Shown in pieces: positions 1 through 64,000 of a stretch of DNA of 64,000 nt (position 1 is the first letter of the stretch; every line of letters starts with the position of its first letter). The translations under genes were made by a program, and so were the position numbers. Below the pieces are notes generated by a model. That model did not search any database. It had not been told where the DNA came from and worked only from the letters and a program-made list of their open reading frames with translations. This DNA comes from Solitalea lacus (GTDB lineage Bacteria; Bacteroidota; Bacteroidia; Sphingobacteriales; Sphingobacteriaceae), in the NCBI RefSeq assembly GCF_022014595.1, contig NZ_CP091740.1:3956200-4020199 (forward strand), in the 5' to 3' direction.

Positions 1-1
1 A

Positions 2-616
2 CCGTATCCGTTTACCATACCAGGGCTATTGTCGGTAACAGGCAATACAGCCACTTCCAGTGCAGGAGTAGACTATAAAAATTATTGGTACTATTTCTAT
101 GATTTAAGCGTAAAACCTCTGGGATGTATTAGCGAACGTTCATCAACTGATGTAATTAACCTGACAATAGAAGAAAAGAATGGCGTGCTGTTCTCAAATT
201 CATTGGTGTCCAATCAATGGTTTTTAAATGGAAGTCCCATTGAAGGGGCTACCTCAAACACCTATACACCTTCATATACCGGAACCTATACTGTTAAATT
301 GATTGATAGTTGCACGGCTACTTCTAATGAACTATTTTTTAGTCTCCCTTTTGTACCTTCTGATATCGGATTAAAATTATATCCGGTTCCATCAGATGAT
401 TTTTTGAATGTAAAGTTTAACGTTTGGGAGCCCAATGATGTACATATAAGTATTATCAATTCAATTGGACAGATCTTTTATACGGAGTCGTTGACGAACT
501 ACAGTGGCCCAGTTAGTCGTGAATATGCCTTGGATGGACTAAGTTCAGGAATTTACTACACGCAAATTGTTATTGGCAAAAAATCTTATGGGTCGCCTTT
601 TTCAATTACTAAATAA
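2..616 (+). CDS. C-terminal part of a secreted protein with a type IX secretion sorting domain (5'-truncated)
   Basis: The frame is open to the left edge of the window, so this is the end of a larger gene whose start is not visible. The visible part (about 204 residues) contains an Ig/PKD-like segment (SNQWFLNGSPIEGATSNTYT then a GTYTV strand). It ends in a roughly 75-residue C-terminal domain with the pattern LKLYPVPSDDFLNVKF ... GLSSGIYYTQI, typical of T9SS type A sorting domains. Such proteins are exported by Sec, cross the outer membrane through the type IX system, and are released or anchored at the surface. The catalytic or adhesive part is outside the window, so no specific function can be given. 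A TTG at 29 is an internal codon and probably not a start. Confidence 0.75.
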   Translation, partial: PYPFTIPGLLSVTGNTATSSAGVDYKNYWYYFYDLSVKPLGCISERSSTDVINLTIEEKNGVLFSNSLVSNQWFLNGSPIEGATSNTYTPSYTGTYTVKLIDSCTATSNELFFSLPFVPSDIGLKLYPVPSDDFLNVKFNVWEPNDVHISIINSIGQIFYTESLTNYSGPVSREYALDGLSSGIYYTQIVIGKKSYGSPFSITK

Positions 617-1510
617 AAACTTTTGCCTGACCGGCAATTGCAACGTACCACCAATAATCCCCCTGTAACCTATTTTAAAAGTCCTAATTAGGGCCTTCCT
701 ATTTTTTTTGTTTTTTTTGAAACTATTTAAAAAAACAGTCGTAAAAAGAACCTGTACGAAAAAATAAAAACACCTATTCTGGAGATAGTTACAAAATAAT
801 TCTATCTACTTATATTTTTATCTTATCACTATACTGATTTACTCCTCAGTAAGCATACTCACCATATAAGTTTATTTTAAGCTTTTATACAATTGTATTA
901 AGCTACTACTTAACTCAAAAAAGATTAGTTGTTTACACAGCTATTTTTTCTTGTGCCATAATTTATTGACCTTTTGACCTTCTAACAAATTGAATGAATC
1001 AGTAGAAAATTGAATCGAAAAGGTATTAGATATAAGGCGCAATTCAATTTTATTCGAAAAGAGAATCATTATCCACTTGAACAAGCCCCAAAAGGCTAAA
1101 ATATAATCATAGCATAGATTATATGATTGATGAAAAAGCCCTATTAATCAAAGCTTTTTATTTATCAATAGGATTAAAATATTGACATTCTACTCTCAAA
1201 ATCAACTCAACAGTCTAATTATTAATCATTTATTAAAACTTTTAAGAGATACAAAAACCCCGAATCGGGAATCATATTCCACACTTTCCCCAATATCATT
1301 TCCTGCAATTCCCCATATGTTCATACATATAACTCAAAATCAACCAGTTAAATAAAATTGTAAAATTTATAATACACAAGTTAATCTTAATCTTGAGTTA
1401 TTTTTTATAGTAATTCCCACAAATAAAATAAATAGATCTTTTATAACTGCTCCTCAAAAGAACAGACTTATTAACTGGGAACTGAACCATTCACCTTTGT
1501 TTTTTTTCGA

Positions 1511-1526
1511 TGGCATATGAGTTGCA
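1511..1526 (+). promoter_or_regulatory. Sigma-54 (RpoN) -24/-12 promoter
   Basis: The sequence reads TGGCAT-N5-TTGCA, one base from the RpoN consensus TGGCAC-N5-TTGCA. The invariant GG and GC dinucleotides are correctly spaced. It shares the 16-mer GAGTTGCAAATTTTCT (1519-1534) with the second beta-helix gene's promoter. Predicted transcription start is about 1537, giving a leader of roughly 335 nt. Confidence 0.7.
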
Positions 1527-1590
1527 AATTTTCTTGCCGAATGTGGGTACTAAACCGAATAAACCAAAAACCTGCCTTCAATTAACTTTC

Positions 1591-1604
1591 CGCTCTCTCT
1601 CAAA
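1591..1604 (+). promoter_or_regulatory. CGCTCTC leader element
   Basis: CGCTCTCTCTCAAA lies about 54 nt after the predicted start of transcription and 283 nt before the ATG at 1874. Near-identical elements sit 280 nt before the ATG at 6146 and 284 nt before the ATG at 4867 (minus strand). The role is unknown. Position and sequence conservation argue for a DNA or RNA regulatory element. Confidence 0.4.
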
Positions 1605-1680
1605 TAATTATTCACAACAAAGTGATGAATAATGTTAAGCATGGGAAAAGCCAGGAGGTAGAAATATGCCCAGCAATAAA

Positions 1681-1770
1681 ACTATGCTAGCATAACATAA
1701 TAAGACTTATTGTAGAAGTTATTGTAAATAACCTTAATGAAAGGAGGCTCAGTAGAAAAGAGTATGAATT
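1681..1770 (+). promoter_or_regulatory. Conserved part of the 5' leader (AAAGGAGGC block)
   Basis: Three short blocks are shared with the leader of the gene at 6146: ACTATGCTAGCATAACATAA (1681-1700), GAAAGGAGGC (1739-1748) and AAAGAGTATGAATT (1757-1770). The last contains an ATG that opens a 21-codon frame ending at TAG 1827-1829. The AAGGAGG is 16 nt from that ATG, too far for an ordinary Shine-Dalgarno, and the spacing differs from the second leader by two bases. A conserved leader peptide that includes the AAGGAGG block is therefore unlikely. Confidence 0.4.
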
Positions 1771-1873
1771 CAATTAATGTGATGGAAAGTTTCCTTCAAT
1801 TACAACAAACCAAAACCTCAAGCAAGTAGCTTGAAATATTAATTAAAATCTGAAAACCAAAAAAATTCATAGT

Positions 1874-3580
1874 ATGCATAAGAAATTTTTTAATTTAAAC
1901 CTGACCAAAAACCAAATAGCTGCATTTACCCTTTTAACTGCTTTTAGCTTTACATCATTAGTTTCATGTAAAGAAGATGAAGCAATTACCCCAACAGAAC
2001 AACAAAGTGAAGCAACAGTTCAAGAAACCAGCCCACAAGTTGAGGCCTTAACAACTACAACTACTGCATTGGATGTGCGTGTTGACTTTGGCGGTAGCAC
2101 TCTGGCAACAAAATACAATAGTGGTTCTATTGCTGTTGGAACAAAAACTCTAGCTGATTTTAATAGTGGAGCGGCGACCAAAGTTACGCTTGCAACTGTT
2201 GAACCCTTCGCTGGTACTTATACAAACTCGCAAACCTATTCGTCAACCTTAGGTTTTGCTCAAGCTGCTGCAGTTGATGCTGGCTACGGAAACACTACTT
2301 CTCGCACCCGTGCAGTACTGGAACTTGCAAATCTTGATCCTGCAACTGAATACAACTTATCGTTCTTCGCTTCAAGAGTGGGCGTAAACAGTACTACCAG
2401 CTTAGAAACTCAGTACAAAGTTATTGGAGCTAGTACTCAAACTTTATTACTTGAGGCAGCGAACAACACTTCAAAAGTTGTTACTACACAAGCTATAAAA
2501 CCAAATTCATCAGGTAAAATCCGGATTGAAGTTTCTAAAGGTTCAAAAAACAACATCTCATCGGGTTCTTACTGGTTAAACTCAATGAAAGTTGTAAGCA
2601 TTGCAGCTCCAACTGAGCCTACTGCGCCTACTGCGCCTACTGCTCCTACTGAGCCTACTGCTCCTACTGCTCCTACTGCTCCTACTACTCCTACAAACCC
2701 GTCATACAACTATTTAGTTAAGACTGTGTCAGAGTTAAAAGCAGCGGCTTCAAAAGCAACCAGCGGACAAGTGATTTACGTAGATAATAGTGCTCAAATC
2801 GACTTCACTGGTCAGGGTACATTGAAAATCCCTGGCGGAGTAACTTTAATGAGTGGTCGTGGTGATAACGGTGCTTTGGGAGGTATGATCTACACTACAA
2901 GCCTTTCACATGGTATCTTAATCCAAGCTGGTGGAACAAATGTTAAGGTAGTAGGTTTACGTGTTCGCGGTGGGTCAACTGGCACAAGCGGTAGCTCAAC
3001 TTATAACCGTGGTATTTATACTTCTTTCAGCAACCTTGAGGTATCTAATTGTGAGATCTTTGGCTGGAACCATGCAGGTGTTTACTTGTCAGGCGGTGCA
3101 AGCAATATTTATATTCACCACAACTATTTCCACCACAACCAACAAGATGGCTTAGGTTATGGCGTCTCAATGACCAAGGCTTATGCTAAGATTGAGTATA
3201 ACTACTTCAACTACAACCGTCACTGTATCGCAGGTTCAGGTATAGCTGGATCAGGTTATGAAGCGGCTTACAACGTGGTAATGCCAAATACGAGCGCTAC
3301 TTGGGCACACTCATTCGACATGCATGGAGACGGTGGCGACGGAGCTCAGTACACTGCAGGTGATTATGTAAACATTCACGACAACACCTTCTACAATGGT
3401 AAGTTCCATGCAATTACCGTGCGCGGTACTCCTAAGCAAGGTACTACCATTAAGAACAACAAGTTTGTGCATGCATCACAATCAGCAGCATTAAACTTAT
3501 ATGCGACTAACAATACCATTTCAACCAACACCTATGGTATTGCTACTCCAACTTTAAATCCAGGTCCTGCTACTATGTAA
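1874..3580 (+). CDS. Parallel beta-helix (pectate-lyase-like) lipoprotein with an accessory beta-sandwich domain
   Basis: The protein has 568 residues. A lipoprotein signal peptide ends in the lipobox LVSC (Cys32), so it should be lipid-anchored at the envelope, possibly at the surface. Residues about 66-242 form a putative carbohydrate-binding beta-sandwich (VDFGG start, ATEYNLSFFASR, LNSMKV end). Residues 245-275 are a Pro/Thr linker made of PTA/PTE units. Residues about 279-568 are a right-handed parallel beta-helix of the pectate-lyase type (NCEIFGWNHAGVYL, YIHHNYFHHNQQDGLGYG, HSFDMHG). This fold acts on acidic polysaccharides as lyase or epimerase, but the substrate here is not known. 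Beside an exopolysaccharide locus predicted to make a uronic-acid polymer, a role in trimming or modifying that polymer is an inference. Paralogue of the gene at 6146; both end in NPGPxxM. Confidence 0.8.
   Translation: MHKKFFNLNLTKNQIAAFTLLTAFSFTSLVSCKEDEAITPTEQQSEATVQETSPQVEALTTTTTALDVRVDFGGSTLATKYNSGSIAVGTKTLADFNSGAATKVTLATVEPFAGTYTNSQTYSSTLGFAQAAAVDAGYGNTTSRTRAVLELANLDPATEYNLSFFASRVGVNSTTSLETQYKVIGASTQTLLLEAANNTSKVVTTQAIKPNSSGKIRIEVSKGSKNNISSGSYWLNSMKVVSIAAPTEPTAPTAPTAPTEPTAPTAPTAPTTPTNPSYNYLVKTVSELKAAASKATSGQVIYVDNSAQIDFTGQGTLKIPGGVTLMSGRGDNGALGGMIYTTSLSHGILIQAGGTNVKVVGLRVRGGSTGTSGSSTYNRGIYTSFSNLEVSNCEIFGWNHAGVYLSGGASNIYIHHNYFHHNQQDGLGYGVSMTKAYAKIEYNYFNYNRHCIAGSGIAGSGYEAAYNVVMPNTSATWAHSFDMHGDGGDGAQYTAGDYVNIHDNTFYNGKFHAITVRGTPKQGTTIKNNKFVHASQSAALNLYATNNTISTNTYGIATPTLNPGPATM
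2609..2695 (+). repeat. In-frame 9-bp tandem repeat coding for a Pro-Thr-Ala/Glu linker
   Basis: About nine copies of a 9-bp unit (CCTACTGCT and variants with GCG, GAG or ACT) encode the interdomain linker of the beta-helix lipoprotein. Such tracts often vary in copy number between strains. Confidence 0.8.
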
Positions 3581-3603
3581 TAATAGGATATAAGTAAAAA
3601 GTT

Positions 3604-3634
3604 AAAAAAACCGGGTTATTGGCCCGGTTTTTTT
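3604..3634 (+). terminator. Intrinsic terminator after the first beta-helix gene
   Basis: AACCGGG-ttattgg-CCCGGTT forms a GC-rich stem followed by a run of T, 25 nt after the stop codon. Confidence 0.9.
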
Positions 3635-3765
3635 CATTTTATACCTTTTGGATCGTCCTTCCTTATAATCTTCAGTTCACTATCGTTGACTTATCAACTC
3701 CATCTTGTGATTCGAATACGGATGTTTACTCTTAAACGCTTGAACAATTTGCTTCATTTTCTGAA

Positions 3766-3942
3766 CTATTTTTTAACATGAGATTCCATAACCAATTCTA
3801 ACAGTACTGGCCCACCTTTGGCATTTGCTTTCTAAGCCTCGGAATAACCGAACCATTTTTACAACTTATCAGTAGAAATCACTCCAAACATTTCTATTCC
3901 AAACTTAACCGCCAAATCTGCAAAGTCTTTGTGCCACCAAAG
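3766..3942 (-). pseudogene. Decayed C-terminal fragment of a thiamine-pyrophosphate enzyme
   Basis: Translating the minus strand from 3942 gives WWHKDFADLAVKFGIE..., one in-frame stop, a short KWFGYSEA stretch, a second stop, then KANAKGGPVLLELVMESH and a final stop. The DFAxLAxxFGI block followed about 30 residues later by (K/A)xxA(x)KGGPVLLELV resembles the C-terminal TPP-binding domain of acetolactate-synthase/pyruvate-oxidase-type proteins. In-frame stops and the missing upstream portion indicate a remnant. The rest of the gap from 3635 to 4036 shows no gene. This is recognition by eye and could be chance. Confidence 0.4.
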
Positions 3943-4036
3943 TTATTTAGAACGGCTTGGATTGTTCTCCATCATTTGTACATGCAGGGGCAGGGCAACG
4001 TAAAGCCATCGATTATTTACTCAACTGGGCTGATAC

Positions 4037-4867
4037 TTAATCATTCGTAACAGAAGCATCATCAGTATGATTATCTGTTTTAGTTTTCAGACTTATTGAG
4101 GAAAAATCGACATTCTGGCCAAGTTTTGTTTTATTGTTAAATTGAATTTTGAACCTAATTTTGATATTTGAATAGTTGCTCAAACTTGCATAAGTTGGTT
4201 GATAGACTTCTGTTTGAGGGTTTTCAGTAACAGAGGTGACAACCGGGGCCTTAGTTGGAGGAGCGGTAGTTATACAACCTGGTTGATTTATACCAGTGCC
4301 TAATAATACCACCTTAAAGGTTTTCAATAGAATTCGAATATCTGTTGCCATACTTGCGTTTTCAACGTACCAAATATCATAAGAAAGCTTTTGATCCCAG
4401 GTCAATGAATTTCTACCGTTCACCTGAGCCCAGCCAGTAATTCCAGGAAGCACGTTTTGTCTGCACTTTTGCGTATCATCACTAAACAGCAAATATTCCC
4501 TCATTAATGGCCGAGGGCCAACAATACTCATTGTTCCTAAAATAACATTGAATAATTGCGGGGTCTCATCTAGAGATGTTTTTCTAATAAATTCCCCAAT
4601 TTTGGATAATCGAATCTCATCGGGGAGGAGTTTACCTTCTTTGTCACGAGCATTGCTCATTGTCCTGAATTTAATCATCTTAAAGGGCTGTTCATACCTA
4701 CCAGGTCTGGATTGAACAAAGAATGGATTACCTTTCAGTACGATCATTAAAAGGATGGAAAGTAAAATAAAAACAGGTGCTAATACAATGCATGCAGGTA
4801 TTGCAATGGCAAGATCGAGAGCGCGTTTAGATAGAGAATAATTCATGGATAAAAGTTTAAGGTTCAC
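4037..4867 (-). CDS. Priming phosphoglycosyl transferase (bacterial sugar transferase family)
   Basis: The protein has 276 residues. It fits the small monotopic phosphoglycosyl transferases (PglC/WecP-like, Pfam Bac_transf). There is one hydrophobic membrane segment (about 17-43), the KFRTM motif (66-70), the catalytic Asp-Glu dyad in SLDETPQ (D100-E101), then SIVGPRPL and PGITGWAQVNGRN. It transfers a sugar phosphate from a UDP-sugar to undecaprenyl phosphate at the inner membrane, the first step of a Wzx/Wzy repeat unit. The main exopolysaccharide operon has no such enzyme, so this one probably primes it. Residues 200-276 are an unusual low-complexity Thr/Ser/Asn tail. A second ATG at codon 8 is also possible. 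The leader upstream carries the CGCTCTC element. Confidence 0.9.
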   Translation of the reverse strand: MNLKLLSMNYSLSKRALDLAIAIPACIVLAPVFILLSILLMIVLKGNPFFVQSRPGRYEQPFKMIKFRTMSNARDKEGKLLPDEIRLSKIGEFIRKTSLDETPQLFNVILGTMSIVGPRPLMREYLLFSDDTQKCRQNVLPGITGWAQVNGRNSLTWDQKLSYDIWYVENASMATDIRILLKTFKVVLLGTGINQPGCITTAPPTKAPVVTSVTENPQTEVYQPTYASLSNYSNIKIRFKIQFNNKTKLGQNVDFSSISLKTKTDNHTDDASVTND

Positions 4868-5786
4868 ATATGCAGTAATGTTATGGTATCAATTAATCTG
4901 GATACATCATCAGTACGAAATCCTGAGTAAATTGGCTCTTAAACAGAAGTGACGCAAAGAAATTGGATAAAAAACGGCTTTATCTTTAGGATGTTTAATG
5001 AGGAAAGGATCATTCCAGGATGATGATCTCTTTATCTGAGAAGTAAAATACCGATGGATCGTGCATAGACCCGTGGATCGAATTCCAATTATAGGAAACG
5101 ACCTATTTAAAGTAAAAAAAGCTACTTTTTTTACTTTTGAGAGAGAGAGCGTAAACATAGATAATCAGTATAAATACTACATGCTTTTTAATCCATTTTC
5201 TGATTATTTAAACTAAACAAAATGACTAGTCACATATCCTCTATGATTTAGGACATAGTTCAAATTACAAATATTATACCGTGAATTTAAGGTTCTTATA
5301 AAAGAAACAGACCATTATGAAATAAAATAGTCAATTATTTTATTAACCTAAAAAACATAAACTTTAAATAATCTGACATAAATGAATCATGTCTCTTCAG
5401 ATAAATGAACACTATTGTACACACTGGTGGATAATACTCTAAAAGGTTATTGGATCTCTTTATCATTTAATTCGAATTGATTAAAATCAATAATTGACCT
5501 AACTCTTACTTATGGATTTATCATATAATGATGAGAGTCAAAAAATCTCACATTGAGTTTTATATTCCCCCATTTCCACAAAAAAATTAGAATGATGACC
5601 AAATATCTAAAGGCAGATCAACAAGTTAAATCAAAATTATGAATTTCATAAAAACTACATAAACAGTAAGTTTTAATTAAATTATCTACCCCACCAACAA
5701 AGAATATAAATGAAAATCATTTAAACCTTTCGTTATGGACTAGAAAATTAACTCATAATCCATTCATTATTAGTCTATTTTGGCAT
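4868..5786. other. Divergent intergenic region
   Basis: This AT-rich region lies between the minus-strand priming transferase and the plus-strand sigma-54 promoter at 5787. The right part shows no gene, repeat or recognisable site. The left 290 bp is the transferase leader. A frame of 82 codons at 4910-5158 (minus) has no family-like features and is probably not a gene. Confidence 0.6.
5136..5153 (-). promoter_or_regulatory. CGCTCTC leader element before the priming transferase
   Basis: On the minus strand the sequence is TACGCTCTCTCTCTCAAA. Its CGCTC begins 284 nt before the ATG at 4867, almost the same distance as in the two beta-helix leaders (283 and 280 nt). No sigma-54 -24/-12 element is seen at the matching upstream distance, so the promoter itself differs. 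Confidence 0.4.
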
Positions 5787-5802
5787 TGGCACCCGAGTTG
5801 CA
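5787..5802 (+). promoter_or_regulatory. Sigma-54 (RpoN) -24/-12 promoter
   Basis: The sequence TGGCACCCGAGTTGCA matches the RpoN consensus TGGCAC-N5-TTGCA exactly. It shares a 16-mer (5795-5810) with the promoter at 1511. The predicted leader is about 335 nt. Confidence 0.8.
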
Positions 5803-5865
5803 AATTTTCTCCGCGGAAATAAACGGGCAAAAAACATTGACTTAATGTTTCCAACACGCTTTCCA

Positions 5866-5874
5866 CGCTCCTCT
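5866..5874 (+). promoter_or_regulatory. CGCTC(C)TCT leader element
   Basis: CGCTCCTCT lies about 53 nt after the predicted transcription start and 280 nt before the ATG at 6146. It is the counterpart of the element at 1591. Confidence 0.35.
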
Positions 5875-5979
5875 AAATTTATTTAATACGATTAGTCCTT
5901 ATGGAAGTATAAGAAAACTATGCTCTCTTTTATGTAGCAGGTTAAAATTATGCAGGTCAATCGTGTAGCCTTGCACTAT

Positions 5980-6057
5980 ACTATACAAGCATAAGATAAG
6001 TGTGTGGAATTAGATTTAAACTTTTAAGAAAGGAGGCGAAAACAAAGAGCATGAATT
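5980..6057 (+). promoter_or_regulatory. Conserved part of the 5' leader (AAAGGAGGC block)
   Basis: The blocks ACTATACAAGCATAAGATAA (5980-5999), GAAAGGAGGC (6028-6037) and AAAGAGCATGAATT (6044-6057) repeat those of the leader at 1681-1770. The ATG in the last block opens only a 12-codon frame. Confidence 0.4.
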
Positions 6058-6145
6058 TAAGTACTTCCATTTATGAAACCGACTATTAAAAGATTCGATT
6101 AACAATCAATTCCAAAATCAAAAATTAAAAAACAAACAAACCAAA

Positions 6146-7267
6146 ATGCGTAAGATTTTTTTTAAATTAAACCAAAATAACCAAAAAACAACAGTGCTTT
6201 CGTTATTAATAGCATTTAGCTTCACTTCTTTAATTTCTTGTAAACAGGATGAGGCAATTACTCCAAAAGATGACGTTGCAATTGTGACTCCGGGAGACAC
6301 TATTATTTCAGGAATTCCACCAGCAACGCCTGTACCGACTCCCCCACCTTCGACAACAGAGCCGACAACTCCGCCAAGTAGTGGATCTTATAACTATTTG
6401 GTAAGCACTTATGACCAACTAAAATCAGCATTAAGCAAAGCGACTTCTGGCCAAGTAGTTTATGTTGCAGACAATGCAGAAATCAATATGACTGACAAAG
6501 GTACATTAACAGTACCGGCTGGAGTAACTTTAAAAAGTGGGCGCGGTAAAACCAGCTCAACTTTAGGCGGCCTAATTTATACTACCAACATTGCCCATGG
6601 CATTATGCTCAAGGCAGGTGGAACTGGTGTTAAATTCATTGGCTTACGTGTTCGAGGAGCCTCTACTGGAACTAGCGGAAGTTCTACTTATTGCCGTGGA
6701 ATTTATTCAAATTACTCAAATTTAGAGGTTGATAATTGTGAGATCTATGGATGGAATCATGCCGGTATTTATTTAGCTGATGGCGCATATAACTCCTATA
6801 TCCACCACAGTTACTTTCACCATAATCAACAAAATGGTTTAGGATACGGAGTTAGCATGAGCAAAGCTACTGCTAAAATCATGTATAACTATTTTGATTA
6901 TAACCGCCATGCTGTTGCGGGTTCAGGTATTGCAGGTTCCGGTTATGAAGCAGCCTACAATGTAGTACTTTCTCATGCAACCGCACACTCATTTGACATG
7001 CATGGCTACGGAGGAGATGGCTCTCAATATGTAGCTGGAGATTATGTAAAGATTCATGACAACATTTTTTTCATGACAGCTTACAGAGCTATTACCGTTC
7101 GTGGTACTCCTACGCAAGGTGTTTACATTTCAAACAATAAGTTTGCTCACAAATCTGAGGCATCGGCGCTGAATATATTCAGCTCTTCATCCAAAGTGTT
7201 TATCGGTACCGGAAATACTTACAATACTTCAATAGCAACTGTAAATCCAGGCCCATCAAGTATGTAA
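6146..7267 (+). CDS. Parallel beta-helix (pectate-lyase-like) lipoprotein
   Basis: The protein has 373 residues. A lipoprotein signal peptide ends in LISC (Cys32), followed by a Pro/Thr-rich linker (about 46-83) and a right-handed parallel beta-helix (84-373). The helix carries the same signatures as its paralogue at 1874 (NCEIYGWNHAGIYL, HSYFHHNQQNGLGYG, AHSFDMHG) and the same C-terminal NPGPSSM. It lacks the accessory beta-sandwich of the paralogue. The likely role is a secreted or surface lyase or epimerase acting on an acidic polysaccharide, inferred from the fold and from the adjoining exopolysaccharide locus. It is transcribed from its own sigma-54-like promoter at 5787 and ends at a terminator shared with the convergent operon. 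Confidence 0.8.
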   Translation: MRKIFFKLNQNNQKTTVLSLLIAFSFTSLISCKQDEAITPKDDVAIVTPGDTIISGIPPATPVPTPPPSTTEPTTPPSSGSYNYLVSTYDQLKSALSKATSGQVVYVADNAEINMTDKGTLTVPAGVTLKSGRGKTSSTLGGLIYTTNIAHGIMLKAGGTGVKFIGLRVRGASTGTSGSSTYCRGIYSNYSNLEVDNCEIYGWNHAGIYLADGAYNSYIHHSYFHHNQQNGLGYGVSMSKATAKIMYNYFDYNRHAVAGSGIAGSGYEAAYNVVLSHATAHSFDMHGYGGDGSQYVAGDYVKIHDNIFFMTAYRAITVRGTPTQGVYISNNKFAHKSEASALNIFSSSSKVFIGTGNTYNTSIATVNPGPSSM

Positions 7268-7287
7268 ATACACAGCTATTAGGAATA

Positions 7288-7319
7288 GTAAAAAACCGGT
7301 TTGAGACCGGTTTTTTACT
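7288..7319. terminator. Bidirectional intrinsic terminator
   Basis: AAAAACCGGT-ttgag-ACCGGTTTTTT is a symmetrical stem with A and T runs on either side, placed between the convergent genes ending at 7267 (plus) and 7389 (minus). Confidence 0.9.
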
Positions 7320-7388
7320 ATTTAACCACCATCTGAATCATATCATCATTACGTCTTCAAAAGGCTTTTCCTATTTATAATAATTTTA

Positions 7389-8621
7389 TTAAAATTTATA
7401 AACAGTACTTAATTTTCCTTTTTCACAAACACTCAGTATGCCATCAAGCATCCTTTCAGCAAGAATATTTTTATCAAACTGCTGAATAGCAATTCTTTTT
7501 GCATTCTCACCATACAATTTTATAATCTCATGATTTAAAGACAACTCGTTAAGCAAAGTGGCTAACCCGTAATGATCTGATGCAGAAATAGTAAACCCGC
7601 ATTTATTGTCATCCAGAAATCTTTTAATCCACCCTTGAGTAGTTTGGATCACAGGAACACCTGCAGCCAGGGCTTCATAAAGTTTATTAGGAGAGGATGT
7701 ATCTAAAAGTGGTGCACTAGCAAGAGGAATTAAAGATACAAATGAACATTGAAGCAGAGCCACCAGCTCTGTTTTAGGCATCAAATCTAAAACAATGAAG
7801 TTATGGATACCTTCGATTTTTGCCCTATTCTTTAACATTTCTTTTTGTTGCCCATCACCTACCAATACAACCTTAATATGATCTTGCCCTCTGATCATTA
7901 ATTCTTTGGCCGCTAAATACAGTAGTTCTGAATTATTAGTTTTACCAATATTGCCTGTATAAATGGCCACCTTATGCGTGTTAAAAAAACCAGGCATTTT
8001 TGGGGAGAATGCAGGCGTGGCAAAAAGATCAATATTGGCCGAATTTGTAACGGAAATAACTTTCCCAATATTAAAACGCTTTTGAATATTCTCTTGCATG
8101 CCGGGGGACAAGGCTACAATCAAGTCAGCAGCCTTATAGCAAGCTCTCTCTAATTTATATGCCAGATTTCGACTGAACTTATTTTTTAATCCTCCAAGTT
8201 CAATAATGGCATCTGGCCATATGTCCCTCACTTCAAAAATCAGTTTTCTTCGTCTTATGTACTTGGCTACCAGCCCTGGAATTCCAACCGTTAACGGCCC
8301 TGATGAAGCAATAACAACATCTGCCGGAAGAGATAAAGCAAAAAAAGATGCTACAGAACAGTATTTTAAAAAGGATAATACCCTAGTAAAAAATGTCTTT
8401 TTATTATCAATTTTCACATTGATTACTTTCACGCGTACGCCTTCAATAATTTGATCTTCTATAAAACTTGAGGCTTTTAGGTCAGATTTGGCAAAAATAC
8501 TGGTAACAACTGTAACATCATACCCCTGTTCCACCCAATATTTGGTAAATTCATAAACGCGCGTACTCCAAGATCCTTTAGGAGTAGAAAAGTACTGATA
8601 GAAATAAACAATTTTGAGCAT
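7389..8621 (-). CDS. Glycosyltransferase family 4, WbuB-like
   Basis: The 410-residue cytoplasmic or peripheral membrane enzyme is the last gene of the exopolysaccharide operon. The N-terminal region has YFSTPKGSWSTRVYEFTKYW and the motif FEVRDIWPDA, typical of the WbuB branch of GT4 (transfer of N-acetylated amino sugars to a lipid-linked acceptor). The C-terminal nucleotide-binding half has AIYTGNIGKTN and SSPNKLYEALAAGVPVIQT. It is preceded by an epimerase gene 28 bp upstream, the same pairing as in many amino-sugar polysaccharide loci. The exact donor cannot be told from sequence. Confidence 0.85.
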   Translation of the reverse strand: MLKIVYFYQYFSTPKGSWSTRVYEFTKYWVEQGYDVTVVTSIFAKSDLKASSFIEDQIIEGVRVKVINVKIDNKKTFFTRVLSFLKYCSVASFFALSLPADVVIASSGPLTVGIPGLVAKYIRRRKLIFEVRDIWPDAIIELGGLKNKFSRNLAYKLERACYKAADLIVALSPGMQENIQKRFNIGKVISVTNSANIDLFATPAFSPKMPGFFNTHKVAIYTGNIGKTNNSELLYLAAKELMIRGQDHIKVVLVGDGQQKEMLKNRAKIEGIHNFIVLDLMPKTELVALLQCSFVSLIPLASAPLLDTSSPNKLYEALAAGVPVIQTTQGWIKRFLDDNKCGFTISASDHYGLATLLNELSLNHEIIKLYGENAKRIAIQQFDKNILAERMLDGILSVCEKGKLSTVYKF

Positions 8622-8649
8622 AAATCTAAAATTTGATTAACAACAGGAG

Positions 8650-9792
8650 TTATTTACTTTCCACTACTTGATTCTCAATTGAAGAAACGCTGCTGCTTTT
8701 GTTAAATAATTGAATAATTACATCTACAATTCGTTCAGCAGTTTTACCATCCCAAAGCTCAGGAATATGTCCCTTTTTCCAGTTTCCTTCAAATAGTATA
8801 TCCATTGCAGGCTTAATCGCCTTAGGATCATCTCCTAATAATAGATTTGTTCCAATTGTACATGTCTCAGGTCGTTCGGTGGTATTTCTCAATGTCATAC
8901 AAGGAACTCCCATAATTGTTGTTTCTTCTGTTATACCCCCAGAATCGGTAATAACAACTTTGGCATGATTAACCAAATAATTGAACTCTAAATATCCAAG
9001 TGGTTCAATTGGATATAAATTGGGCACCTTAATATCCAGATTGGCAAGCATCTTTCTGGTACGGGGATGCACAGGAAAGATTATTGGTAGACCACGGACC
9101 GATGCTATTATCTCATTCATCAATTGTTTAAAAATCGAAGGATCATCAACATTTGAAGGTCGATGAAGGGTCATGACCAAATAATTACGTTCTCTAAGGT
9201 CTGCAATTTCCCATATATGGGGTTTTCGAAAATTTGGCAATTGACTCAATAAGGTGTCAATCATTGTATTGCCAACAAAAAAGATGCGATCATTATTTAT
9301 ACCTAAATGTCGCAGGTTATGATTAGCAACTTCAGAAGTTGTAAAGAAATAATCAGTGATGGAGTCAGTCACAATTCGATTAATCTCCTCAGGCATTGTT
9401 ATGTCTCCTGAGCGGATGCCGGCTTCGACATGAGCCACTTTTATGTTTAGTTTTTTTGCTGCGATGGCGCATGCCATGGTAGAGTTTACATCTCCCACAA
9501 CTATACAAAGGTCGGAAGGCTCGTGTAAAAGTACCTCTTCATACCTTAACATAATTTTACCCGTTTGCTCAGCTTGAGTACCTGAGCCAACTTCTAAATT
9601 GATATGAGGAGTTGGGATATTTAGTTGTTCGAAGAAATCTGCGCTCATTTTTTTATCGTAGTGTTGCCCTGTATGTATTAAACGATATTGAAGGTCAACC
9701 TCCCATTGAGCATGAGCGCTTTCAATGGCTTTAATAATTGGTGCTATCTTCATAAAATTCGGACGAGCACCTGCAATGATGTCAATTAACAT
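8650..9792 (-). CDS. UDP-N-acetylglucosamine 2-epimerase (non-hydrolysing), WecB/WbpI family
   Basis: The protein has 380 residues. The family motifs IIAGARPNFMK at the N-terminus, HTGQHYD, GDVNSTMA, HVEAGIRSGD, MPEEINRI, TLHRPSNVD and DSGGITEE are all present. The enzyme inverts C2 of a UDP-2-acetamido sugar (GlcNAc to ManNAc, or in the WbpI branch the diacetamido-glucuronate to the manno form). Because the same operon holds a WbpA/B/D/E-like set, it could supply UDP-ManNAc(3NAc)A. The subfamily cannot be settled by eye. The sequence just before its ATG is TACTCTCTCT, close to the CGCTCTC element. Confidence 0.9.
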   Translation of the reverse strand: MLIDIIAGARPNFMKIAPIIKAIESAHAQWEVDLQYRLIHTGQHYDKKMSADFFEQLNIPTPHINLEVGSGTQAEQTGKIMLRYEEVLLHEPSDLCIVVGDVNSTMACAIAAKKLNIKVAHVEAGIRSGDITMPEEINRIVTDSITDYFFTTSEVANHNLRHLGINNDRIFFVGNTMIDTLLSQLPNFRKPHIWEIADLRERNYLVMTLHRPSNVDDPSIFKQLMNEIIASVRGLPIIFPVHPRTRKMLANLDIKVPNLYPIEPLGYLEFNYLVNHAKVVITDSGGITEETTIMGVPCMTLRNTTERPETCTIGTNLLLGDDPKAIKPAMDILFEGNWKKGHIPELWDGKTAERIVDVIIQLFNKSSSVSSIENQVVESK

Positions 9793-9856
9793 AGAGAGAG
9801 TAAAATTTAAATGTTATAAATCTGATCGTATCACTTCTTAAATGGAATTAGATTCA

Positions 9857-10978
9857 CTAAATACTTATCCATTTATCATATGCATCTATTATTTTCCTTT
9901 CTTCATTTAACCAATTATAGTTCATCGATACGGCTCGGCACCCCCGTTCTCCCATCTCCTTAGCAAGTTGATCGTTTTTCATTAAATAATTGATCGCTTC
10001 AGCTATCTGTACCGGGTTTGTTGGATCTACACAAATACCACACTGATGTCCTTCCACTATACTTTTCCATAACGGAAAATCTGAGGCAACTACCGCAATC
10101 CCAGCTAGCATGTATTCAAATAACTTAACCGGTAAAGAGTCTTTATAATTCTCCGTTGGCTGCAAGGTAACAAGACCAATTTTCGATTCTCCTAATACCC
10201 TAATTACACTTTTCCTATCTAAAAAATTCAGTTCATTTACTTTTGACCATCCCTCATAAGTCGTTACTTCCTCACGCAAAGAAGCTGATTCAAATACTCC
10301 TCCCAAATTAAGCCTGTATCCGTTTGCATACTTCATAGCTTGAACCATTTGCTTAATTCCTCGTACTTCAGAGATCCCGCCAATGTAGCACAACACTTCT
10401 TTTTTTGTTGCCCAATCAGCTTTTCTAACACCTTCGGACATCATTGGGTAATTTCTAACCTCAACAACTTCCTTATTTAATCTTAAGTATCGATCATTAA
10501 TTAATGGTGTAACCGTAATTATTCCTGTCATTCGTCTAGAAATAAAGTTCTCATATTTCTCAGCGATAATTGACAACGATTTTTTTACTATTGTTGGAAT
10601 ATAGGCCTTCGCTAAAATTTGACGTGGCAAATCTTCATGAACATCATAAATCACCTTTTTTCCTTTATTTACCAGTAACCAGCCAACCACCAAAAGTTCA
10701 GGATCATGGATATGAAACAATTCAGCATTAATCCCCAACGCTTTTCTATATATTTTTTCACCAATGCTCAAAACGCGTTGAACACGATTTTTATACCCCC
10801 CCACATCGTAAATTTTAACCCCGTTTTTCACTTCATCCCCCTTTCCATCTGCAACGATCAGGTTAACATCATATCCAGCATTATACAAACTCTGACACTC
10901 CTTATAAAAGATTCTCATATCATATCGCCTGTGAACTGAGGTTAAATGACACACCTTTCTATCATGTCGAGCTATCAT
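9857..10978 (-). CDS. Glycosyltransferase family 4
   Basis: The protein has 373 residues and a two-domain GT-B fold. Visible signatures are HIHDPELL and YDVHEDLPRQ in the N-terminal half, CYIGGISEVRGI at the start of the nucleotide-binding half, and PVKLFEYMLAGIAVVASDFPLW, equivalent to the donor-binding EX7E region. It is one of only two non-priming transferases in the operon, so the repeat unit may be a trisaccharide. Substrates are unknown. Confidence 0.85.
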   Translation of the reverse strand: MIARHDRKVCHLTSVHRRYDMRIFYKECQSLYNAGYDVNLIVADGKGDEVKNGVKIYDVGGYKNRVQRVLSIGEKIYRKALGINAELFHIHDPELLVVGWLLVNKGKKVIYDVHEDLPRQILAKAYIPTIVKKSLSIIAEKYENFISRRMTGIITVTPLINDRYLRLNKEVVEVRNYPMMSEGVRKADWATKKEVLCYIGGISEVRGIKQMVQAMKYANGYRLNLGGVFESASLREEVTTYEGWSKVNELNFLDRKSVIRVLGESKIGLVTLQPTENYKDSLPVKLFEYMLAGIAVVASDFPLWKSIVEGHQCGICVDPTNPVQIAEAINYLMKNDQLAKEMGERGCRAVSMNYNWLNEERKIIDAYDKWISI

Positions 10979-11037
10979 ATTAAATACGATTGTAACTAAT
11001 TTACATAGTCAGATTTTTACACTTAAAACAATTAAAA

Positions 11038-12264
11038 TCAAGTCATTACTCTCAATTCATCCCCTGACTCCAATTGTTGTTTATTCTGACATTTTTCCTC
11101 ATAGATTATTGCATTACCTAATGCAAGAAAACAGCCTATCAGGCCAAAAATGTCTTTGCTATTACTTAAATAAAGAGAAACGAAGGCTGTTAAAAAGAAG
11201 TAAACAATAATCAATCCAAACCTCAAGATTAAGTCTTTTAACTGTAAATCACCTGTTTGCCTGATAATCATTATCATAAAACGAAAGGTAAAAACAAAGA
11301 ACAAAATCATTAAAAGCATACCCACTATACCTGTTTCAAATCCCATTTCCAGAAATAAATTATGAGGCGAATCAATAATATCCTTACCCTTCATTTCTTT
11401 TGCAAATGAGCCAAAGCCAGTTCCTAAAAAAGGTCTCTGAAAAATCATATCTATACTTTTCTGCTGATAATAGACTCGATTATCAAAAGAACGGTTTCCG
11501 CGCACTGAGCTAATACTCTCAAAGCGATCAAACAATCTTTCACTTCCTTTCCATGAAAAAAAACCCGTACCTGCAATTACTGCTAGAGTGTAAAACAAAA
11601 CCATCTTTTTTATGCTGGTTATGTACTTAACAGAATAGTAAACGATCATTATTAAGGAACCAAATAGAATTGGGCTCCTAGCCCCCAAAACTATCATTGA
11701 AGTAAACAGCAATACTTTAAACAGGATTGCCGGAAGTTTATTATTAGGAAGGTTCAGGACTAAAGCGCTGCAAAGGAAGATCGACAAAAACAAATAATTA
11801 GGTACTGTACTTTCATCAGATTTTTCAATGATAATGAACATATCCATTTTATTTGTAATAAATGCCCATATTACCAGTAGCGCCCCGATTAGTGCACATG
11901 TGTTATAGATTGGAATGAAAAACCTTAAATCTTTTTTTTCTCTTATGAAAAGGAATGGGATAAAGAATAATAAAAAGGCCAAAATGGTTTTTTCAAACTT
12001 ATGCTTGTAAATCTCTGGAGAAGAAGTGTAGATGCACGAAAATACTATCCATAACAATACCAACACAACGGTAAATAATATACTTTGAATAGTTCTGGAT
12101 ACAGGTATAATACGGGGCGTAAGAAAGAATAGGAGTCCAAGACCTAAGATGCCAACGTACACCGGCTCAATGAACCAAATAGGAATCCATTTAACGTACC
12201 CTGATTTTAGAGTCAAAATATAAAAGCAGGTGAATAAGAGAATACGTAAATTATTACTTAACAT
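11038..12264 (-). CDS. wzy: O-antigen ligase/polymerase-family membrane protein (Wzy-like)
   Basis: The protein has 408 residues and about ten to twelve hydrophobic segments. A large periplasmic loop lies near residues 265-300, with RSFDNRVYYQQKSIDMIFQRPFLGTGFGSF followed by DSPHNLFLEMGFETGIVG. The HNLFLE-type motif marks the Wzy_C/WaaL family. In an operon with Wzx, Wzc and Wza, a role as the inner-membrane polymerase that joins lipid-linked repeat units is most likely. Sequence within this family is poorly conserved, so polymerase rather than ligase is inferred from context. Confidence 0.8.
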   Translation of the reverse strand: MLSNNLRILLFTCFYILTLKSGYVKWIPIWFIEPVYVGILGLGLLFFLTPRIIPVSRTIQSILFTVVLVLLWIVFSCIYTSSPEIYKHKFEKTILAFLLFFIPFLFIREKKDLRFFIPIYNTCALIGALLVIWAFITNKMDMFIIIEKSDESTVPNYLFLSIFLCSALVLNLPNNKLPAILFKVLLFTSMIVLGARSPILFGSLIMIVYYSVKYITSIKKMVLFYTLAVIAGTGFFSWKGSERLFDRFESISSVRGNRSFDNRVYYQQKSIDMIFQRPFLGTGFGSFAKEMKGKDIIDSPHNLFLEMGFETGIVGMLLMILFFVFTFRFMIMIIRQTGDLQLKDLILRFGLIIVYFFLTAFVSLYLSNSKDIFGLIGCFLALGNAIIYEEKCQNKQQLESGDELRVMT

Positions 12265-12276
12265 TTCAACAGATAT

Positions 12277-13671
12277 TTAAGTCAGTTGCTTCACAAGCTC
12301 ATAATAGTTTCTTTTTTGCCCTGTTGTTACAATATAATTATTGTGATATAATAGACTAAGCTCGCCTCCGAAATGCTTACAGACCTTGCTTAAATGAATT
12401 ACCTTATTATGCGCCTCTGCTTTATTTTCGATTTTAAATATTGAATGATCCATCACCACTAGTGGACGCTCTTTCAGTTTCAAACTCTTTCGCTCGATAA
12501 GGTCAAATACAGTATACGGGTAGCAGGTACCTGCTCTAAACCCCATTTCTTCTGTTGCTCCCACAGACGAATCATAATCTGCGCCCATCTGATCCCAAAT
12601 CTGCCATGAAATTGGATTTTTCCATCGCAAATAGTGATGCCTACCTCCCCAACTCTCCTGTTGGATGCCTAATTCATCACACAATGCTCTAATTTTTTTA
12701 AACTCCTTGTCTGTTTTATTTAAATCACAATAAGTGTGATAACTTGGATGCAAACCTATTACATGTCCCCTTTCCCGTACTCTAACTAATAAATCTTTAT
12801 AGAATTTTTTTTCAATATCGTAACGCACATCACTTGTACCAATGCCCTGCTCCACTATGAAATTAAATTCGCTCACTACTCCCAAAGACTCGCTGACATC
12901 CATTATAAAATCCGCGTTATTCATCGGATCAGGATTGTTTTCCAGGCTTTCTTTCTTTAATGCCCTTGAACACACTCTTCTACGCAATAAAGAAGGTGAC
13001 CTCCTAAAGATCAGATCAGCTAAACAACTTTTGAGAAAATGAATAAAATCTGTTTCATGAGTTAATGAAAAATCCATATCATGACTCAAAACCAGCTTAT
13101 ATTTTCTAGGCTTTTTAAATAGCAAATTAAACTTCAACCGAAGAAGTTCTTTGAGTATTTCAACATACTCATTCACTATTGGTCTTTCATAAATTCCGGC
13201 CTTATACAAAATAGATTCTTTAACCGGAAACCTGCCATGCTTATCACTTGCGGTGGCATTCACTTCTTCATATAGCGTTAAGCAGAAAAAAATGCCCCCC
13301 AATAGGTCAATGTCAAAATAAGTTTGTCTTTCTTCCAAATTACATTCGATTGGCCCACTATCGCCAAATAAGACCGGAACTGATGGTTGGATAAAGGAGT
13401 TTGATGGAAAATCTTGCAGTGATCTGACTCTTAAAGGCAGCGATGGTAAGGTAGATGGATGCAACCATTTCTCCAAGGGAGTACTAAATAGAACTTCAGG
13501 AAATATAATACTACTATTATTTGTCCCTTGCATACCTATTTCTATATCCTTTCTGTTTTCTTCAAAAAGAAGTTCGAATTCAATTCCTAAAAAATCATTA
13601 AAAATAACGCTACATATGTATTGCTTTTCTATTTCGTAACAATTGGGAAATCTTATAATTAACGCACTCAT
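12277..13671 (-). CDS. Polysaccharide-deacetylase-like protein
   Basis: The protein has 464 residues and no signal peptide or membrane segment, so it is probably cytoplasmic. The N-terminal 190 residues form an uncharacterised domain (FLGIEFELLFEENR start). From about residue 190 there is a NodB/CE4-like barrel with LSHDMDFSLTHE (metal-binding Asp pair), HVIGLHPSYHTYC (His motif), SWGGRHHYLRW and DYDSSVGATEEMGFRAGTCYP. This architecture is known from Bacteroidota polysaccharide loci but the substrate is not known. It sits 13 bp upstream of the polymerase gene and follows the acyltransferase genes, so it may tailor N-acyl groups on the amino sugars before polymerisation. Confidence 0.75.
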   Translation of the reverse strand: MSALIIRFPNCYEIEKQYICSVIFNDFLGIEFELLFEENRKDIEIGMQGTNNSSIIFPEVLFSTPLEKWLHPSTLPSLPLRVRSLQDFPSNSFIQPSVPVLFGDSGPIECNLEERQTYFDIDLLGGIFFCLTLYEEVNATASDKHGRFPVKESILYKAGIYERPIVNEYVEILKELLRLKFNLLFKKPRKYKLVLSHDMDFSLTHETDFIHFLKSCLADLIFRRSPSLLRRRVCSRALKKESLENNPDPMNNADFIMDVSESLGVVSEFNFIVEQGIGTSDVRYDIEKKFYKDLLVRVRERGHVIGLHPSYHTYCDLNKTDKEFKKIRALCDELGIQQESWGGRHHYLRWKNPISWQIWDQMGADYDSSVGATEEMGFRAGTCYPYTVFDLIERKSLKLKERPLVVMDHSIFKIENKAEAHNKVIHLSKVCKHFGGELSLLYHNNYIVTTGQKRNYYELVKQLT

Positions 13672-13690
13672 AACGAAAATTTTCAGAATA

Positions 13691-14704
13691 CTACATTGTA
13701 CTATATGATCTCAACCCTAAAAATAATGCCAACCTGTAAATAAATTTATTTGCCTTAAAAATAGAATGATATGCCAATTGACATGCTCCTCCTTTTAGTA
13801 AATGTCGCTCAATTTCATTGCCAGTCACTTCGAATAGCTCCATTTTATTTACATTAAATGAGGCCAAATCAACAGCCTTATTTAACAAGTGGATTGTCTC
13901 GTTTGGATCATTACTTTTCCATATTATTGTATATGCCTTAATAGAGTCCCAAACAGTAAATATGATACTATTAATCTTGCCTAGATGATTTACAATATAA
14001 ATAATCTCACCTGCACCTCGACGCTTTAGCTCTTTGTGAACCTCACTAAGCATTAAATACGAGGGCAAGGTTATGTTTGCCCCATTATGCTTTCTTTTTA
14101 AATCATTAAAATCCTGAGGGGAAGGAAGTCCAAGTCTGATTTCATTGAACTCTGAATTTTGTACTTGCTTTAACACAGACAAGTGACTTGTAGCCTCTTT
14201 CCATTTCAGAATGTCCTCTATAAAGTAAGAGTAATTCACTGTTTGCTTAAATCCTTTCCAATAAAAGGGTTGCCAGTTTGTAAACTGGCTTCCAAATTTT
14301 TGACTGATGAATGAAAAGTTTGGCAACTTATTTATTAGCTCATTGCAGACCTTTTTTTCATGGTGTATTTGTTTATAGCTCATGGTTAAAGTACAAGGTC
14401 TGATCCATACCCCAAGAAACGGAGTCAGCTTTGGCATTTTGCTTACAACCCGATTAAACTTTCGCTGAACACAGTAAGTCCAAGCTCCCTGTATAACCCC
14501 TTCAGATGCTGTTAATACCACATCCCAATTACCTTCACCGCATACTATATCTAACCACCAATCCCTATTAAATAAAGGAATCGAGTCTTCCTGTTGACAC
14601 AGCTTGCTAAACTCTTCTTTAGGAGTCAAGGATAATTGATGTGTCCTATTAGCCTCGCTCTTCCCATTTTCAATCCTTTTATCTTGACAGTCTGTAATAA
14701 TCAT
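13691..14704 (-). CDS. FemAB/GNAT-like acyltransferase paralogue 1 (divergent)
   Basis: The protein has 337 residues. It shares with two operon neighbours the opening pattern FNRDWWLDIVCGEGNWDVV, the MPKLTPFLGVWIRP block and YWKGFKQTVNYSY. The fold is the double-GNAT type used by FemAB and related acyltransferases, which load an acyl or aminoacyl group on an amino sugar or peptide. The C-terminal half is less conserved: the region equivalent to FDFEGS in paralogue 2 reads MELFEVTGNE. It also carries a 30-residue N-terminal extension. Activity may have changed or been lost. Confidence 0.65.
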   Translation of the reverse strand: MIITDCQDKRIENGKSEANRTHQLSLTPKEEFSKLCQQEDSIPLFNRDWWLDIVCGEGNWDVVLTASEGVIQGAWTYCVQRKFNRVVSKMPKLTPFLGVWIRPCTLTMSYKQIHHEKKVCNELINKLPNFSFISQKFGSQFTNWQPFYWKGFKQTVNYSYFIEDILKWKEATSHLSVLKQVQNSEFNEIRLGLPSPQDFNDLKRKHNGANITLPSYLMLSEVHKELKRRGAGEIIYIVNHLGKINSIIFTVWDSIKAYTIIWKSNDPNETIHLLNKAVDLASFNVNKMELFEVTGNEIERHLLKGGACQLAYHSIFKANKFIYRLALFLGLRSYSTM

Positions 14705-14715
14705 AGCTTTTTTAA

Positions 14716-15684
14716 TTAATAAAAAAACTCCTCTTTAATAAAATTGAATGTTTTGAGCAGTTTAGAATTTGTTTTTGATAAATTGATGTATGGTTTCGCA
14801 ATAGCACCAAACCGACGAAATGAATCAGCAACCTCTTCAATCATACTTCCTTCAAAATCAAAAGTGTTACAATACTGGCTCGCAATCTTTATACACTCCA
14901 AGACGGCCAATGTGGCCCCTCCACAATTTTTGAAATCAGGGTTTATAGCGTTTATCAAATAATATGCCCGATCCGAATCCCATACTAAAAACTCAGCACA
15001 ATGAATATCACCCTGAGGACCAACAACATAAATAACTCTTCCGGAATTCTTAGCGTAAGCAGCATTGTATAAATCAATAAATAGAGCCTTTGAATAGGAG
15101 ATCGTTTTATTCCTTTTTAGCAAAGATTTGCAATAGAATTCATAAAAATCATTGGCAGAAAGGTCATACTTTATTTCAAGCTGTTCCTTTCGGGCCCTGT
15201 TCAGGTGCTGTCTTTTATTGTAATCAAAGTTTTCTCTTACCATATCGATATTCTTAATAGGCTCAATCACATACGTATAAGCTGTTGACAATTTAAATCC
15301 GCAATCTTTATAAAACAGACTCTCCTGAAGCTTATAGTCAAGCGATTGATAAAATTTTTGAAAACCAGGCAGCTTTGAAATCATTTCCCTAAACAATTCT
15401 TTTTGAAAGAAAACTCTTTCATCATGACTTTGATCGGGAAGCGGTCTGATCCAAATATCTGTAAACTGTGTTAGTTTAGGCTTGGTAATAACTTTAACCC
15501 CATGGCGAATTTTGAAATAATATGGCCATGCTGCCATTATAACTCCATCTCTTTCAACAATTACCACATCCCAGTAACCTTCATAACATACAATATCCAA
15601 CCACCAAGCCTGATTGAAAACATGAAGGGAGGATGATTCCTGCTTGCAAAGCTCTCTGTATTTTGATTTACTGATACTTTCCAT
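14716..15684 (-). CDS. FemAB/GNAT-like acyltransferase paralogue 2
   Basis: The protein has 322 residues. The family pattern is FNQAWWLDIVCYEGYWDVV, PKLTQFTDIWIRP, YDCGF-like centre (YKDCGFKLSTAYTYVI), NFDYNKRQHLNRARKE, and the C-terminal NCGGATLAVLECIK ... FDFEGSMIEEVADSFRRFGA. The last block is the conserved GNAT_6/FemAB ending and makes this the most canonical of the three copies. The predicted role is transfer of an acyl or aminoacyl group to an amino sugar of the exopolysaccharide. The gene lies 11 bp upstream of paralogue 1. Confidence 0.7.
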   Translation of the reverse strand: MESISKSKYRELCKQESSSLHVFNQAWWLDIVCYEGYWDVVIVERDGVIMAAWPYYFKIRHGVKVITKPKLTQFTDIWIRPLPDQSHDERVFFQKELFREMISKLPGFQKFYQSLDYKLQESLFYKDCGFKLSTAYTYVIEPIKNIDMVRENFDYNKRQHLNRARKEQLEIKYDLSANDFYEFYCKSLLKRNKTISYSKALFIDLYNAAYAKNSGRVIYVVGPQGDIHCAEFLVWDSDRAYYLINAINPDFKNCGGATLAVLECIKIASQYCNTFDFEGSMIEEVADSFRRFGAIAKPYINLSKTNSKLLKTFNFIKEEFFY

Positions 15685-15772
15685 GGTAATTTACTGCTAA
15701 TGGGGGCTTCCCTTTGATAAATAATAGATTAAAATGAAACCATTATCTCAATAATTGCTCTACTTTACCTAT

Positions 15773-17101
15773 TTAATATCCTTCTTTAGCCAAGGTTAAA
15801 TTTCTTTTAATACTTGTTTCAACAACTTTGCTATCCTCTTTTGCAATCTTGTACAGAAAGATTGAAAAAAAGATATGATAGATGAAACTAACCAGGCCAA
15901 AAAGCGCCACCGAGATAATTGGACTTTTCCAGATATAATATCCTAAAAACAACGCCAGGAATCTAAAACCAATCAACACTGATTCATATCTAAGTCGTTC
16001 TTTCTGTTTATTTAAAACCCCTGTAATTGGAATGATAGGAGCATTCATAAATCCTAAAAACAAACCAGGAATTAATAGTTGTGTATAAACCCCTGCGTCT
16101 TCCCATTTAGCGCCAAAGACTATTCCAAAAATGCTTGGCGCAAATATTCCTAAGATTCCGAAGCATGGCAATCCTACCACAAAAAGCTTCTTATAAATCT
16201 TTAACACCAATGGTAACAAGCTCTTGTTCTCATGCTTTAATCTGTTTGCCTCCTGCAAAAAAACTTGCTGTGTAGAAGAAGTTACTAGATTCATAGGGGT
16301 TTGAACTATTCTATAGGACCATGAATACAACCCTAAAACATGAAGATTAAAGTAGCTACCTAATAGAAATACAGGCAAATTCCCTGAAAATTGATTTAAC
16401 AAGGCGCTGGGCAAAGAATACAAGGGCCAATCTTTGTATTTTATTAGTAATTCCTTAACCCTTCTTTTATTTTCTACACCCTTGCTATAAGTAAAGCCAT
16501 TTGAAGTAATTGATTTTTTAATATAAAATATTGCACTAAGTACTTGTCCGAGTATTTTACTTCCTATTAAAGCAATGCTGCCAAGAGCACTAAATAGCAA
16601 TTGCCCCAGGCACATAATGGCCATCTGTCCAACTTTACCTATTGACATCGACGGATAATCACCTTTCCTATTTAACCAAAGATTAAAAACTTGGAAGCAA
16701 GACAAACTTAAAGACAGAAGTGGCAAAGAATAGATTAGTTCATGATTAACTTCTATGTTAAATAAACGTGACAAATCATCACCAAAAAATAAAAGCAGGA
16801 CAAAAATGAATAGTGCTCCTATAATCGCATTAATAACGGAAAGCATAACAACTTCACGGGCCTCAACATCTTCCTTCGGCAATAAAATAGCATACTCATA
16901 TCTGCCTGTTATTAAAGTTGCAAGAATTAGCGCAATACTATTATAAAGCGTAAATATCCCTATTTCCTGAGGAGAATATAATCTGGTTAAAACTGGACTT
17001 ATCAGTACTGGTAGGACCTGAGATATAGTGGTACCTGTAAAAACAGTAATGAAATTTTTCTTAAAACCAGATTTTGATTTAAAATCATTAACCAACCACA
17101 T
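15773..17101 (-). CDS. wzx: Wzx-type polysaccharide flippase
   Basis: The protein has 442 residues and about twelve predicted membrane helices. The N-terminal KNFITVFTGTTISQVLPVLISPVLTRLYSPQEIGIF pattern is characteristic of polysaccharide biosynthesis proteins of the MOP superfamily. It would flip undecaprenyl-linked repeat units across the inner membrane for the Wzy-like polymerase. It is embedded between two of the acyltransferase genes, which supports decoration of the repeat unit before or around export. Confidence 0.9.
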   Translation of the reverse strand: MWLVNDFKSKSGFKKNFITVFTGTTISQVLPVLISPVLTRLYSPQEIGIFTLYNSIALILATLITGRYEYAILLPKEDVEAREVVMLSVINAIIGALFIFVLLLFFGDDLSRLFNIEVNHELIYSLPLLSLSLSCFQVFNLWLNRKGDYPSMSIGKVGQMAIMCLGQLLFSALGSIALIGSKILGQVLSAIFYIKKSITSNGFTYSKGVENKRRVKELLIKYKDWPLYSLPSALLNQFSGNLPVFLLGSYFNLHVLGLYSWSYRIVQTPMNLVTSSTQQVFLQEANRLKHENKSLLPLVLKIYKKLFVVGLPCFGILGIFAPSIFGIVFGAKWEDAGVYTQLLIPGLFLGFMNAPIIPITGVLNKQKERLRYESVLIGFRFLALFLGYYIWKSPIISVALFGLVSFIYHIFFSIFLYKIAKEDSKVVETSIKRNLTLAKEGY

Positions 17102-17161
17102 TATTCTCTTAATTAAGCTAGTATTGAACTATTTCTTACTCAACTCTGACAGCAAAACTTG

Positions 17162-18181
17162 TTATTCAAATAAGTCATTCATAATAAACGAACGTATCTT
17201 TAGTAGTTTCGAATTGTTCTTTGATATCCTGTGCGACTGAACCTGAACTGAGCCATAATGCCTTTTTGTAAGTGATAGGGAATTGATCATCGTATTACCC
17301 AAATCATATTTGTCCACAAATGCCGAACTGTATTTCATAGCTTCATAGTATAATAAACTTGAAGCCCCTGTTGAATTACTTTCTCTATCGTAAGCTCCCG
17401 TTATAGCATATGCACAATTTTTATCCCTTGCTATCAATGAAGCTCCTATTAATTGATTAGATTCATCAAGTGCATACAGAATTTCTCCGCAGTTATTTGC
17501 CTTAATACCATTATAGATTCTCTGAAGTAAATCAAATGAATAATTAATCTTTTTCCCTATACCCTGCAGTACTTTAACATGAAGGGCATAAAACGCTTCT
17601 GGTGAAAGACCAAATTTAATTTGAAGGTTCTGTTCCGCTTTTTTAATGCGGCTCCGATACTCCTTTGAAAAATTTTGAAGTAATTTCTCTTGATTAGAAA
17701 TACCCTCAACTACGAAAGAGTATTTTGTGGTTTGTCTAAAACCATTCCAGTAGAAAGGCATCCAGTTATTAAAGTCATAATCAAATGACACTGAGCAGGA
17801 GTCAAATTTTGGCAACTTTTTAATAAGTTGTGAGTAAATGTCTATTTCACGACTCAATCTGGTGCTATATTTTTGGTCCTCCGGTTGATGAACCCAAATA
17901 CTTGCAAAAGGAGTCATTGGTGGAAGTGTAATTACCGTAAAACCAATTTTTCGCTTTAAATAGATAGGCCATGCCGCAACAACTTTATCATTTGCTTCAA
18001 TCAATATCACCTCCCAATTGTCTTCTCCACAAACTGCATCTAACCACCAGTCCATAGAGAAAAGGGAAATACGCTCAATCTTGCAAATAGCTCTATATTT
18101 TTCTTTATCAGTCTTCATTTGAAGATTTGAATTATCATGAAATGTCTTTACAAGCTTATCCTGATGAATTGCGATGTTCAT
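17162..18181 (-). CDS. FemAB/GNAT-like acyltransferase paralogue 3
   Basis: The protein has 339 residues. The shared opening FSMDWWLDAVCGEDNWEVI, the LPPMTPFASIWVHQP block, FYWNGFRQTTKYSFVV and NFSKEYRSRIKKAEQ identify it as a paralogue of the genes at 13691 and 14716. The C-terminal equivalent of FDFEGS is YDLGNTMINSLSLTKRHYGS. The start at 18181 lies 5 bp after the stop of the formyltransferase-like gene, so the two are probably translationally coupled. Three such paralogues in one operon suggest several distinct acylations of the polymer. Confidence 0.7.
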   Translation of the reverse strand: MNIAIHQDKLVKTFHDNSNLQMKTDKEKYRAICKIERISLFSMDWWLDAVCGEDNWEVILIEANDKVVAAWPIYLKRKIGFTVITLPPMTPFASIWVHQPEDQKYSTRLSREIDIYSQLIKKLPKFDSCSVSFDYDFNNWMPFYWNGFRQTTKYSFVVEGISNQEKLLQNFSKEYRSRIKKAEQNLQIKFGLSPEAFYALHVKVLQGIGKKINYSFDLLQRIYNGIKANNCGEILYALDESNQLIGASLIARDKNCAYAITGAYDRESNSTGASSLLYYEAMKYSSAFVDKYDLGNTMINSLSLTKRHYGSVQVQSHRISKNNSKLLKIRSFIMNDLFE

Positions 18182-18185
18182 ATTT

Positions 18186-19217
18186 TTAAGATAAAGAATT
18201 AATACCCAAATAAATACTATTATAAAGATCTTGAACTTGTATTACAATCATCGTTAAGTGAGTTAAATCCTGAAATAATCTCTTAACGCTAAATCTTCTT
18301 CTTATGAGCACATCTCCATCTTTACATATTAGCTTGTATTTTTCATTTTCTTTAATTATCAACCCCGGTTTGTGATTTATATGCCGTTGTTTTTTTATGG
18401 ATTTATATCCAGTAACTTCCCAAAGCACTCCTATTGCTTTAGTGGCAGATTTTGAAATAACTTTAGAGACATTATCTCTGTAATTCAAATAATGATACAC
18501 TCTGGTTACTGGCCATTCGTTCCAGTTAATTAATGAGGCTATTTCACTTTCTTTTATCTTTCTTGCCCTATAATTGCTATTACTTTCTTCTTGCTTTACC
18601 CGTATAACCGTTCCGTTTTCTATATCATCAATTGCACGTAAAAGCAACTTTGCTCCAACCTTTCCCATGTTTTTTTCCGCCTCATCCAGCTTACTGCCCA
18701 CATTCAATGAATACCGTTCCTGATAAATAATGTCACCTGTATCCTCTCCTTCATCTATATAATGCACCGTAACTCCAGGATTCAGTTCCATATCATGATA
18801 AGCCCAAAACATTGGATTTGCCCCCCTATATTCTGGCAGGTATGAAGGATGAACGTTAATAACTCCATGTTTGGGAATTTCAAGAATATTGCTCCATAAC
18901 ATGTGATGACTAGACCGTACCACAATCAAACCCGCATCCAGTTCTTTTAGCCAGGGTTCTAGTTCAGATTTATTGTGCTTTGTTAACAAAAAGTAGGGTA
19001 TATTCTTTTTCTTTGCAAAAAGAATTAAGTCACTTTTAAAACCTTTGTACAGAACTTTAACTACCCTTTTAAACTGCGTGAGTAGTTTAAAAACCTTTTT
19101 TTTCTTCTTAGGCAGAACACAAGACTGTATAATGCCAACAACCGTATGTTTCGAGTTTAACAATGCCTGTACAATCGATTTAACATCTTTACTAGACGTA
19201 AGAATAACAACCTGCAT
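18186..19217 (-). CDS. Sugar N-formyltransferase-like protein
   Basis: The protein has 343 residues. A formyltransferase core is visible: GVINVHPSYLPEYRGANPMFWA contains the catalytic His within the HPSxLPxYRG motif, and GVTVHYIDEGEDTGDII supplies the Asp and the folate-site loop. The C-terminal 140 residues differ from methionyl-tRNA formyltransferase. A housekeeping Fmt would not normally sit in such an operon, so N-formylation of an amino sugar (as for 4-amino or 3-amino sugars in other O-antigens) is the more likely role. The acceptor could be the free 3-amino group produced by the WbpE-like aminotransferase, in competition with the WbpD-like acetyltransferase. Confidence 0.75.
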   Translation of the reverse strand: MQVVILTSSKDVKSIVQALLNSKHTVVGIIQSCVLPKKKKKVFKLLTQFKRVVKVLYKGFKSDLILFAKKKNIPYFLLTKHNKSELEPWLKELDAGLIVVRSSHHMLWSNILEIPKHGVINVHPSYLPEYRGANPMFWAYHDMELNPGVTVHYIDEGEDTGDIIYQERYSLNVGSKLDEAEKNMGKVGAKLLLRAIDDIENGTVIRVKQEESNSNYRARKIKESEIASLINWNEWPVTRVYHYLNYRDNVSKVISKSATKAIGVLWEVTGYKSIKKQRHINHKPGLIIKENEKYKLICKDGDVLIRRRFSVKRLFQDLTHLTMIVIQVQDLYNSIYLGINSLS

Positions 19218-19236
19218 TACTGATAAAATTAACTTT

Positions 19237-20316
19237 TTACAATTCAGTTACTTTCAGCATTTCATCAGTTACGTGATTAATCCTAACCTTTTCTTTTTTG
19301 CGTAAAGCATAAACCCTTTCAATTATCTCCACTACTTTTAATCCTTCCAGGGCATTGGTTGTAATAGTTGACTTATCTTTTAATGTATTAATAACATTCT
19401 CGATAATATAATGATGATTTTGAGCAGATCCTTTATAGGCACCGTAATCATTCCCTGGATTAGTGGGAGCTAATTCCGGCATTTCATAATTTTTAATATG
19501 GCAATACTCTACTTTATCCATGTATTGACCACCAATTTTTACACTACCATTTTCGGAAATGATGGTCATGCTACTTTCCAGGTTCTCATCCCAAACTGCA
19601 GTTGAATAGTTTATGCATCCCATCCCTCCTCTTTCAAAGTCAAAAGAGATAAAACCACTATCTTCAAAATCAGTCAATTTTTTATGGTTAAAGTCGGCGA
19701 ACTTTGCCTGCATGTTCTTGATATCACCAAAAATCCAATACATGATATCAATAAAATGCGAAAACTGAGTAAATAGTGTCCCGCCATCAAGGTCTATGGT
19801 TCCATGCCAGCTTTCTGATGTGTAGTATCTGTTATCTCTGTTCCAATAGCAGTTAAGCTGTACCATGTATATTTCACCAAGAATTCCTGAATCGACAACT
19901 TCCTTGATCCATTCTGAAGGAGGAGAGTAACGGTTTTGCATTACAGCAAAAACCTGACGATTTACCTGCAACGCTTTATAAATCAATCTTTCAGCATCAA
20001 TTTTGCGCAATGCAATGGGTTTCTCAACAACCACATGTTTTTTAGCTTCCAAGCATTTTAAAGCTTGTTGGACATGCAATCCATTAGGTGTGGCAATGTT
20101 AATGACATCGACATCAATCCCTGAAAGAATAAACTCTTCCAGGCTTGTAAAGAAAGGGGCGTTAAATTTACCTACTCCAATTAATTCAGGGGGCCTTACG
20201 TCAATAAGGCCTACTAATTCAGCTTCCTGATTACGGAGTATCATTTCGGCATGACGTTTACCAATGTGGCCACAGCCTACAACGGCAAACTTAATTTTTT
20301 GATCGAGAGCGTACAT
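19237..20316 (-). CDS. wbpB: Gfo/Idh/MocA oxidoreductase, WbpB/WlbA-like (UDP-GlcNAcA 3-dehydrogenase)
   Basis: The protein has 359 residues. A Rossmann motif (VVGCGHIGKRH, residues 13-23), the EKPIAL motif, and a C-terminal Gfo/Idh domain with HGTIDLDGGTLFTQFSHFID are visible. In the WbpA-B-E-D pathway this enzyme oxidises C3 of UDP-GlcNAc-uronate to the 3-keto form. The assignment rests on family and on the neighbours that perform the preceding and following steps. The sequence TACGCTCTC occupies codons 2-4, one of the recurrent elements noted in this locus. Confidence 0.8.
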   Translation of the reverse strand: MYALDQKIKFAVVGCGHIGKRHAEMILRNQEAELVGLIDVRPPELIGVGKFNAPFFTSLEEFILSGIDVDVINIATPNGLHVQQALKCLEAKKHVVVEKPIALRKIDAERLIYKALQVNRQVFAVMQNRYSPPSEWIKEVVDSGILGEIYMVQLNCYWNRDNRYYTSESWHGTIDLDGGTLFTQFSHFIDIMYWIFGDIKNMQAKFADFNHKKLTDFEDSGFISFDFERGGMGCINYSTAVWDENLESSMTIISENGSVKIGGQYMDKVEYCHIKNYEMPELAPTNPGNDYGAYKGSAQNHHYIIENVINTLKDKSTITTNALEGLKVVEIIERVYALRKKEKVRINHVTDEMLKVTEL

Positions 20317-20326
20317 AAGTTTCTGT

Positions 20327-20935
20327 TTAGGTGATACGTGTTACATAATTATTTTCAAATTTATATTGCTGATTACTTTCCGGGCAGGTGGCGATTCCGT
20401 TAGAATCAAATACCAATCGATGACCATATTCTCCCACCCAACCAATTTGTTTGGCCGGATTACCTACAACTAATGCATAAGGGAGCACTGTTTTGGTCAC
20501 CACCGCTCCAGCTCCTATAAAAGCGTATTCTCCAATATCATGGCCACAAACAATGGTTGCGTTGGCCCCAATTGAGGCTCCTTTTCCTACATTGGTTTTT
20601 GAATACTGATCTTTTCTATTAATGGCACTCCTGGGGTTTATGACATTGGTGAACACCATTGATGGACCCAAAAAAACATCATCGGCGCAGTTTACCCCGG
20701 TATAGATTGAAACGTTATTTTGAACTTTAACATTTTTACCCAAAACCACACCTGGTGAAACAACCACATTTTGTCCGATGTTGCAGTTTTCTCCTATTAC
20801 AGAGTTGGACATGATATGACTAAAGTGCCAGATTTTGGTACCTGAACCTATTTCACAACCAGGATCAACAATGGCAGATTCATGAACAAAAAAATCATTT
20901 TCTGTCTTAGGCAAGTTGTTTAATTGAGTTAACAT
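20327..20935 (-). CDS. wbpD: Left-handed beta-helix N-acetyltransferase, WbpD/WlbB-like
   Basis: The protein has 202 residues made mainly of hexapeptide repeats (CEIGSGTKIWHFSHIM, GENCNIGQNVVVSPGVVLG, GKGASIGANATIVCGHDIG, FIGAGAVVT) and a short C-terminal tail. The HEsAIVDPGCEIGSGTKIWHF start is typical of UDP-2-acetamido-3-amino-2,3-dideoxyglucuronate N-acetyltransferases. The gene overlaps the aminotransferase gene by 29 bp, so the two are translationally coupled and act consecutively. Confidence 0.85.
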   Translation of the reverse strand: MLTQLNNLPKTENDFFVHESAIVDPGCEIGSGTKIWHFSHIMSNSVIGENCNIGQNVVVSPGVVLGKNVKVQNNVSIYTGVNCADDVFLGPSMVFTNVINPRSAINRKDQYSKTNVGKGASIGANATIVCGHDIGEYAFIGAGAVVTKTVLPYALVVGNPAKQIGWVGEYGHRLVFDSNGIATCPESNQQYKFENNYVTRIT

Positions 20936-22055
20936 AAGCAGTGAGTTTATTCGTAATATGAGACAATTGATCTTCTTCTAACTCTGAATGCATGGGTAAT
21001 GATAACACCCTATTGCATAATGATTCAGCTATTGAAAAATCTCCGTCTTTATATCTTTCCGATTTAAAGGCTTCTTGCTTATGTAACGGAAGCGGATAAT
21101 AAACCATGCATGGTATACCCGCTAATTCGAGGTATTTCTTTAAACTTTCACGATCAATATCATTATCTAACAACAAAGTATATTGATGGAAAACATGAGT
21201 AGAATTTACTTGACGAACTGGTATTTGAACTCCTTCTAATGTCTCAAATGCCCGATCATAATAACTTGCTGCAAAATTTCGGGCACTAGCATATTCATCA
21301 AGATATTGAAGTTTTATATTAAGAATAGCAGCTTGTAAGGTATCCAAACGAGAGTTAACGCCTACCATCTCATGATGATATTTTTTTGCCTGGCCATGAT
21401 TTGCAATTTTTCTAATCTTTAAAGCTAAATCAGCATTATTAGTCATCAATGCACCTCCATCGCCAAAGCATCCTAAATTTTTTGAAGGAAAGAAAGAGGT
21501 ACAGCCAATATCACCAATAGTCCCTGCATACATCACTCTTCCATCAGAAAAAGTATACTTCGCTCCCAAGGCCTGAGCAGTATCCTCAATTACATACAAG
21601 CCATTTTCTTTGGCAAGCATCATAATTGACTCCATATCGCAACATTGTCCAAATAAATGAACGGGTACAATTGCCTTTGTCTTTGGTGTTATAGCCTGCG
21701 TAATTAAATCAGCAGTTATGTTAAACGTATTTGGATCAACATCAACCATCACAGGAGTTAAACCCAATAAGGCAATAACTTCTGCTGTAGCCACGTAAGT
21801 AAATGCAGGAACTATTACTTCGTCACCCGCAGATAAATTCAAAGCCATCATTGCAATTTGGAGGGCATCGGTTCCATTTCCGCAAGCTATCACATGTTCA
21901 GCTTGTAAATAAGCCGCTAAACTATCCTGAAAAGTTTTTACCTGTGGCCCATTAATAAATGCTGTTTCAGCAAGGCATTCATTAATGGCCGCATCTATCT
22001 GAGGTTTAATGCGTAAGTACTGGCCGTGTAAATCGACCATTTGAATTGGGTTCAT
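20907..22055 (-). CDS. wbpE: DegT/DnrJ/EryC1 aminotransferase, WbpE/WlbC-like
   Basis: The protein has 382 residues. It is a PLP-dependent sugar aminotransferase with GNGTDALQIAMMALNLSAGDEV, EDTAQALGA (PLP-binding Asp) and SFFPSKNLGCFGDGGA (Schiff-base Lys). It would convert UDP-3-keto-GlcNAcA to the 3-amino sugar with glutamate as donor. TACGCTCTC stands 5 nt before its ATG. Its position between the dehydrogenase and acetyltransferase genes agrees with the pathway order. Confidence 0.88.
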   Translation of the reverse strand: MNPIQMVDLHGQYLRIKPQIDAAINECLAETAFINGPQVKTFQDSLAAYLQAEHVIACGNGTDALQIAMMALNLSAGDEVIVPAFTYVATAEVIALLGLTPVMVDVDPNTFNITADLITQAITPKTKAIVPVHLFGQCCDMESIMMLAKENGLYVIEDTAQALGAKYTFSDGRVMYAGTIGDIGCTSFFPSKNLGCFGDGGALMTNNADLALKIRKIANHGQAKKYHHEMVGVNSRLDTLQAAILNIKLQYLDEYASARNFAASYYDRAFETLEGVQIPVRQVNSTHVFHQYTLLLDNDIDRESLKKYLELAGIPCMVYYPLPLHKQEAFKSERYKDGDFSIAESLCNRVLSLPMHSELEEDQLSHITNKLTAYVNSIKQLA

Positions 22056-22084
22056 AATTGAGAGCGTATTAAGTTTATCAAATT

Positions 22085-23353
22085 TTACAAGCGAGCATCA
22101 ACCAATTCTCTGTCTAAAAATGCTTTGGTATCAAAAATCACAGATGATTTGTTATGCGTTAAATTATTATATTCTAAACATTTAAACTCTTCATGAGCAA
22201 CAGAAAGTATTATTACATCATAATTTTTCCCATCTAAATCTTCTAAAAGTCTAACCCCGTATTCCTCTAATACTTCACATTTACAAGCCCAAGGGTCATA
22301 AACATCAACCGAAAGACCAAACTGCTTTAACTCCCTATAAATATCAACAACACGAGAATTTCTTATATCCGGACAGTTTTCCTTAAAAGTTATTCCTAAA
22401 ATCAAGGCTTTTGATCCATCAATCTTATGACCTTTCTTGATCATCAGCTTTACTACTTTATTGGCAACAAACATGCCCATATTGTCATTAATCCTTCTTC
22501 CTGAAAGAATTACTTGCGGATAATACCCTAAGCTTTGGGCCTTGTGCATTAAATAATATGGATCAACACCGATACAATGCCCACCAACAAGTCCTGGTTT
22601 GAATTTCAGAAAATTCCATTTGGTACCTGCGGCTTCCAACACATCGTGAGTGTCGATTCCCATTTTATCAAAAATCAATGAAAGCTCATTTACGAATGAA
22701 ATATTAACATCACGTTGAGCATTTTCAATTGCTTTTGACGCCTCGGCAACTTTTATTGATGCCGCCAAAAATGTTCCGGCGTCGATTATAGAATCATATA
22801 ATGTTTTAACTTTTTGGGCTACTTCCGGATTACTTCCACTTACCACCTTTTTAATAGTACGAAGTGTGTTCACTTTATCCCCAGGATTAATTCTCTCAGG
22901 TGAGTATCCGGCAAAAAAGTCTGTATTAAACTTTAATCCACTAACCTTTTCCAACAACGGAACACAGTCTTCTTCCGTACAGCCAGGATAAACCGTAGAT
23001 TCATAAACAACAATATCACCTGCTTTCAGAACTCCTCCAATCATTTCCGTTGCCTTTAATAGTGGTCTTAAATCCGGATTTTTAAACTCATCTACCGGCG
23101 TTGGAACTGTAACGATAAAAAAGTTACACTTTGCGATCTCTTTAAGGTCTGATGCAAACTTTAATTTTTTTGATTCCTTAAGTTCAGCTCCCTCAACCTC
23201 AAGAGTTCTATCATGGCCTGCGTTAAGCTCATTAATTCGTTCTGTATTAATATCAAATCCAACGGTAGGATATTGTTTTCCAAATTCTACAGCCAGAGGC
23301 AGGCCTACATAGCCTAATCCAATAATCGCAATTTTAGAGTCTGAAATATTCAT
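22085..23353 (-). CDS. wbpA: Nucleotide-sugar 6-dehydrogenase, WbpA/VipA-like (UDP-GlcNAc dehydrogenase)
   Basis: The protein has 422 residues. It has the NAD-binding GLGYVGLPLA near the N-terminus, YESTVYPGCTEE, GYSPERINPGD, the catalytic Cys in GGHCIGVDPYYL, and ITFKENCPDIRNS. The TviB/WbpA subfamily oxidises C6 of UDP-GlcNAc to the uronate in two NAD-dependent steps. It is the entry step for the diacetamido uronic acid branch encoded by the next three genes. Confidence 0.88.
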   Translation of the reverse strand: MNISDSKIAIIGLGYVGLPLAVEFGKQYPTVGFDINTERINELNAGHDRTLEVEGAELKESKKLKFASDLKEIAKCNFFIVTVPTPVDEFKNPDLRPLLKATEMIGGVLKAGDIVVYESTVYPGCTEEDCVPLLEKVSGLKFNTDFFAGYSPERINPGDKVNTLRTIKKVVSGSNPEVAQKVKTLYDSIIDAGTFLAASIKVAEASKAIENAQRDVNISFVNELSLIFDKMGIDTHDVLEAAGTKWNFLKFKPGLVGGHCIGVDPYYLMHKAQSLGYYPQVILSGRRINDNMGMFVANKVVKLMIKKGHKIDGSKALILGITFKENCPDIRNSRVVDIYRELKQFGLSVDVYDPWACKCEVLEEYGVRLLEDLDGKNYDVIILSVAHEEFKCLEYNNLTHNKSSVIFDTKAFLDRELVDARL

Positions 23354-23415
23354 AAATTAACTTTACAATCTCTGGTTTTAATTATTACCAATAACACCTG
23401 TATTCTGTATATGGA

Positions 23416-25770
23416 CTATGAAACAAATCGTTCCAATAACCCTTTATGACTCGGATCTTCTGAGTAATAGTTTTTATAATTTTTACCATAATTACCGCCA
23501 TATCCATTGTTAGTATCCACCGAATTAAAAACAATGCCCATATTTTTGAATTTACCCGATAAGTATAATTCAGTAATATTCTTTAATTGCTGATAATAGG
23601 TATGATTATATCTAATTATGTACAACGACATGTCAGCAAACTTTTCAACAACCATCGCGTCTGATACTAACCCTATTGGCGAACAATCCATTATAATACA
23701 ATCGAATCGTTCTTCTAAATACTTCATCATATCATTCAACCGGTCATTTAATAATAATTCAGCAGGATCATTAGGAATTGTTCCACAACCGATAAAAAAT
23801 AGGTCGTCAAATCGGTCACTCTGTTGAATAATCTCTTCTTTAGTAGCCTGTCCCTTCAAATAATCAGATATCCCTTTGGTATATCCTTTTATTACATCCG
23901 CGCTTAAATCTGGTTTACGCAAATCAAATTCAATCAACATAACTTTCTTACCAGTAAGAGCAATGCTGGCGGCAAGATTTAAAGAAACAAAACTTTTGCC
24001 CTCTTCACTTACACTAGAAGTTACTAAAATAAATTTTCTTTCAAGCCCTTTGTTTACATAAAGTAAATTGGTTCTTAAAAACTTGAATTGCTCAGAAATT
24101 ACTGTTCTACTTCCAGGCCATACCACCAATCTGTCTTTAGAATGATTTTTACCAATCACACCCAACACAGGCGCTTGAGTTATACTTGATATTAATCTTT
24201 GATCTGTTACCTTCTCTGAGCCAATCAATGAACTAGACCAAAAACTTATCACTGGAATGGCTAACCCTAAAACAAACGCGATCAAATAGGTTTTCAACGG
24301 AACCGGACTAATTGGTAAAATGCTACTGTGCGCAGGGTCAATCAGGTTACTATCATACACTTTTGTGTCGTAAGACAATGCAGTTTCTTCTCTCTTTTGG
24401 AGAAGGTAAATATAAAGTCCTTCTTTTAGGTTTTTCTGCCTTTCAACAGTTACCAAATTTCTTTCTTTCAGGGGAACTGAACGAATAGAAGCATCAAATT
24501 TGGAATTATTTCGTTGTAAATTACTTCTGGTTATCTGCAGTTCCCTCTTTATCTGCTGAATATCAGCATCTATGCTTTCACGACTATTCTTTATTTGTTC
24601 ATTAACTGTCTCAACTAAAGGATTTTTTTCTCCCATGCTCTGCAAAAGACGGGCTTTTTCCAGTTCCATGGTATTAAGTTGACCAATTTTATCTTGTAAC
24701 ACCTTATTATCAGACAATAATGATGATGGGATTGGTTGCCCGGAACTGATGGAAGATCCAATATTATCAAACATTTTAAGTTGATTATCAACTTGGTTTA
24801 GCATCAGGTCATTTTCTTTTACTTTTTCTAATAATATAGCCGACTCTGAACTTATATTGGTAATTTCTTTACTTGTTTTATACTGCTCAACATTCTCTTC
24901 GGCATTTTTAAGCTCTCCTGACAAAAGCTTTAATCGATTATCCAGAAAAGTAAGTGCTTTTAATGCTTCTCTTTTCTTTACCTCCAGTTTCTTCTTATTA
25001 TACTCCTGAACCAAGGCATTAACAATATCAATCCCTTTATCAGGAAGTGACTCAGATAAGTTGATATTAAACACCGTGGCATTTTCACTTGCTGGAGCTA
25101 CTAACAATTTATCCCGATAATCCTCTATAGTTTTGGCGTTGGATTTGAATCTTATTCGAAAGCTTTTAAATGCATCGGCAGAATAGAAAACCCGATCCAC
25201 TCTAAATCTACCAAACTCGTTATGAACAGTTGAGCCAAATTTATAAAGTGAACTTCCGCCTCCATTTAAAATCCTAAAATAGGAGCTGTCAATAGCTACC
25301 AACTCCAATTCATTTTCATAGGCATAATCCTCAAGAGATTGAGGAATTACCTTTATCGGAACATTTTTATAAATTTCTCTACTTCTCCATGGCCCTTTGA
25401 AGAAACGTTCCCAGGTAAAAGGTTCTATCAAATAATAGTTAACTGTTAAGTTTAGATCATTAACAACATTTTCCATTAACAATCGAGCCTTAACAATTTC
25501 CATCTCGTTATCAATGAGCTTACTATCGTTAAATACGTTTAATTCTTCAAGAACACTTTCTTTTTTTTCTGAACTTTTTTGTTCTTGCTTAACAAGCACT
25601 GAGCTGGTGATTTGGTATTGGGGACGTGTAATTTTCAAATAACTCCATCCCAATATAAAGCAGCATAAAACAGATAATACAAACCAATACCATTTCTTAA
25701 GACATTTTTCAAAAAAATCCTTGAATCCAATTTCAGGTTCAGCACTATTCTGTGAGGAGTTAAAAATCAT
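23416..25770 (-). CDS. wzc: Wzc-like polysaccharide co-polymerase with tyrosine autokinase domain
   Basis: The protein has 784 residues. It has an N-terminal Wzz domain with a first membrane helix (about 28-45), a long periplasmic coiled coil (about 265-430) and a second membrane helix (about 493-512). The cytoplasmic BY-kinase domain carries Walker A (SSVSEEGKS, 585-593), Walker A' (IEFDLRKPD, 613-621) and Walker B (IIMDCSP). The last 30 residues hold a Tyr cluster (YGGNYGKNYKNYY, 757-769), the autophosphorylation sites. It controls chain length and export together with the Wza-like channel. TACGCTCAAA immediately precedes the ATG. Confidence 0.92.
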   Translation of the reverse strand: MIFNSSQNSAEPEIGFKDFFEKCLKKWYWFVLSVLCCFILGWSYLKITRPQYQITSSVLVKQEQKSSEKKESVLEELNVFNDSKLIDNEMEIVKARLLMENVVNDLNLTVNYYLIEPFTWERFFKGPWRSREIYKNVPIKVIPQSLEDYAYENELELVAIDSSYFRILNGGGSSLYKFGSTVHNEFGRFRVDRVFYSADAFKSFRIRFKSNAKTIEDYRDKLLVAPASENATVFNINLSESLPDKGIDIVNALVQEYNKKKLEVKKREALKALTFLDNRLKLLSGELKNAEENVEQYKTSKEITNISSESAILLEKVKENDLMLNQVDNQLKMFDNIGSSISSGQPIPSSLLSDNKVLQDKIGQLNTMELEKARLLQSMGEKNPLVETVNEQIKNSRESIDADIQQIKRELQITRSNLQRNNSKFDASIRSVPLKERNLVTVERQKNLKEGLYIYLLQKREETALSYDTKVYDSNLIDPAHSSILPISPVPLKTYLIAFVLGLAIPVISFWSSSLIGSEKVTDQRLISSITQAPVLGVIGKNHSKDRLVVWPGSRTVISEQFKFLRTNLLYVNKGLERKFILVTSSVSEEGKSFVSLNLAASIALTGKKVMLIEFDLRKPDLSADVIKGYTKGISDYLKGQATKEEIIQQSDRFDDLFFIGCGTIPNDPAELLLNDRLNDMMKYLEERFDCIIMDCSPIGLVSDAMVVEKFADMSLYIIRYNHTYYQQLKNITELYLSGKFKNMGIVFNSVDTNNGYGGNYGKNYKNYYSEDPSHKGLLERFVS

Positions 25771-25806
25771 TTTGAGCGTATTTAGATAAAACTACAAGGA
25801 TATTAA

Positions 25807-26580
25807 TTACTTAAGAGCATATATCGCAACAACATTTAACAACCCAATTAAAATCGTTAACATTTGGTAGGTCCTGTTTTCACTGGCGTATACTTTACGC
25901 GGACCTGGTTCAACATAAATTACATCACCTTTGTGTAAATAATAATAGGGTGAGTTAAATATATCAGTTTGATTCAGATTAAGACGTCCGAATTGCCGTA
26001 CGCCGTTTTCTTCCCTAATTATCAAAACATTCTCTCTTATACCATAAATGGTTATGTCTCCGGCCATACTCAATGCTTCAGTCAATGTTACTTTTTCATT
26101 AGTAATATTATAAATCGCTGGACGTGCAACTTCTCCCAATACTGAGATACGAAAGTTTAAGAACTTTACTTTTACAGATGGCTCTTTTAAATAGTCAACC
26201 AATTTTGATTTTACCAATTCATTTGCTTCATCTGTAGACAAGCCTTCCACCTTTATTCTGCCAATTATAGGAATTTCAACAGAGCCGCTTCTATCTACAA
26301 GATAACCATCTATTTGTCTAAGTTCAAGTGAATTTGAGTTCCCAACGACAGATTGCGGATTAAACATATTCGTTGCTTCCGCATTTAAACTGGTAATACT
26401 TATTGAAAGAATATCATTTGGCTGAATTTTAGGAATATATTTATTTATCGCTTGTTGAGTTGCTTTTGAATCGATCCCTGCACCCTTAAAATAAGGGATA
26501 TTCTCAGTTGAAGCGCATGAAGTTATGCCAATAGTAAAAAAGAGTAGAATTTTGGAGAATAGAATGCGCGTAAATTTCAT
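25807..26580 (-). CDS. wza: Wza-like polysaccharide export lipoprotein
   Basis: The protein has 257 residues. A lipoprotein signal ends at ITSC (Cys22). A polysaccharide export domain follows (KIQPNDILSISITSLN ... VDRSGSVEIPIIGRIKVEGLST), then an SLBB-like domain (ISVLGEVARPAIYN, LTEALSMAGDI, HKGDVIYVEPGP). A C-terminal hydrophobic segment (TILIGLLNVVAIYAL) replaces the amphipathic helix of enteric Wza, as is usual in Bacteroidota. This is the first gene of the operon and forms the outer-membrane channel partner of the kinase downstream. Confidence 0.9.
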   Translation of the reverse strand: MKFTRILFSKILLFFTIGITSCASTENIPYFKGAGIDSKATQQAINKYIPKIQPNDILSISITSLNAEATNMFNPQSVVGNSNSLELRQIDGYLVDRSGSVEIPIIGRIKVEGLSTDEANELVKSKLVDYLKEPSVKVKFLNFRISVLGEVARPAIYNITNEKVTLTEALSMAGDITIYGIRENVLIIREENGVRQFGRLNLNQTDIFNSPYYYLHKGDVIYVEPGPRKVYASENRTYQMLTILIGLLNVVAIYALK

Positions 26581-26944
26581 GGTATTTGATTATGATTTAA
26601 TACATAAGCTTTTGTTTATGTATAATCAATTTATATACCAATTTAAATTTTAAGTAACATGTTTCTTAAAAGTATAAGAGGAATGAAAATTCGAAGAAGT
26701 TTATTTACCCTAAAATTATCAAAACCGTGACCTGGTTTAAAACTATAAGTTCTGAAACACCAATGTTATTTTCTTAATAATTTCATAATAATTTAATGAG
26801 AACAACCTCTATTGGCACGGGAAGATTGGCTTCTATCAACAAGATAGATAAGCTTTTATGACCTTTTTATAAGTCACATCAAATAAGTTATGTACATAAG
26901 AATGATTTGTAATAAATAGCTAGTTTAAATAACTATTGGTTGAC
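26581..26944. other. Intergenic region before the exopolysaccharide operon
   Basis: The 364-bp AT-rich gap should hold the promoter and leader of wza. No sigma-54 element on the minus strand, no TAnnTTTG box and no clear terminator for the upstream anti-sigma gene were seen. Read-through from the sigma/anti-sigma genes is possible. Confidence 0.4.
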
Positions 26945-28240
26945 TTAATTTGAAAACGAAAGTTTTAAGTTCAACCCAACAGAGTTCCATTTCAGTTGAT
27001 CTGCACCGATACCGGAAAGTGGGTATTTTACAAACGGCTCAACCTGTAACTTACTGTTTTTCAGTGCATAATTAACCCCAAATGAAAGATTCAAAGTTTT
27101 AAACCAATCAAATCGAGAAAAAACTTTCCCTGTATTCTCTTCTGTCTCAAACTTAGATGTTGCATCAAAAGCAGATGCGGCACCAAATGGGTAGGCGGAA
27201 TAAACTGTTGAATTGGATTCGTCTAAATAAGTATAACTGCTAAACCCTCCGCTTATAAACCATGCATACTTTGTTTCTGGAAAAACGATTTTTACATTTA
27301 TTGGCAAATCAACGGCCAACATGCTCGTTTTATAACTCTCTGGGGCTGATAAAACATTGGAAACCGTATTGATTTTATAGGCTTTTGCTTCCACTGCGGC
27401 TGGCAATGAATGGGTGGTATTAGTGGTATTAAATGCCAAAGACTGGTTCCCCAAACTAAGACCAGTATTTATCTGAACTTTAGGAGAAATTGGAATATCA
27501 ACATCGAAACCTGCTCTGTAGCCCAAATTATTCCCCGAAGATCCTTTGGCATAACTCATAAATGAGCCTGCCATCATTGAAAAATCTACGCCTTCTTTGT
27601 TCTTAGTTTCTCCCGCAATATATTCTTTTATGCTATTGGTTACGATTGGCTGGGGTGATTTAGAGATTGTTCTCAATTCTCTTTGGATAATTTCAGGAGT
27701 TCGCAATTGCTCATTTGCAAGAGGCTGCGGACTTAAAGAAACAAGGAAATACCTTTCATCAACAACATCAGCTTTATTAAAAACCTCAGGCTCATTGTAT
27801 TTCTCAATTAAAGAGCCATTAGACCTTTGCACTTTAGCTTTTGAATTAGATGAACTGGTTATTAGCACTGATTCTTCATTAGTAAAGGTCTTTATTTTCT
27901 CACTATACCCTTCCTCTAAATTTTGAGTCAAAGCCTTTACTTCCCTTTTAGTAACATGCTTTGTATTAAAGGCATTATTTGGAGCATTTACCTTATCATT
28001 TTTTAGATAATTAAGATTTAGTACAAAAAAAGTCAGCACAGCAGCAGTTGAAACTATACTTAACAACCATAGTGGCACCACCTTTTTATTTTTTCGCTCG
28101 GCAGCCTGCTTCTTTTCAAGCAGTTTATTCCACCCTTCGTTAGCTAAACCATCATCATACTGATCAAATACAGAACGAATTTGTTCCGATAATAACTTAT
28201 CAAACCGCTCTTCCATAGCCTTCCGTATTAAGTTCTCCAA
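26945..28240 (-). CDS. Anti-sigma-like membrane protein with an outer-membrane beta-barrel-like C-terminus
   Basis: The protein has 431 residues. The N-terminal 54 residues are cytoplasmic and charged, followed by one membrane helix (about 55-77), a periplasmic spacer, and from about residue 215 a region that looks like the OMP_b-brl/PorT type of beta-barrel (FSMMAGSFMSYAKGSSGNNLGYRAGFDVDI ... NTGLSLGNQSL ... KLSFSN end). It overlaps the 3' end of the ECF sigma gene by 41 bp, so the two are co-translated. The N-terminus is the natural anti-sigma part. The barrel-like tail in an inner-membrane protein is peculiar but recurrent in this phylum. The target regulon is unknown. Confidence 0.7.
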   Translation of the reverse strand: MENLIRKAMEERFDKLLSEQIRSVFDQYDDGLANEGWNKLLEKKQAAERKNKKVVPLWLLSIVSTAAVLTFFVLNLNYLKNDKVNAPNNAFNTKHVTKREVKALTQNLEEGYSEKIKTFTNEESVLITSSSNSKAKVQRSNGSLIEKYNEPEVFNKADVVDERYFLVSLSPQPLANEQLRTPEIIQRELRTISKSPQPIVTNSIKEYIAGETKNKEGVDFSMMAGSFMSYAKGSSGNNLGYRAGFDVDIPISPKVQINTGLSLGNQSLAFNTTNTTHSLPAAVEAKAYKINTVSNVLSAPESYKTSMLAVDLPINVKIVFPETKYAWFISGGFSSYTYLDESNSTVYSAYPFGAASAFDATSKFETEENTGKVFSRFDWFKTLNLSFGVNYALKNSKLQVEPFVKYPLSGIGADQLKWNSVGLNLKLSFSN

Positions 28241-28769
28241 TAAGTTTTCTTAATCTTTCTTTTGCCCTCGACAAATAAACTCTAGAGCTACTTGCTGTAA
28301 TTCCAACAGTTTCCGCAATTTCGTCATGCGTGTACCCATCAATTTCATACATATTGAATATGACAGATTGTATTGAAGGCAGTTTATCCAGCATTTCCAA
28401 AATATCCTTATAACCGAGCGAGCTGATTGCATCGGCATCTTGCCACAACGGCTCTGCAACTTCATCAATCGGTTGTTCAGCCTCCTTTTTCAATAGGCTG
28501 CGTTTTCTGTCAATGGTTTGATTAACTATAATCCTACGAAGCCAGGGTTTAAATGAACGTTGAGCATCAAATTGAGCCAGCTTATCGAAAATCTTCAAAA
28601 ATGCATCATTTACAACTTCCAAAGCATCCTCACGATCAATGCTATAGCGCAAGGATACGCCCATTGCATAGCCATAAAAACGTTTGTAAAGCATTTCCTG
28701 ATACCGCGCATCCCCTTTGCAGCAACGTTCAATGATTTCCGAATCTGTAAGCTGGTTCAGTTTAATCAT
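28200..28769 (-). CDS. ECF-type RNA polymerase sigma factor
   Basis: The protein has 189 residues with sigma region 2 (YKRFYGYAMGVSLRYSIDREDALEVVNDAFLKIF), the linker AQFDAQRSFKPWLRRIIVNQTID, and region 4 (LPSIQSVIFNMYEIDGYTHDEIAETVGITASSSRVYLSRAKERLRKLI) with its helix-turn-helix. It presumably responds to a signal sensed by the overlapping anti-sigma protein. It lies directly upstream of the exopolysaccharide operon on the same strand, so it may influence that operon. Confidence 0.92.
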   Translation of the reverse strand: MIKLNQLTDSEIIERCCKGDARYQEMLYKRFYGYAMGVSLRYSIDREDALEVVNDAFLKIFDKLAQFDAQRSFKPWLRRIIVNQTIDRKRSLLKKEAEQPIDEVAEPLWQDADAISSLGYKDILEMLDKLPSIQSVIFNMYEIDGYTHDEIAETVGITASSSRVYLSRAKERLRKLIGELNTEGYGRAV

Positions 28770-28995
28770 TTAGTAACTACTGCTAAGAAACAGGTGTATT
28801 TCTTGTAAATAAAACAATCATTCTAAAAATCTCTACCTTAATTAATTAACCGGTGCAAAGAAACAAAGTATTGAGCACACAGACGAACATTTTGCTCACG
28901 CTAACAAAATATTGACAATCATCTTTTTAAGCAGGATGAAAGACTGTGTCATCTGTAATGCTCAACCTTCGTTGCTTACAACTAATCTAAACCGA

Positions 28996-29445
28996 TTATT
29001 TTAATGGGTTTACGGCACTATAAACCATATAACCCTTATTTTTTGCGTAAATAATTATTGAATCTTTCTTAACATCATATTTGTAACCAGTCTTCAAAAA
29101 GTCGATCGTTTTTATATCTCCTTCAGAAGCGGCTGATTTATCAGACGAAACAGTTCCAGGAACAAGTTTATAATCGCCCTCCATTTTATATGAACCGTTA
29201 ATGATAACCTGTTCAGGTTTGCCATTAAAAGCGGCCAGGTTATTAGCCTTATCAAACGAAATTAACACCGTACTGTTTGGCAAATTGGTTATGGCTGAAT
29301 CTTTCCCGGTTTTATCAAAATGATGCAAAGCTTTTAACTTCCATGAACCCTGAGGTACTTCTGCTTCAGGTTTTACATCATCATTATCGTTACATGCCGT
29401 AAAGGCAAAAGCTATAGTTGCTATGGCTATTAAGTTTGTTTTCAT
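28996..29445 (-). CDS. Small lipocalin-like lipoprotein of unknown function
   Basis: The protein has 149 residues. The signal peptide ends in FTAC (Cys18). The mature part has the pattern GSWKLKALHHFDKTGKD ... IIINGSYKMEGDYKLVPGT ... TIDFLKTGYKYDVKKDSIIIYA, which recalls lipocalin-like/META-type small beta-barrels of Bacteroidota lipoproteins. No specific function can be assigned. A hairpin-rich leader lies upstream. Confidence 0.6.
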   Translation of the reverse strand: MKTNLIAIATIAFAFTACNDNDDVKPEAEVPQGSWKLKALHHFDKTGKDSAITNLPNSTVLISFDKANNLAAFNGKPEQVIINGSYKMEGDYKLVPGTVSSDKSAASEGDIKTIDFLKTGYKYDVKKDSIIIYAKNKGYMVYSAVNPLK

Positions 29446-29781
29446 GTTGTTCTCTTAATCAGAATTATGTTTCTTAATTTTTTCCGGAAAATTCCGGGGA
29501 GAGCACCAACCTGTCGACAGAAGGCATGTAACCGAAGTCCTACTCCGCGCAAATAAATCAGCGGCTACATTTATCAATACGCACAACCCTAAGAAAATGC
29601 TACAGCTACCTAAATAAAAACTTAAAGAATCGCAATACAACACTAAAAATCAATGAATTAAAATGAAACCATTCATTAAAACTAATGCCCCACGGTGATT
29701 GAGATTGACAGTAGGAGAAGTAAGGAAGAATTGTAATTGTCAAATTTCAATTATATTTATCCATTAAACTAATAGAATAGC
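29446..29781. other. Divergent intergenic region with a GC-richer structured segment
   Basis: Between the lipoprotein (minus) and the DeoR gene (plus), 29478-29580 is richer in G+C than its surroundings. It contains inverted repeats such as TTCCGGAAAATTCCGG and CTGTCGACAG. It may be the structured leader of the lipoprotein transcript. A 62-codon minus frame across it (29455-29643) has no protein-like features. I see nothing else. Confidence 0.35.
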
Positions 29782-30525
29782 ATGCTAAAAGAAGAACGTC
29801 AGGCATTTATAATAAAGCAGATCAACCTTCACAATAAAGTACTTTCAACAGATCTAAGCCGGCAACTGAATGTTTCGGAAGATACTGTAAGAAGAGATTT
29901 AAATGAATTAGCCGAAAATGGCAAGATTATTAAAGTTTACGGAGGAGCCTTATCAAAATCATTCCACTTCCCGTTTTCCGATAATGAAACCTATGCCAAA
30001 GAAGCTAAGAAGATAATTGCAAAAAAAGCAGCAAGCCTGATTGAAGACGGAATGGTTATTTTAGCCGGTGGTGGTACTACTATGATTGAAATAGCCAGAG
30101 CAATACCTAAACACATAAAATGCACCTTTTTCACCATTAGTCCTTTGGTAGCGCTTGAACTGGTTGAAGGGTCGACAAGTGATGTAATACTCATTGGCGG
30201 CCACCTATCTCCTAGTGCTCATATTACCATAGGATCTCAAGTGATCAATCAGCTTTCCGAAATCCAGGTGGATCTTTGCCTTTTAGGAACAAACGGTCTC
30301 TCACTAGAAAATGGCCTTACTGACTCAGATTGGGAAGCCGTACAGGTTAAAAAAGCCATGATAAAGGCTGCCCGCAAAACTGCAATTGTAAGTATTGCTG
30401 AAAAATTAGAGTCAACACAAAAACTGAAGGTTTGTAACCTAAATGCCATTCACTACTTAATTACTGATTTAGACGTGACGAATAACGCATTAAAAGGCTA
30501 TTCAGCTTCTGTGGAAGTATTATAA
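29782..30525 (+). CDS. DeoR-family transcriptional regulator
   Basis: The protein has 247 residues. An N-terminal winged helix (VLSTDLSRQLNVSEDTVRRDLNELAENGKIIKVYGGAL) is followed by a DeoR C-terminal sugar-phosphate sensor domain (ILAGGGTTMIEIARAIP, LLGTNGLSLENGLTD, IVSIAEKLES). Members usually repress sugar operons and respond to a phosphorylated intermediate. It is convergent with the D-lactate-dehydrogenase-like gene at the end of the cell-wall-sugar locus, so control of that locus is a reasonable inference. The repeated 18-bp element upstream of namZ and the nagZ-like gene is a candidate binding site. Confidence 0.9.
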   Translation: MLKEERQAFIIKQINLHNKVLSTDLSRQLNVSEDTVRRDLNELAENGKIIKVYGGALSKSFHFPFSDNETYAKEAKKIIAKKAASLIEDGMVILAGGGTTMIEIARAIPKHIKCTFFTISPLVALELVEGSTSDVILIGGHLSPSAHITIGSQVINQLSEIQVDLCLLGTNGLSLENGLTDSDWEAVQVKKAMIKAARKTAIVSIAEKLESTQKLKVCNLNAIHYLITDLDVTNNALKGYSASVEVL

Positions 30526-30527
30526 AA

Positions 30528-30559
30528 AGTAAACCCTCGGCTTAAGTCCGAGGGTTTTT
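30528..30559. terminator. Bidirectional intrinsic terminator
   Basis: AAACCCTCGG-cttaagt-CCGAGGGTTTTT forms a strong stem between the convergent DeoR gene and the FAD/Fe-S oxidase gene. Confidence 0.9.
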
Positions 30560-30584
30560 ATTAAGGTTTAATTATGGGTGCGTT

Positions 30585-33410
30585 TTACAAACATTCGTCT
30601 AACAAATAAACGATTGATTCATAGTTTTTACCAACTGCTTCTGACATAGCCATTTCACAAGTTTTAGCACTTGAATAATAGCCTTCGTATTCCTTGCATT
30701 TTACTTCTATAGCTTCAATATGAGTTGCAGATTTGGTCAATTCAGGAAATAAAAAGCCCCTGTCGCCTGCCATACCGCAACAACCCGCTGATAATGGTGT
30801 TGTTACAGATTCGGCCAATTGATTGGCTATTGACTGGAACTTACCTACCAAACCCATTTTTTGCAGCGAACATACAGGGTGTAAAACAATTTCTTTTTTC
30901 TTCTTTACTATCTGTGCTTTAGGTAAAACGTAGTCGGCCAAAAAATCAACGCTGTCAATAATATTCAACTTGTCGAATTTTCTCTTATTCTCTTCAGTCA
31001 ACACCGACCGACAATGGTGAAGTGTGTAAGTACAAGAACTTATATCAAGCACAACCGGCCATTTGCCGCCATCAGTCCAGCGCCAAATATCTTCAATCAT
31101 CTCATTTGATTTATGCTCGTAAGCTTTTGCAAATCCTTTGGATGAGTAAATCTGTCCACAACAGGTGTGTTCAATTTCTTCAGGAATATGCAAAGTTATA
31201 CCCACTTTATGAGCTACACTCATAAATGCCTCAATGGTATTTTTTTTTCCATCAACCGAAGCGCCCATTACTCTTGAAATGCAAGTTGGAAAATAAACTA
31301 CTCCAACTGTTCCATTGTCCAATTGAATGCTTTTATTCTTATAAGATGCTGAATTACTAACCTTAAGTTGCTCTGACCATAATGGCATTGCTGGAACCAC
31401 TTTTTTAATGGCTCCAGTAAGATTGGTCATAGTGGTTTTTCCAAACACCTTATTTACCCCATCTCCTATTGTTAGCCCTGCCTTTACCAAAGTGCTAACC
31501 GTTGTGAAATTCTTTGAAGAAAACAAAGCTATGCTATTGGAGAAATCTCCATGATTTTCCCTTCTAAGTCTCTTCACTAAATCACCCGTGTTAATATCGA
31601 CAGGACAGGCAGTTGCACACAATCCGTCAACAGCACAGGTATCCAAACCATCGTACTGATATTCCTGCAACAATTGTTGATATGATCCACTATCTCCCGA
31701 CTTTTTCAAATTCTGCAGTGCCCTTCTAACAACAATTCTCCGGCGAGGAGTCATTGTGAGGTTTCTGCTCGGGCATTTATGCTCGCAATAGCCGCATTCG
31801 ATGCATTTATCTACCTCTTCTTCAACTTGCGGCAGGTCTTTCAGATTTTTTATATGTGCTTTTTTATCCGCATTAATAATAACTCCGGGATTGAGCAAAT
31901 TATGAGGATCGACAACTGATTTAAGTTGCTTCATCACCTCATACAATTCGCCCCCCCATTCAGTTTCAATAAATGGGGCCATATTACGACCCGTTCCATG
32001 TTCAGCTTTCAATGTTCCGTCATACTTGTTCACCACAAGTTCAACCACTTTGTTTAAAAAGCGATCATAACGTTCAATCTCCGCTTCCGAATCAAACGCC
32101 TGCGTTACAACAAAATGAATATTACCATCTTTGGCGTGTCCAAAAATAATGGCATTATCATACCTAAACTCAGTAAATAACTGCTGCAAGTCGAGAATAG
32201 CGTCCCCTAATTTATCAACTGGGAATGCAATATCTTCCAAAATGACCGTAGTTCCGCTAGCTCTCACTGCTCCTACAGCGGGGAACATACCTTTTCTCAA
32301 TTTCCAAAGAAAATCTTGCTCAGTCTGATTGGTTGTAAACTGAGGAGCATTAATCAGTGATATTCCTGATGATACTGCTAAAAATTTATCGACTTTACTT
32401 TTTAATTCATCCTGGCTGTTATCCTGAAACTCAACCAATAATGCCGCGGCCGTTTCTGGCAACGATTTTAATTGCTCAGGAACTCCTTTAATATGCTCTA
32501 TTGACCGCAATGAAGCACGATCCATCAGCTCAACAGCCTCTGCCCCGGCAACAGTCAAAGGAACAATGGCCTGACAGGCATCGTAAATAGTTTGAAAATA
32601 AAGTAGAGAAGTAGCTTTATACGGGTAATCAGCAATAGTATTCAAAACAGCTTCTGCAATAAACCCTAAAGTACCTTCGGCCCCTATTAAAAGATGGGCT
32701 AAAATATCCAGTGGTTCATTGTAATCAATAAATGAATTGACAGAATAGCCTACTGTGTTTTTAGTTTTATATTTTCTCCGCACCAAGGCCGTCAGCCGTT
32801 CATTCCCGACTATAGATTGACGTAATGATTTTATACCCTCGTAAATCTCCGGACACTCAATTTCAAATCGGCCGTAGTCTTCCTTTCGCTCTGTAGAATA
32901 CACCTTTCCATTAGGAAGGATAAAACGAATATACTTTGTAGTATGATACGAATTGTTAACCACACCACAGCACATTCCGCTAGAGTTATTGGAAAGAATG
33001 CCACCCATCATGGCAGAGTTAATGCTTGATGGATCCGGACCAATTTTCTTTTTATAGTTTTTAAGACGGGCATTTACCATTGCACCTATCACACCGGGTT
33101 GTACCCGTACCGTTATCCCATCTTCTTCAATAGTAACCCTATCCCAATACTGGCTCAAGTCGACCAAAATACCATCTGTAATCGACTGGCCTGACAAACT
33201 GGTGCCACCAGTACGAAAAGTTAGCGGTATTGAATTTTGATGAGAAAATTCAAACAAACGAATTATTTCCAATTCAGTTTGCGGCAATACTATGGCTTTG
33301 GGTTGCAGGTGATAAAATCCTGCATCAGAGGCGTAAGAAACCAAATCTATAAGACGGGTTTTAATACGATCTTTAGGTAAAATCGACTCTAATTCTTTTC
33401 CAATCTCCAT
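30585..33410 (-). CDS. FAD-linked and Fe-S oxidase, D-lactate dehydrogenase-like
   Basis: The protein has 941 residues. It has an N-terminal FAD-binding PCMH domain (TFRTGGTSLSGQSITDG; GPDPSSINSAMMGGILSNNSSGMC), a FAD-oxidase C-terminal domain (FGHAKDGNIHFVVT, EHGTGRNMAPF), two 4Fe-4S motifs (CIECGYCEHKCP; CAVDGLCATACP), and a C-terminal half with CCG motifs (HTCCGQIYSSKG; SAGCCGMAGDRG). This is the layout of the Dld-II/YdiJ group, membrane-associated oxidases of D-lactate or D-2-hydroxyglutarate. MurQ, encoded in the same strand series, releases D-lactate from MurNAc 6-phosphate, so D-lactate is the favoured substrate. It starts 56 bp after the symporter stop codon. Confidence 0.8.
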   Translation of the reverse strand: MEIGKELESILPKDRIKTRLIDLVSYASDAGFYHLQPKAIVLPQTELEIIRLFEFSHQNSIPLTFRTGGTSLSGQSITDGILVDLSQYWDRVTIEEDGITVRVQPGVIGAMVNARLKNYKKKIGPDPSSINSAMMGGILSNNSSGMCCGVVNNSYHTTKYIRFILPNGKVYSTERKEDYGRFEIECPEIYEGIKSLRQSIVGNERLTALVRRKYKTKNTVGYSVNSFIDYNEPLDILAHLLIGAEGTLGFIAEAVLNTIADYPYKATSLLYFQTIYDACQAIVPLTVAGAEAVELMDRASLRSIEHIKGVPEQLKSLPETAAALLVEFQDNSQDELKSKVDKFLAVSSGISLINAPQFTTNQTEQDFLWKLRKGMFPAVGAVRASGTTVILEDIAFPVDKLGDAILDLQQLFTEFRYDNAIIFGHAKDGNIHFVVTQAFDSEAEIERYDRFLNKVVELVVNKYDGTLKAEHGTGRNMAPFIETEWGGELYEVMKQLKSVVDPHNLLNPGVIINADKKAHIKNLKDLPQVEEEVDKCIECGYCEHKCPSRNLTMTPRRRIVVRRALQNLKKSGDSGSYQQLLQEYQYDGLDTCAVDGLCATACPVDINTGDLVKRLRRENHGDFSNSIALFSSKNFTTVSTLVKAGLTIGDGVNKVFGKTTMTNLTGAIKKVVPAMPLWSEQLKVSNSASYKNKSIQLDNGTVGVVYFPTCISRVMGASVDGKKNTIEAFMSVAHKVGITLHIPEEIEHTCCGQIYSSKGFAKAYEHKSNEMIEDIWRWTDGGKWPVVLDISSCTYTLHHCRSVLTEENKRKFDKLNIIDSVDFLADYVLPKAQIVKKKKEIVLHPVCSLQKMGLVGKFQSIANQLAESVTTPLSAGCCGMAGDRGFLFPELTKSATHIEAIEVKCKEYEGYYSSAKTCEMAMSEAVGKNYESIVYLLDECL

Positions 33411-33465
33411 TCAATTGGTTTGCTAAATCAATAATTATTGTTAACTAATTGATAAAATTAATGAT

Positions 33466-34974
33466 TTATATTTCCACTTCCTGAGTAATAATAGTTTTGC
33501 TTGTAAATACTGCTTTAGATTGACGGCTTATCATCAACAATAAAGAATAGGTAACCAATGAGTTAATTACAATTAGCTCAAACCCCATTGAATACCCGAA
33601 ATAAGCTTTGGCAAATTGTTCCGCCAGGTAAGTAATAATCGGCGAACCAATACAAATAAACGGAACCCATTTATCGGCAATAGACCTTTTGGTAATCATA
33701 CCAAATGCAAACAAGCCAAGCAAGGGCCCATATGTATATCCTGCAGCTTTGAATATTGCATTTACTACAGAATCGTCATTCAGCACCTTAAATATTAATA
33801 CAACCAGTAGCATAATTACTGAAAAAACAATGTGCACTGTATGACGAGCTCTCACCAGCTTTTTTTCGTCCTGATCCTTTTTCTTAGCAAAACCTAAAAA
33901 ATCAACACAGAAAGAAGTGGTTAAAGCCGTTAAAGCTGAATCAGTAGTAGCGAAAGTGGCTGCAGTTAAACCCAGCATAAATACAATTGCCGGCAATGCT
34001 CCTAAATGTTTTAAGGCTATTTCAGGGAAAAGGTGATCAGGAGTCCCTAAGGCAGCAACTGATAAATTATTGGCCTCTGCATAGGTATATAACAATGCTC
34101 CCACGCTTAAAAAGAAGATATTCATTATCACAAAAATCCCGGTAAAGGTGAGCATGTTCTTTTGAGCTTCACCAATGTTTTTGCAACTCAGATTTTTCTG
34201 CATCAAATCCTGATCAAGCCCTACCATGGTTAGGGTGATAAAGATTCCGCCTAAAAATTGTTTCAAAAAGTGATTCTTATTACCCATGAAATCCTCCCAG
34301 AAGAATAATTGAGAATATGTACTGCTCTTTACAGTTTCAATTGTTTGAGCAACATTCAGGTTGAGACTTATTGAAATAAAGTAAATTGATAAGACTACTG
34401 ATGATAAAAGAAAAACGGTTTGTAAAGTATCAGTAATAATAATTGTTTTAAGTCCGCCTTTAAAAGTGTAAGAAAAAATCAAAAGCAAGCAAATGGCAAT
34501 AGTTACCCAGAACGGAACATTCCATGCATCAAAAATAAACTTCTGCAAAACGATAACGACAAGATATAGCCTAAAGGCTGAACCTATTGTTCGTGATATC
34601 AGGAAAATCATTGCTCCTGATTTATAGCTCCAGAAACCAAATCGTTCTTCCAAATATGTATAAATCGATATTAGATTAATACGATAATACAATGGGAGTA
34701 AAACCGTTGCCACAAGTATAAATCCAACTGCATTTCCCAGAACAAACTGAAAATAACCGAAACCACTGTTGTGTACCGCTCCTGGCACGGAAATAAATGT
34801 CACTCCTGATAAAGCGGTACCAATCATTCCGAAAGCAACGAAATACCATTTTGAGTTTCTGTTGGCAATAAAAAAACTCGAATTATCTGATGAGCCCTTT
34901 GAAGTTACATAAGAGATAATTGTTAAGAGCAAAAAATACCCTATCAGAAAGCAAAGCAAAGCTACCGACGACAT
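33466..34974 (-). CDS. Sodium:solute symporter (SSS family), candidate MurNAc/amino-sugar importer
   Basis: The protein has 502 residues and about thirteen membrane helices. SSS-family signatures include TALSGVTFISVPGAVHNSGFGYFQFVLGN, DTLQTVFLLSS and GLTAATFATTDSALTALTTSFCVDFLG. It uses the sodium gradient to import a small solute across the inner membrane. Its position 45 bp downstream of murQ makes MurNAc or a muropeptide-derived sugar the likely cargo. Oral Bacteroidota also have a dedicated MurNAc importer next to murQ. The substrate is inferred, not read from motifs. Confidence 0.85.
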   Translation of the reverse strand: MSSVALLCFLIGYFLLLTIISYVTSKGSSDNSSFFIANRNSKWYFVAFGMIGTALSGVTFISVPGAVHNSGFGYFQFVLGNAVGFILVATVLLPLYYRINLISIYTYLEERFGFWSYKSGAMIFLISRTIGSAFRLYLVVIVLQKFIFDAWNVPFWVTIAICLLLIFSYTFKGGLKTIIITDTLQTVFLLSSVVLSIYFISISLNLNVAQTIETVKSSTYSQLFFWEDFMGNKNHFLKQFLGGIFITLTMVGLDQDLMQKNLSCKNIGEAQKNMLTFTGIFVIMNIFFLSVGALLYTYAEANNLSVAALGTPDHLFPEIALKHLGALPAIVFMLGLTAATFATTDSALTALTTSFCVDFLGFAKKKDQDEKKLVRARHTVHIVFSVIMLLVVLIFKVLNDDSVVNAIFKAAGYTYGPLLGLFAFGMITKRSIADKWVPFICIGSPIITYLAEQFAKAYFGYSMGFELIVINSLVTYSLLLMISRQSKAVFTSKTIITQEVEI

Positions 34975-35019
34975 AATAAATTGTTTTTCTTTTAAACTAA
35001 CACCTGATTGATGATTGCC

Positions 35020-35823
35020 CTATTTAGCAGCACTAATTGCCTTACGTACGCTTCCGTGTTTTTCAAGCAATTCTGCTGCTACCGTCCTGTTCAAGCCGGT
35101 TTCTTTCATGATAATATTGATGCCGCGATTATAAAGCTTATGGTTGGTAAACTGCATGTCAACCATCTTGTTTCCTTTAACCCTTCCCAGCTGAATCATA
35201 ACAGAGGTGCTAAGCATATTCAAAACAAGCTTTTGTGCTGTTCCGGCCTTCATGCGTGTGGAACCTGAGACAAACTCAGGCCCAACGACAACCTCTATAG
35301 GGTAGTTGGCAAGAGCAGCAACCGGACTACCAATATTGCAAACAATGCATCCGGTTGAAATACCCACATTGTTAGCAGTTTGCAGTCCGCCAATTACGTA
35401 AGGTGTTGTTCCTGAAGCAGCAATACCAACAACCACATCCTTCTCGTTAATATCATACTCCAAAAGATCTTTCCAAGCTTGCTCGATATTATCCTCAGCA
35501 AATTCAACCGCTTTACGAATTGCTTTATCTCCTCCGGCAATAATTCCTATAACCAAATCAAACGGAACACCAAATGTTGGAGGGCATTCAGATGCGTCAA
35601 GAACGCCTAAACGCCCACTGGTACCCGCTCCAATATAAAACAGACGCCCTCCTTCCTTCATCTTTTGAGCGGTAACAGTTGCAAGCTTTTCAATTTGAGG
35701 AATTACCTTACCCACAGCATCTGGCACTGACCTGTCCTCATTATTGATATTAACCATGATATCGCGCATGGTCATTTTTTCCAAATGATTGTAATTTGAA
35801 TCTTTCTCTGTCGTCAACTCCAT
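35020..35823 (-). CDS. murQ: N-acetylmuramic acid 6-phosphate etherase
   Basis: The protein has 267 residues and one SIS domain (FYIGAGTSGRLGVLDASECPPTFG; GIAASGTTPYVIGG). E79 and E110 keep the spacing of the two catalytic glutamates described in E. coli MurQ. The C-terminal GSTRMKAGTAQK motif is present. The reaction splits the lactyl ether of MurNAc 6-phosphate into GlcNAc 6-phosphate and D-lactate in the cytoplasm. It lies between the nagZ-like and symporter genes. A second copy is at 56521 and is about 70% identical by eye. Confidence 0.95.
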   Translation of the reverse strand: MELTTEKDSNYNHLEKMTMRDIMVNINNEDRSVPDAVGKVIPQIEKLATVTAQKMKEGGRLFYIGAGTSGRLGVLDASECPPTFGVPFDLVIGIIAGGDKAIRKAVEFAEDNIEQAWKDLLEYDINEKDVVVGIAASGTTPYVIGGLQTANNVGISTGCIVCNIGSPVAALANYPIEVVVGPEFVSGSTRMKAGTAQKLVLNMLSTSVMIQLGRVKGNKMVDMQFTNHKLYNRGINIIMKETGLNRTVAAELLEKHGSVRKAISAAK

Positions 35824-35870
35824 TGCTTTACTATTAAGATTTCGTAATTAATCGTTTAAAATTCTTTATT

Positions 35871-38816
35871 TCAGTTCACTAAGGAACGGTAAATCACTTC
35901 CTGTATATCAGGACGAACATTCAGCTTACCCAAATTATTATTATCTCCTCCATCAGGGCAAACTCTGTTCGATAAGAAAATGTATAACAAATCATATTTT
36001 GGATCGGCCCATACACAAATGCCCGTAAAACCTGTATGCCCGTAGGTTAACGGTGATACACTTAACGATGGATAGGGAGCTTTACTGGTGGCATTGTCCT
36101 TTTCAGGTTTATCAAACCCTAATCCTCTTCTGCTGATCTCACTTTGATATGAAGTGAATAAATCAATTGTCGATTTTTTAAGGTATCGTATGCCATTTAG
36201 CTCGCCTCCATTTAACAGCATTTGGTAAACCTGTGCCAAATCATAAGCGTTACTGAACAATCCGGCATGACCGGCAACGCCACCGAACATAGCTGCTCCG
36301 GGATCATGAACATCACCTCTTAATTGTTGCAAACGGAAATACTTTTCCTTCTCGGTTGGAGCAATAACCTCTACAGGAAAGTGCTGCAATGGCGAAAATG
36401 AAGTACTCGTCATACCCATTGGCAGATAAAACGTATTGCGGACATAATCACTTAGCGATTGCTTAGTAATACTGGCAACAATTTCACCCAGTAGAATAAA
36501 ATCATTATCACTGTAGATGTACTTACCTGCCACACCAAGTTTACTGTTATCAACTCTACTATAGATAGTATCTAAATAGCTTTTACGCATGTACATATTT
36601 TCGGCAATGCGCACACTATAAGCTTCTGATGGAGAATTGCTGTAATAACCCGACTTTGGCTTACCTGATGCATCTAAGGTTTCTTTATAAAACGGTATAA
36701 AGGAAACCAAACCAGCTTGATGTAATAAAAGGTCCTTTACTTTAATTTTCGCCTTTTCAGCATTACTTAGCCAAGGAACATATAAACCAATGGGGGCGTC
36801 TAAATTCAACCTACCCTCTTCATAAACCTTCATCACAGCCATGGTAGTTGCTGTGGTTTTTGTAACCGAAGCTAAGTCGTAAACCGTTTCGGTAGTTACC
36901 TTTTCAGTTGAGTTGTAATTGGTGGTTCCGTAAGCTTTTAAAAACCCAACTTTGCCTTTTCTGGCCACCAAAACAACACAACCAGGAGTTGCACCCTTTT
37001 CAATTGCATTTGCTGCAATAGAATCAATTTTTGTTAGCGTTTTGGGGTTTAAACCTGCTTCCTGAGGACTTGAAACAGGAAAGTAGTAATTATTGGTAAT
37101 TCCACTTCCATAAACATATTCATTTGAAACAGTTACAGGCAATTTACCCTTGGCCGTAATCTTTCCTGTTAACAAATCAATTGCAACCTGGTGCATGAGA
37201 GGATCATCCTCATAACAAGCCACCAAATTTTGCGCAACGGGCATTTTGGCAATTAAATACGGATTACCAAAAACCAAACTTAACGTTTTAGGTTGCTGTT
37301 GAAGCTTGGTTAATAACGACAAAGCCACATTACTGATTCCAAAATTATTAGCAGGGTATTTTTTGTATTGATGCACCCCTAATACTATTGCCTCATAACC
37401 TTTTGCAAGTTTTTGAATAAGCGTTGCTGCTTGCTCTTCACTTGCCTGATAGTCGAAGTAGAAGCAATCCACTTTAAACTCCTTTTGTAACTGCTCTGCA
37501 AAGGAATTTGATTGAGAAAGGCCAAATCCTACGTAAGCAAGTCTTTTAACTTTATTCAATGGAATTAACGAGGAATCAGTTTGTTTTAATAATGTGATTG
37601 CCTGCCTGTAAACATTTTGCTTAATTACGGCTACATCTTTGTTCAAATCTTCTTTTAACTGAGCGATTTGAATAGGTTTTAAGGTATCTAACCCTAAATT
37701 ATACTTAGCCAATAACACTTTTTTAACCTTTTCATTAACCTCTGCCTTCGTAAGTTTCTTCTGACGAATGGCTTTTAAAGTGCTTTTAATACTTCCTTTT
37801 ATATCGCCCGGTAAACACAACATATCATTTCCGGCAATCAATGACTGCACTGCGGCAGCGCCCTGCGGATAAAACTTAGCCACACCTTTCATTTCAAGTG
37901 CATCAGTAAAAGTAAGACCCTTAAATCCAAGCTGATTTCTCAACAAACCGGTCACGTTTCTTTGAGAAAGTGAAGTTGCCTGATTTTTAGTAGTATCAAT
38001 TGCAGGAATGTACAAATGAGCTACCATCACACTTCCAACACCTTCATTTATCAACTTTTTAAATGGATACTGCTCTAGAGAATCTAACTGATTAAATGAT
38101 TTATTGATTACTGGCAAATCATAATGTGAGTCAACTGAAACATCTCCATGGCCTGGAAAATGCTTAGCACAGGCCATTACGCCGGCATTTTGCATACCTT
38201 TCATCAACTGGGTACCGAACAGGGCAACTTTATATTTATCTTCACCAAATGACCTGAAGTTGATAACTGGATTTAACGGATTGTTATTGATATCCACAAC
38301 CGGGGCATAGTTTACATGAATACCAATACGCTTGCATTGTTCGCCAATGGATTTCCCCACTTTGTAAGCGACTGCCGCATCGGCAACAGCGCCAATCGTT
38401 AATTGATCCGGAAATGGAGACACGTCAGAAAAGCGCATTCCTACTCCAGTTTCCCCATCAACACAAACCATCAATGGAATCGATGAAATTCCCTGCATCC
38501 TGTTAAGAAACTCAGCTTGTTGCTCGGCTATTCCCTGAAATAGGCAAACAGAACCTATTTTATATTTTTTAATATGCTTTGCGATGTCTTCTTCGTAAAA
38601 CACAACTTCTTTGCCTTTACGTTCAGAGGCTCTCAAAACAAAAAGCTGGGCTATTTTTTGCTTTTTAGACAGTTTTTTGAATACACTGTCTACCCAAAAA
38701 TTGCCCCTTGGAGAAGGCTGCAAAAACTGCTGCCCGAAGGCAGCAGTAGTGCAAAAAAATAAAACAATAAATAAACATTGCTTTACCATACAACCTAACA
38801 TCAATTTTTTCTTCAT
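35871..38816 (-). CDS. NagZ-like GH3 beta-N-acetylhexosaminidase fused to a serine beta-lactamase-like domain
   Basis: The protein has 981 residues with a Sec signal peptide (about 1-29). The GH3 N-terminal domain (about 40-400) has the NagZ motif KHFPGHGD with the dyad D229-S-H231 and the nucleophile in FTDALEM (D305). A GH3 middle domain follows (to about 580). From about 585 there is a class C beta-lactamase/esterase-like domain with S650-V-T-K653, a YSD motif and GHTG. It should remove GlcNAc from muropeptides in the periplasm or at the surface, while the serine domain could act on peptide or ester bonds. The fusion is known in Bacteroidota. It is the first gene of the unit with murQ and the symporter. 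Confidence 0.9.
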   Translation of the reverse strand: MKKKLMLGCMVKQCLFIVLFFCTTAAFGQQFLQPSPRGNFWVDSVFKKLSKKQKIAQLFVLRASERKGKEVVFYEEDIAKHIKKYKIGSVCLFQGIAEQQAEFLNRMQGISSIPLMVCVDGETGVGMRFSDVSPFPDQLTIGAVADAAVAYKVGKSIGEQCKRIGIHVNYAPVVDINNNPLNPVINFRSFGEDKYKVALFGTQLMKGMQNAGVMACAKHFPGHGDVSVDSHYDLPVINKSFNQLDSLEQYPFKKLINEGVGSVMVAHLYIPAIDTTKNQATSLSQRNVTGLLRNQLGFKGLTFTDALEMKGVAKFYPQGAAAVQSLIAGNDMLCLPGDIKGSIKSTLKAIRQKKLTKAEVNEKVKKVLLAKYNLGLDTLKPIQIAQLKEDLNKDVAVIKQNVYRQAITLLKQTDSSLIPLNKVKRLAYVGFGLSQSNSFAEQLQKEFKVDCFYFDYQASEEQAATLIQKLAKGYEAIVLGVHQYKKYPANNFGISNVALSLLTKLQQQPKTLSLVFGNPYLIAKMPVAQNLVACYEDDPLMHQVAIDLLTGKITAKGKLPVTVSNEYVYGSGITNNYYFPVSSPQEAGLNPKTLTKIDSIAANAIEKGATPGCVVLVARKGKVGFLKAYGTTNYNSTEKVTTETVYDLASVTKTTATTMAVMKVYEEGRLNLDAPIGLYVPWLSNAEKAKIKVKDLLLHQAGLVSFIPFYKETLDASGKPKSGYYSNSPSEAYSVRIAENMYMRKSYLDTIYSRVDNSKLGVAGKYIYSDNDFILLGEIVASITKQSLSDYVRNTFYLPMGMTSTSFSPLQHFPVEVIAPTEKEKYFRLQQLRGDVHDPGAAMFGGVAGHAGLFSNAYDLAQVYQMLLNGGELNGIRYLKKSTIDLFTSYQSEISRRGLGFDKPEKDNATSKAPYPSLSVSPLTYGHTGFTGICVWADPKYDLLYIFLSNRVCPDGGDNNNLGKLNVRPDIQEVIYRSLVN

Positions 38817-39068
38817 ACTTTCTGTATGTTATATACTATTCGTTTTTTAAACAATCCAATAAGCCGCCCAGCTCTTCCCTACTTCAAAACGTCTAATCTC
38901 TTACCTGCAAAACAACGCAAACTAACGCCTATTCACTTATTTAATTTGCATCAATACGCCCTCAATATGACAAATGTAAAAATTAAATTTTGTTTTATGC
39001 ATTTCATTAAAATAAAAACGCACAAAACCGCAATTCAACTTACACTTAAACTATCTATGTAATTAACT
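38817..39068 (-). promoter_or_regulatory. Promoter region of the nagZ-like gene with candidate operator at 38907-38924
   Basis: The plus strand reads GCAAAACAACGCAAACTA at 38907-38924, one mismatch from the 18-mer found twice upstream of namZ (51227 and 51274). All copies have the same orientation relative to the gene they precede. Small frames in this gap are not gene-like. Confidence 0.45.
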
Positions 39069-39764
39069 TCATAGCAACTCATCAATACGAACGAATTTGT
39101 AGCCGCTTTTTACAAGCTCATTTATCAATCCTGGCAGATAATGATAGAACTTATCTGTTCTTCTTTGGTCGGTTCCAATGTGTATAAGCAGTATAAAACC
39201 ATTCAATCCATTTTCAGAAGCAGCCTTTTTCTGAATTGATTTATAAATTTCATCTGAACTCAGGTACTGCTTACCCATTTCAGGCCAGGTATAGTCAGCC
39301 GTAGATCGTGTACCAGGTGTAAAGTTTATCAACTGCAACCCTTCCTCCTTAGTCCAATGAACAATCGAGGTGTTGTACCATTCATATGGAGGCAGAAAGA
39401 ATTTTGCATCATCTTTACTAATTCCAAAATGAGCCATAGCTACATAACTATTTGTCAAATCATCAACAAACTTTTTATAGTTAATCAACAAGCTATCTCG
39501 TTTCATCCAATCACAGTACAACAAATGCTCATCAGAATGCGAACCCAAATAATTACCCTGACGCCGCAATCTTTTTACCAACGATTTTAATTTCGGATTA
39601 CGGTAAAAGCGTCCCGTGAAAAAGAACGAAGCTTTAATATTGGCATCTTGCAAGGTTTTATGTACAAAACTACCTCCATCGGCGTATTCATCTCCGGTAA
39701 ATACCAGTGCGATTTCATGCCTTAAAGTATCACCCCTTATTATTGCTCCATAGGTATCAACTAC
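39069..39764 (-). CDS. CE4 polysaccharide deacetylase domain in the -1 frame of the GH9 gene, without a start codon
   Basis: There are 231 codons. The frame opens right after a stop codon and has no ATG or GTG before conserved domain sequence (HEIALVFTGDEYADGG). The first TTG, at 39653, is already inside the domain. The NodB/CE4 core is complete: TGDE (motif 1), HSDEH (motif 2), PPYEWYN (motif 3) and LLIHIGTD (motif 5). The region begins exactly where a -1 slip on A AAA AAG (39770-39764) would carry ribosomes past the GH9 stop at 39763-39761. The product is then an 836-residue GH9-CE4 protein. A lost base in an A-run, by mutation or assembly error, would give the same picture. CE4 enzymes remove N- or O-acetyl groups from glycans. 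Confidence 0.8.
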   Translation of the reverse strand, partial: VVDTYGAIIRGDTLRHEIALVFTGDEYADGGSFVHKTLQDANIKASFFFTGRFYRNPKLKSLVKRLRRQGNYLGSHSDEHLLYCDWMKRDSLLINYKKFVDDLTNSYVAMAHFGISKDDAKFFLPPYEWYNTSIVHWTKEEGLQLINFTPGTRSTADYTWPEMGKQYLSSDEIYKSIQKKAASENGLNGFILLIHIGTDQRRTDKFYHYLPGLINELVKSGYKFVRIDELL

Positions 39765-41578
39765 TTTTTTCTAAGGAACTCCTCCTGAGCCCCTTGTTCT
39801 TTTGCGGCAAGCAAGTAGATCAACGATGCTGTCCCATCCATTGTGGGCTCATTGGTACTGTAATCACCATAATCATCATGATAAACAGCCAAATCCGATT
39901 GAAAAACTGCATAGTCATCCCGCTGATAAAGCTTTATCCCTTTCAAACCTTTATAGATTGTCCCGTAAACTGGACCATCCACCAAGCCTCCATCAATTGG
40001 AAAATCATGCTGTTGTGTAAATGCTGAATGAGGATTCTTAGGAGTATCACCATTGCCCGGCAACCCGTAAACCATACTAGTTCCCCATGGATTGCACCCT
40101 AAAAGCCAATCGAAGTTGGCTTGCTCCAACTCTGCAAATGACTTATCATTTGTTAATCTTGCATACAATGAACATTGAATCGCAAAAGATGTGGTTAGAT
40201 TATTTGAGCACCAGATGAACGGAATCCCTCTGTTGAAAGCGTTTTGGGAGGCTTTTTCAGCAACTCTCAAAATACCCTGTTTGTAGTAATCTGTTAAAAT
40301 CGCACGATCCTTAGCGTTTGCTTTTTTACCAAGTTCGGCGTGTCCAAAATTATGAAACGGATACCATTGATAATGCCTGGCCGTATCTGCCCCCATCCAA
40401 GGAGTAACTTTTTCTTGCATGCTGTAATTCCAAGCATCGTTATAGTATTTCTTAACTCCATTTAGTTGAAACAGAGCTGCAGCACCCAATTCCATATCAT
40501 CAACCCAGTTATCCTCTTCATAAAAATAAGGTGCCCTATTTGGAGCTGTCTGACAAACTCCGGGCTTCTGAACACCAAGAGAATACGCCGACAATGCCCT
40601 TTCTTGCAATAACTGCACTAACTGAGCATCCTTTCCCTTATACAATTGTGCACCTAAAGCGAAAACACTTACAAATTTTCCGGCAGTAGAAGCCACTCCG
40701 GTTGACCTGTTTTGATACTTACCCAAACCCTGAGGCTTACCTGTTGCAAAATACACCGGACGACCTTTTCCTCCTCCTAATCCATAGTCAATTTTATCTT
40801 CATTTGGCAAACGCATAATTTGATGATCCCGATCATCTGCCAATTGATTAAACATCCAATCAGCACGTGGATGCATTTTCAACAGCCAATCAATCCCCCA
40901 TTTTGCCTCATCCAATACATCCTTTATTCCGTTTGTTCCATCTATCCCGTTGGCCAAATATTTATCAGTAAATACAGCAGGAAAATCGCGATAAGCCGCC
41001 AACAAATGATAGGTAGCATTAGCCGATGTGGTTACATATTGTAAATAATCAGAAGCATCATGCCAGCCACCCCAAACATCAATGCGCGTAGAATCAGGCA
41101 TTGGCCCATACATTGTATACCCATCAGTAGTATGGCAAGAGTCTTTCAAAAAAGGATTAAAACCGCTTCGTTGCTGACGCATGTAGCGCAAAGCGAAATC
41201 AGCTGTTCCTTTATACACATCAGAAGAAATTTTAAATACAGGAGATTTGGCTTTTCCTGCCTTAAGATAAAAACTACCGGTTTGTTTGAATGAAGTAAAA
41301 TTCAATCGATATGATTCCTTAAACGGACCGTAGGCACCAAACGCCTTTCCTGCCTTGTTTTTGAAAACCGTCTTATCATCAATAGCATTCACCAACTCGA
41401 ACTCGTCAATTTTTTCTTGAGATAAACATCCCCAAACTGCCACCTTTACACCTAATGGAGTATAGCCCAGTTGATTGATACGAATCCATTCTTTAGTATC
41501 GTCGTCATTTTTAAATGATAGAAGAAGGATTGCTATCATCAACATTGCGACTTGTTTAACTAATACATACTTTTTCAT
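39761..41578 (-). CDS. Glycoside hydrolase family 9 with N-terminal Ig-like domain
   Basis: The protein has 605 residues in the zero frame. It has an N-terminal hydrophobic signal (about 5-22), a CelD-type Ig-like domain (about 30-118) and a GH9 catalytic barrel with GGWHDASDY (catalytic D174 and D177 region), NPHSAF and a C-terminal YSTNEPTMDG with the acid E577. GH9 contains endoglucanases and also exo-beta-glucosaminidases. Beside GH20, NagZ-like and CE4 activities, an amino-sugar substrate such as deacetylated chitin or murein glycan is more likely than cellulose. It starts 11 bp after the GH20 stop. The reading frame ends directly on a slippery sequence leading into the CE4 domain. Confidence 0.88.
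   Translation of the reverse strand: MKKYVLVKQVAMLMIAILLLSFKNDDDTKEWIRINQLGYTPLGVKVAVWGCLSQEKIDEFELVNAIDDKTVFKNKAGKAFGAYGPFKESYRLNFTSFKQTGSFYLKAGKAKSPVFKISSDVYKGTADFALRYMRQQRSGFNPFLKDSCHTTDGYTMYGPMPDSTRIDVWGGWHDASDYLQYVTTSANATYHLLAAYRDFPAVFTDKYLANGIDGTNGIKDVLDEAKWGIDWLLKMHPRADWMFNQLADDRDHQIMRLPNEDKIDYGLGGGKGRPVYFATGKPQGLGKYQNRSTGVASTAGKFVSVFALGAQLYKGKDAQLVQLLQERALSAYSLGVQKPGVCQTAPNRAPYFYEEDNWVDDMELGAAALFQLNGVKKYYNDAWNYSMQEKVTPWMGADTARHYQWYPFHNFGHAELGKKANAKDRAILTDYYKQGILRVAEKASQNAFNRGIPFIWCSNNLTTSFAIQCSLYARLTNDKSFAELEQANFDWLLGCNPWGTSMVYGLPGNGDTPKNPHSAFTQQHDFPIDGGLVDGPVYGTIYKGLKGIKLYQRDDYAVFQSDLAVYHDDYGDYSTNEPTMDGTASLIYLLAAKEQGAQEEFLRKK
39764..39770 (-). promoter_or_regulatory. Candidate -1 ribosomal frameshift site (A AAA AAG)
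   Basis: The heptamer is in the correct register (AGA AAA AAG TAG) and the next zero-frame codon is the stop. It is the same heptamer used by E. coli dnaX. A downstream stem is not obvious; only a weak pairing of CCUAU with AUAAGG is seen. Confidence 0.5.
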
Positions 41579-41589
41579 TCTAATTAAAA

Positions 41590-44130
41590 TTAGTTATTCA
41601 CAAGCGTTGTTATTTTTCCACCACGTCCCTTAGAATCCAGGGCCTGAAGTTTAATAGTACCCTTGGATTCAATAGGTTGATTATACACAGCGCTCTTCTG
41701 ATTAGGATTTGAACCATCGGTAGTATACACTATTTTAAAGCCGGGAAGCTGAATATTGGCCATTACTTTTCCGTTTTGAATTACTGCCCCCACAGGAGGA
41801 ATTCTGTATTGATACCCCCCTGAATAGTAATCCAACCTGGGCAACTCTCTTTTTCCTATTACGTTAGCAAACGTAGAAAATGCCTGATTATACATTTTGT
41901 AAAATTCGACACTATCTTTTACCTGAGCCCAACGAGGATCCTGAGCCCATGCACGCTCTGCCAATCCTAACAGCCTTGGCAATAGCATGTATTCCAATCG
42001 TTCAGGAGTTTTTATTTTTTCTGTCCACAATAGGCCTTTAATGCCAATGATGTTTGATTTCCCATAATCTGTAAGACGGTCTTTTCCTACAAACAACGTT
42101 TGCTTAACCGGATTACCATTAGCATCCTGCGTGGAATTTCGGTAATAATCAAAAGGAATAAAACCAAATGGTTTATCAATATTAACATAACCTCCCCATC
42201 GGTGACCGGGCTCGTCAGCCGATTTAACATGAGCTAAATCAAAATAAAAGTTACTTACACAGGCGAGTACCACTTTGTAACCGGCGTTAGCCAGTCGATA
42301 AGGTAAATCTTCATAACTACCCCCAATCACATTATTCCATACATCTACCTGAAAATTATTACCGCTAAACTGGGGATTGGGAACAAATCGTTTTTTGCCA
42401 TCGATGGCGGTCTTTCGTAAAGCAATCTCTTCCCAGCCTGACAATATTATGTTTTTAGATTTGGCTAACTCATCAAGCTTATTCACATAATAATACCATA
42501 GGTCGTCTGTAGTTTTCATACCGGGAGTATTCTTAATTAACTGCTGGGCAATGGGTGATTTTTGCCACGAACCAACAGGAACCTCATCTCCTCCAAAGTG
42601 AATGGATTTTAATGAAATTCCAGCCTGCATATACATTTCTTTGATCTCCTCAACCACCTCTCCAAGAAAATGATAAACCGAAGGCATGGCTACACACATC
42701 ACATTATCATTATAATATTGGGCAGAAAGATAAACCGATTTATCATTCACATCACGCAGCATGAATTCTTCAGCTTCTTTCGTTTTACCTTCTTTCATTA
42801 AACGCTCATAGCGAGCATCCATAGCTTTTATGGCAGCTCGTGCATGACCAGGAGTTTCAATTTCAGGGATTACCTGAATATGCCTCTCATCTGCATACCT
42901 GAGGATTTCTATGAAATCAGATTTACTATAAAACCCGGTATTTAAACCTTCATTAACATCCGGACCAGCCCCATATACTGGACGAAGCATTTCTTTATCA
43001 TCAATAGTATGACCTCGCTTGGCACCAATTTGTGTTAATTCTGGCAAGGAAGGAATTTCCAACCGCCAGGCTTCATCATCACATAGATGAAAGTGCAGTA
43101 TATTCAACTTATACAGGGCCATTAAGTCAAGTACTTTTAACACCTCTTCCTTGGCATGAAAATTCCTGGCAACGTCCAGCATAAAGGCCCTGTAGGCAAA
43201 ACGCGGAGAATCAATAACTGAAACCAGGGGAATATTGAGCTTTGATTGTTTTTGCTTCCATGCATTTGATGGCATTAATGTTTTCAATGACTGAACTGCA
43301 TAAAAAGCGCCTGAAGCTGAGGAAGCTTCTATTTTCACCTCTTCAGCACTTACATTTAAACGATAAGCCTCACTTGGCAAACCATCAACCTTTTGAAAAT
43401 GAATAGCTTTTCCTACCACTGCTGATTCGGAAGGATTATATTTTTTGCCGGTTAAGTTCTCGATCTCATTTGCCAGATATTCAGCCTCATTACGAAATGT
43501 TGCATCCGTAAAAATACCCGAAGCACTACTTAATGAAAAGCTACCGGTTGTTTCCTTGTAAGAAACCGGACTGGGGAAAACCTTTATTAAGTGATCCGCA
43601 TCAAGCACTTCAATTGATTTATTTTGCTCATAAAGCACTTCTGGACTTTGAAATAATTTATTTTCTGTTGGCTGTAAAACCTTAAATTTTTTTAATGCTA
43701 TGCCTTTAGTTTTATCAGAATCCCAAACCCAGTATACACCAGCCGGAACATCTGTAAAGTTTACATACTGACCATTGGTTACGAAAGAAATATGGAGACT
43801 ATCTTTGGGAGGAAGAGATTTAAAAAATTCTGACGGGAACAATCGATATAAATCCCCGTTAACACGTTCAACCTTAACTCTTTTATCCACAGAGTTTATA
43901 TCAATGGTTTTCATATAACTGAAATAAATATTCCAGCCAGATTTAGGTAGAGTTTCAATGCCATTATTACTTATTTCAAACTGACACAGCGATTTAACCT
44001 GACCTTTGTAGTTATTATCAATCAATTTCCACTCAATATACAAATCACTGGTATTGAATTTATTGACCGACTGAGCAAAGGTCGAAATACTTAAAAAAGC
44101 AGTCCAAATTGTTACTATCCAGAATTTCAT
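41590..44130 (-). CDS. GH20 beta-N-acetylhexosaminidase (chitobiase type)
   Basis: The protein has 846 residues with a Sec signal peptide (about 1-19). It has an N-terminal CHB_HEX carbohydrate-binding domain (about 25-155), a GH20b domain (about 180-305), a GH20 barrel with the catalytic pair in HFGGDEVPVGSW (D515-E516), and a C-terminal chitobiase_C-like Ig domain (YTTDGSNPNQKSAVYNQPI). It removes terminal GlcNAc or GalNAc from oligosaccharides in the periplasm or at the surface. An attenuator-like hairpin precedes it. Confidence 0.93.
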   Translation of the reverse strand: MKFWIVTIWTAFLSISTFAQSVNKFNTSDLYIEWKLIDNNYKGQVKSLCQFEISNNGIETLPKSGWNIYFSYMKTIDINSVDKRVKVERVNGDLYRLFPSEFFKSLPPKDSLHISFVTNGQYVNFTDVPAGVYWVWDSDKTKGIALKKFKVLQPTENKLFQSPEVLYEQNKSIEVLDADHLIKVFPSPVSYKETTGSFSLSSASGIFTDATFRNEAEYLANEIENLTGKKYNPSESAVVGKAIHFQKVDGLPSEAYRLNVSAEEVKIEASSASGAFYAVQSLKTLMPSNAWKQKQSKLNIPLVSVIDSPRFAYRAFMLDVARNFHAKEEVLKVLDLMALYKLNILHFHLCDDEAWRLEIPSLPELTQIGAKRGHTIDDKEMLRPVYGAGPDVNEGLNTGFYSKSDFIEILRYADERHIQVIPEIETPGHARAAIKAMDARYERLMKEGKTKEAEEFMLRDVNDKSVYLSAQYYNDNVMCVAMPSVYHFLGEVVEEIKEMYMQAGISLKSIHFGGDEVPVGSWQKSPIAQQLIKNTPGMKTTDDLWYYYVNKLDELAKSKNIILSGWEEIALRKTAIDGKKRFVPNPQFSGNNFQVDVWNNVIGGSYEDLPYRLANAGYKVVLACVSNFYFDLAHVKSADEPGHRWGGYVNIDKPFGFIPFDYYRNSTQDANGNPVKQTLFVGKDRLTDYGKSNIIGIKGLLWTEKIKTPERLEYMLLPRLLGLAERAWAQDPRWAQVKDSVEFYKMYNQAFSTFANVIGKRELPRLDYYSGGYQYRIPPVGAVIQNGKVMANIQLPGFKIVYTTDGSNPNQKSAVYNQPIESKGTIKLQALDSKGRGGKITTLVNN

Positions 44131-44202
44131 TTCATTAATATAGAAAACTTCTATGCTTTTTCTTTAACATATGAGCCCAAACAACTGTAAAAACACAAGT
44201 AA

Positions 44203-44234
44203 AAAGCGCCAAAAACCGAAGTTTGAGGCGCTTT
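44203..44234 (-). terminator. Hairpin terminator or attenuator between the DUF4397 and GH20 genes
   Basis: On the minus strand AAAGCGCC pairs with GGCGCTTT around an inner AAAC-TTCG-GTTT stem, followed by TTTTTAC. It probably reduces read-through from susCD into the hydrolase genes. Confidence 0.75.
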
Positions 44235-44260
44235 AAGAAATCTTATTAATTAAGATACCG

Positions 44261-45037
44261 TTAATATTTATTGGTACTATTAATTAAGTTAGGCACTTGG
44301 GAACCAGTCCCTCCTAATATTCCAGTTGAAATTAGCGTGTATTTACGTCCTGCCACCGGCACAAAATCCTTGAAGGTTCCTAAAACTTTCCCTGTAGTAG
44401 CAGTTGTGTCCAATGTCAAAGTATAAACACCGCTGGGTTCAATAGGCTGAAAACCCTTAATCTCTTTATAGGATGCACTTGAAAAAACAGTTCCTTTTAC
44501 ATTAGGAGTTACATTAGTTTGTGTATAGGTTACATCCAACTTTTGTTCTGTTGGGATAGTGCTTATAAACCTGATGTAAGCTTTAGTTGGATCTGGAACA
44601 TTTACATCATCCTCGATAATTAAAGTGGAAGCCTCACTCATTTTACCTATAACAAACACACTATAACGCGAATTGGCTTTAAACTCGGCAGAACCAAGGT
44701 TTAATACCGCTCCAGGCAAAACCGTTGAGGAAGCCGGCACAACAGCTTTAAATGCAGATGTACCTGCCGGTAAAGCGAAATACTCTTTGCCAGGAAAAAT
44801 GCTTGAAAAGGCAATCCCCTGCTCAGCTCCAGCTGTGTTCGGCCCTACTGCTGTAATCTTTTGATTATTGGCATAAAAGTTCAATGTAGGTGCATCTGGA
44901 GATAAGTGATAGATTTTCAACAATGCATTGCCATTTACTGATTCGGCACGATCAATTATACCGTCCTTTTTACAAGAAGTATTAACAAACACCCCCGCTA
45001 TTAGGCTTAATATATATAGCTTTTTAAAATTATTCAT
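44261..45037 (-). CDS. DUF4397 lipoprotein
   Basis: The start is set at the ATG at 45037 (MNNFKKLYILSLIAGVFVNTSC) because it gives a clean lipoprotein signal with Cys in NTSC. The frame continues eight codons upstream. The product has about 258 residues with the DUF4397 pattern ALLKIYHLSPDAPTLNFYANN and AYIRFISTIP...LDVTYTQ. It is likely a surface lipoprotein co-expressed with the SusCD pair, perhaps a glycan-binding accessory, but its role has not been established. Confidence 0.75.
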   Translation of the reverse strand: MNNFKKLYILSLIAGVFVNTSCKKDGIIDRAESVNGNALLKIYHLSPDAPTLNFYANNQKITAVGPNTAGAEQGIAFSSIFPGKEYFALPAGTSAFKAVVPASSTVLPGAVLNLGSAEFKANSRYSVFVIGKMSEASTLIIEDDVNVPDPTKAYIRFISTIPTEQKLDVTYTQTNVTPNVKGTVFSSASYKEIKGFQPIEPSGVYTLTLDTTATTGKVLGTFKDFVPVAGRKYTLISTGILGGTGSQVPNLINSTNKY

Positions 45038-45064
45038 GATTTTAATCTTTCGAGTTAACATTCA

Positions 45065-46600
45065 TTATTGCTGAGAAAACCACATTTCTTTAGTATGGTA
45101 ATCAAGATCTAGCCCTCCAAACACCTTTAAGGCTGCTGCATTCCAAACATACTCTGAATTATAACGAGGTCTGAAACGGTAAGCGGGTTTGGCGTTATTA
45201 TCAGGAAATAAAGATGCAGGAAGAGTAAATCCTGTAAATACGTTACTATCATAATGATAGCGACGTAAATCACACCAGGTTTCAGTAAAGCCCCAACCAA
45301 ACTGAGCAATGTACTTTTGCAGTAAAATCATTTTTAATGTTAAGCTGTTAGCATCTGTTGGCACAATTGCTGTTTTGCCAAGAAAAGTGCTTTTATCAGC
45401 TGCTTTAATTTGATTTGCTGCCACAGAAGTGTATTGGTTAACAAAGTCAATATGACTATCAATGCCTTTTTTGTAAGCATCCAATGCCGTTGCCTTGTCG
45501 TTTTTCAAGAATGCCGCTTCTGCTTTAATGAATTGTAGCTGAGAATAGGTCATTAATGGAAAACGAACATCATTGTTAAACAAATATTTACCCGCCCCAA
45601 CAGTAGTGGCGGCAGCCGTACCCCAAAGTGTGTTTGGTCTTTGATTGGTGGTTAATGTCCCATAACCAGCATTCGGATTCAAACCATAATATGCTCCATC
45701 AGGAGAAGATGAAAGCATTAACGCTAAACGAGGATCGGTAACCCCTCCAAAAACAGAACCATTTAGCAGGCTAAGTATAAAATTTGACTGACGGAATGTG
45801 CCAAGGTTATTACGCAATGGGCCAAAAAAATTGGTATCATCATTCACTTTTCCATTAAATGGCACGCTGGCATCATCAGCATTTGAAGCTAAAGCTTTAT
45901 CCACATATTCAATAACTTTAGCAGGATCATAACTTGATTTGTTTGATAGGTGATGTGCATTTAAGGCTAATAACCCGTTAACAAACTTTATCCATTTGCT
46001 ACGGTCCCCTTTGTACATCAGGTCTCCTTTAGCGGCATAATCAGCTGAGATTGCTCCATCAGTTCGATTTAATAAAACCATAGCTGAATCACACAGTCTT
46101 CTCACTTCAGAATAAGCAAACTCCTGGGTATCATAATCAAACACATCGCGTTTTGGATCAAAAGCCTGTTTGATAATTATTTCACCATGATAATCTGTTA
46201 ACGATTGCCATCCCCATGCCTTTAAGGCATAACCAATACCTGCCAAGTCCCAGCGCTCTTGAGCTAATGACAGGTTAATCATATCCTGAAGATTAATACC
46301 CATCTTCCAGTAAACACTACGCCATTGCTGCCCTGAGTTATCACTTGCGGCCTGGTAACCATGTCGATCCCAAGTATCACCTGCAGAATTTGATACAAAA
46401 TTCTGAACGTATTTACCCAAGAATCGTGAATCATACTGGACACCCAATGCCAAATTGGATTCCATAGAAGCTAAGTACAAATTGGGAGATACCGACTGAG
46501 GTCCATTAGGGTTCTCATTTACATCAAGGTATTTTTCACAACCGGTTGCAGTAACCATAATACCGGCAGCTGCTATGATTGAATAGAATATTTTCTTCAT
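45065..46600 (-). CDS. susD: SusD/RagB-like outer-membrane glycan-binding lipoprotein
   Basis: The protein has 511 residues. A lipoprotein signal with Cys in TGCEKYLDVNENPNGP is typical of the SusD-like_2 group. TPR-like helices follow, with MLQKYIAQFGWGFTETWCDLRRYHYD near the C-terminus. It captures oligosaccharides and lids the SusC-like channel encoded 30 bp upstream. Confidence 0.92.
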   Translation of the reverse strand: MKKIFYSIIAAAGIMVTATGCEKYLDVNENPNGPQSVSPNLYLASMESNLALGVQYDSRFLGKYVQNFVSNSAGDTWDRHGYQAASDNSGQQWRSVYWKMGINLQDMINLSLAQERWDLAGIGYALKAWGWQSLTDYHGEIIIKQAFDPKRDVFDYDTQEFAYSEVRRLCDSAMVLLNRTDGAISADYAAKGDLMYKGDRSKWIKFVNGLLALNAHHLSNKSSYDPAKVIEYVDKALASNADDASVPFNGKVNDDTNFFGPLRNNLGTFRQSNFILSLLNGSVFGGVTDPRLALMLSSSPDGAYYGLNPNAGYGTLTTNQRPNTLWGTAAATTVGAGKYLFNNDVRFPLMTYSQLQFIKAEAAFLKNDKATALDAYKKGIDSHIDFVNQYTSVAANQIKAADKSTFLGKTAIVPTDANSLTLKMILLQKYIAQFGWGFTETWCDLRRYHYDSNVFTGFTLPASLFPDNNAKPAYRFRPRYNSEYVWNAAALKVFGGLDLDYHTKEMWFSQQ

Positions 46601-46630
46601 TTTCTAATTTCAGATTTAATATTTAACAAA

Positions 46631-49600
46631 TTATAACCCCAACTTCACACCGAAGTTAAAACCACGCGGCATTGGGAAGTTTCCAAAATCAAAGCCCGTA
46701 GCTCCACTACCACCCACTGCTGCAGAGTTTCCGTTAACAACTGGATCTAAACCTGAATAATTAGTAATAATAAATAGGTCAGTACCGGTAACAAAGAAAC
46801 CTAATGACTTAACTCCTTTGATTTTAGCTAATTTCGCTTGTGGCACAGTATAGCTTAAGGTGATATCCTTTAAACGCAACCAATTAATATCCTTCTCAAT
46901 GAAGTCAGCTTCGCTCAGTGCACCTGTTGCAGAGTAATAATCAGTTGAACTGCTAGCTGGAATAATGCTAATATTATTTTGAGTAGGGAATTCAGAATTC
47001 TCCAAACCATCTTTCATTACGCCTTTGAAAACAACCGGCTCATAACGGTTTAGAGTGCGCTTACTTAATCCTTTTACTGTTAATAAGTGCTCTGTTGCAT
47101 TGTAGATGTCTCCACCTTTACGAATGTCTAAAAGGAAATTCAAGCCCCAGTTTTTATAATTAAATGTATTTGTCAAACCAACGGTAAAATCAGGGTTACG
47201 ATCACCAACAGGCGTCCAAACACTTTGACGTAAAGGCAAACCTGTCGATGGGTTAATAAGAATATCTCCCTTATTGTTACGTTGGTAAGCAAACCCTGAA
47301 AAAGTAGTAATTGCTTGACCAGGAACAGCTCCGTTTCTGACGTTTCCATACACCCAGGTATCAGAAACGTAATACTCTTGTAATCCGGCAGGAAGAGTTA
47401 GTAATTTATTCCATGTTTTGGTAAAGTTAGCCAGCACATCCCAAGTAAAATCTTTACCCTTAACAGGAGAACCATTTAACTGCAATTCAACACCTTTATT
47501 TTCTAAATTACCACCATTCTGAACACGCAATACAGCCCCGGTAGCATAACTTAATCGTAAATCTTTTACTATTTGATCAGAAGACTCAGAGCGGTAATAG
47601 GCCACATCCATCCCCAATCGATCTTGGAAAAATTTAACCTCTGCTCCAAATTCATATGAAGTTGTTTTCTCCGGCTTTAGGTTAGGGCTTGGGCCTGTAA
47701 ACCCGTATCCATACCCTCCGCCAGTGGTAGGCTGGCTTTCCAAAGCAGGAATCAAACTATAAGGAGGCGCATCTTTACCAACTTGTGCCACAGAAGCTTT
47801 TAGTTTACCATAAGACAAGACTTGATTGTTTTTCAACCAAGGTAATTCAGTGAATATAAAGCTTAATGATGCCGAAGGATAGAAGAACGAACGGTTCTTG
47901 ATTGGCAGGGTAGAAGACCAGTCATTACGGCCAGTAGCACTAAAATAAACAAGATCATTATAGTTTAGCGAGAAAGAGCCGAATGCACCCATCAAACGTC
48001 GCTCTGTTAATCGCGTAACGGCTCTTTGTTTGGTAATGTCCGTATTGTTAATGGATACAAACTCCGGATCAAGGAAGCCAATGCCACTTACAGCAGTATT
48101 AAAAGTATTCCAGCTGTTTAATGCACTTCCCAACTTTACGTTACCGCTAAACTTACCAAACTTTTTATCTGCAGTAACATAATATTGTATATTCAGATTT
48201 TTGGTATTGCTTACTGCGTTATCCAATATACCACCGTTAGCTGCAGCATAATTTGACTGAGGATGGCGCAATACCTGATTTTCAGTCGTGTAAATATCAA
48301 ATCCTATATTACCAACTCCTTTTAACCATGGCAATGGAGAGAAGTTTAACGCTAAGTTCGAAGCAATACGGTTGGTTTTTGACTGTATTTTATTCTTATC
48401 TACATTGAAGTAAGGGTTTTCAGCTTCAGAGGCAAAATTACTGGTCAAAAACTTACGACTACCATCAGCATTAAGATAAACACTTGCATCATCAGTACTA
48501 GGCCACAATAACAAGCCTAACATTGGCCCATAATTATTATTAATAGCATCTCCACCTTTAAATACCTGCGTATTATCAGAATTGGTATAATTGAAAGAAA
48601 GATCACTACTAAAGAATTTTGAAATCTTAGCGTTAGTCATTAAGGACAAGTTGATCTTATCTAAAGCAGAACCTGGAACAACTCCGCTTTGATTTGTATA
48701 GCTAGAGGATGCACGATAAGTCAGCCTTTCAGATCCACCTTCGAGTGCCAGGTTATGGCGCTGAGTAAATGCAGTTTGAAAAAACGGGCTAATGTTATCG
48801 TGTAATACTGTTCCTTCTGCATATTTAGGACCGAAATAGTTAAATGTATTTAGATCCGAAGCCCCTAATATTCCCTGGCCATAAACTTGTTGAACAACCG
48901 GATATTTATTGATTTTATCAAACCGGAAATCATTACTGTAATTGACACGAGATTGACCAGCTTTACCTCGTTTTGTAGTAATTACAATTGCCCCACTGGC
49001 CGCATCAATACCATAAAGCGCAGATGCTTCAGGCCCCTTTAGCACCGTAATTGACTCAATATCATCAGGATTAATATCCGCTCCGCGATTTGTAAAGTCC
49101 AAAGAACGATTGGCAAACATAATATTCGAGTTCTGATCAGAAACAAAACCTGAAGTATTAAACGTTTGGTTATCAATCGGCAACCCATCAACAATAAATA
49201 ATGGTTGATTGCTACCACTTAATGAATTAATACCTCGAATAGTTACTGATGCAGAAGCACCTGGCAATCCAGAGGTATTAGTTACTGTTAAACCAGCAAC
49301 ACGTCCTTGCAAGGCATTTACAAAGTTTTCTCTTTGAGTTTCTGCAATCGCTTTTCCCTTAACTTCAGTTACAGAATATCCCAGAGCCCTTTTTTCTTGT
49401 TTAATACCCAAAGCAGTAACAACTACTTCCCCTAATGCTTTGGCGTCCTCCACCATTTGAACATTAATTGTAGCGTTTGACCCTACAGTCCTTTCAGCAG
49501 TTTTAAACCCTACAAATTGAAACACTAACACATCTTTTGCGCCAGCGTTAACGGAATATTCTCCAGAGGTATTAGTTTGAGCACCTTTAGTGGAACCTTT

Positions 49601-49738
49601 AACAATAACAGAAACTCCAGGCAAGGGCAAACCGTCTCCGGCCGAAGTAACAGTACCCTTAACAAGCTTTTGCTGTGCGGCTACATGCATCGACAAGAAG
49701 ACGAAACTCATTAAAAAAGTGAGTAGTCTTTTTTTCAT
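46631..49738 (-). CDS. susC: SusC/RagA-family TonB-dependent transporter
   Basis: The protein has 1035 residues. It has a signal peptide, a carboxypeptidase-D-like regulatory domain (KGTVTSAGDGLPLPGVSVIVKG), a TonB box region (LGEVVVTALGIKQEKRALGYSV), a plug with NALQGRVAGLTVTNTSGLPGASASVTIRG and LFIVDGLPIDN, then a 22-strand barrel ending in FNFGVKLGL. It imports oligosaccharides into the periplasm with its SusD partner. Location between namZ and hexosaminidase genes points to amino-sugar glycans. Confidence 0.95.
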   Translation of the reverse strand: MKKRLLTFLMSFVFLSMHVAAQQKLVKGTVTSAGDGLPLPGVSVIVKGSTKGAQTNTSGEYSVNAGAKDVLVFQFVGFKTAERTVGSNATINVQMVEDAKALGEVVVTALGIKQEKRALGYSVTEVKGKAIAETQRENFVNALQGRVAGLTVTNTSGLPGASASVTIRGINSLSGSNQPLFIVDGLPIDNQTFNTSGFVSDQNSNIMFANRSLDFTNRGADINPDDIESITVLKGPEASALYGIDAASGAIVITTKRGKAGQSRVNYSNDFRFDKINKYPVVQQVYGQGILGASDLNTFNYFGPKYAEGTVLHDNISPFFQTAFTQRHNLALEGGSERLTYRASSSYTNQSGVVPGSALDKINLSLMTNAKISKFFSSDLSFNYTNSDNTQVFKGGDAINNNYGPMLGLLLWPSTDDASVYLNADGSRKFLTSNFASEAENPYFNVDKNKIQSKTNRIASNLALNFSPLPWLKGVGNIGFDIYTTENQVLRHPQSNYAAANGGILDNAVSNTKNLNIQYYVTADKKFGKFSGNVKLGSALNSWNTFNTAVSGIGFLDPEFVSINNTDITKQRAVTRLTERRLMGAFGSFSLNYNDLVYFSATGRNDWSSTLPIKNRSFFYPSASLSFIFTELPWLKNNQVLSYGKLKASVAQVGKDAPPYSLIPALESQPTTGGGYGYGFTGPSPNLKPEKTTSYEFGAEVKFFQDRLGMDVAYYRSESSDQIVKDLRLSYATGAVLRVQNGGNLENKGVELQLNGSPVKGKDFTWDVLANFTKTWNKLLTLPAGLQEYYVSDTWVYGNVRNGAVPGQAITTFSGFAYQRNNKGDILINPSTGLPLRQSVWTPVGDRNPDFTVGLTNTFNYKNWGLNFLLDIRKGGDIYNATEHLLTVKGLSKRTLNRYEPVVFKGVMKDGLENSEFPTQNNISIIPASSSTDYYSATGALSEADFIEKDINWLRLKDITLSYTVPQAKLAKIKGVKSLGFFVTGTDLFIITNYSGLDPVVNGNSAAVGGSGATGFDFGNFPMPRGFNFGVKLGL

Positions 49739-49848
49739 AATTGGATTGATTAAGTTTTTAAGTTTGACGATTTATGTTTTTGATTAAAAAAACCTTATTT
49801 AAGGAACCTTGAAGACATTCAGGCTCCTATTTCCAAAAGCATTTACTG

Positions 49849-51048
49849 CTATTTATACAGTAAATATTTTTCTCGCATCTTTTTATAATTGCTGAGGCCA
49901 GGTTCCCAGCTTTTGCGAATTTCTGCTTCACTTTTGCCTTCTGTAATTTGCTTTTTAAACAAATCCGTTCCGGCCAGCTTATCGATATTTCCAATTTCTT
50001 TGCTTTGCTTTGCATCAAAGAATTTCTCCTTTTGTGGATAGGCTTTGTATAATTCCATTATCCAGCTAATGTTAATCTGCTTGCTTTTAATTAGCTTTTT
50101 AACATCATATTCACGCAAATCCAAACCGTAGCATTCATTATCCTGAAAAAGCGGAGTTTCACTCATCCCTTTGATACTCTTAGGCATAAATGAAAAACCA
50201 TATTGGCCTTTCAAATCAGGATTTCCCAGAACCGTAAAAGGGAAATATGTTCCTCTGCCTTGACTGACAATGGTGCCTTCAAACAGGCAAATAGAAGGAT
50301 ACAATAAAATGGATTGATTGGAATTAAGATTGGGGGACGGATTAACCGGCAACTTGTATAGCATACTATGCCTGTAATTTGCTACCGGAATTATTTTTAG
50401 TTTACATTTTGCCTTGTTTGCCAACCACCCTTCACCATTAATCATTTGAGCATACTCCCCTATCGTCATTCCATGGGCAATAGGCACGGGATGTATCCCT
50501 ATTCCTGATTTATATTTCATATCCAGGATGGGCCCATCAATTAAATAGCCGTTAGGATTAGGTCGATCCAATATTAACAGCTCAACATTGTTTTCTGCAC
50601 ACGCCTCCATTACCCGATGCATAGTAATAGTGTAGGTATAAAAACGAGCTCCAACATCTTGAATATCGAAAATCATTACATCAATACCCTCTAAGCTCTC
50701 TTTGCTTGGCTTACTCATTTTGCCATACAGGGAAATCACCTTTATTCCGGTTTGGCCATCAATAGTGTCGACAACATGAACGCCAGCACTAGCATTTCCT
50801 CTAAAACCGTGTTCAGGACCAAATATTTTAACAACATTAACACCTAACACTTTCAGGCTATCAACGCTTAATTTATCTCCAATGATAGAGGTTTGGTTTA
50901 CAACCATTCCTATTCGTTTGCCTTTTAATAGAGGGAGATACTTTTCTGTTTGGTCTGCACCGGTGACAATGTCGTTTTTATGCTTTAATTGAGCATAGCC
51001 TAATAACGTAGTTAATAAAAACGATAAAAGTAGAGCACAACGCCTCAT
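49849..51048 (-). CDS. namZ: NamZ-like exo-beta-N-acetylmuramidase (DUF1343, GH171)
   Basis: The protein has 399 residues with a signal peptide (about 1-19). The DUF1343 family signature runs through GKRIGMVVNQTSIIG, IFGPEHGFRGNASAG (containing the glutamate proposed as catalytic), SLYG, FDIQDVGARFYTYT and ILDRPNPNG. The characterised member from Bacillus subtilis, NamZ, cleaves terminal MurNAc from murein glycan. It heads the susCD operon, 110 bp before susC, and supports a peptidoglycan substrate for the locus. Confidence 0.9.
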   Translation of the reverse strand: MRRCALLLSFLLTTLLGYAQLKHKNDIVTGADQTEKYLPLLKGKRIGMVVNQTSIIGDKLSVDSLKVLGVNVVKIFGPEHGFRGNASAGVHVVDTIDGQTGIKVISLYGKMSKPSKESLEGIDVMIFDIQDVGARFYTYTITMHRVMEACAENNVELLILDRPNPNGYLIDGPILDMKYKSGIGIHPVPIAHGMTIGEYAQMINGEGWLANKAKCKLKIIPVANYRHSMLYKLPVNPSPNLNSNQSILLYPSICLFEGTIVSQGRGTYFPFTVLGNPDLKGQYGFSFMPKSIKGMSETPLFQDNECYGLDLREYDVKKLIKSKQINISWIMELYKAYPQKEKFFDAKQSKEIGNIDKLAGTDLFKKQITEGKSEAEIRKSWEPGLSNYKKMREKYLLYK

Positions 51049-51401
51049 AATTGTTTTTGTTTGTTTATTACATCAATCGACTACAAAATGCAAACTTCAC
51101 CCTTCCAAACATAAAATATTATTCTGAAAAAATGCAAAAACACGCAAGTAACAAAATGATTACAACCGATAAAACTCCATAAAAGGCGTTAAAAGAAAGG
51201 ATTGACGCAATAAATATCAAAATCATGCAAAAAAACGCAAACTACAATACTAGTAAGCAAACCTTACAAAAAAGCAAAAAAACGCAAACTATCACTAGTT
51301 TAACTGATAACTTTTCAAGAAAAGAAGGGATTTAATAACCAGAAGGGAGATTTCACTAAAAGCACAAAAGGCCAGTATTTTCATACCGACCTTTCTTTGG
51401 G
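51049..51401 (-). promoter_or_regulatory. namZ promoter region with repeated candidate operators
   Basis: A TTTG-N21/22-TATGTTTG promoter of Bacteroidota type lies on the minus strand, with the -7 box at 51105-51112 and the -33 box near 51135-51138. The 18-mer GCAAAAAAACGCAAACTA (plus strand) occurs at 51227-51244 and 51274-51291, 47 bp apart. A degenerate copy (GCAAAAACACGCAAGTA) at 51134-51150 overlaps the -33 box, a position suited to a repressor. Confidence 0.5.
51364..51399 (-). terminator. Terminator-like hairpin after the last tRNA copy
   Basis: On the minus strand AAAGGTCGGTAT-gaaa-ATACTGGCCTTTT forms a stem with two G-T pairs just after the tRNA 3' end. Confidence 0.65.
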
Positions 51402-51474
<73 letters not shown>

Positions 51475-51524
51475 CTGTTGTAAATTTGAAAAAGAAAGGC
51501 CGACACTGTCGACCTTTTCTTGGG

Positions 51525-51597
<73 letters not shown>

Positions 51598-51652
51598 CTG
51601 TTGTAATTTTGAAAAATAAAGGCCGACACACTGTCGACCTTTTTTTCTTGGG

Positions 51653-51725
<73 letters not shown>

Positions 51726-51833
51726 CTGTCTTGGGATTTGTTTGGCGTTCATTACCCGCCTCTCCCTTTTGGGACTGCAAAGATAAGAATGATAATTAAT
51801 TCCACAAAAATTATTTAAAAAAAATCAAAACTG

Positions 51834-51841
51834 TATCTTTG
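51834..51841 (+). promoter_or_regulatory. -7 box of the era promoter
   Basis: TATCTTTG matches TAnnTTTG. The -33 box is weak (TTA in an A/T-rich run about 20 bp upstream). It lies 105 bp before the era start. Confidence 0.5.
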
Positions 51842-51945
51842 CACCCGGAATTGCTTAAATACCTTAACAAAGGTACGAATTTCACAACTGATTAATTTTC
51901 AAGTCAATTGAGTAGTTCAATTGAGATCACCTTAAACAAAAAGAA

Positions 51946-52824
51946 ATGGAACACAGAGCAGGATTTGTAAGCATTGTAGGAAAACCTAATGCCGGCAAAT
52001 CAACCTTGATGAATATTCTGGTGGGCGAACGCATGTCAATCATCACTCACAAGGCGCAAACCACTCGTCACCGTATCATCGGAATCATTAATGACGAATC
52101 AACACAAATCATTTTCTCCGATACTCCCGGAATCATTCAACCCAAATATGGATTGCAGAAATCAATGATGTCGGCAGTTAATGAATCATTCCTCGATGCA
52201 GACGTTTTACTTGTTGTAACTGACATTAACGAAAAGCACGATGAGACTGATGTGGTTGAAAAGGTAAAAAAGTACGAAGGGCCGATAGCGGTATTAATTA
52301 ATAAAGTAGATCAATCCAACCAAGATCTTGTTTCTCAAAAGATTGAATATTGGCAAAAAGAGCTGAACCCAACTGCTATTATCCCTATTTCTGCTTTAAA
52401 AGAATTTAATATAGAGGCAATTACGGGATTCATCAGAGAAAATTTACCCGCACACCCGCCTTATTACGACAAGGAGGAACTTACCGATCGAAGTGAGCGC
52501 TTCTTTGTTGCAGAAATGATTCGTGAACAAATTTTCAAATGCTGTGAAAAGGAAGTCCCATACAGCTCTGAAGTTGTAATCGTTTCATTCAAGGAAGGAG
52601 AAGATCTGCATCGTATCAGTGCAGAAATTATTGTTGAACGCGAAACACAAAAAGCAATCATTATTGGCAAAGGTGGAACAATGTTGAAAAAAATTGCATC
52701 CGCGGCCCGTTACGATATTGAAGCTTTCCTGCAGAAAAAAGTATTTCTTGAGGTATTTGTTAAAGTGCTGGACGATTGGCGCAACAAAGACAATTACCTT
52801 AAAAGATTTGGATACGAGAAATAG
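51946..52824 (+). CDS. era: GTPase Era
   Basis: The protein has 292 residues. The G1 motif GKPNAGKST, the switch region KAQTTRHRI, the G3 motif DTPG, the G4 motif NKVD and a C-terminal KH domain (IIIGKGGTMLKKIA) are in order. Era binds the 3' end of 16S rRNA and assists 30S assembly. It is followed 86 bp later by der, another ribosome-assembly GTPase on the same strand. Confidence 0.97.
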   Translation: MEHRAGFVSIVGKPNAGKSTLMNILVGERMSIITHKAQTTRHRIIGIINDESTQIIFSDTPGIIQPKYGLQKSMMSAVNESFLDADVLLVVTDINEKHDETDVVEKVKKYEGPIAVLINKVDQSNQDLVSQKIEYWQKELNPTAIIPISALKEFNIEAITGFIRENLPAHPPYYDKEELTDRSERFFVAEMIREQIFKCCEKEVPYSSEVVIVSFKEGEDLHRISAEIIVERETQKAIIIGKGGTMLKKIASAARYDIEAFLQKKVFLEVFVKVLDDWRNKDNYLKRFGYEK

Positions 52825-52910
52825 ACCAAGTACTAAATTTATTCTATCGATATAGAATTCAGAGTGGGTGATTGGATGACAACACTCATTCCTCAAAACT
52901 CAAAATTAAC

Positions 52911-54215
52911 ATGAGCAACATAGTAGCTATAGTTGGACGCCCTAATGTGGGGAAGTCCACTTTATTTAATAGATTAACAGAAACCCGCAAAGCCATTGTT
53001 GATGACATGAGCGGAGTTACCCGTGACAGGCATTACGGCAAAGCAGAATGGCTGAACCGTGAATTTGTGGTAATTGACACAGGGGGCTATGTTACTAACT
53101 CTGACGATGTTTTTGAAACGGCCATTCGCGAGCAAGTACTTATTGCCATTGAAGAGGCATCATCTATCATTTTCATGGTTGATGTTACTACGGGTATCAC
53201 TGATTTAGAAGATGATATTGCTGATATTTTACGTCGTACTAAAAAGCCAGTATTTGTTGTTGCCAACAAAGTTGACAACACCAAACTTGTTCACGAATCA
53301 GCAGTATTTCATGCATTTGGCCTAGGCGATATTTACAACATTTCGTCAATGACCGGAAGTGGAACCGGAGAATTACTCGATGCCATCATTGAGAAATTTG
53401 AACCAGAACAGGAAGACACCACGTCGCACCTACCTAAATTCGCTATTGTTGGCCGCCCTAACGTAGGAAAATCGTCCATCATCAATGCATTTTTAGGTAA
53501 AGACCGCAATATCGTCACTCCTGTTGCCGGCACTACACGAGATTCAATCCATATTCATTACAAGCAATTTGGTCATGAATTCATGTTGATTGACACTGCC
53601 GGATTACGTAAGAAAACCAAAGTAAAAGAAAACATTGAATTTTACTCGGTAATGCGCACCATCAAGGCTTTAGAAGAAGCCGATGTTTGCATTCTGATGG
53701 TTGACGCAACAACAGGTCTTGAATCGCAGGATATCAACATTTTCCATTTAGCAGAAAAAAATCGCAAGGGCATTGTAATTTTGGTGAACAAATGGGATTT
53801 GGTTGAGAAAGACAACAAAACAATGAAGAAGTTTGAAGAGCAAATCAAAGAAAAACTTGCTCCGTTCACTGATGTTCCCATCGTTTTCACTTCTGTTTTA
53901 GAGAAACAACGTATTTTTAAGGCAATAGAAGTTGCCCAGCAGGTTTACGATAATAGAGCTAAGAAAATCGCCACCTCTAAATTGAACGATGTAATGCTTG
54001 AAGTTATAGAGCATTATCCACCACCTGCATTAAAAGGCAAGTTTGTAAAAATTAAGTATATAACACAACTTCCTGGTGTTGCGCCAACATTTGCATTCTT
54101 CTGCAACCTTCCGCAATATATAAAAGATCCTTATAAGCGTTATCTGGAAAATCAGTTGCGTGAAAATTTTGATTTTACAGGAGTACCAGTAACCATTTAT
54201 TTCCGTCAGAAATAA
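52911..54215 (+). CDS. der: GTPase Der (EngA)
   Basis: The ATG at 52911 is chosen over an in-frame upstream ATG at 52872 because the family starts right at [17 protein letters not shown]. The product has 434 residues with two G domains (GRPNVGKST near residue 10 and GRPNVGKSS near 185, each with DTxG and NKxD) and a C-terminal KH-like domain. Der is needed for 50S subunit assembly. Confidence 0.96.
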
Positions 54216-54234
54216 ATTATAATTCATAATAGTT

Positions 54235-54275
54235 AAGGGTAAAGAAAATAAAGCATTTTTCTTTACCCTTTTTTC
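54235..54275 (+). terminator. Intrinsic terminator after der
   Basis: AAGGGTAAAGAAAA pairs with TTTTTCTTTACCCTT and is followed by TTTTTC. Confidence 0.85.
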
Positions 54276-54351
54276 ATGCTGATTTTCAACTACTAAAGCC
54301 ATTCCATTTGATCAGTATCTAACTAAACATCAGAAACTTAGTGAAAATATT

Positions 54352-54384
54352 TTTGGTTTATTAAAAAAGAAATTTCTACCTTTG
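54352..54384 (+). promoter_or_regulatory. Bacteroidota-type promoter for the small lipoprotein
   Basis: TTTG (54352-54355), a 21-bp spacer and TACCTTTG (54377-54384) match the TTTG/TAnnTTTG pattern. The leader is about 30 nt. Confidence 0.75.
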
Positions 54385-54420
54385 CACACGTTTTAAAAAT
54401 CTAATTAAGAAGAAAACAAA

Positions 54421-54621
54421 ATGAAAAAAGTATTTGCATTATTATTAGCGGCTGGTGTATTTGCCGTTGTAGCATGTGGTGAAGGTAAAAAAGCTGAAGG
54501 TACTGCTGATTCAGTAGCTGCTGATTCTGCTCAATCTGCTACTGTTGATTCATTAGCTAATGCTGTTGACACTGCTACTGCTGTTGTTGATTCAGCTGCT
54601 GTTGATACTGTTAAGAAGTAA
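54421..54621 (+). CDS. Small Ala/Val/Asp-rich lipoprotein
   Basis: The product has 66 residues. The signal peptide ends in VVAC (Cys19), leaving a 48-residue mature part composed almost only of Ala, Asp, Ser, Thr, Val and a few Lys, with repeats such as VDSxAxAVDTATAVVDSAAVDT. It stands alone between its own promoter and terminator, which suggests strong expression. It could be an abundant envelope lipoprotein analogous in size to Lpp, but there is no sequence evidence for that role. Confidence 0.75.
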   Translation: MKKVFALLLAAGVFAVVACGEGKKAEGTADSVAADSAQSATVDSLANAVDTATAVVDSAAVDTVKK

Positions 54622-54640
54622 TTCTAACTCAAGTAATAAA

Positions 54641-54672
54641 AATCCCGAAGTCAATCGCTTCGGGATTTTTTT
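54641..54672. terminator. Bidirectional intrinsic terminator
   Basis: AATCCCGAAG-tcaatcg-CTTCGGGATT with T runs on both sides, between the lipoprotein gene and the convergent protease gene. Confidence 0.92.
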
Positions 54673-54688
54673 TTGTATCTACCATTAA

Positions 54689-56332
54689 CTATTTCAACTT
54701 TATATTTCCGGCCACTGTTGCTACCGGATTACTTACAGACTTAAGTACTATCTGATCGCGGGTGTTAAGGACACGGTAAAAACCTTCATCATTCCAAAAT
54801 CTTCGAGCAATTATGGCTTTCACCTGATTTTTGATCAATGCCTTACTTTTTTTAACGTCAGGTTCATTCACATTAATTTTTTGATCTTTAACCATCTTCA
54901 ACAGCAGCTTTAATTCATTATCACTCATTTCAAACGAATTAACAAAATCAGTTAATGAGCTGTAGGAGTTTTGGGTTAAATTATTTCTTTCAATATAATC
55001 ATAAGTATAGTCAACAATAAGCCCTTTATAGCTTATGTAGCTATACAGCGCTGAGCTCGAAGAAGTATCAATCGGTATGAATTCATCCGGCATAATCCCA
55101 CCTCCTCCATATACCGTTTTACCTGAGCGGGTAACAAACTTAGGGGCATTTAAAAAAGCAATCTTATTACTATCCGCACTATAAAGCTCCCCATGCTTTA
55201 AACGCTCGCCAACTTCATTCTTATACACATTAATACCCTCTGCATATGGTTTTTGAATACAACGACCTAATGGGGTATAATACCTGGCAACGGTTAGTCG
55301 CAAAGCTGAGCCATCAGAAAATGCAACCTGATCCTGCACCAGGCCTTTTCCGAATGAACGGCGACCTATTATTGTAGCCCTTTCGGTATCCTGCAATGCT
55401 CCTGCAACAATTTCACTTGCCGAAGCCGAGTTTTCATCAATCAGGACTATTAAATTACCTTTTTCAAACTCACCTGAACCTGTCGCAAAATATTGTTCTT
55501 TTCCTTGTTTGCGCCCTTGTGTATACACGATCAGTTGTCCGTTTGGCAAAAACTCATCAGCAATTGCAATAGCTGCTCGCAAATACCCGCCTCCATTACC
55601 TCTTAAATCAAGCACCAAACTTTTTAACCCATGCTGCTTGAGTTTATTCATAGATTTCAAGAACTCTTTGTGGGTGGTAGCCGCAAAACGTATAATCTTA
55701 ATATATCCTGTTTCCGCATTTAACATATAGGAAGTTTCAATACTGTTAAAAGGCACCTTACCTCTTACAATTTTAACATCCGTCAATGACTCCCCATGAG
55801 CAGATACTTTTTTTACTCCCAGGTTAACAACTGTTCCTGAAGGACCACGTAGCTGTTTAATCAGCTCGCTATTTTTTAGCCCGACTATACTTTTATTATT
55901 TACTGTTATGATTTTATCTCCAGCTACTAAACCGGCGTTGTATGCAGGTCCATCAGACACTACATTCACAACCAAAAGTGTATCTTTCAGCATATAAAAC
56001 TCTATGCCAATGCCATCAAAATTACCTTCAAGCGACTCAGATAAGGCACGGTATTCATCAGGCGGAACATACTGCGAGTGAGGGTCCAATTTCGACATGA
56101 TTCCGTTGATTGACTCTTCTTCCAGCTTTTCAATATCAATCGAATCCACATAGCGATCTTGTATCACCTGCAAAATGCGCCCCATCTTATCAGTTGAACG
56201 GGAAGTAAAAGGGAAATTAAAGTTTAACTCTACCGATGAGGAATCACTCATCTTAGAGCCAACTAGCATCCCAATAGCCATCATTACAGCGGCAAGTAAA
56301 GCAAAACGTAAATTATTTTTCGTCGTACCCAT
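54689..56332 (-). CDS. ctpA: S41-family C-terminal processing protease (CtpA/Prc type)
   Basis: The protein has 547 residues with an N-terminal membrane anchor (about 8-25), a short helical region (LDPHSQYVPPDEY), a PDZ domain (about 95-180), and the S41 core with GYIKIIRFAATTHKEF, LDLRGNGGGYLRAA and the catalytic Ser/Lys pair in ENSASASEIVAGA (S304) and GRRSFGKGLVQ (K329). It cleaves periplasmic proteins from the C-terminus. It stands alone as a single gene. Confidence 0.93.
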   Translation of the reverse strand: MGTTKNNLRFALLAAVMMAIGMLVGSKMSDSSSVELNFNFPFTSRSTDKMGRILQVIQDRYVDSIDIEKLEEESINGIMSKLDPHSQYVPPDEYRALSESLEGNFDGIGIEFYMLKDTLLVVNVVSDGPAYNAGLVAGDKIITVNNKSIVGLKNSELIKQLRGPSGTVVNLGVKKVSAHGESLTDVKIVRGKVPFNSIETSYMLNAETGYIKIIRFAATTHKEFLKSMNKLKQHGLKSLVLDLRGNGGGYLRAAIAIADEFLPNGQLIVYTQGRKQGKEQYFATGSGEFEKGNLIVLIDENSASASEIVAGALQDTERATIIGRRSFGKGLVQDQVAFSDGSALRLTVARYYTPLGRCIQKPYAEGINVYKNEVGERLKHGELYSADSNKIAFLNAPKFVTRSGKTVYGGGGIMPDEFIPIDTSSSSALYSYISYKGLIVDYTYDYIERNNLTQNSYSSLTDFVNSFEMSDNELKLLLKMVKDQKINVNEPDVKKSKALIKNQVKAIIARRFWNDEGFYRVLNTRDQIVLKSVSNPVATVAGNIKLK

Positions 56333-56520
56333 ATAATCTGTCTCTCTTACAAATTAACACAATTAGCGTTCCGCTGTTGTTTGTATACAAAAAGAAATAG
56401 TAATATTTCGCTTACGTTTAATTATGTATTTCTTAATTTAAGGAAAATAAGCTTCATTTTCATTATGATTTAAATGAATCAATACAGAAATTTGTTGCAG
56501 ATATAACCCTGACCCATTTT

Positions 56521-57327
56521 ATGCATAGAACTACCGAGTCGGATTCAAAATACAACCATTTAGAGCAAATGTCGGTTGCCGAATTGCTTATAAATATCAA
56601 CAACGAAGACAAGACTGTTCCTTTTGCCATTGAAAAAGCTCTACCTGCCATTGAAGCCTTAGTAGAACAAATTGTTGCTCGCATGAAAAAAGGCGGTCGG
56701 CTATTTTACATCGGTGCCGGCACCAGCGGCCGATTAGGAATTGTTGACGCATCTGAATGCCCTCCTACTTTTGGAGTACCTTTTGATTTAGTTATTGGCA
56801 TTATTGCCGGCGGAGATTCTGCAATACGCAAAGCTGTTGAATTTGCAGAGGATGATACCGAGCAAGCTTGGCTTGACCTTTCGCAGTACAAAATAAACGA
56901 CAAAGACACCTTAATCGGAATTGCAGCTTCAGGCACCACCCCATATGTTATTGGGGGCATGGAAGAGGCCAATAAAAACAACGTACTTACAGGCTGCATT
57001 GTTTGCAATGAAGGAAGCCCAATTGCCGCCTTGGCAAAATATCCGGTTGAAGTTGTGGTAGGTTCTGAATTTGTTACCGGCTCTACCCGTATGAAAGCAG
57101 GAACTGCTCAAAAATTAGTATTAAATATGATTTCCACCTCGGCAATGATCAAACTTGGCCGTATTAAAGGAAACAAAATGGTTGATATGCAGTTAAGTAA
57201 CAATAAGCTGATTGACCGTGGTATAAACATGGTAATGAATGCTACTGGTGCCAATCGTGACATAGCCGAAAAGCTTCTGAATGAATACGGCAGTGTGCGA
57301 AAGGCTGTAGAGAACTATAAAAACTGA
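56521..57327 (+). CDS. murQ: N-acetylmuramic acid 6-phosphate etherase (second copy)
   Basis: The protein has 268 residues. It has the same SIS-domain signatures as the copy at 35020 (FYIGAGTSGRLGIVDASECPPTFG, GIAASGTTPYVIGGM, GSTRMKAGTAQKLVLNM), and both spaced catalytic glutamates are kept. It is not linked to transport or hydrolase genes and shows no 18-mer operator upstream. It may serve recycling of the cell's own murein, while the other copy serves external murein. Confidence 0.94.
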   Translation: MHRTTESDSKYNHLEQMSVAELLININNEDKTVPFAIEKALPAIEALVEQIVARMKKGGRLFYIGAGTSGRLGIVDASECPPTFGVPFDLVIGIIAGGDSAIRKAVEFAEDDTEQAWLDLSQYKINDKDTLIGIAASGTTPYVIGGMEEANKNNVLTGCIVCNEGSPIAALAKYPVEVVVGSEFVTGSTRMKAGTAQKLVLNMISTSAMIKLGRIKGNKMVDMQLSNNKLIDRGINMVMNATGANRDIAEKLLNEYGSVRKAVENYKN

Positions 57328-57334
57328 GGTTGAA

Positions 57335-57904
57335 ATGCACGATATAGAACCTTACTATAATTGGCGTGATTATTACGTGGCATCTGAGGATAAATTGTCT
57401 CCGTTCTATAATCGTGAGTACAGCGAGTTCTACTACGACAAAACTGTTTACAACTACTACATTCACCCGCAATGGGATTTCTTCGGCTCCAACACACTTT
57501 ATATAAAAATTCTGTTTGTTGATTATGCAATAGGCTGTTGCATTATTGAGTTAATTGGAGAATGGAATGACTGCATAAATAACGACATAATGCTTCTTAA
57601 GCGCGAAGTTATTGAAAATATCATGATTGAAGGAGTTGATAAATTTATATTGATTGGAGAAAACGTCCTAAACTTTCACGGATCCGATGATTCGTATTAT
57701 GAAGAATGGTTTCAGGAAATTGACGAAGGATGGATTGCAATGATCAATTTCAGAGAACATGTTACCAGTGAAATGCGTAACACTAACATTGACTATTATG
57801 TTAATATTGGAGGCGAACTGGATGACCTGGGATGGCGAACGCAAAAACCACAACAGCTTTACCAGAAGGTTGAAGATCTTATAACGAAACGCTTATCGTT
57901 TTAA
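57335..57904 (+). CDS. Conserved hypothetical protein downstream of murQ
   Basis: The protein has 189 residues with no signal peptide, rich in Tyr, Trp, Asp and Glu (MHDIEPYYNWRDYYVASEDK start; LDDLGWRTQKPQQLYQK end). I do not recognise the family. The start is 7 nt after the murQ stop, so the two genes form a transcription unit closed by a terminator. The acidic, aromatic composition suggests a soluble cytoplasmic protein. A function in MurNAc recycling is only suggested by location. Confidence 0.8.
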   Translation: MHDIEPYYNWRDYYVASEDKLSPFYNREYSEFYYDKTVYNYYIHPQWDFFGSNTLYIKILFVDYAIGCCIIELIGEWNDCINNDIMLLKREVIENIMIEGVDKFILIGENVLNFHGSDDSYYEEWFQEIDEGWIAMINFREHVTSEMRNTNIDYYVNIGGELDDLGWRTQKPQQLYQKVEDLITKRLSF

Positions 57905-57943
57905 AAAAAAGCAGGATGAAAAGAATTTCAATCCTGCTTTTTT
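57904..57943. terminator. Bidirectional intrinsic terminator
   Basis: AAAAGCAGGAT pairs with ATCCTGCTTTT, with A and T tails, between the hypothetical gene and the convergent phoU. Confidence 0.92.
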
Positions 57944-57962
57944 AATACTTTAAATTCCAACC

Positions 57963-58658
57963 CTATTCCTCTTCCTTACTAAAGTTTTCCATAAAACTGG
58001 ACTTTTTACCATGTTTTAACACTTTGGCTTCAAGGAAGAAAATAATTTCTTCGGCAATATTGGTAATATGATCACCCACTCTTTCAAGCTTACGAATGAT
58101 GGTCAGCAAATAGAGAGCCTGCATCATGTTATCAATATTACCTCTGATATATGCTGCAATAATATCGGTTGCAGATTTATTAATTTCATCAAGTATACTA
58201 TCCATACTAAACACTGTACGGGCTAGCTTTGCATTACGCTCCGCGTATGCACGATTGGACGCATTTAGCATTAATTTAACCGTTTCAGCCATTTCATGAA
58301 AACGACACTCTTCCAATAAATGCATATCAAAACCACGTTCGGCCTCCAAAACATAATGTGCTATGCCTTCAGCATTGTCTCCAATACGTTCCAGATTATA
58401 ATTGATTTTTAAAGTGGCGAAAACAAAGCGCATATCATTGGCAAAAGGATTTAAGAGCGTGAAAATGTTTTCACAATCCTTGTCAATTTTCAACTCATAA
58501 GCATTTACTCTTTTTTCATTGAAAATAACTTCTCTCGCCAAACCTTTATCCTCGTCTAACAATGAAGCGATACATTTTTCCACTTGGCCCTCAACCAAAC
58601 TGGCCATATCGTTCATTTGATAGAAAAGTTTTTGTAATTCTTCTTCTAAGTGTGTCAT
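57963..58658 (-). CDS. phoU: PhoU phosphate-signalling regulator
   Basis: The protein has 231 residues with two PhoU helical repeats (EKRVNAYELKIDKDCENIFTL and LERIGDNAEGIAHYVLE; IDEINKSAT-like second half and LERVGDHITNIAEEIIF), each with the E/DxxxD metal-binding type motif. It damps Pst transport and two-component phosphate signalling. It is the last gene of the pst operon, 93 bp after pstB. Confidence 0.94.
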   Translation of the reverse strand: MTHLEEELQKLFYQMNDMASLVEGQVEKCIASLLDEDKGLAREVIFNEKRVNAYELKIDKDCENIFTLLNPFANDMRFVFATLKINYNLERIGDNAEGIAHYVLEAERGFDMHLLEECRFHEMAETVKLMLNASNRAYAERNAKLARTVFSMDSILDEINKSATDIIAAYIRGNIDNMMQALYLLTIIRKLERVGDHITNIAEEIIFFLEAKVLKHGKKSSFMENFSKEEE

Positions 58659-58751
58659 AGCAAATGCGATTAAAAACGCAAAGTAAGTTTTTTAGATTGT
58701 TAGCAGAAGTTAATTTATAAACTTCCAACAGTGAAAAAGCAATTTTAAAAA

Positions 58752-59504
58752 TCAACCAAATCTTCCAGTAACGTAATTTTGCGTAGCCTCTTTTGCTGGG
58801 TTAGTAAATATTACTGATGTATCATCGTACTCAATTAACTCACCTAAATAAAAGAAGGCCGTTTTATCACTGATACGAGCAGCCTGTTGCATGTTGTGTG
58901 TTACAATAACAATACTGTACCTGCTCTTAAGATCATGGATCAACTCTTCAATTTTAGCTGTTGAAATCGGGTCAAGCGCAGAAGCGGGCTCGTCCATCAA
59001 AATCACGGAAGGTTCTACCGCTAAGGTTCTGGCAATGCACAAACGTTGCTGCTGACCACCCGACAATGCCAATGCCGATTTTTTCAAATCATCTTTAACC
59101 TCATCCCAAAGTGCAGCCTGACGCAAAGAACGCTCAACAGTTTCATCAATGAACTTCTTATGATTGATTCCATTAATTCTCAACCCATAAGCCACATTTT
59201 CATATATTGATTTTGGAAATGGATTAGGCTTTTGAAACACCATTCCAATTTTCTTCCGATGGTCAACAACGTTGATTTTACTTTTGTAAATATCTCTACC
59301 GTCAATAAAAATCTCCCCATCAATACGGCAATTTTCGATCAAATCGTTCATGCGATTAAAGCAACGTAAGAAAGTAGATTTACCACATCCCGACGGGCCG
59401 ATGAATGCTGTAACAGTATTAGCCTTAATACCCATGCTGATACCTTTTAAAGCATGCTTTTCACCATAAAACAACTGAACGTCTTTAGCTTCTAATTTAT
59501 ACAT
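58752..59504 (-). CDS. pstB: Phosphate ABC transporter ATP-binding protein PstB
   Basis: The protein has 250 residues with Walker A (GPSGCGKST), Q-loop, signature [16 protein letters not shown], Walker B ([12 protein letters not shown]) and the H-loop in [13 protein letters not shown]. The PstB-specific sequence [15 protein letters not shown] is present. Confidence 0.97.
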
Positions 59505-59515
59505 ATCTTTTCGGA

Positions 59516-59579
59516 TGCGAGATATGAGATGTATGCTGTGAGAACCTCATTTTTCTCACTGGTCGCATTTCATATCGCA
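59516..59579. repeat. Long imperfect palindrome between pstA and pstB
   Basis: TGCGAGATATGAGATG pairs imperfectly with CATTTCATATCGCA, and an inner GTGAGAA pairs with TTCTCAC. The TGCGA-GATATGA words recall short dispersed intergenic palindromes. On the transcript it would form a stable stem between the two cistrons. Confidence 0.65.
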
Positions 59580-59593
59580 ATTCTCAAAACTAA

Positions 59594-60451
59594 TTAATAC
59601 TTCACTCTTTTGTTATGACGGTTTCGCAAAAATACTGCTATACCATTCAACACAAATACAAATAACAATAATATAATGATAGCGGCGGCAGCGTTTACCA
59701 CAAATCCTTGCTGAGGACGGCTAGTCCAGTTGAAAATTTGAATTGGCAAAACCGTAAACTGATCCATTGGCGTTTTAGGGGCAAATGGCACATATACCAA
59801 AGCTCCCACTACAATTAAGGGTGCAGTTTCACCCACTGCCCGAGAAACGGCTAAAATCATACCCGTTAAAATACTCCCGAAACTGGCAGGCAATACAATG
59901 CGGCTAATAGTCTGCCAACGTGTAGCCCCAAGTCCTATAGACGCTTCACGTAATGAACTAGGCACTGCTTTTACAGCCTCTCGCGTAGCCACAATAATTA
60001 CCGGCAACACCAATAAAGACAAGGTTAAGCTGGCAGCCAAAACACTATTACCCAGCTTCATCAATCTGCCGAATAATTCAAGACCTAAAATACCGTAAAT
60101 GATGGAAGGAACACCCGCCAGGTTGGCGATGTTCACCTCAATAAATTGGGCAAATCGGTTTTTCTTACCATATTCTTCCAGGTAAACGCCCGCACCAATA
60201 CCAATTGGGAAAGAAATCATCAAGGTTAAAGTAACCACCCAGATCATACCCATTAAAGCAGTATAAATACCTGCCTTTCCTGGGCGACGCGAAGGAAGGC
60301 TGGTAATAAAATCCCAATTGATACGGGTTACCCCTACCGAAATAATATTATAAAGCAATAAGCCCAATACAATTAAGCCTACTGAAGTACAGACAAGTGC
60401 AAAGATTTTAAAAGCGTTGTCTTTCAGCTCGTTTTTACGTGCATTATTCAT
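59594..60451 (-). CDS. pstA: Phosphate ABC transporter permease PstA
   Basis: The protein has 285 residues and six membrane helices. The permease EAA-like motif reads [46 protein letters not shown]. It overlaps pstC by 8 bp. Confidence 0.96.
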
Positions 60452-61322
60452 ACTTCTGCTGAAATTTACGTTTCATCCAAAACGAAACATTGTTAAGGAT
60501 AAAGGTTAAACCAAATAATGTAATTCCGGCCGCAAAAATTGAACGGAACTCAATTGAGTTTTGCGGCACATCACCCATACTTACCTGAACAATGTAAGTT
60601 GTAATGGTTTCTACTGAATTTAAAGGATTTAAAGTTAACCGAGGTTCTTGTCCTGCGGCAACGGCCACAATCATTGTTTCGCCGATGGCCCTTGAAATAG
60701 CCAAAATAACAGAAACGATAACACCCGACGAAGCAGCAGGTAACATAACCTTGAATGCCGTTTGAAGGCGGGTGGATCCCATTCCATAAGCTGCTTCGCG
60801 CAGTGAATTAGGAACCGCACTCAATGCATCTTCACTTAATGATGATACATAAGGAATAATCATAATGCCCATAACTAAACCTGCCGACAAAGCGTTAAAG
60901 CCTCCTAGCGTCGGAATTAAGCTTTGCAAAATTGGAGTAACAAAAGTTAAGGCAAAGAACCCGTAAACAACCGTTGGTATAGCAGCCAACACTTCGAGCG
61001 TAGGTTTGATAATTGCTTTAAAGCGTTTATCAGCATATTCATTTAAATAAATAGCGATAGTTAAGCCAAGTGGTAAGGCAACTAAAATAGCAATAAAGGT
61101 TGTTAACAGAGTACCCGAAACCAAGGGTAATATTCCAAACTTTTTATTGGCAAAAAGTGGAGTCCATTCTGTACCGGTAAAAAACTCAATAATTGAAACG
61201 TCTTTGAAAAATTGGACCGTTTCAATTGTAAGGATAATAATGATTCCTAATGTGGTTAAGATAGTGACGGAACTGCAAAACAACAGTATTCCTTCAATTA
61301 TCTTCTCTTTAACCTTTTGCAT
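60444..61322 (-). CDS. pstC: Phosphate ABC transporter permease PstC
   Basis: The protein has 292 residues with the permease motif [45 protein letters not shown] and the [24 protein letters not shown]-terminal segment. Six helices are visible. It pairs with PstA in the inner membrane. Confidence 0.96.
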
Positions 61323-61353
61323 TTAATAGATTATGTTTGAACCAATTACTCAT

Positions 61354-61396
61354 GTAAGCCCCGACACCTGTATAATGAGCAGATTCCGGGGCTTAC
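61354..61396 (-). terminator. Intercistronic hairpin between pstS and pstC
   Basis: GTAAGCCCCG pairs perfectly with CGGGGCTTAC. No T run follows in the transcribed direction, so this is more likely an RNA stabiliser or weak attenuator that keeps pstS mRNA more abundant than the rest of the operon. Confidence 0.6.
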
Positions 61397-61421
61397 AATT
61401 AAATATGTTTAAAAAACTGAA

Positions 61422-62438
61422 TTACTTTCCTTCTTCAATTTTAAGAAGGTCAGCCATTTTTGTTCCAACAGTAGATTTTCCGTTAACGAATACTGTGCCT
61501 GTAATTTTTTTGTTTAGACGATCCTGAATCAGTTTGTATTCTTCTGCACTTAAAGGAACGTAACCAATTTCTTTTGCCAAACGACCGGCGTTCTCTACGT
61601 AAAACTTAGCAAAATCTACTACTTCTTTACGCTCACATGATTTGCTGTTGATATAGATGAAAATAGGACGAGACAAAGGCTGGTAAGTTCCATTTCCAAC
61701 AGTTTCCTGACTAGGAGAAACAGGTCCGTTTCCACCATCAATTGGAATTAATTTTAATTTATCCTGATTTTGCTCATAATAAGCTAAACCGAAATAAGCT
61801 AAACCGCCTTTATCTTGAGATACTCCTTGTACTAACACGTTATCATCTTCACTAGCAGTATAATCACCACGAGAAGCACCTTTTTTACCACAAATAGCTT
61901 CGGTGAAGTAATCGTAAGTACCCGAGGCAGTACCTGCTCCGTATAATTTGATTGGCTCTTTAGGGAAAGTCGGACGAATCTGATCCCAAGTTTTAATTGT
62001 TCCCTGAGCTGCAGGTTCCCAAAGCTTTTTAAGCTCAGCAACCGTTAGATGATCAATAAAAGTGTTTTGTTTACTAACTACTACCGCTAAACCGTCAAAC
62101 GCAATCGGAATTTCGATAAAGTTAATTCCGGCTTTAGTACAAGCTTCAATTTCTTCTGCAGTAATTGGACGAGATGCATCACTGATGTCAATCTCATTTC
62201 TTGAGAATTTCTTAAATCCTCCACCTGTTCCCGATTCTCCCACAGTAACATTCACTTCTGATTGCACTCCTCTAAATTCTTCTGCAACTGCTTCTGAAAT
62301 TGGGTAAACAGTACTTGATCCGTCAATTTTAACACTTCCGGTTTGACTGCCAGAATTACTATTTGTGTTCGCTTTTTGTCCGCCGCCACATGATGTTAAA
62401 AATGCCGCGGTTGTTAGTAAAAAAAATATCCTTTTCAT
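61422..62438 (-). CDS. pstS: Phosphate-binding lipoprotein PstS
   Basis: The ATG at 62438 is chosen because it starts a clean lipoprotein signal (MKRIFFLLTTAAFLTSCGGG); an upstream in-frame ATG at 62468 adds ten residues. The product has 338 residues with the phosphate-binding patterns KIDGSSTVYPISEAVAEEF, GTGGGFKKFSRNEIDISDASRP, and ASGTYDYFTEAI. It captures phosphate in the periplasm for PstCAB. Confidence 0.95.
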   Translation of the reverse strand: MKRIFFLLTTAAFLTSCGGGQKANTNSNSGSQTGSVKIDGSSTVYPISEAVAEEFRGVQSEVNVTVGESGTGGGFKKFSRNEIDISDASRPITAEEIEACTKAGINFIEIPIAFDGLAVVVSKQNTFIDHLTVAELKKLWEPAAQGTIKTWDQIRPTFPKEPIKLYGAGTASGTYDYFTEAICGKKGASRGDYTASEDDNVLVQGVSQDKGGLAYFGLAYYEQNQDKLKLIPIDGGNGPVSPSQETVGNGTYQPLSRPIFIYINSKSCERKEVVDFAKFYVENAGRLAKEIGYVPLSAEEYKLIQDRLNKKITGTVFVNGKSTVGTKMADLLKIEEGK

Positions 62439-62506
62439 TTTTCCTTGGATGGCTAAGTTTTCGAACACAAAAGAGAAAGAAAAAGATTACTTAAATATTA
62501 ATCCAA

Positions 62507-62540
62507 TGTTAAGTAAATGTTAAATAACATTTGATTAACA
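62507..62540 (-). promoter_or_regulatory. Candidate Pho box: TTAACA repeats with 11-bp period
   Basis: On the minus strand TTAACA-N5-TTAACA (62523-62507) lies about 70 bp before pstS. The plus strand carries ATAACA-N5-TTAACA directly next to it (62524-62540), giving a dyad of two tandem pairs. The 11-bp period and TTAACA word resemble PhoP/PhoB operators of other phyla. Confidence 0.5.
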
Positions 62541-62769
62541 ATTTATTCACTTTAACGCTGAATTACAAGCATTTATTAAATAAAAATTTAATAAAATATA
62601 TTAACCGAATATTAATTTTCATTCACCATCATCAAACAGCCTAGTCATTTCATCAAATTAATTAACATTAACTTCCGCCATTTAACACCTAATGTTAACA
62701 CAAATACCTCAAATTTAAACCTGTGATAAATTAAATAGCAAGGATTGCTACACTTTTTTAACAAAATCG

Positions 62770-62801
62770 TTTGGTTTTCACCAGTTAATTAATGACTTTT
62801 G
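62770..62801 (+). promoter_or_regulatory. Putative metH promoter
   Basis: TTTG (62770-62773), a 20-bp spacer and GACTTTTG (62794-62801, one mismatch to TAnnTTTG) place the transcription start at about the first base of the riboswitch. Confidence 0.45.
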
Positions 62802-62805
62802 TATC

Positions 62806-62905
62806 GCTTATAAAGAAAGACGGAGGGAATAGACCCAATGAAGTCTTGGCAACCTGTGCTTACAAGGTGCCAAATTCTATCCCAACTATATGGGAGCAGA
62901 TGAGC
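62806..62905 (+). ncRNA. SAM-I (S-box) riboswitch
   Basis: The conserved S-box core is seen in order: ACGGAGGGA, GACCCAATGAAG, TTGGCAACC, AAGGTGCCAAATTC and GAGCAGATGAGC. P1 pairs GCTTAT (62806-62811) with ATGAGC (62900-62905). A second complement, ATAAGC (62936-62941), could compete for the same strand. There is no strong T-run hairpin before metH, so control may be translational or through this alternative pairing. It senses S-adenosylmethionine. Confidence 0.92.
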
Positions 62906-63049
62906 ATAGTGGATTTCTCCACTTGATGAACTCTAATAAGCAAGATTTTTTAAACTAACACTGAGTTATCACGTGTTGGCCTTTAGGCAACAAAAGTAAT
63001 TGTTCAAACATACTTTATTTTGGATTTAACCAAGAATGGATTGAAATTG

Positions 63050-64000
63050 ATGGCAGATATTAAAGAACTACTAAAAAACCGGATTTTGGTGCTCGATGGA
63101 GCCATGGGAACAATGATTCAGCGTTATAAGTTGCAAGAAGAAGATTTCCGAGGCGAAAGATTTAAAAACCATCCTTCCGACCTTAAAGGTAATAATGACC
63201 TATTGAGCATTACACGGCCGGATGTTATTAAAGCTATTCATCGCGAGTACCTAGAGGCTGGAGCAGATATTATTGAAACTAATACATTTAGTGGCACTAG
63301 TATAGCTATGGCTGATTATCACATGGAAGATTTGGTATATGAACTAAATTATGAATCAGCCAAAATTGCAAAGGAAGTAACCACTGAATTCAATACTGTA
63401 AACCCAGAAAATCCGCGTTTTGTAGCCGGCGCCATCGGTCCAACGAACCGTACAGCATCTTTATCTCCAGATGTTAACGACCCTGGATATCGAGCCATAA
63501 CTTTCGACCAGTTGGTTGAAGCCTATACAGAACAAGTAAGAGGGTTGGTTGATGGTGGAGCTGACATTCTTTTGGTAGAAACCATATTTGATACACTTAA
63601 TGCCAAAGCGGCTTTATTTGCGATTGATCAATATTTTGAAACCAATAATATTAAACTACCGATCATGGTTTCGGGAACTATTACCGATGCCAGTGGTAGA
63701 ACCCTCTCAGGGCAAACAGCTGAAGCATTTCTGATATCGCTATCAAATTTTGACTTGCTATCTATCGGTTTTAACTGTGCTTTGGGAGCCAAAGATATGC
63801 GCCCATACCTGGAAGAACTTGCGGAGAAAGCGCCATTTTTTATCGGAGCTTATCCAAATGCCGGCTTGCCCAATCAGTTTGGAGAGTACGACGAAACTCC
63901 TGAACAAATGCTTAGCCAAATTCGCGATTTCTTATCGAGCGGCTTTGTAAACATTATTGGTGGTTGCTGTGGAACTACTCCTGACCATATTCGAGCTATA
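63050..64000 (+). CDS. metH: Cobalamin-dependent methionine synthase, N-terminal part (cut by window end)
   Basis: There are 317 visible codons, open at the right edge. The homocysteine-binding TIM barrel is recognisable: [15 protein letters not shown] at the start, [30 protein letters not shown], and the zinc ligands in GFNCALG and [11 protein letters not shown]. An ATG at 63036 opens only a two-codon frame, so 63050 is used. Placement behind a SAM-I riboswitch fits a methionine-synthesis gene. Domains for folate, cobalamin and reactivation would lie beyond the window, so a short two-component version cannot be excluded. Confidence 0.93.

Follow-up and report, generated by a model that had tools for sequence, protein, structure and literature searches.

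A probable dnaX-type -1 frameshift signal linking a GH9 hydrolase to a CE4 deacetylase domain in Solitalea lacus and its relatives

Results

The stretch of Solitalea lacus DNA analysed here, termed the window, comprises 64,000 nt (assembly GCF_022014595.1, contig NZ_CP091740.1, positions 3,956,200-4,020,199) and carries a GH9 hydrolase gene whose end overlaps a second long reading frame, displaced by -1. The elements of this junction, in window coordinates, are:

39761..41578, minus strand: GH9 hydrolase, zero frame, 605 aa, ATG start (sequence read, Pfam)
39779..39786, minus strand: Shine-Dalgarno (SD)-like AGGAGGAG (sequence, relatives, computed duplex)
39764..39770, minus strand: candidate slippery heptamer A AAA AAG, in register (sequence and relatives)
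39761..39763, minus strand: zero-frame stop TAG, immediately 3' of the heptamer (sequence and relatives)
39069..39764, minus strand: putative CE4 (NodB-type) deacetylase domain, -1 frame, 231 codons (sequence, Pfam, model)

Direct reading of the minus strand bore out the layout given in the original prediction. The GH9 ORF ends CTT AGA AAA AAG TAG, the last four codons occupying 39772-39761, and the heptamer stands in register at 39770-39764. The -1 frame begins at G39764 as VVDTYGAIIRGD... and runs for 231 codons to a stop at 39071-39069; it is closed 6 nt upstream of G39764, has no ATG or GTG ahead of the CE4 core, and offers as its earliest potential start TTG 39653, within the domain. The length of 836 residues predicted for a joint product is likewise correct (605 + 231).

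Pfam identifies the zero-frame product as GH9 (PF00759, 1.3e-68; CelD_N, 2.7e-17), and inspection by eye found a hydrophobic, export-type segment at its N-terminus. A model of a fused homologue (mean pLDDT 70.2) matches GH9 structures, endoglucanases appearing first among its PDB matches and exo-glucosaminidases lower. The -1 frame encodes a putative CE4 / NodB-fold deacetylase: it matches Pfam Polysacc_deac_1 above cut-off (4e-09), and its structure model (mean pLDDT 88.6) matches CE4 structures, which are the best of the 59 PDB matches found by Foldseek at E up to 0.001. The CE4 metal triad consists of the Asp of TFDDG plus HSxxH; HSxxH is invariant in 11 of 11 aligned CE4 rows, and motif 1 is altered. 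The best NCBIfam relatives, which are also among the best PDB matches, are the Bacillus peptidoglycan deacetylases PdaA/PdaB and PgdA; these share the fold and HSxxH with the window's CE4, but the latter scores far below their NCBIfam cut-offs and the first motif of its family reads FTG[DH][ED] rather than TFDDG.

The junction lies within a group of genes on the same strand:

30585..33410, minus strand: FAD/Fe-S 2-hydroxyacid dehydrogenase-like protein (NCBIfam matches below cut-off)
33466..34974, minus strand: SSF sodium:solute symporter (profile matches)
35020..35823, minus strand: MurQ, N-acetylmuramic acid 6-phosphate etherase (TIGR00274, 322.7 bits, cut-off 302)
35871..38816, minus strand: GH3 plus serine beta-lactamase-family domain (best NCBIfam matches PBP4B and beta-N-acetylhexosaminidase, both below cut-off)
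41590..44130, minus strand: GH20 (beta-hexosaminidase family; Pfam), ending 11 nt before the GH9 start
45065..49738, minus strand: outer-membrane pair, SusD-like (45065-46600) and SusC-like (46631-49738)
49849..51048, minus strand: NamZ exo-beta-N-acetylmuramidase (PF07075, PF20732)

Judged by its gene content, the cluster looks like one for salvage of peptidoglycan amino sugars, in which the dehydrogenase-like protein could oxidise the D-lactate released by MurQ; a chitin locus, our first guess, was dropped once NamZ, MurQ and the dehydrogenase had been found. These neighbours are not widely conserved among GH9-CE4 loci: in stored flanks the window's GH20, GH3, MurQ, SSF or SusD was matched near just 12 of 80 named loci, and MurQ in the flanks of 9 of the 80, all of them -1-frame loci.

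GH9 and CE4 stand side by side in 146 distinct loci of our collection, the S. lacus window among them. In 82 the two domains are fused in frame, in 62 CE4 lies in the -1 frame, and in two it lies in the +1 frame. An A-type slippery run stands in register in the overlap of 61 of the 62 -1-frame loci; the CE4 of the exception, L087, is itself broken. The exact A AAA AAG is found in 42 (A6G loci), with the stop directly after AAG in 39 of them, from several genera (stops at the 42: TAA 22, TAG 20, TGA 0); A9-A10 runs occur in 16 and A8 in one. The -1 frameshift proposed in the original prediction is supported by these runs and by the natural fusions that it had suggested looking for; relatives do not show the alternative layout of two independent, normally started genes lacking the heptamer. 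Elsewhere in 44 such loci in-register A_AAA_AAG occurs 10 times per 33,919 codons, and it precedes the stop in none of four GH9 orthologues that lack a neighbouring CE4. One locus that has lost its adjacent CE4 (L206) reads CCA GAA AAG TAG at the site, followed by a remnant resembling the CE4 C-terminus; it still carries an SD-like GAGGAG despite the loss, and this counts against the proposal. Both GH9 and CE4 were absent, at the thresholds used, from 2 of 4 compared genomes of the genus, a further point against it. A quick tree without bootstrap, with the two +1-frame loci counted as split, gives 19 changes between fused and split states, a number that depends on open forks in the tree.

An SD-like stimulator of dnaX-type -1 frameshifting lies about 10-14 nt upstream of the slippery site. 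The window has such an element in AGGAGGAG, which the original prediction does not mention. Of its two GGAG words one ends 11 nt and the other 8 nt ahead of the A6 run, and the computed duplex with the 16S tail of the same genome reaches -10.3 kcal/mol. GGAG is present 8-15 nt upstream in all 42 A6G loci, most commonly at 11 nt. When synonymous codons were redrawn with the peptides kept constant, GGAG was expected in 10.1 loci against the 42 observed, and in 4.2 against 19 when one locus was kept per 70%-identity cluster; the A6G loci having been chosen for the heptamer, these redraws concern GGAG alone. In 15 of the 16 A9-A10 loci no SD-like element exceeds -8 kcal/mol in strength, so the SD route is not common to the whole family. 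The string GGAG-N8-14-AAAAAAGTAR matches the 4.40 Mb genome four times, against three for a reversed-pattern control, and is therefore not rare by itself; long frames meet only at the GH9-CE4 site, with 504 codons ahead of it and 231 behind, compared with 6-27 and 2-13 at the remaining three matches.

No hairpin was found 3' of the window's site (fold z = +1.7). A possible hairpin 5 nt past the site is shared by seven Pedobacter/Chitinophagaceae loci, with z-scores of only -0.8 to -1.9 and a compensatory change, seen by eye, in one of them. Mean fold z was -0.75 in the 42 A6G loci (6 below -2) and -0.01 in fused controls (3 of 82 below -2). On these figures a downstream hairpin was rejected as a general part of the signal. 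Known dnaX-type cases do not all have both stimulators.

Substitution patterns point to purifying selection on CE4. Among pairs hand-picked from the tree, and with saturated-dS pairs left out of the medians, median CE4 dN/dS was 0.107 in A6G pairs (9 of 15 with finite dS) and 0.080 in fused pairs (11 of 12), one A6G pair reaching 0.311. CE4 is less constrained than GH9, for which the values are 0.034 and 0.046 respectively; the difference in A6G pairs and the pair at 0.311 weigh against the proposed frameshift.

Discussion

We take the junction, with a probability of roughly 0.9, for a dnaX-type signal for programmed -1 ribosomal frameshifting; very probably, to judge from its layout and conservation, some ribosomes slip back one letter at the end of GH9 and so add CE4. 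A ribosome finishing GH9 would meet A AAA AAG with the SD-like element 8-11 nt behind it; pairing of this element with the 3' tail of 16S rRNA would hold the ribosome, and during the hold the lysine tRNAs could re-pair one base back. Ribosomes that do not slip would terminate at the adjoining TAG and yield GH9 of 605 aa, while those that slip would continue into CE4 and yield the 836-aa GH9-CE4 protein, which the original prediction supposed to be the minor product. Since CE4 has neither a start of its own nor a visible export signal, slipping would be its exit from the cytoplasm.

The same sequences might instead work at the level of transcription, RNA polymerase adding an A within the run so that part of the mRNAs encode the fusion. 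Long A runs are tied to such slippage in the GeneTack paper (PMC3711429), and the A9-A10 loci, mostly devoid of a strong SD-like element, are what a different mechanism would produce. The window's run, however, is A6, where the lengths quoted there are more than 7, or 8 and longer. Slippage of this kind needs a homopolymer of about 8-9 or more, and the register, the position of the stop and the constant spacing of the SD-like element would be of consequence to a ribosome alone; for the window we hold this explanation improbable.

Less probable still is that two genes are translationally coupled, with termination at TAG and a restart within the CE4 frame. Frame overlap is typical of coupled genes, and before the CE4 core GTG or TTG alone is available in 25 of 61 A-run loci and ATG in 4; yet 32 of the 61, the window among them, have none of the three, and it is on these missing starts that coupled reinitiation was disfavoured. 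Moreover, no start in any frame lies 4-12 nt past GGAG in 37 of 44 A6-A8 loci. Where a CE4 relative is encoded otherwise than behind GH9 in its frame or at -1, it starts at an ATG or GTG of its own and shows, by eye, a hydrophobic N-terminus (17 of 17); a restarted CE4 would be without this segment. In addition, 82 loci are outright fusions. Finally, the alternative offered with the original prediction, recent loss of one A from an ordinary fused gene by mutation or base-calling, is scarcely credible. In its favour, errors are frequent in homopolymers, the fused relative L034 carries A7 at this position, and sister loci L071 and L073 are fused with A11 and split with A10. But it does not account for an identical layout in many independently sequenced genomes (A6G-stop in 39 distinct loci, each with the SD-like element), the S. 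lacus genome is a single contig of estimated completeness 100%, and sequencing error or a pseudogene was rejected on this conservation together with the low CE4 dN/dS.

The frameshift signal proposed here resembles that of E. coli dnaX, described in the GeneTack paper as A_AAA_AAG with an SD-like element upstream and a stem-loop downstream (PMC3711429). Heptamer, register and direction are identical and both have an SD-like element upstream; the hairpin has a possible counterpart in the seven loci above and none in the window. The SD-like spacing in E. coli dnaX is about 10 nt. Unlike in dnaX, the frameshift product would be the long one, the zero-frame stop directly adjoins the heptamer, and what is made is a glycan enzyme of exported type. 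In the two-ORF dnaX genes detected by GeneTack the long product likewise needs a -1 frame change, and 12 of 17 carry poly-A stretches that the authors take as transcriptional slippage (PMC3711429); that gene is unrelated and nearer to the A9-A10 branch of the GH9-CE4 family than to the window. The in-frame fusions (Pedobacter, Dyadobacter, Chitinophaga and others) have the same two domains in identical order and make one product, with no need of recoding.

Frameshifting of the dnaX kind is known; our literature search turned up no report of it for the GH9-CE4 family, and its full-text queries listed no conserved -1 frameshift in any carbohydrate enzyme. To our knowledge, few conserved -1 frameshifts are on record in ordinary bacterial chromosomal genes. 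The family would supply natural alleles of a single signal by the dozen, among them SD elements with A6G, sites with possible hairpins, A9-A10 runs and fixed fusions, so that its parts can be compared directly. For annotation, split GH9 / 'polysaccharide deacetylase' pairs so arranged are best treated as one recoded gene.

An SD-linked junction is unusual here because Bacteroidia ribosomes are reported to keep the anti-SD sequestered and not to recognise SDs (PMC9976891), and this could weaken the proposed stimulator. In favour of the signal, the S. lacus genome retains the anti-SD, an rpsU led by an SD and a prfB-type +1 frameshift site, the last found once mismatches were allowed in the pattern. 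Frameshifting at prfB is also SD-linked and is described as common in Bacteroidia even though their anti-SD is hidden (PMC8710568); it differs in its +1 direction, its slip site and its autoregulatory role. GH9-CE4 would be a recoding site of this sort besides prfB in a class said to ignore SDs, and makes it testable at what point an elongating ribosome frees its hidden anti-SD. In Bacteroidia the 16S tail is reportedly hidden by bS21, bS18 and bS6. It is conceivable, though we think it unlikely, that the frameshift is sensitive to the freedom of this tail and that the share of GH9 carrying the deacetylase rises when bS21 is scarce; ribosome composition would then tune a cell-wall salvage enzyme. 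On this reading lineages would, more generally, alternate among SD-driven slipping by the ribosome, slippage on poly-A and a permanent fusion, and so adjust the proportion of the same two products. The SD ahead of rpsU in S. lacus is strong (-19.3 kcal/mol), which would fit autoregulation of bS21.

A conserved, very probable frameshift signal at the GH9-CE4 junction

The GH9 hydrolase and CE4 deacetylase (Pfam: GH9, 1.3e-68; Polysacc_deac_1, 4e-09) meet in the window as follows, the GH9 frame, heptamer and stop having been read directly from the sequence:

41578-39761, minus: GH9 frame, 605 aa, 3' end CTT AGA AAA AAG TAG
39786-39779, minus: Shine-Dalgarno (SD)-like AGGAGGAG, its two GGAG words ending 11 and 8 nt upstream of the A6 run
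39770-39764, minus: slippery heptamer A AAA AAG, in register
39763-39761, minus: GH9 stop TAG
G39764 to the stop ending at 39069, minus: CE4 domain in the -1 frame, 231 codons

Rereading the window upheld the coordinates and lengths in the original prediction, as well as its claim that the CE4 frame lacks a start ahead of the core: a stop lies 6 nt upstream, and no start codon occurs before TTG at 39653, within the domain. The SD-like element had been overlooked. Folding revealed no hairpin downstream of this slip site (z = +1.7). We consider programmed frameshifting at this junction highly probable (about 0.9), the arrangement being, by comparison of related loci, a real and conserved recoding signal; recoding in this genome is most likely ribosomal.

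Relatives are fused or keep a slippery heptamer

CE4 (E up to 1e-20) was present in 87 of 251 family genomes and the GH9 orthologue (E up to 1e-120) in 90, namely the same 87 plus G017, G173 and G203. To these 87 loci were added 80 named GTDB loci, the best 80 of at least 467 confirmed relatives and so biased to close ones, and 15 from a class-wide sample with matches in 19 of 395 genomes. GH9 lay directly upstream of CE4 in 167 of the resulting 182 loci, some genomes having entered twice, and not in the other 15. Collapsing identical CE4 sequences left 146 distinct GH9-CE4 loci, the window counted. Both forms that the original prediction had envisaged among homologues, a continuous frame or a slippery site with a stop, were found: 82 loci are in-frame fusions and 62 have CE4 in the -1 frame, 61 of these with an in-register A-type heptamer within the overlap; the exception, L087, has an internally broken CE4. 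In the remaining two, CE4 lies in the +1 frame and has its own start and a hydrophobic N-terminus. Split loci come from Parapedobacter, Arcticibacter, Pedobacter, Pontibacter, Chitinophagaceae and other groups.

Related loci move between the two states: a quickly built tree covering 145 loci requires 19 or more changes between fused and split. Amid kin with the exact heptamer L034 is fused, with A7, and L006 is an A11 fusion that retains CGGGAGG. Locus L071, fused with A11, has as its sister L073, which has A10 and is split; this poly-A branch may switch at the DNA level, with slippage masking the switch. The distant class-level relative L182 (CE4 identity only 40%) has an A10G run immediately 5' of TAG, and a TGA is reported within its CE4 match. 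In L122 and L150 the order is reversed, CE4 with its own N-terminus lying 5' of GH9 on the same strand.

In 32 of the 61 loci no ATG, GTG or TTG precedes the CE4 core; in 25 only GTG or TTG does, and in four an ATG. At 17 CE4 loci not following GH9 in the same or -1 frame, a hydrophobic stretch was seen by eye after ATG (16) or GTG (1). Median dN/dS for CE4 was 0.107 in A6G pairs (finite in 9 of 15), 0.081 in poly-A (3/4) and 0.080 in fused pairs (11/12), and for GH9 0.034, 0.035 and 0.046; CE4 is therefore under weaker constraint than GH9, above all in A6G pairs.

Elements around the slip site

Classed by A-run length and following base, the 61 loci comprise 42 A6G (exactly A AAA AAG), one each of A7G, A8G and A7T, three A9G, three A9C and ten A10G. 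GGAG stands 8-15 nt upstream in all 42 A6G loci (at 11 nt in 32, 8 nt in 12 and 14 nt in 6, two words per locus being possible). SD-like elements are present in the A7G, A8G and A7T loci as well, none weaker than -10.8 kcal/mol; where the run reaches A9 or more (16 loci), L010 alone carries an element stronger than -8 kcal/mol. Synonymous redrawing with the peptides fixed gave the word in 10.1 of 42 A6G loci, against 42 observed, and in 4.2 of 19 at one locus per 70%-identity cluster, against 19; clustering at 60% left only six clusters (1.6 expected, 6 observed), so that deep kinship remains in this test. Fused genes have GGAG within their final 45 nt in 17 of 82 cases, their median best anti-SD duplex being -4.3 kcal/mol versus -10.8 in A6G loci.

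Stimulators seem to vary among lineages. A GCCTCC/GGAGGC-type stem 5 nt 3' of the slip site is common to seven Pedobacter or Chitinophagaceae loci, and in one of them, L025, both sides are changed (GCCCC/GGGGC, by eye). With modest fold z-scores in these loci (-0.8 to -1.9), the case for a hairpin lies in the common place and shape of the stem.

The stop directly follows AAG in 39 of the 42 A6G loci, whose GH9 stops are TAA (22) or TAG (20), never TGA. In the 44 A6-A8G loci GH9 ends in TAA (23), TAG (21) or TGA (0) and CE4 in TAA (30), TAG (9) or TGA (5); the absence of TGA (0/44) and frequency of TAG (21/44) at the frameshift stop possibly reflect a release-factor effect on slipping.

Of four GH9 orthologues without neighbouring CE4 (G017, G173, G203, G006), none has A_AAA_AAG before the stop. 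The G006 site reads CCA GAA AAG TAG, with GAGGAG retained upstream and FKRIDELFH, resembling the CE4 C-terminus, after the stop; a different contig of G006 carries a CE4 that begins at an ATG of its own and has a hydrophobic N-terminus. The nine-residue remnant suggests that, in this one genome, CE4 was lost along with the heptamer. A-runs alone are no proof, because L204, a locus without CE4, has a GH9 ending AAA AAA TAA.

Ribosomal context and earlier reports

An anti-SD is present, since the 16S rRNA ends ...ACCTCCTTTCT (2 of 5 copies read). Bacteroidia ribosomes are reportedly blind to SDs, bS21, bS18 and bS6 sequestering the 16S tail; by the authors' criteria, rpsU autoregulation extends to nearly all Sphingobacteriales (PMC9976891). 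Named relatives with the same junctions point to Sphingobacteriaceae as the family of the window. The one rpsU found here is preceded by AAAGGAGGTATATC, whose pairing with the 16S tail is computed at -19.3 kcal/mol. At a AGGAGGCATCTTTGAC site a short frame leads into a +1 frame of 338 codons whose product is RF2-like by eye; prfB frameshifting is described in 523 of 726 Bacteroidia genomes, including all Sphingobacteriales analysed, the authors suggesting that a pause allows 16S tail pairing (PMC8710568). The GH9-CE4 site would add to prfB another test case for SD-linked recoding in Bacteroidia; a bS21 link to GH9-CE4 frameshifting is speculative.

By the terms searched, no GH9 or deacetylase frameshift is named in the abstract and searched passages of the GeneTack survey (PMC3711429), sections 9 and 19 in part among them, or in the opening 300,000 of the 475,107 characters making up a frameshifting review (PMC5009743). 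GeneTack covered 22 Bacteroidetes genomes, so an unnamed GH9-CE4 cluster may be among its results. No title or abstract found in our searches, whose scope took in few subscription papers, mentions a GH9-CE4 frameshift.

Gene cluster and function

GH9-CE4 neighbours NamZ, SusC, SusD, GH20, MurQ, an SSF symporter, a GH3 with a beta-lactamase-family domain and a 2-hydroxyacid dehydrogenase-like protein:

30585-51048, minus: cluster from NamZ through GH9-CE4 to the 2-hydroxyacid dehydrogenase-like gene, DUF4397 included
29782-30525, plus: adjoining DeoR-type regulator

The cluster and its neighbours point to peptidoglycan amino-sugar salvage; 30585-51048 is likely such a locus, we infer peptidoglycan amino sugars as GH9-CE4 substrate, and the cluster may use D-lactate released by MurQ. 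The window's GH20, GH3, MurQ, SSF or SusD was matched in the stored flanks of only 12 of the 80 named loci (the best 80 of at least 467): MurQ in nine, two with SSF too, GH3 in two and GH20 in one. Twenty picked neighbouring proteins from eleven loci include MurQ, GHL10, amidase, GH3, NagA, ROK kinase and an NlpC/P60 protein beside an enolase-type one, and unrelated proteins as well. CE4 keeps HSxxH; its activity is not certain, because motif 1 is FTG[DH][ED] and its best PDB fold match is a CE4 pseudoenzyme mutant, other CE4 proteins coming next. Just past the cluster lie three tandem tRNA-Met (cat) genes (51400-51725, minus).
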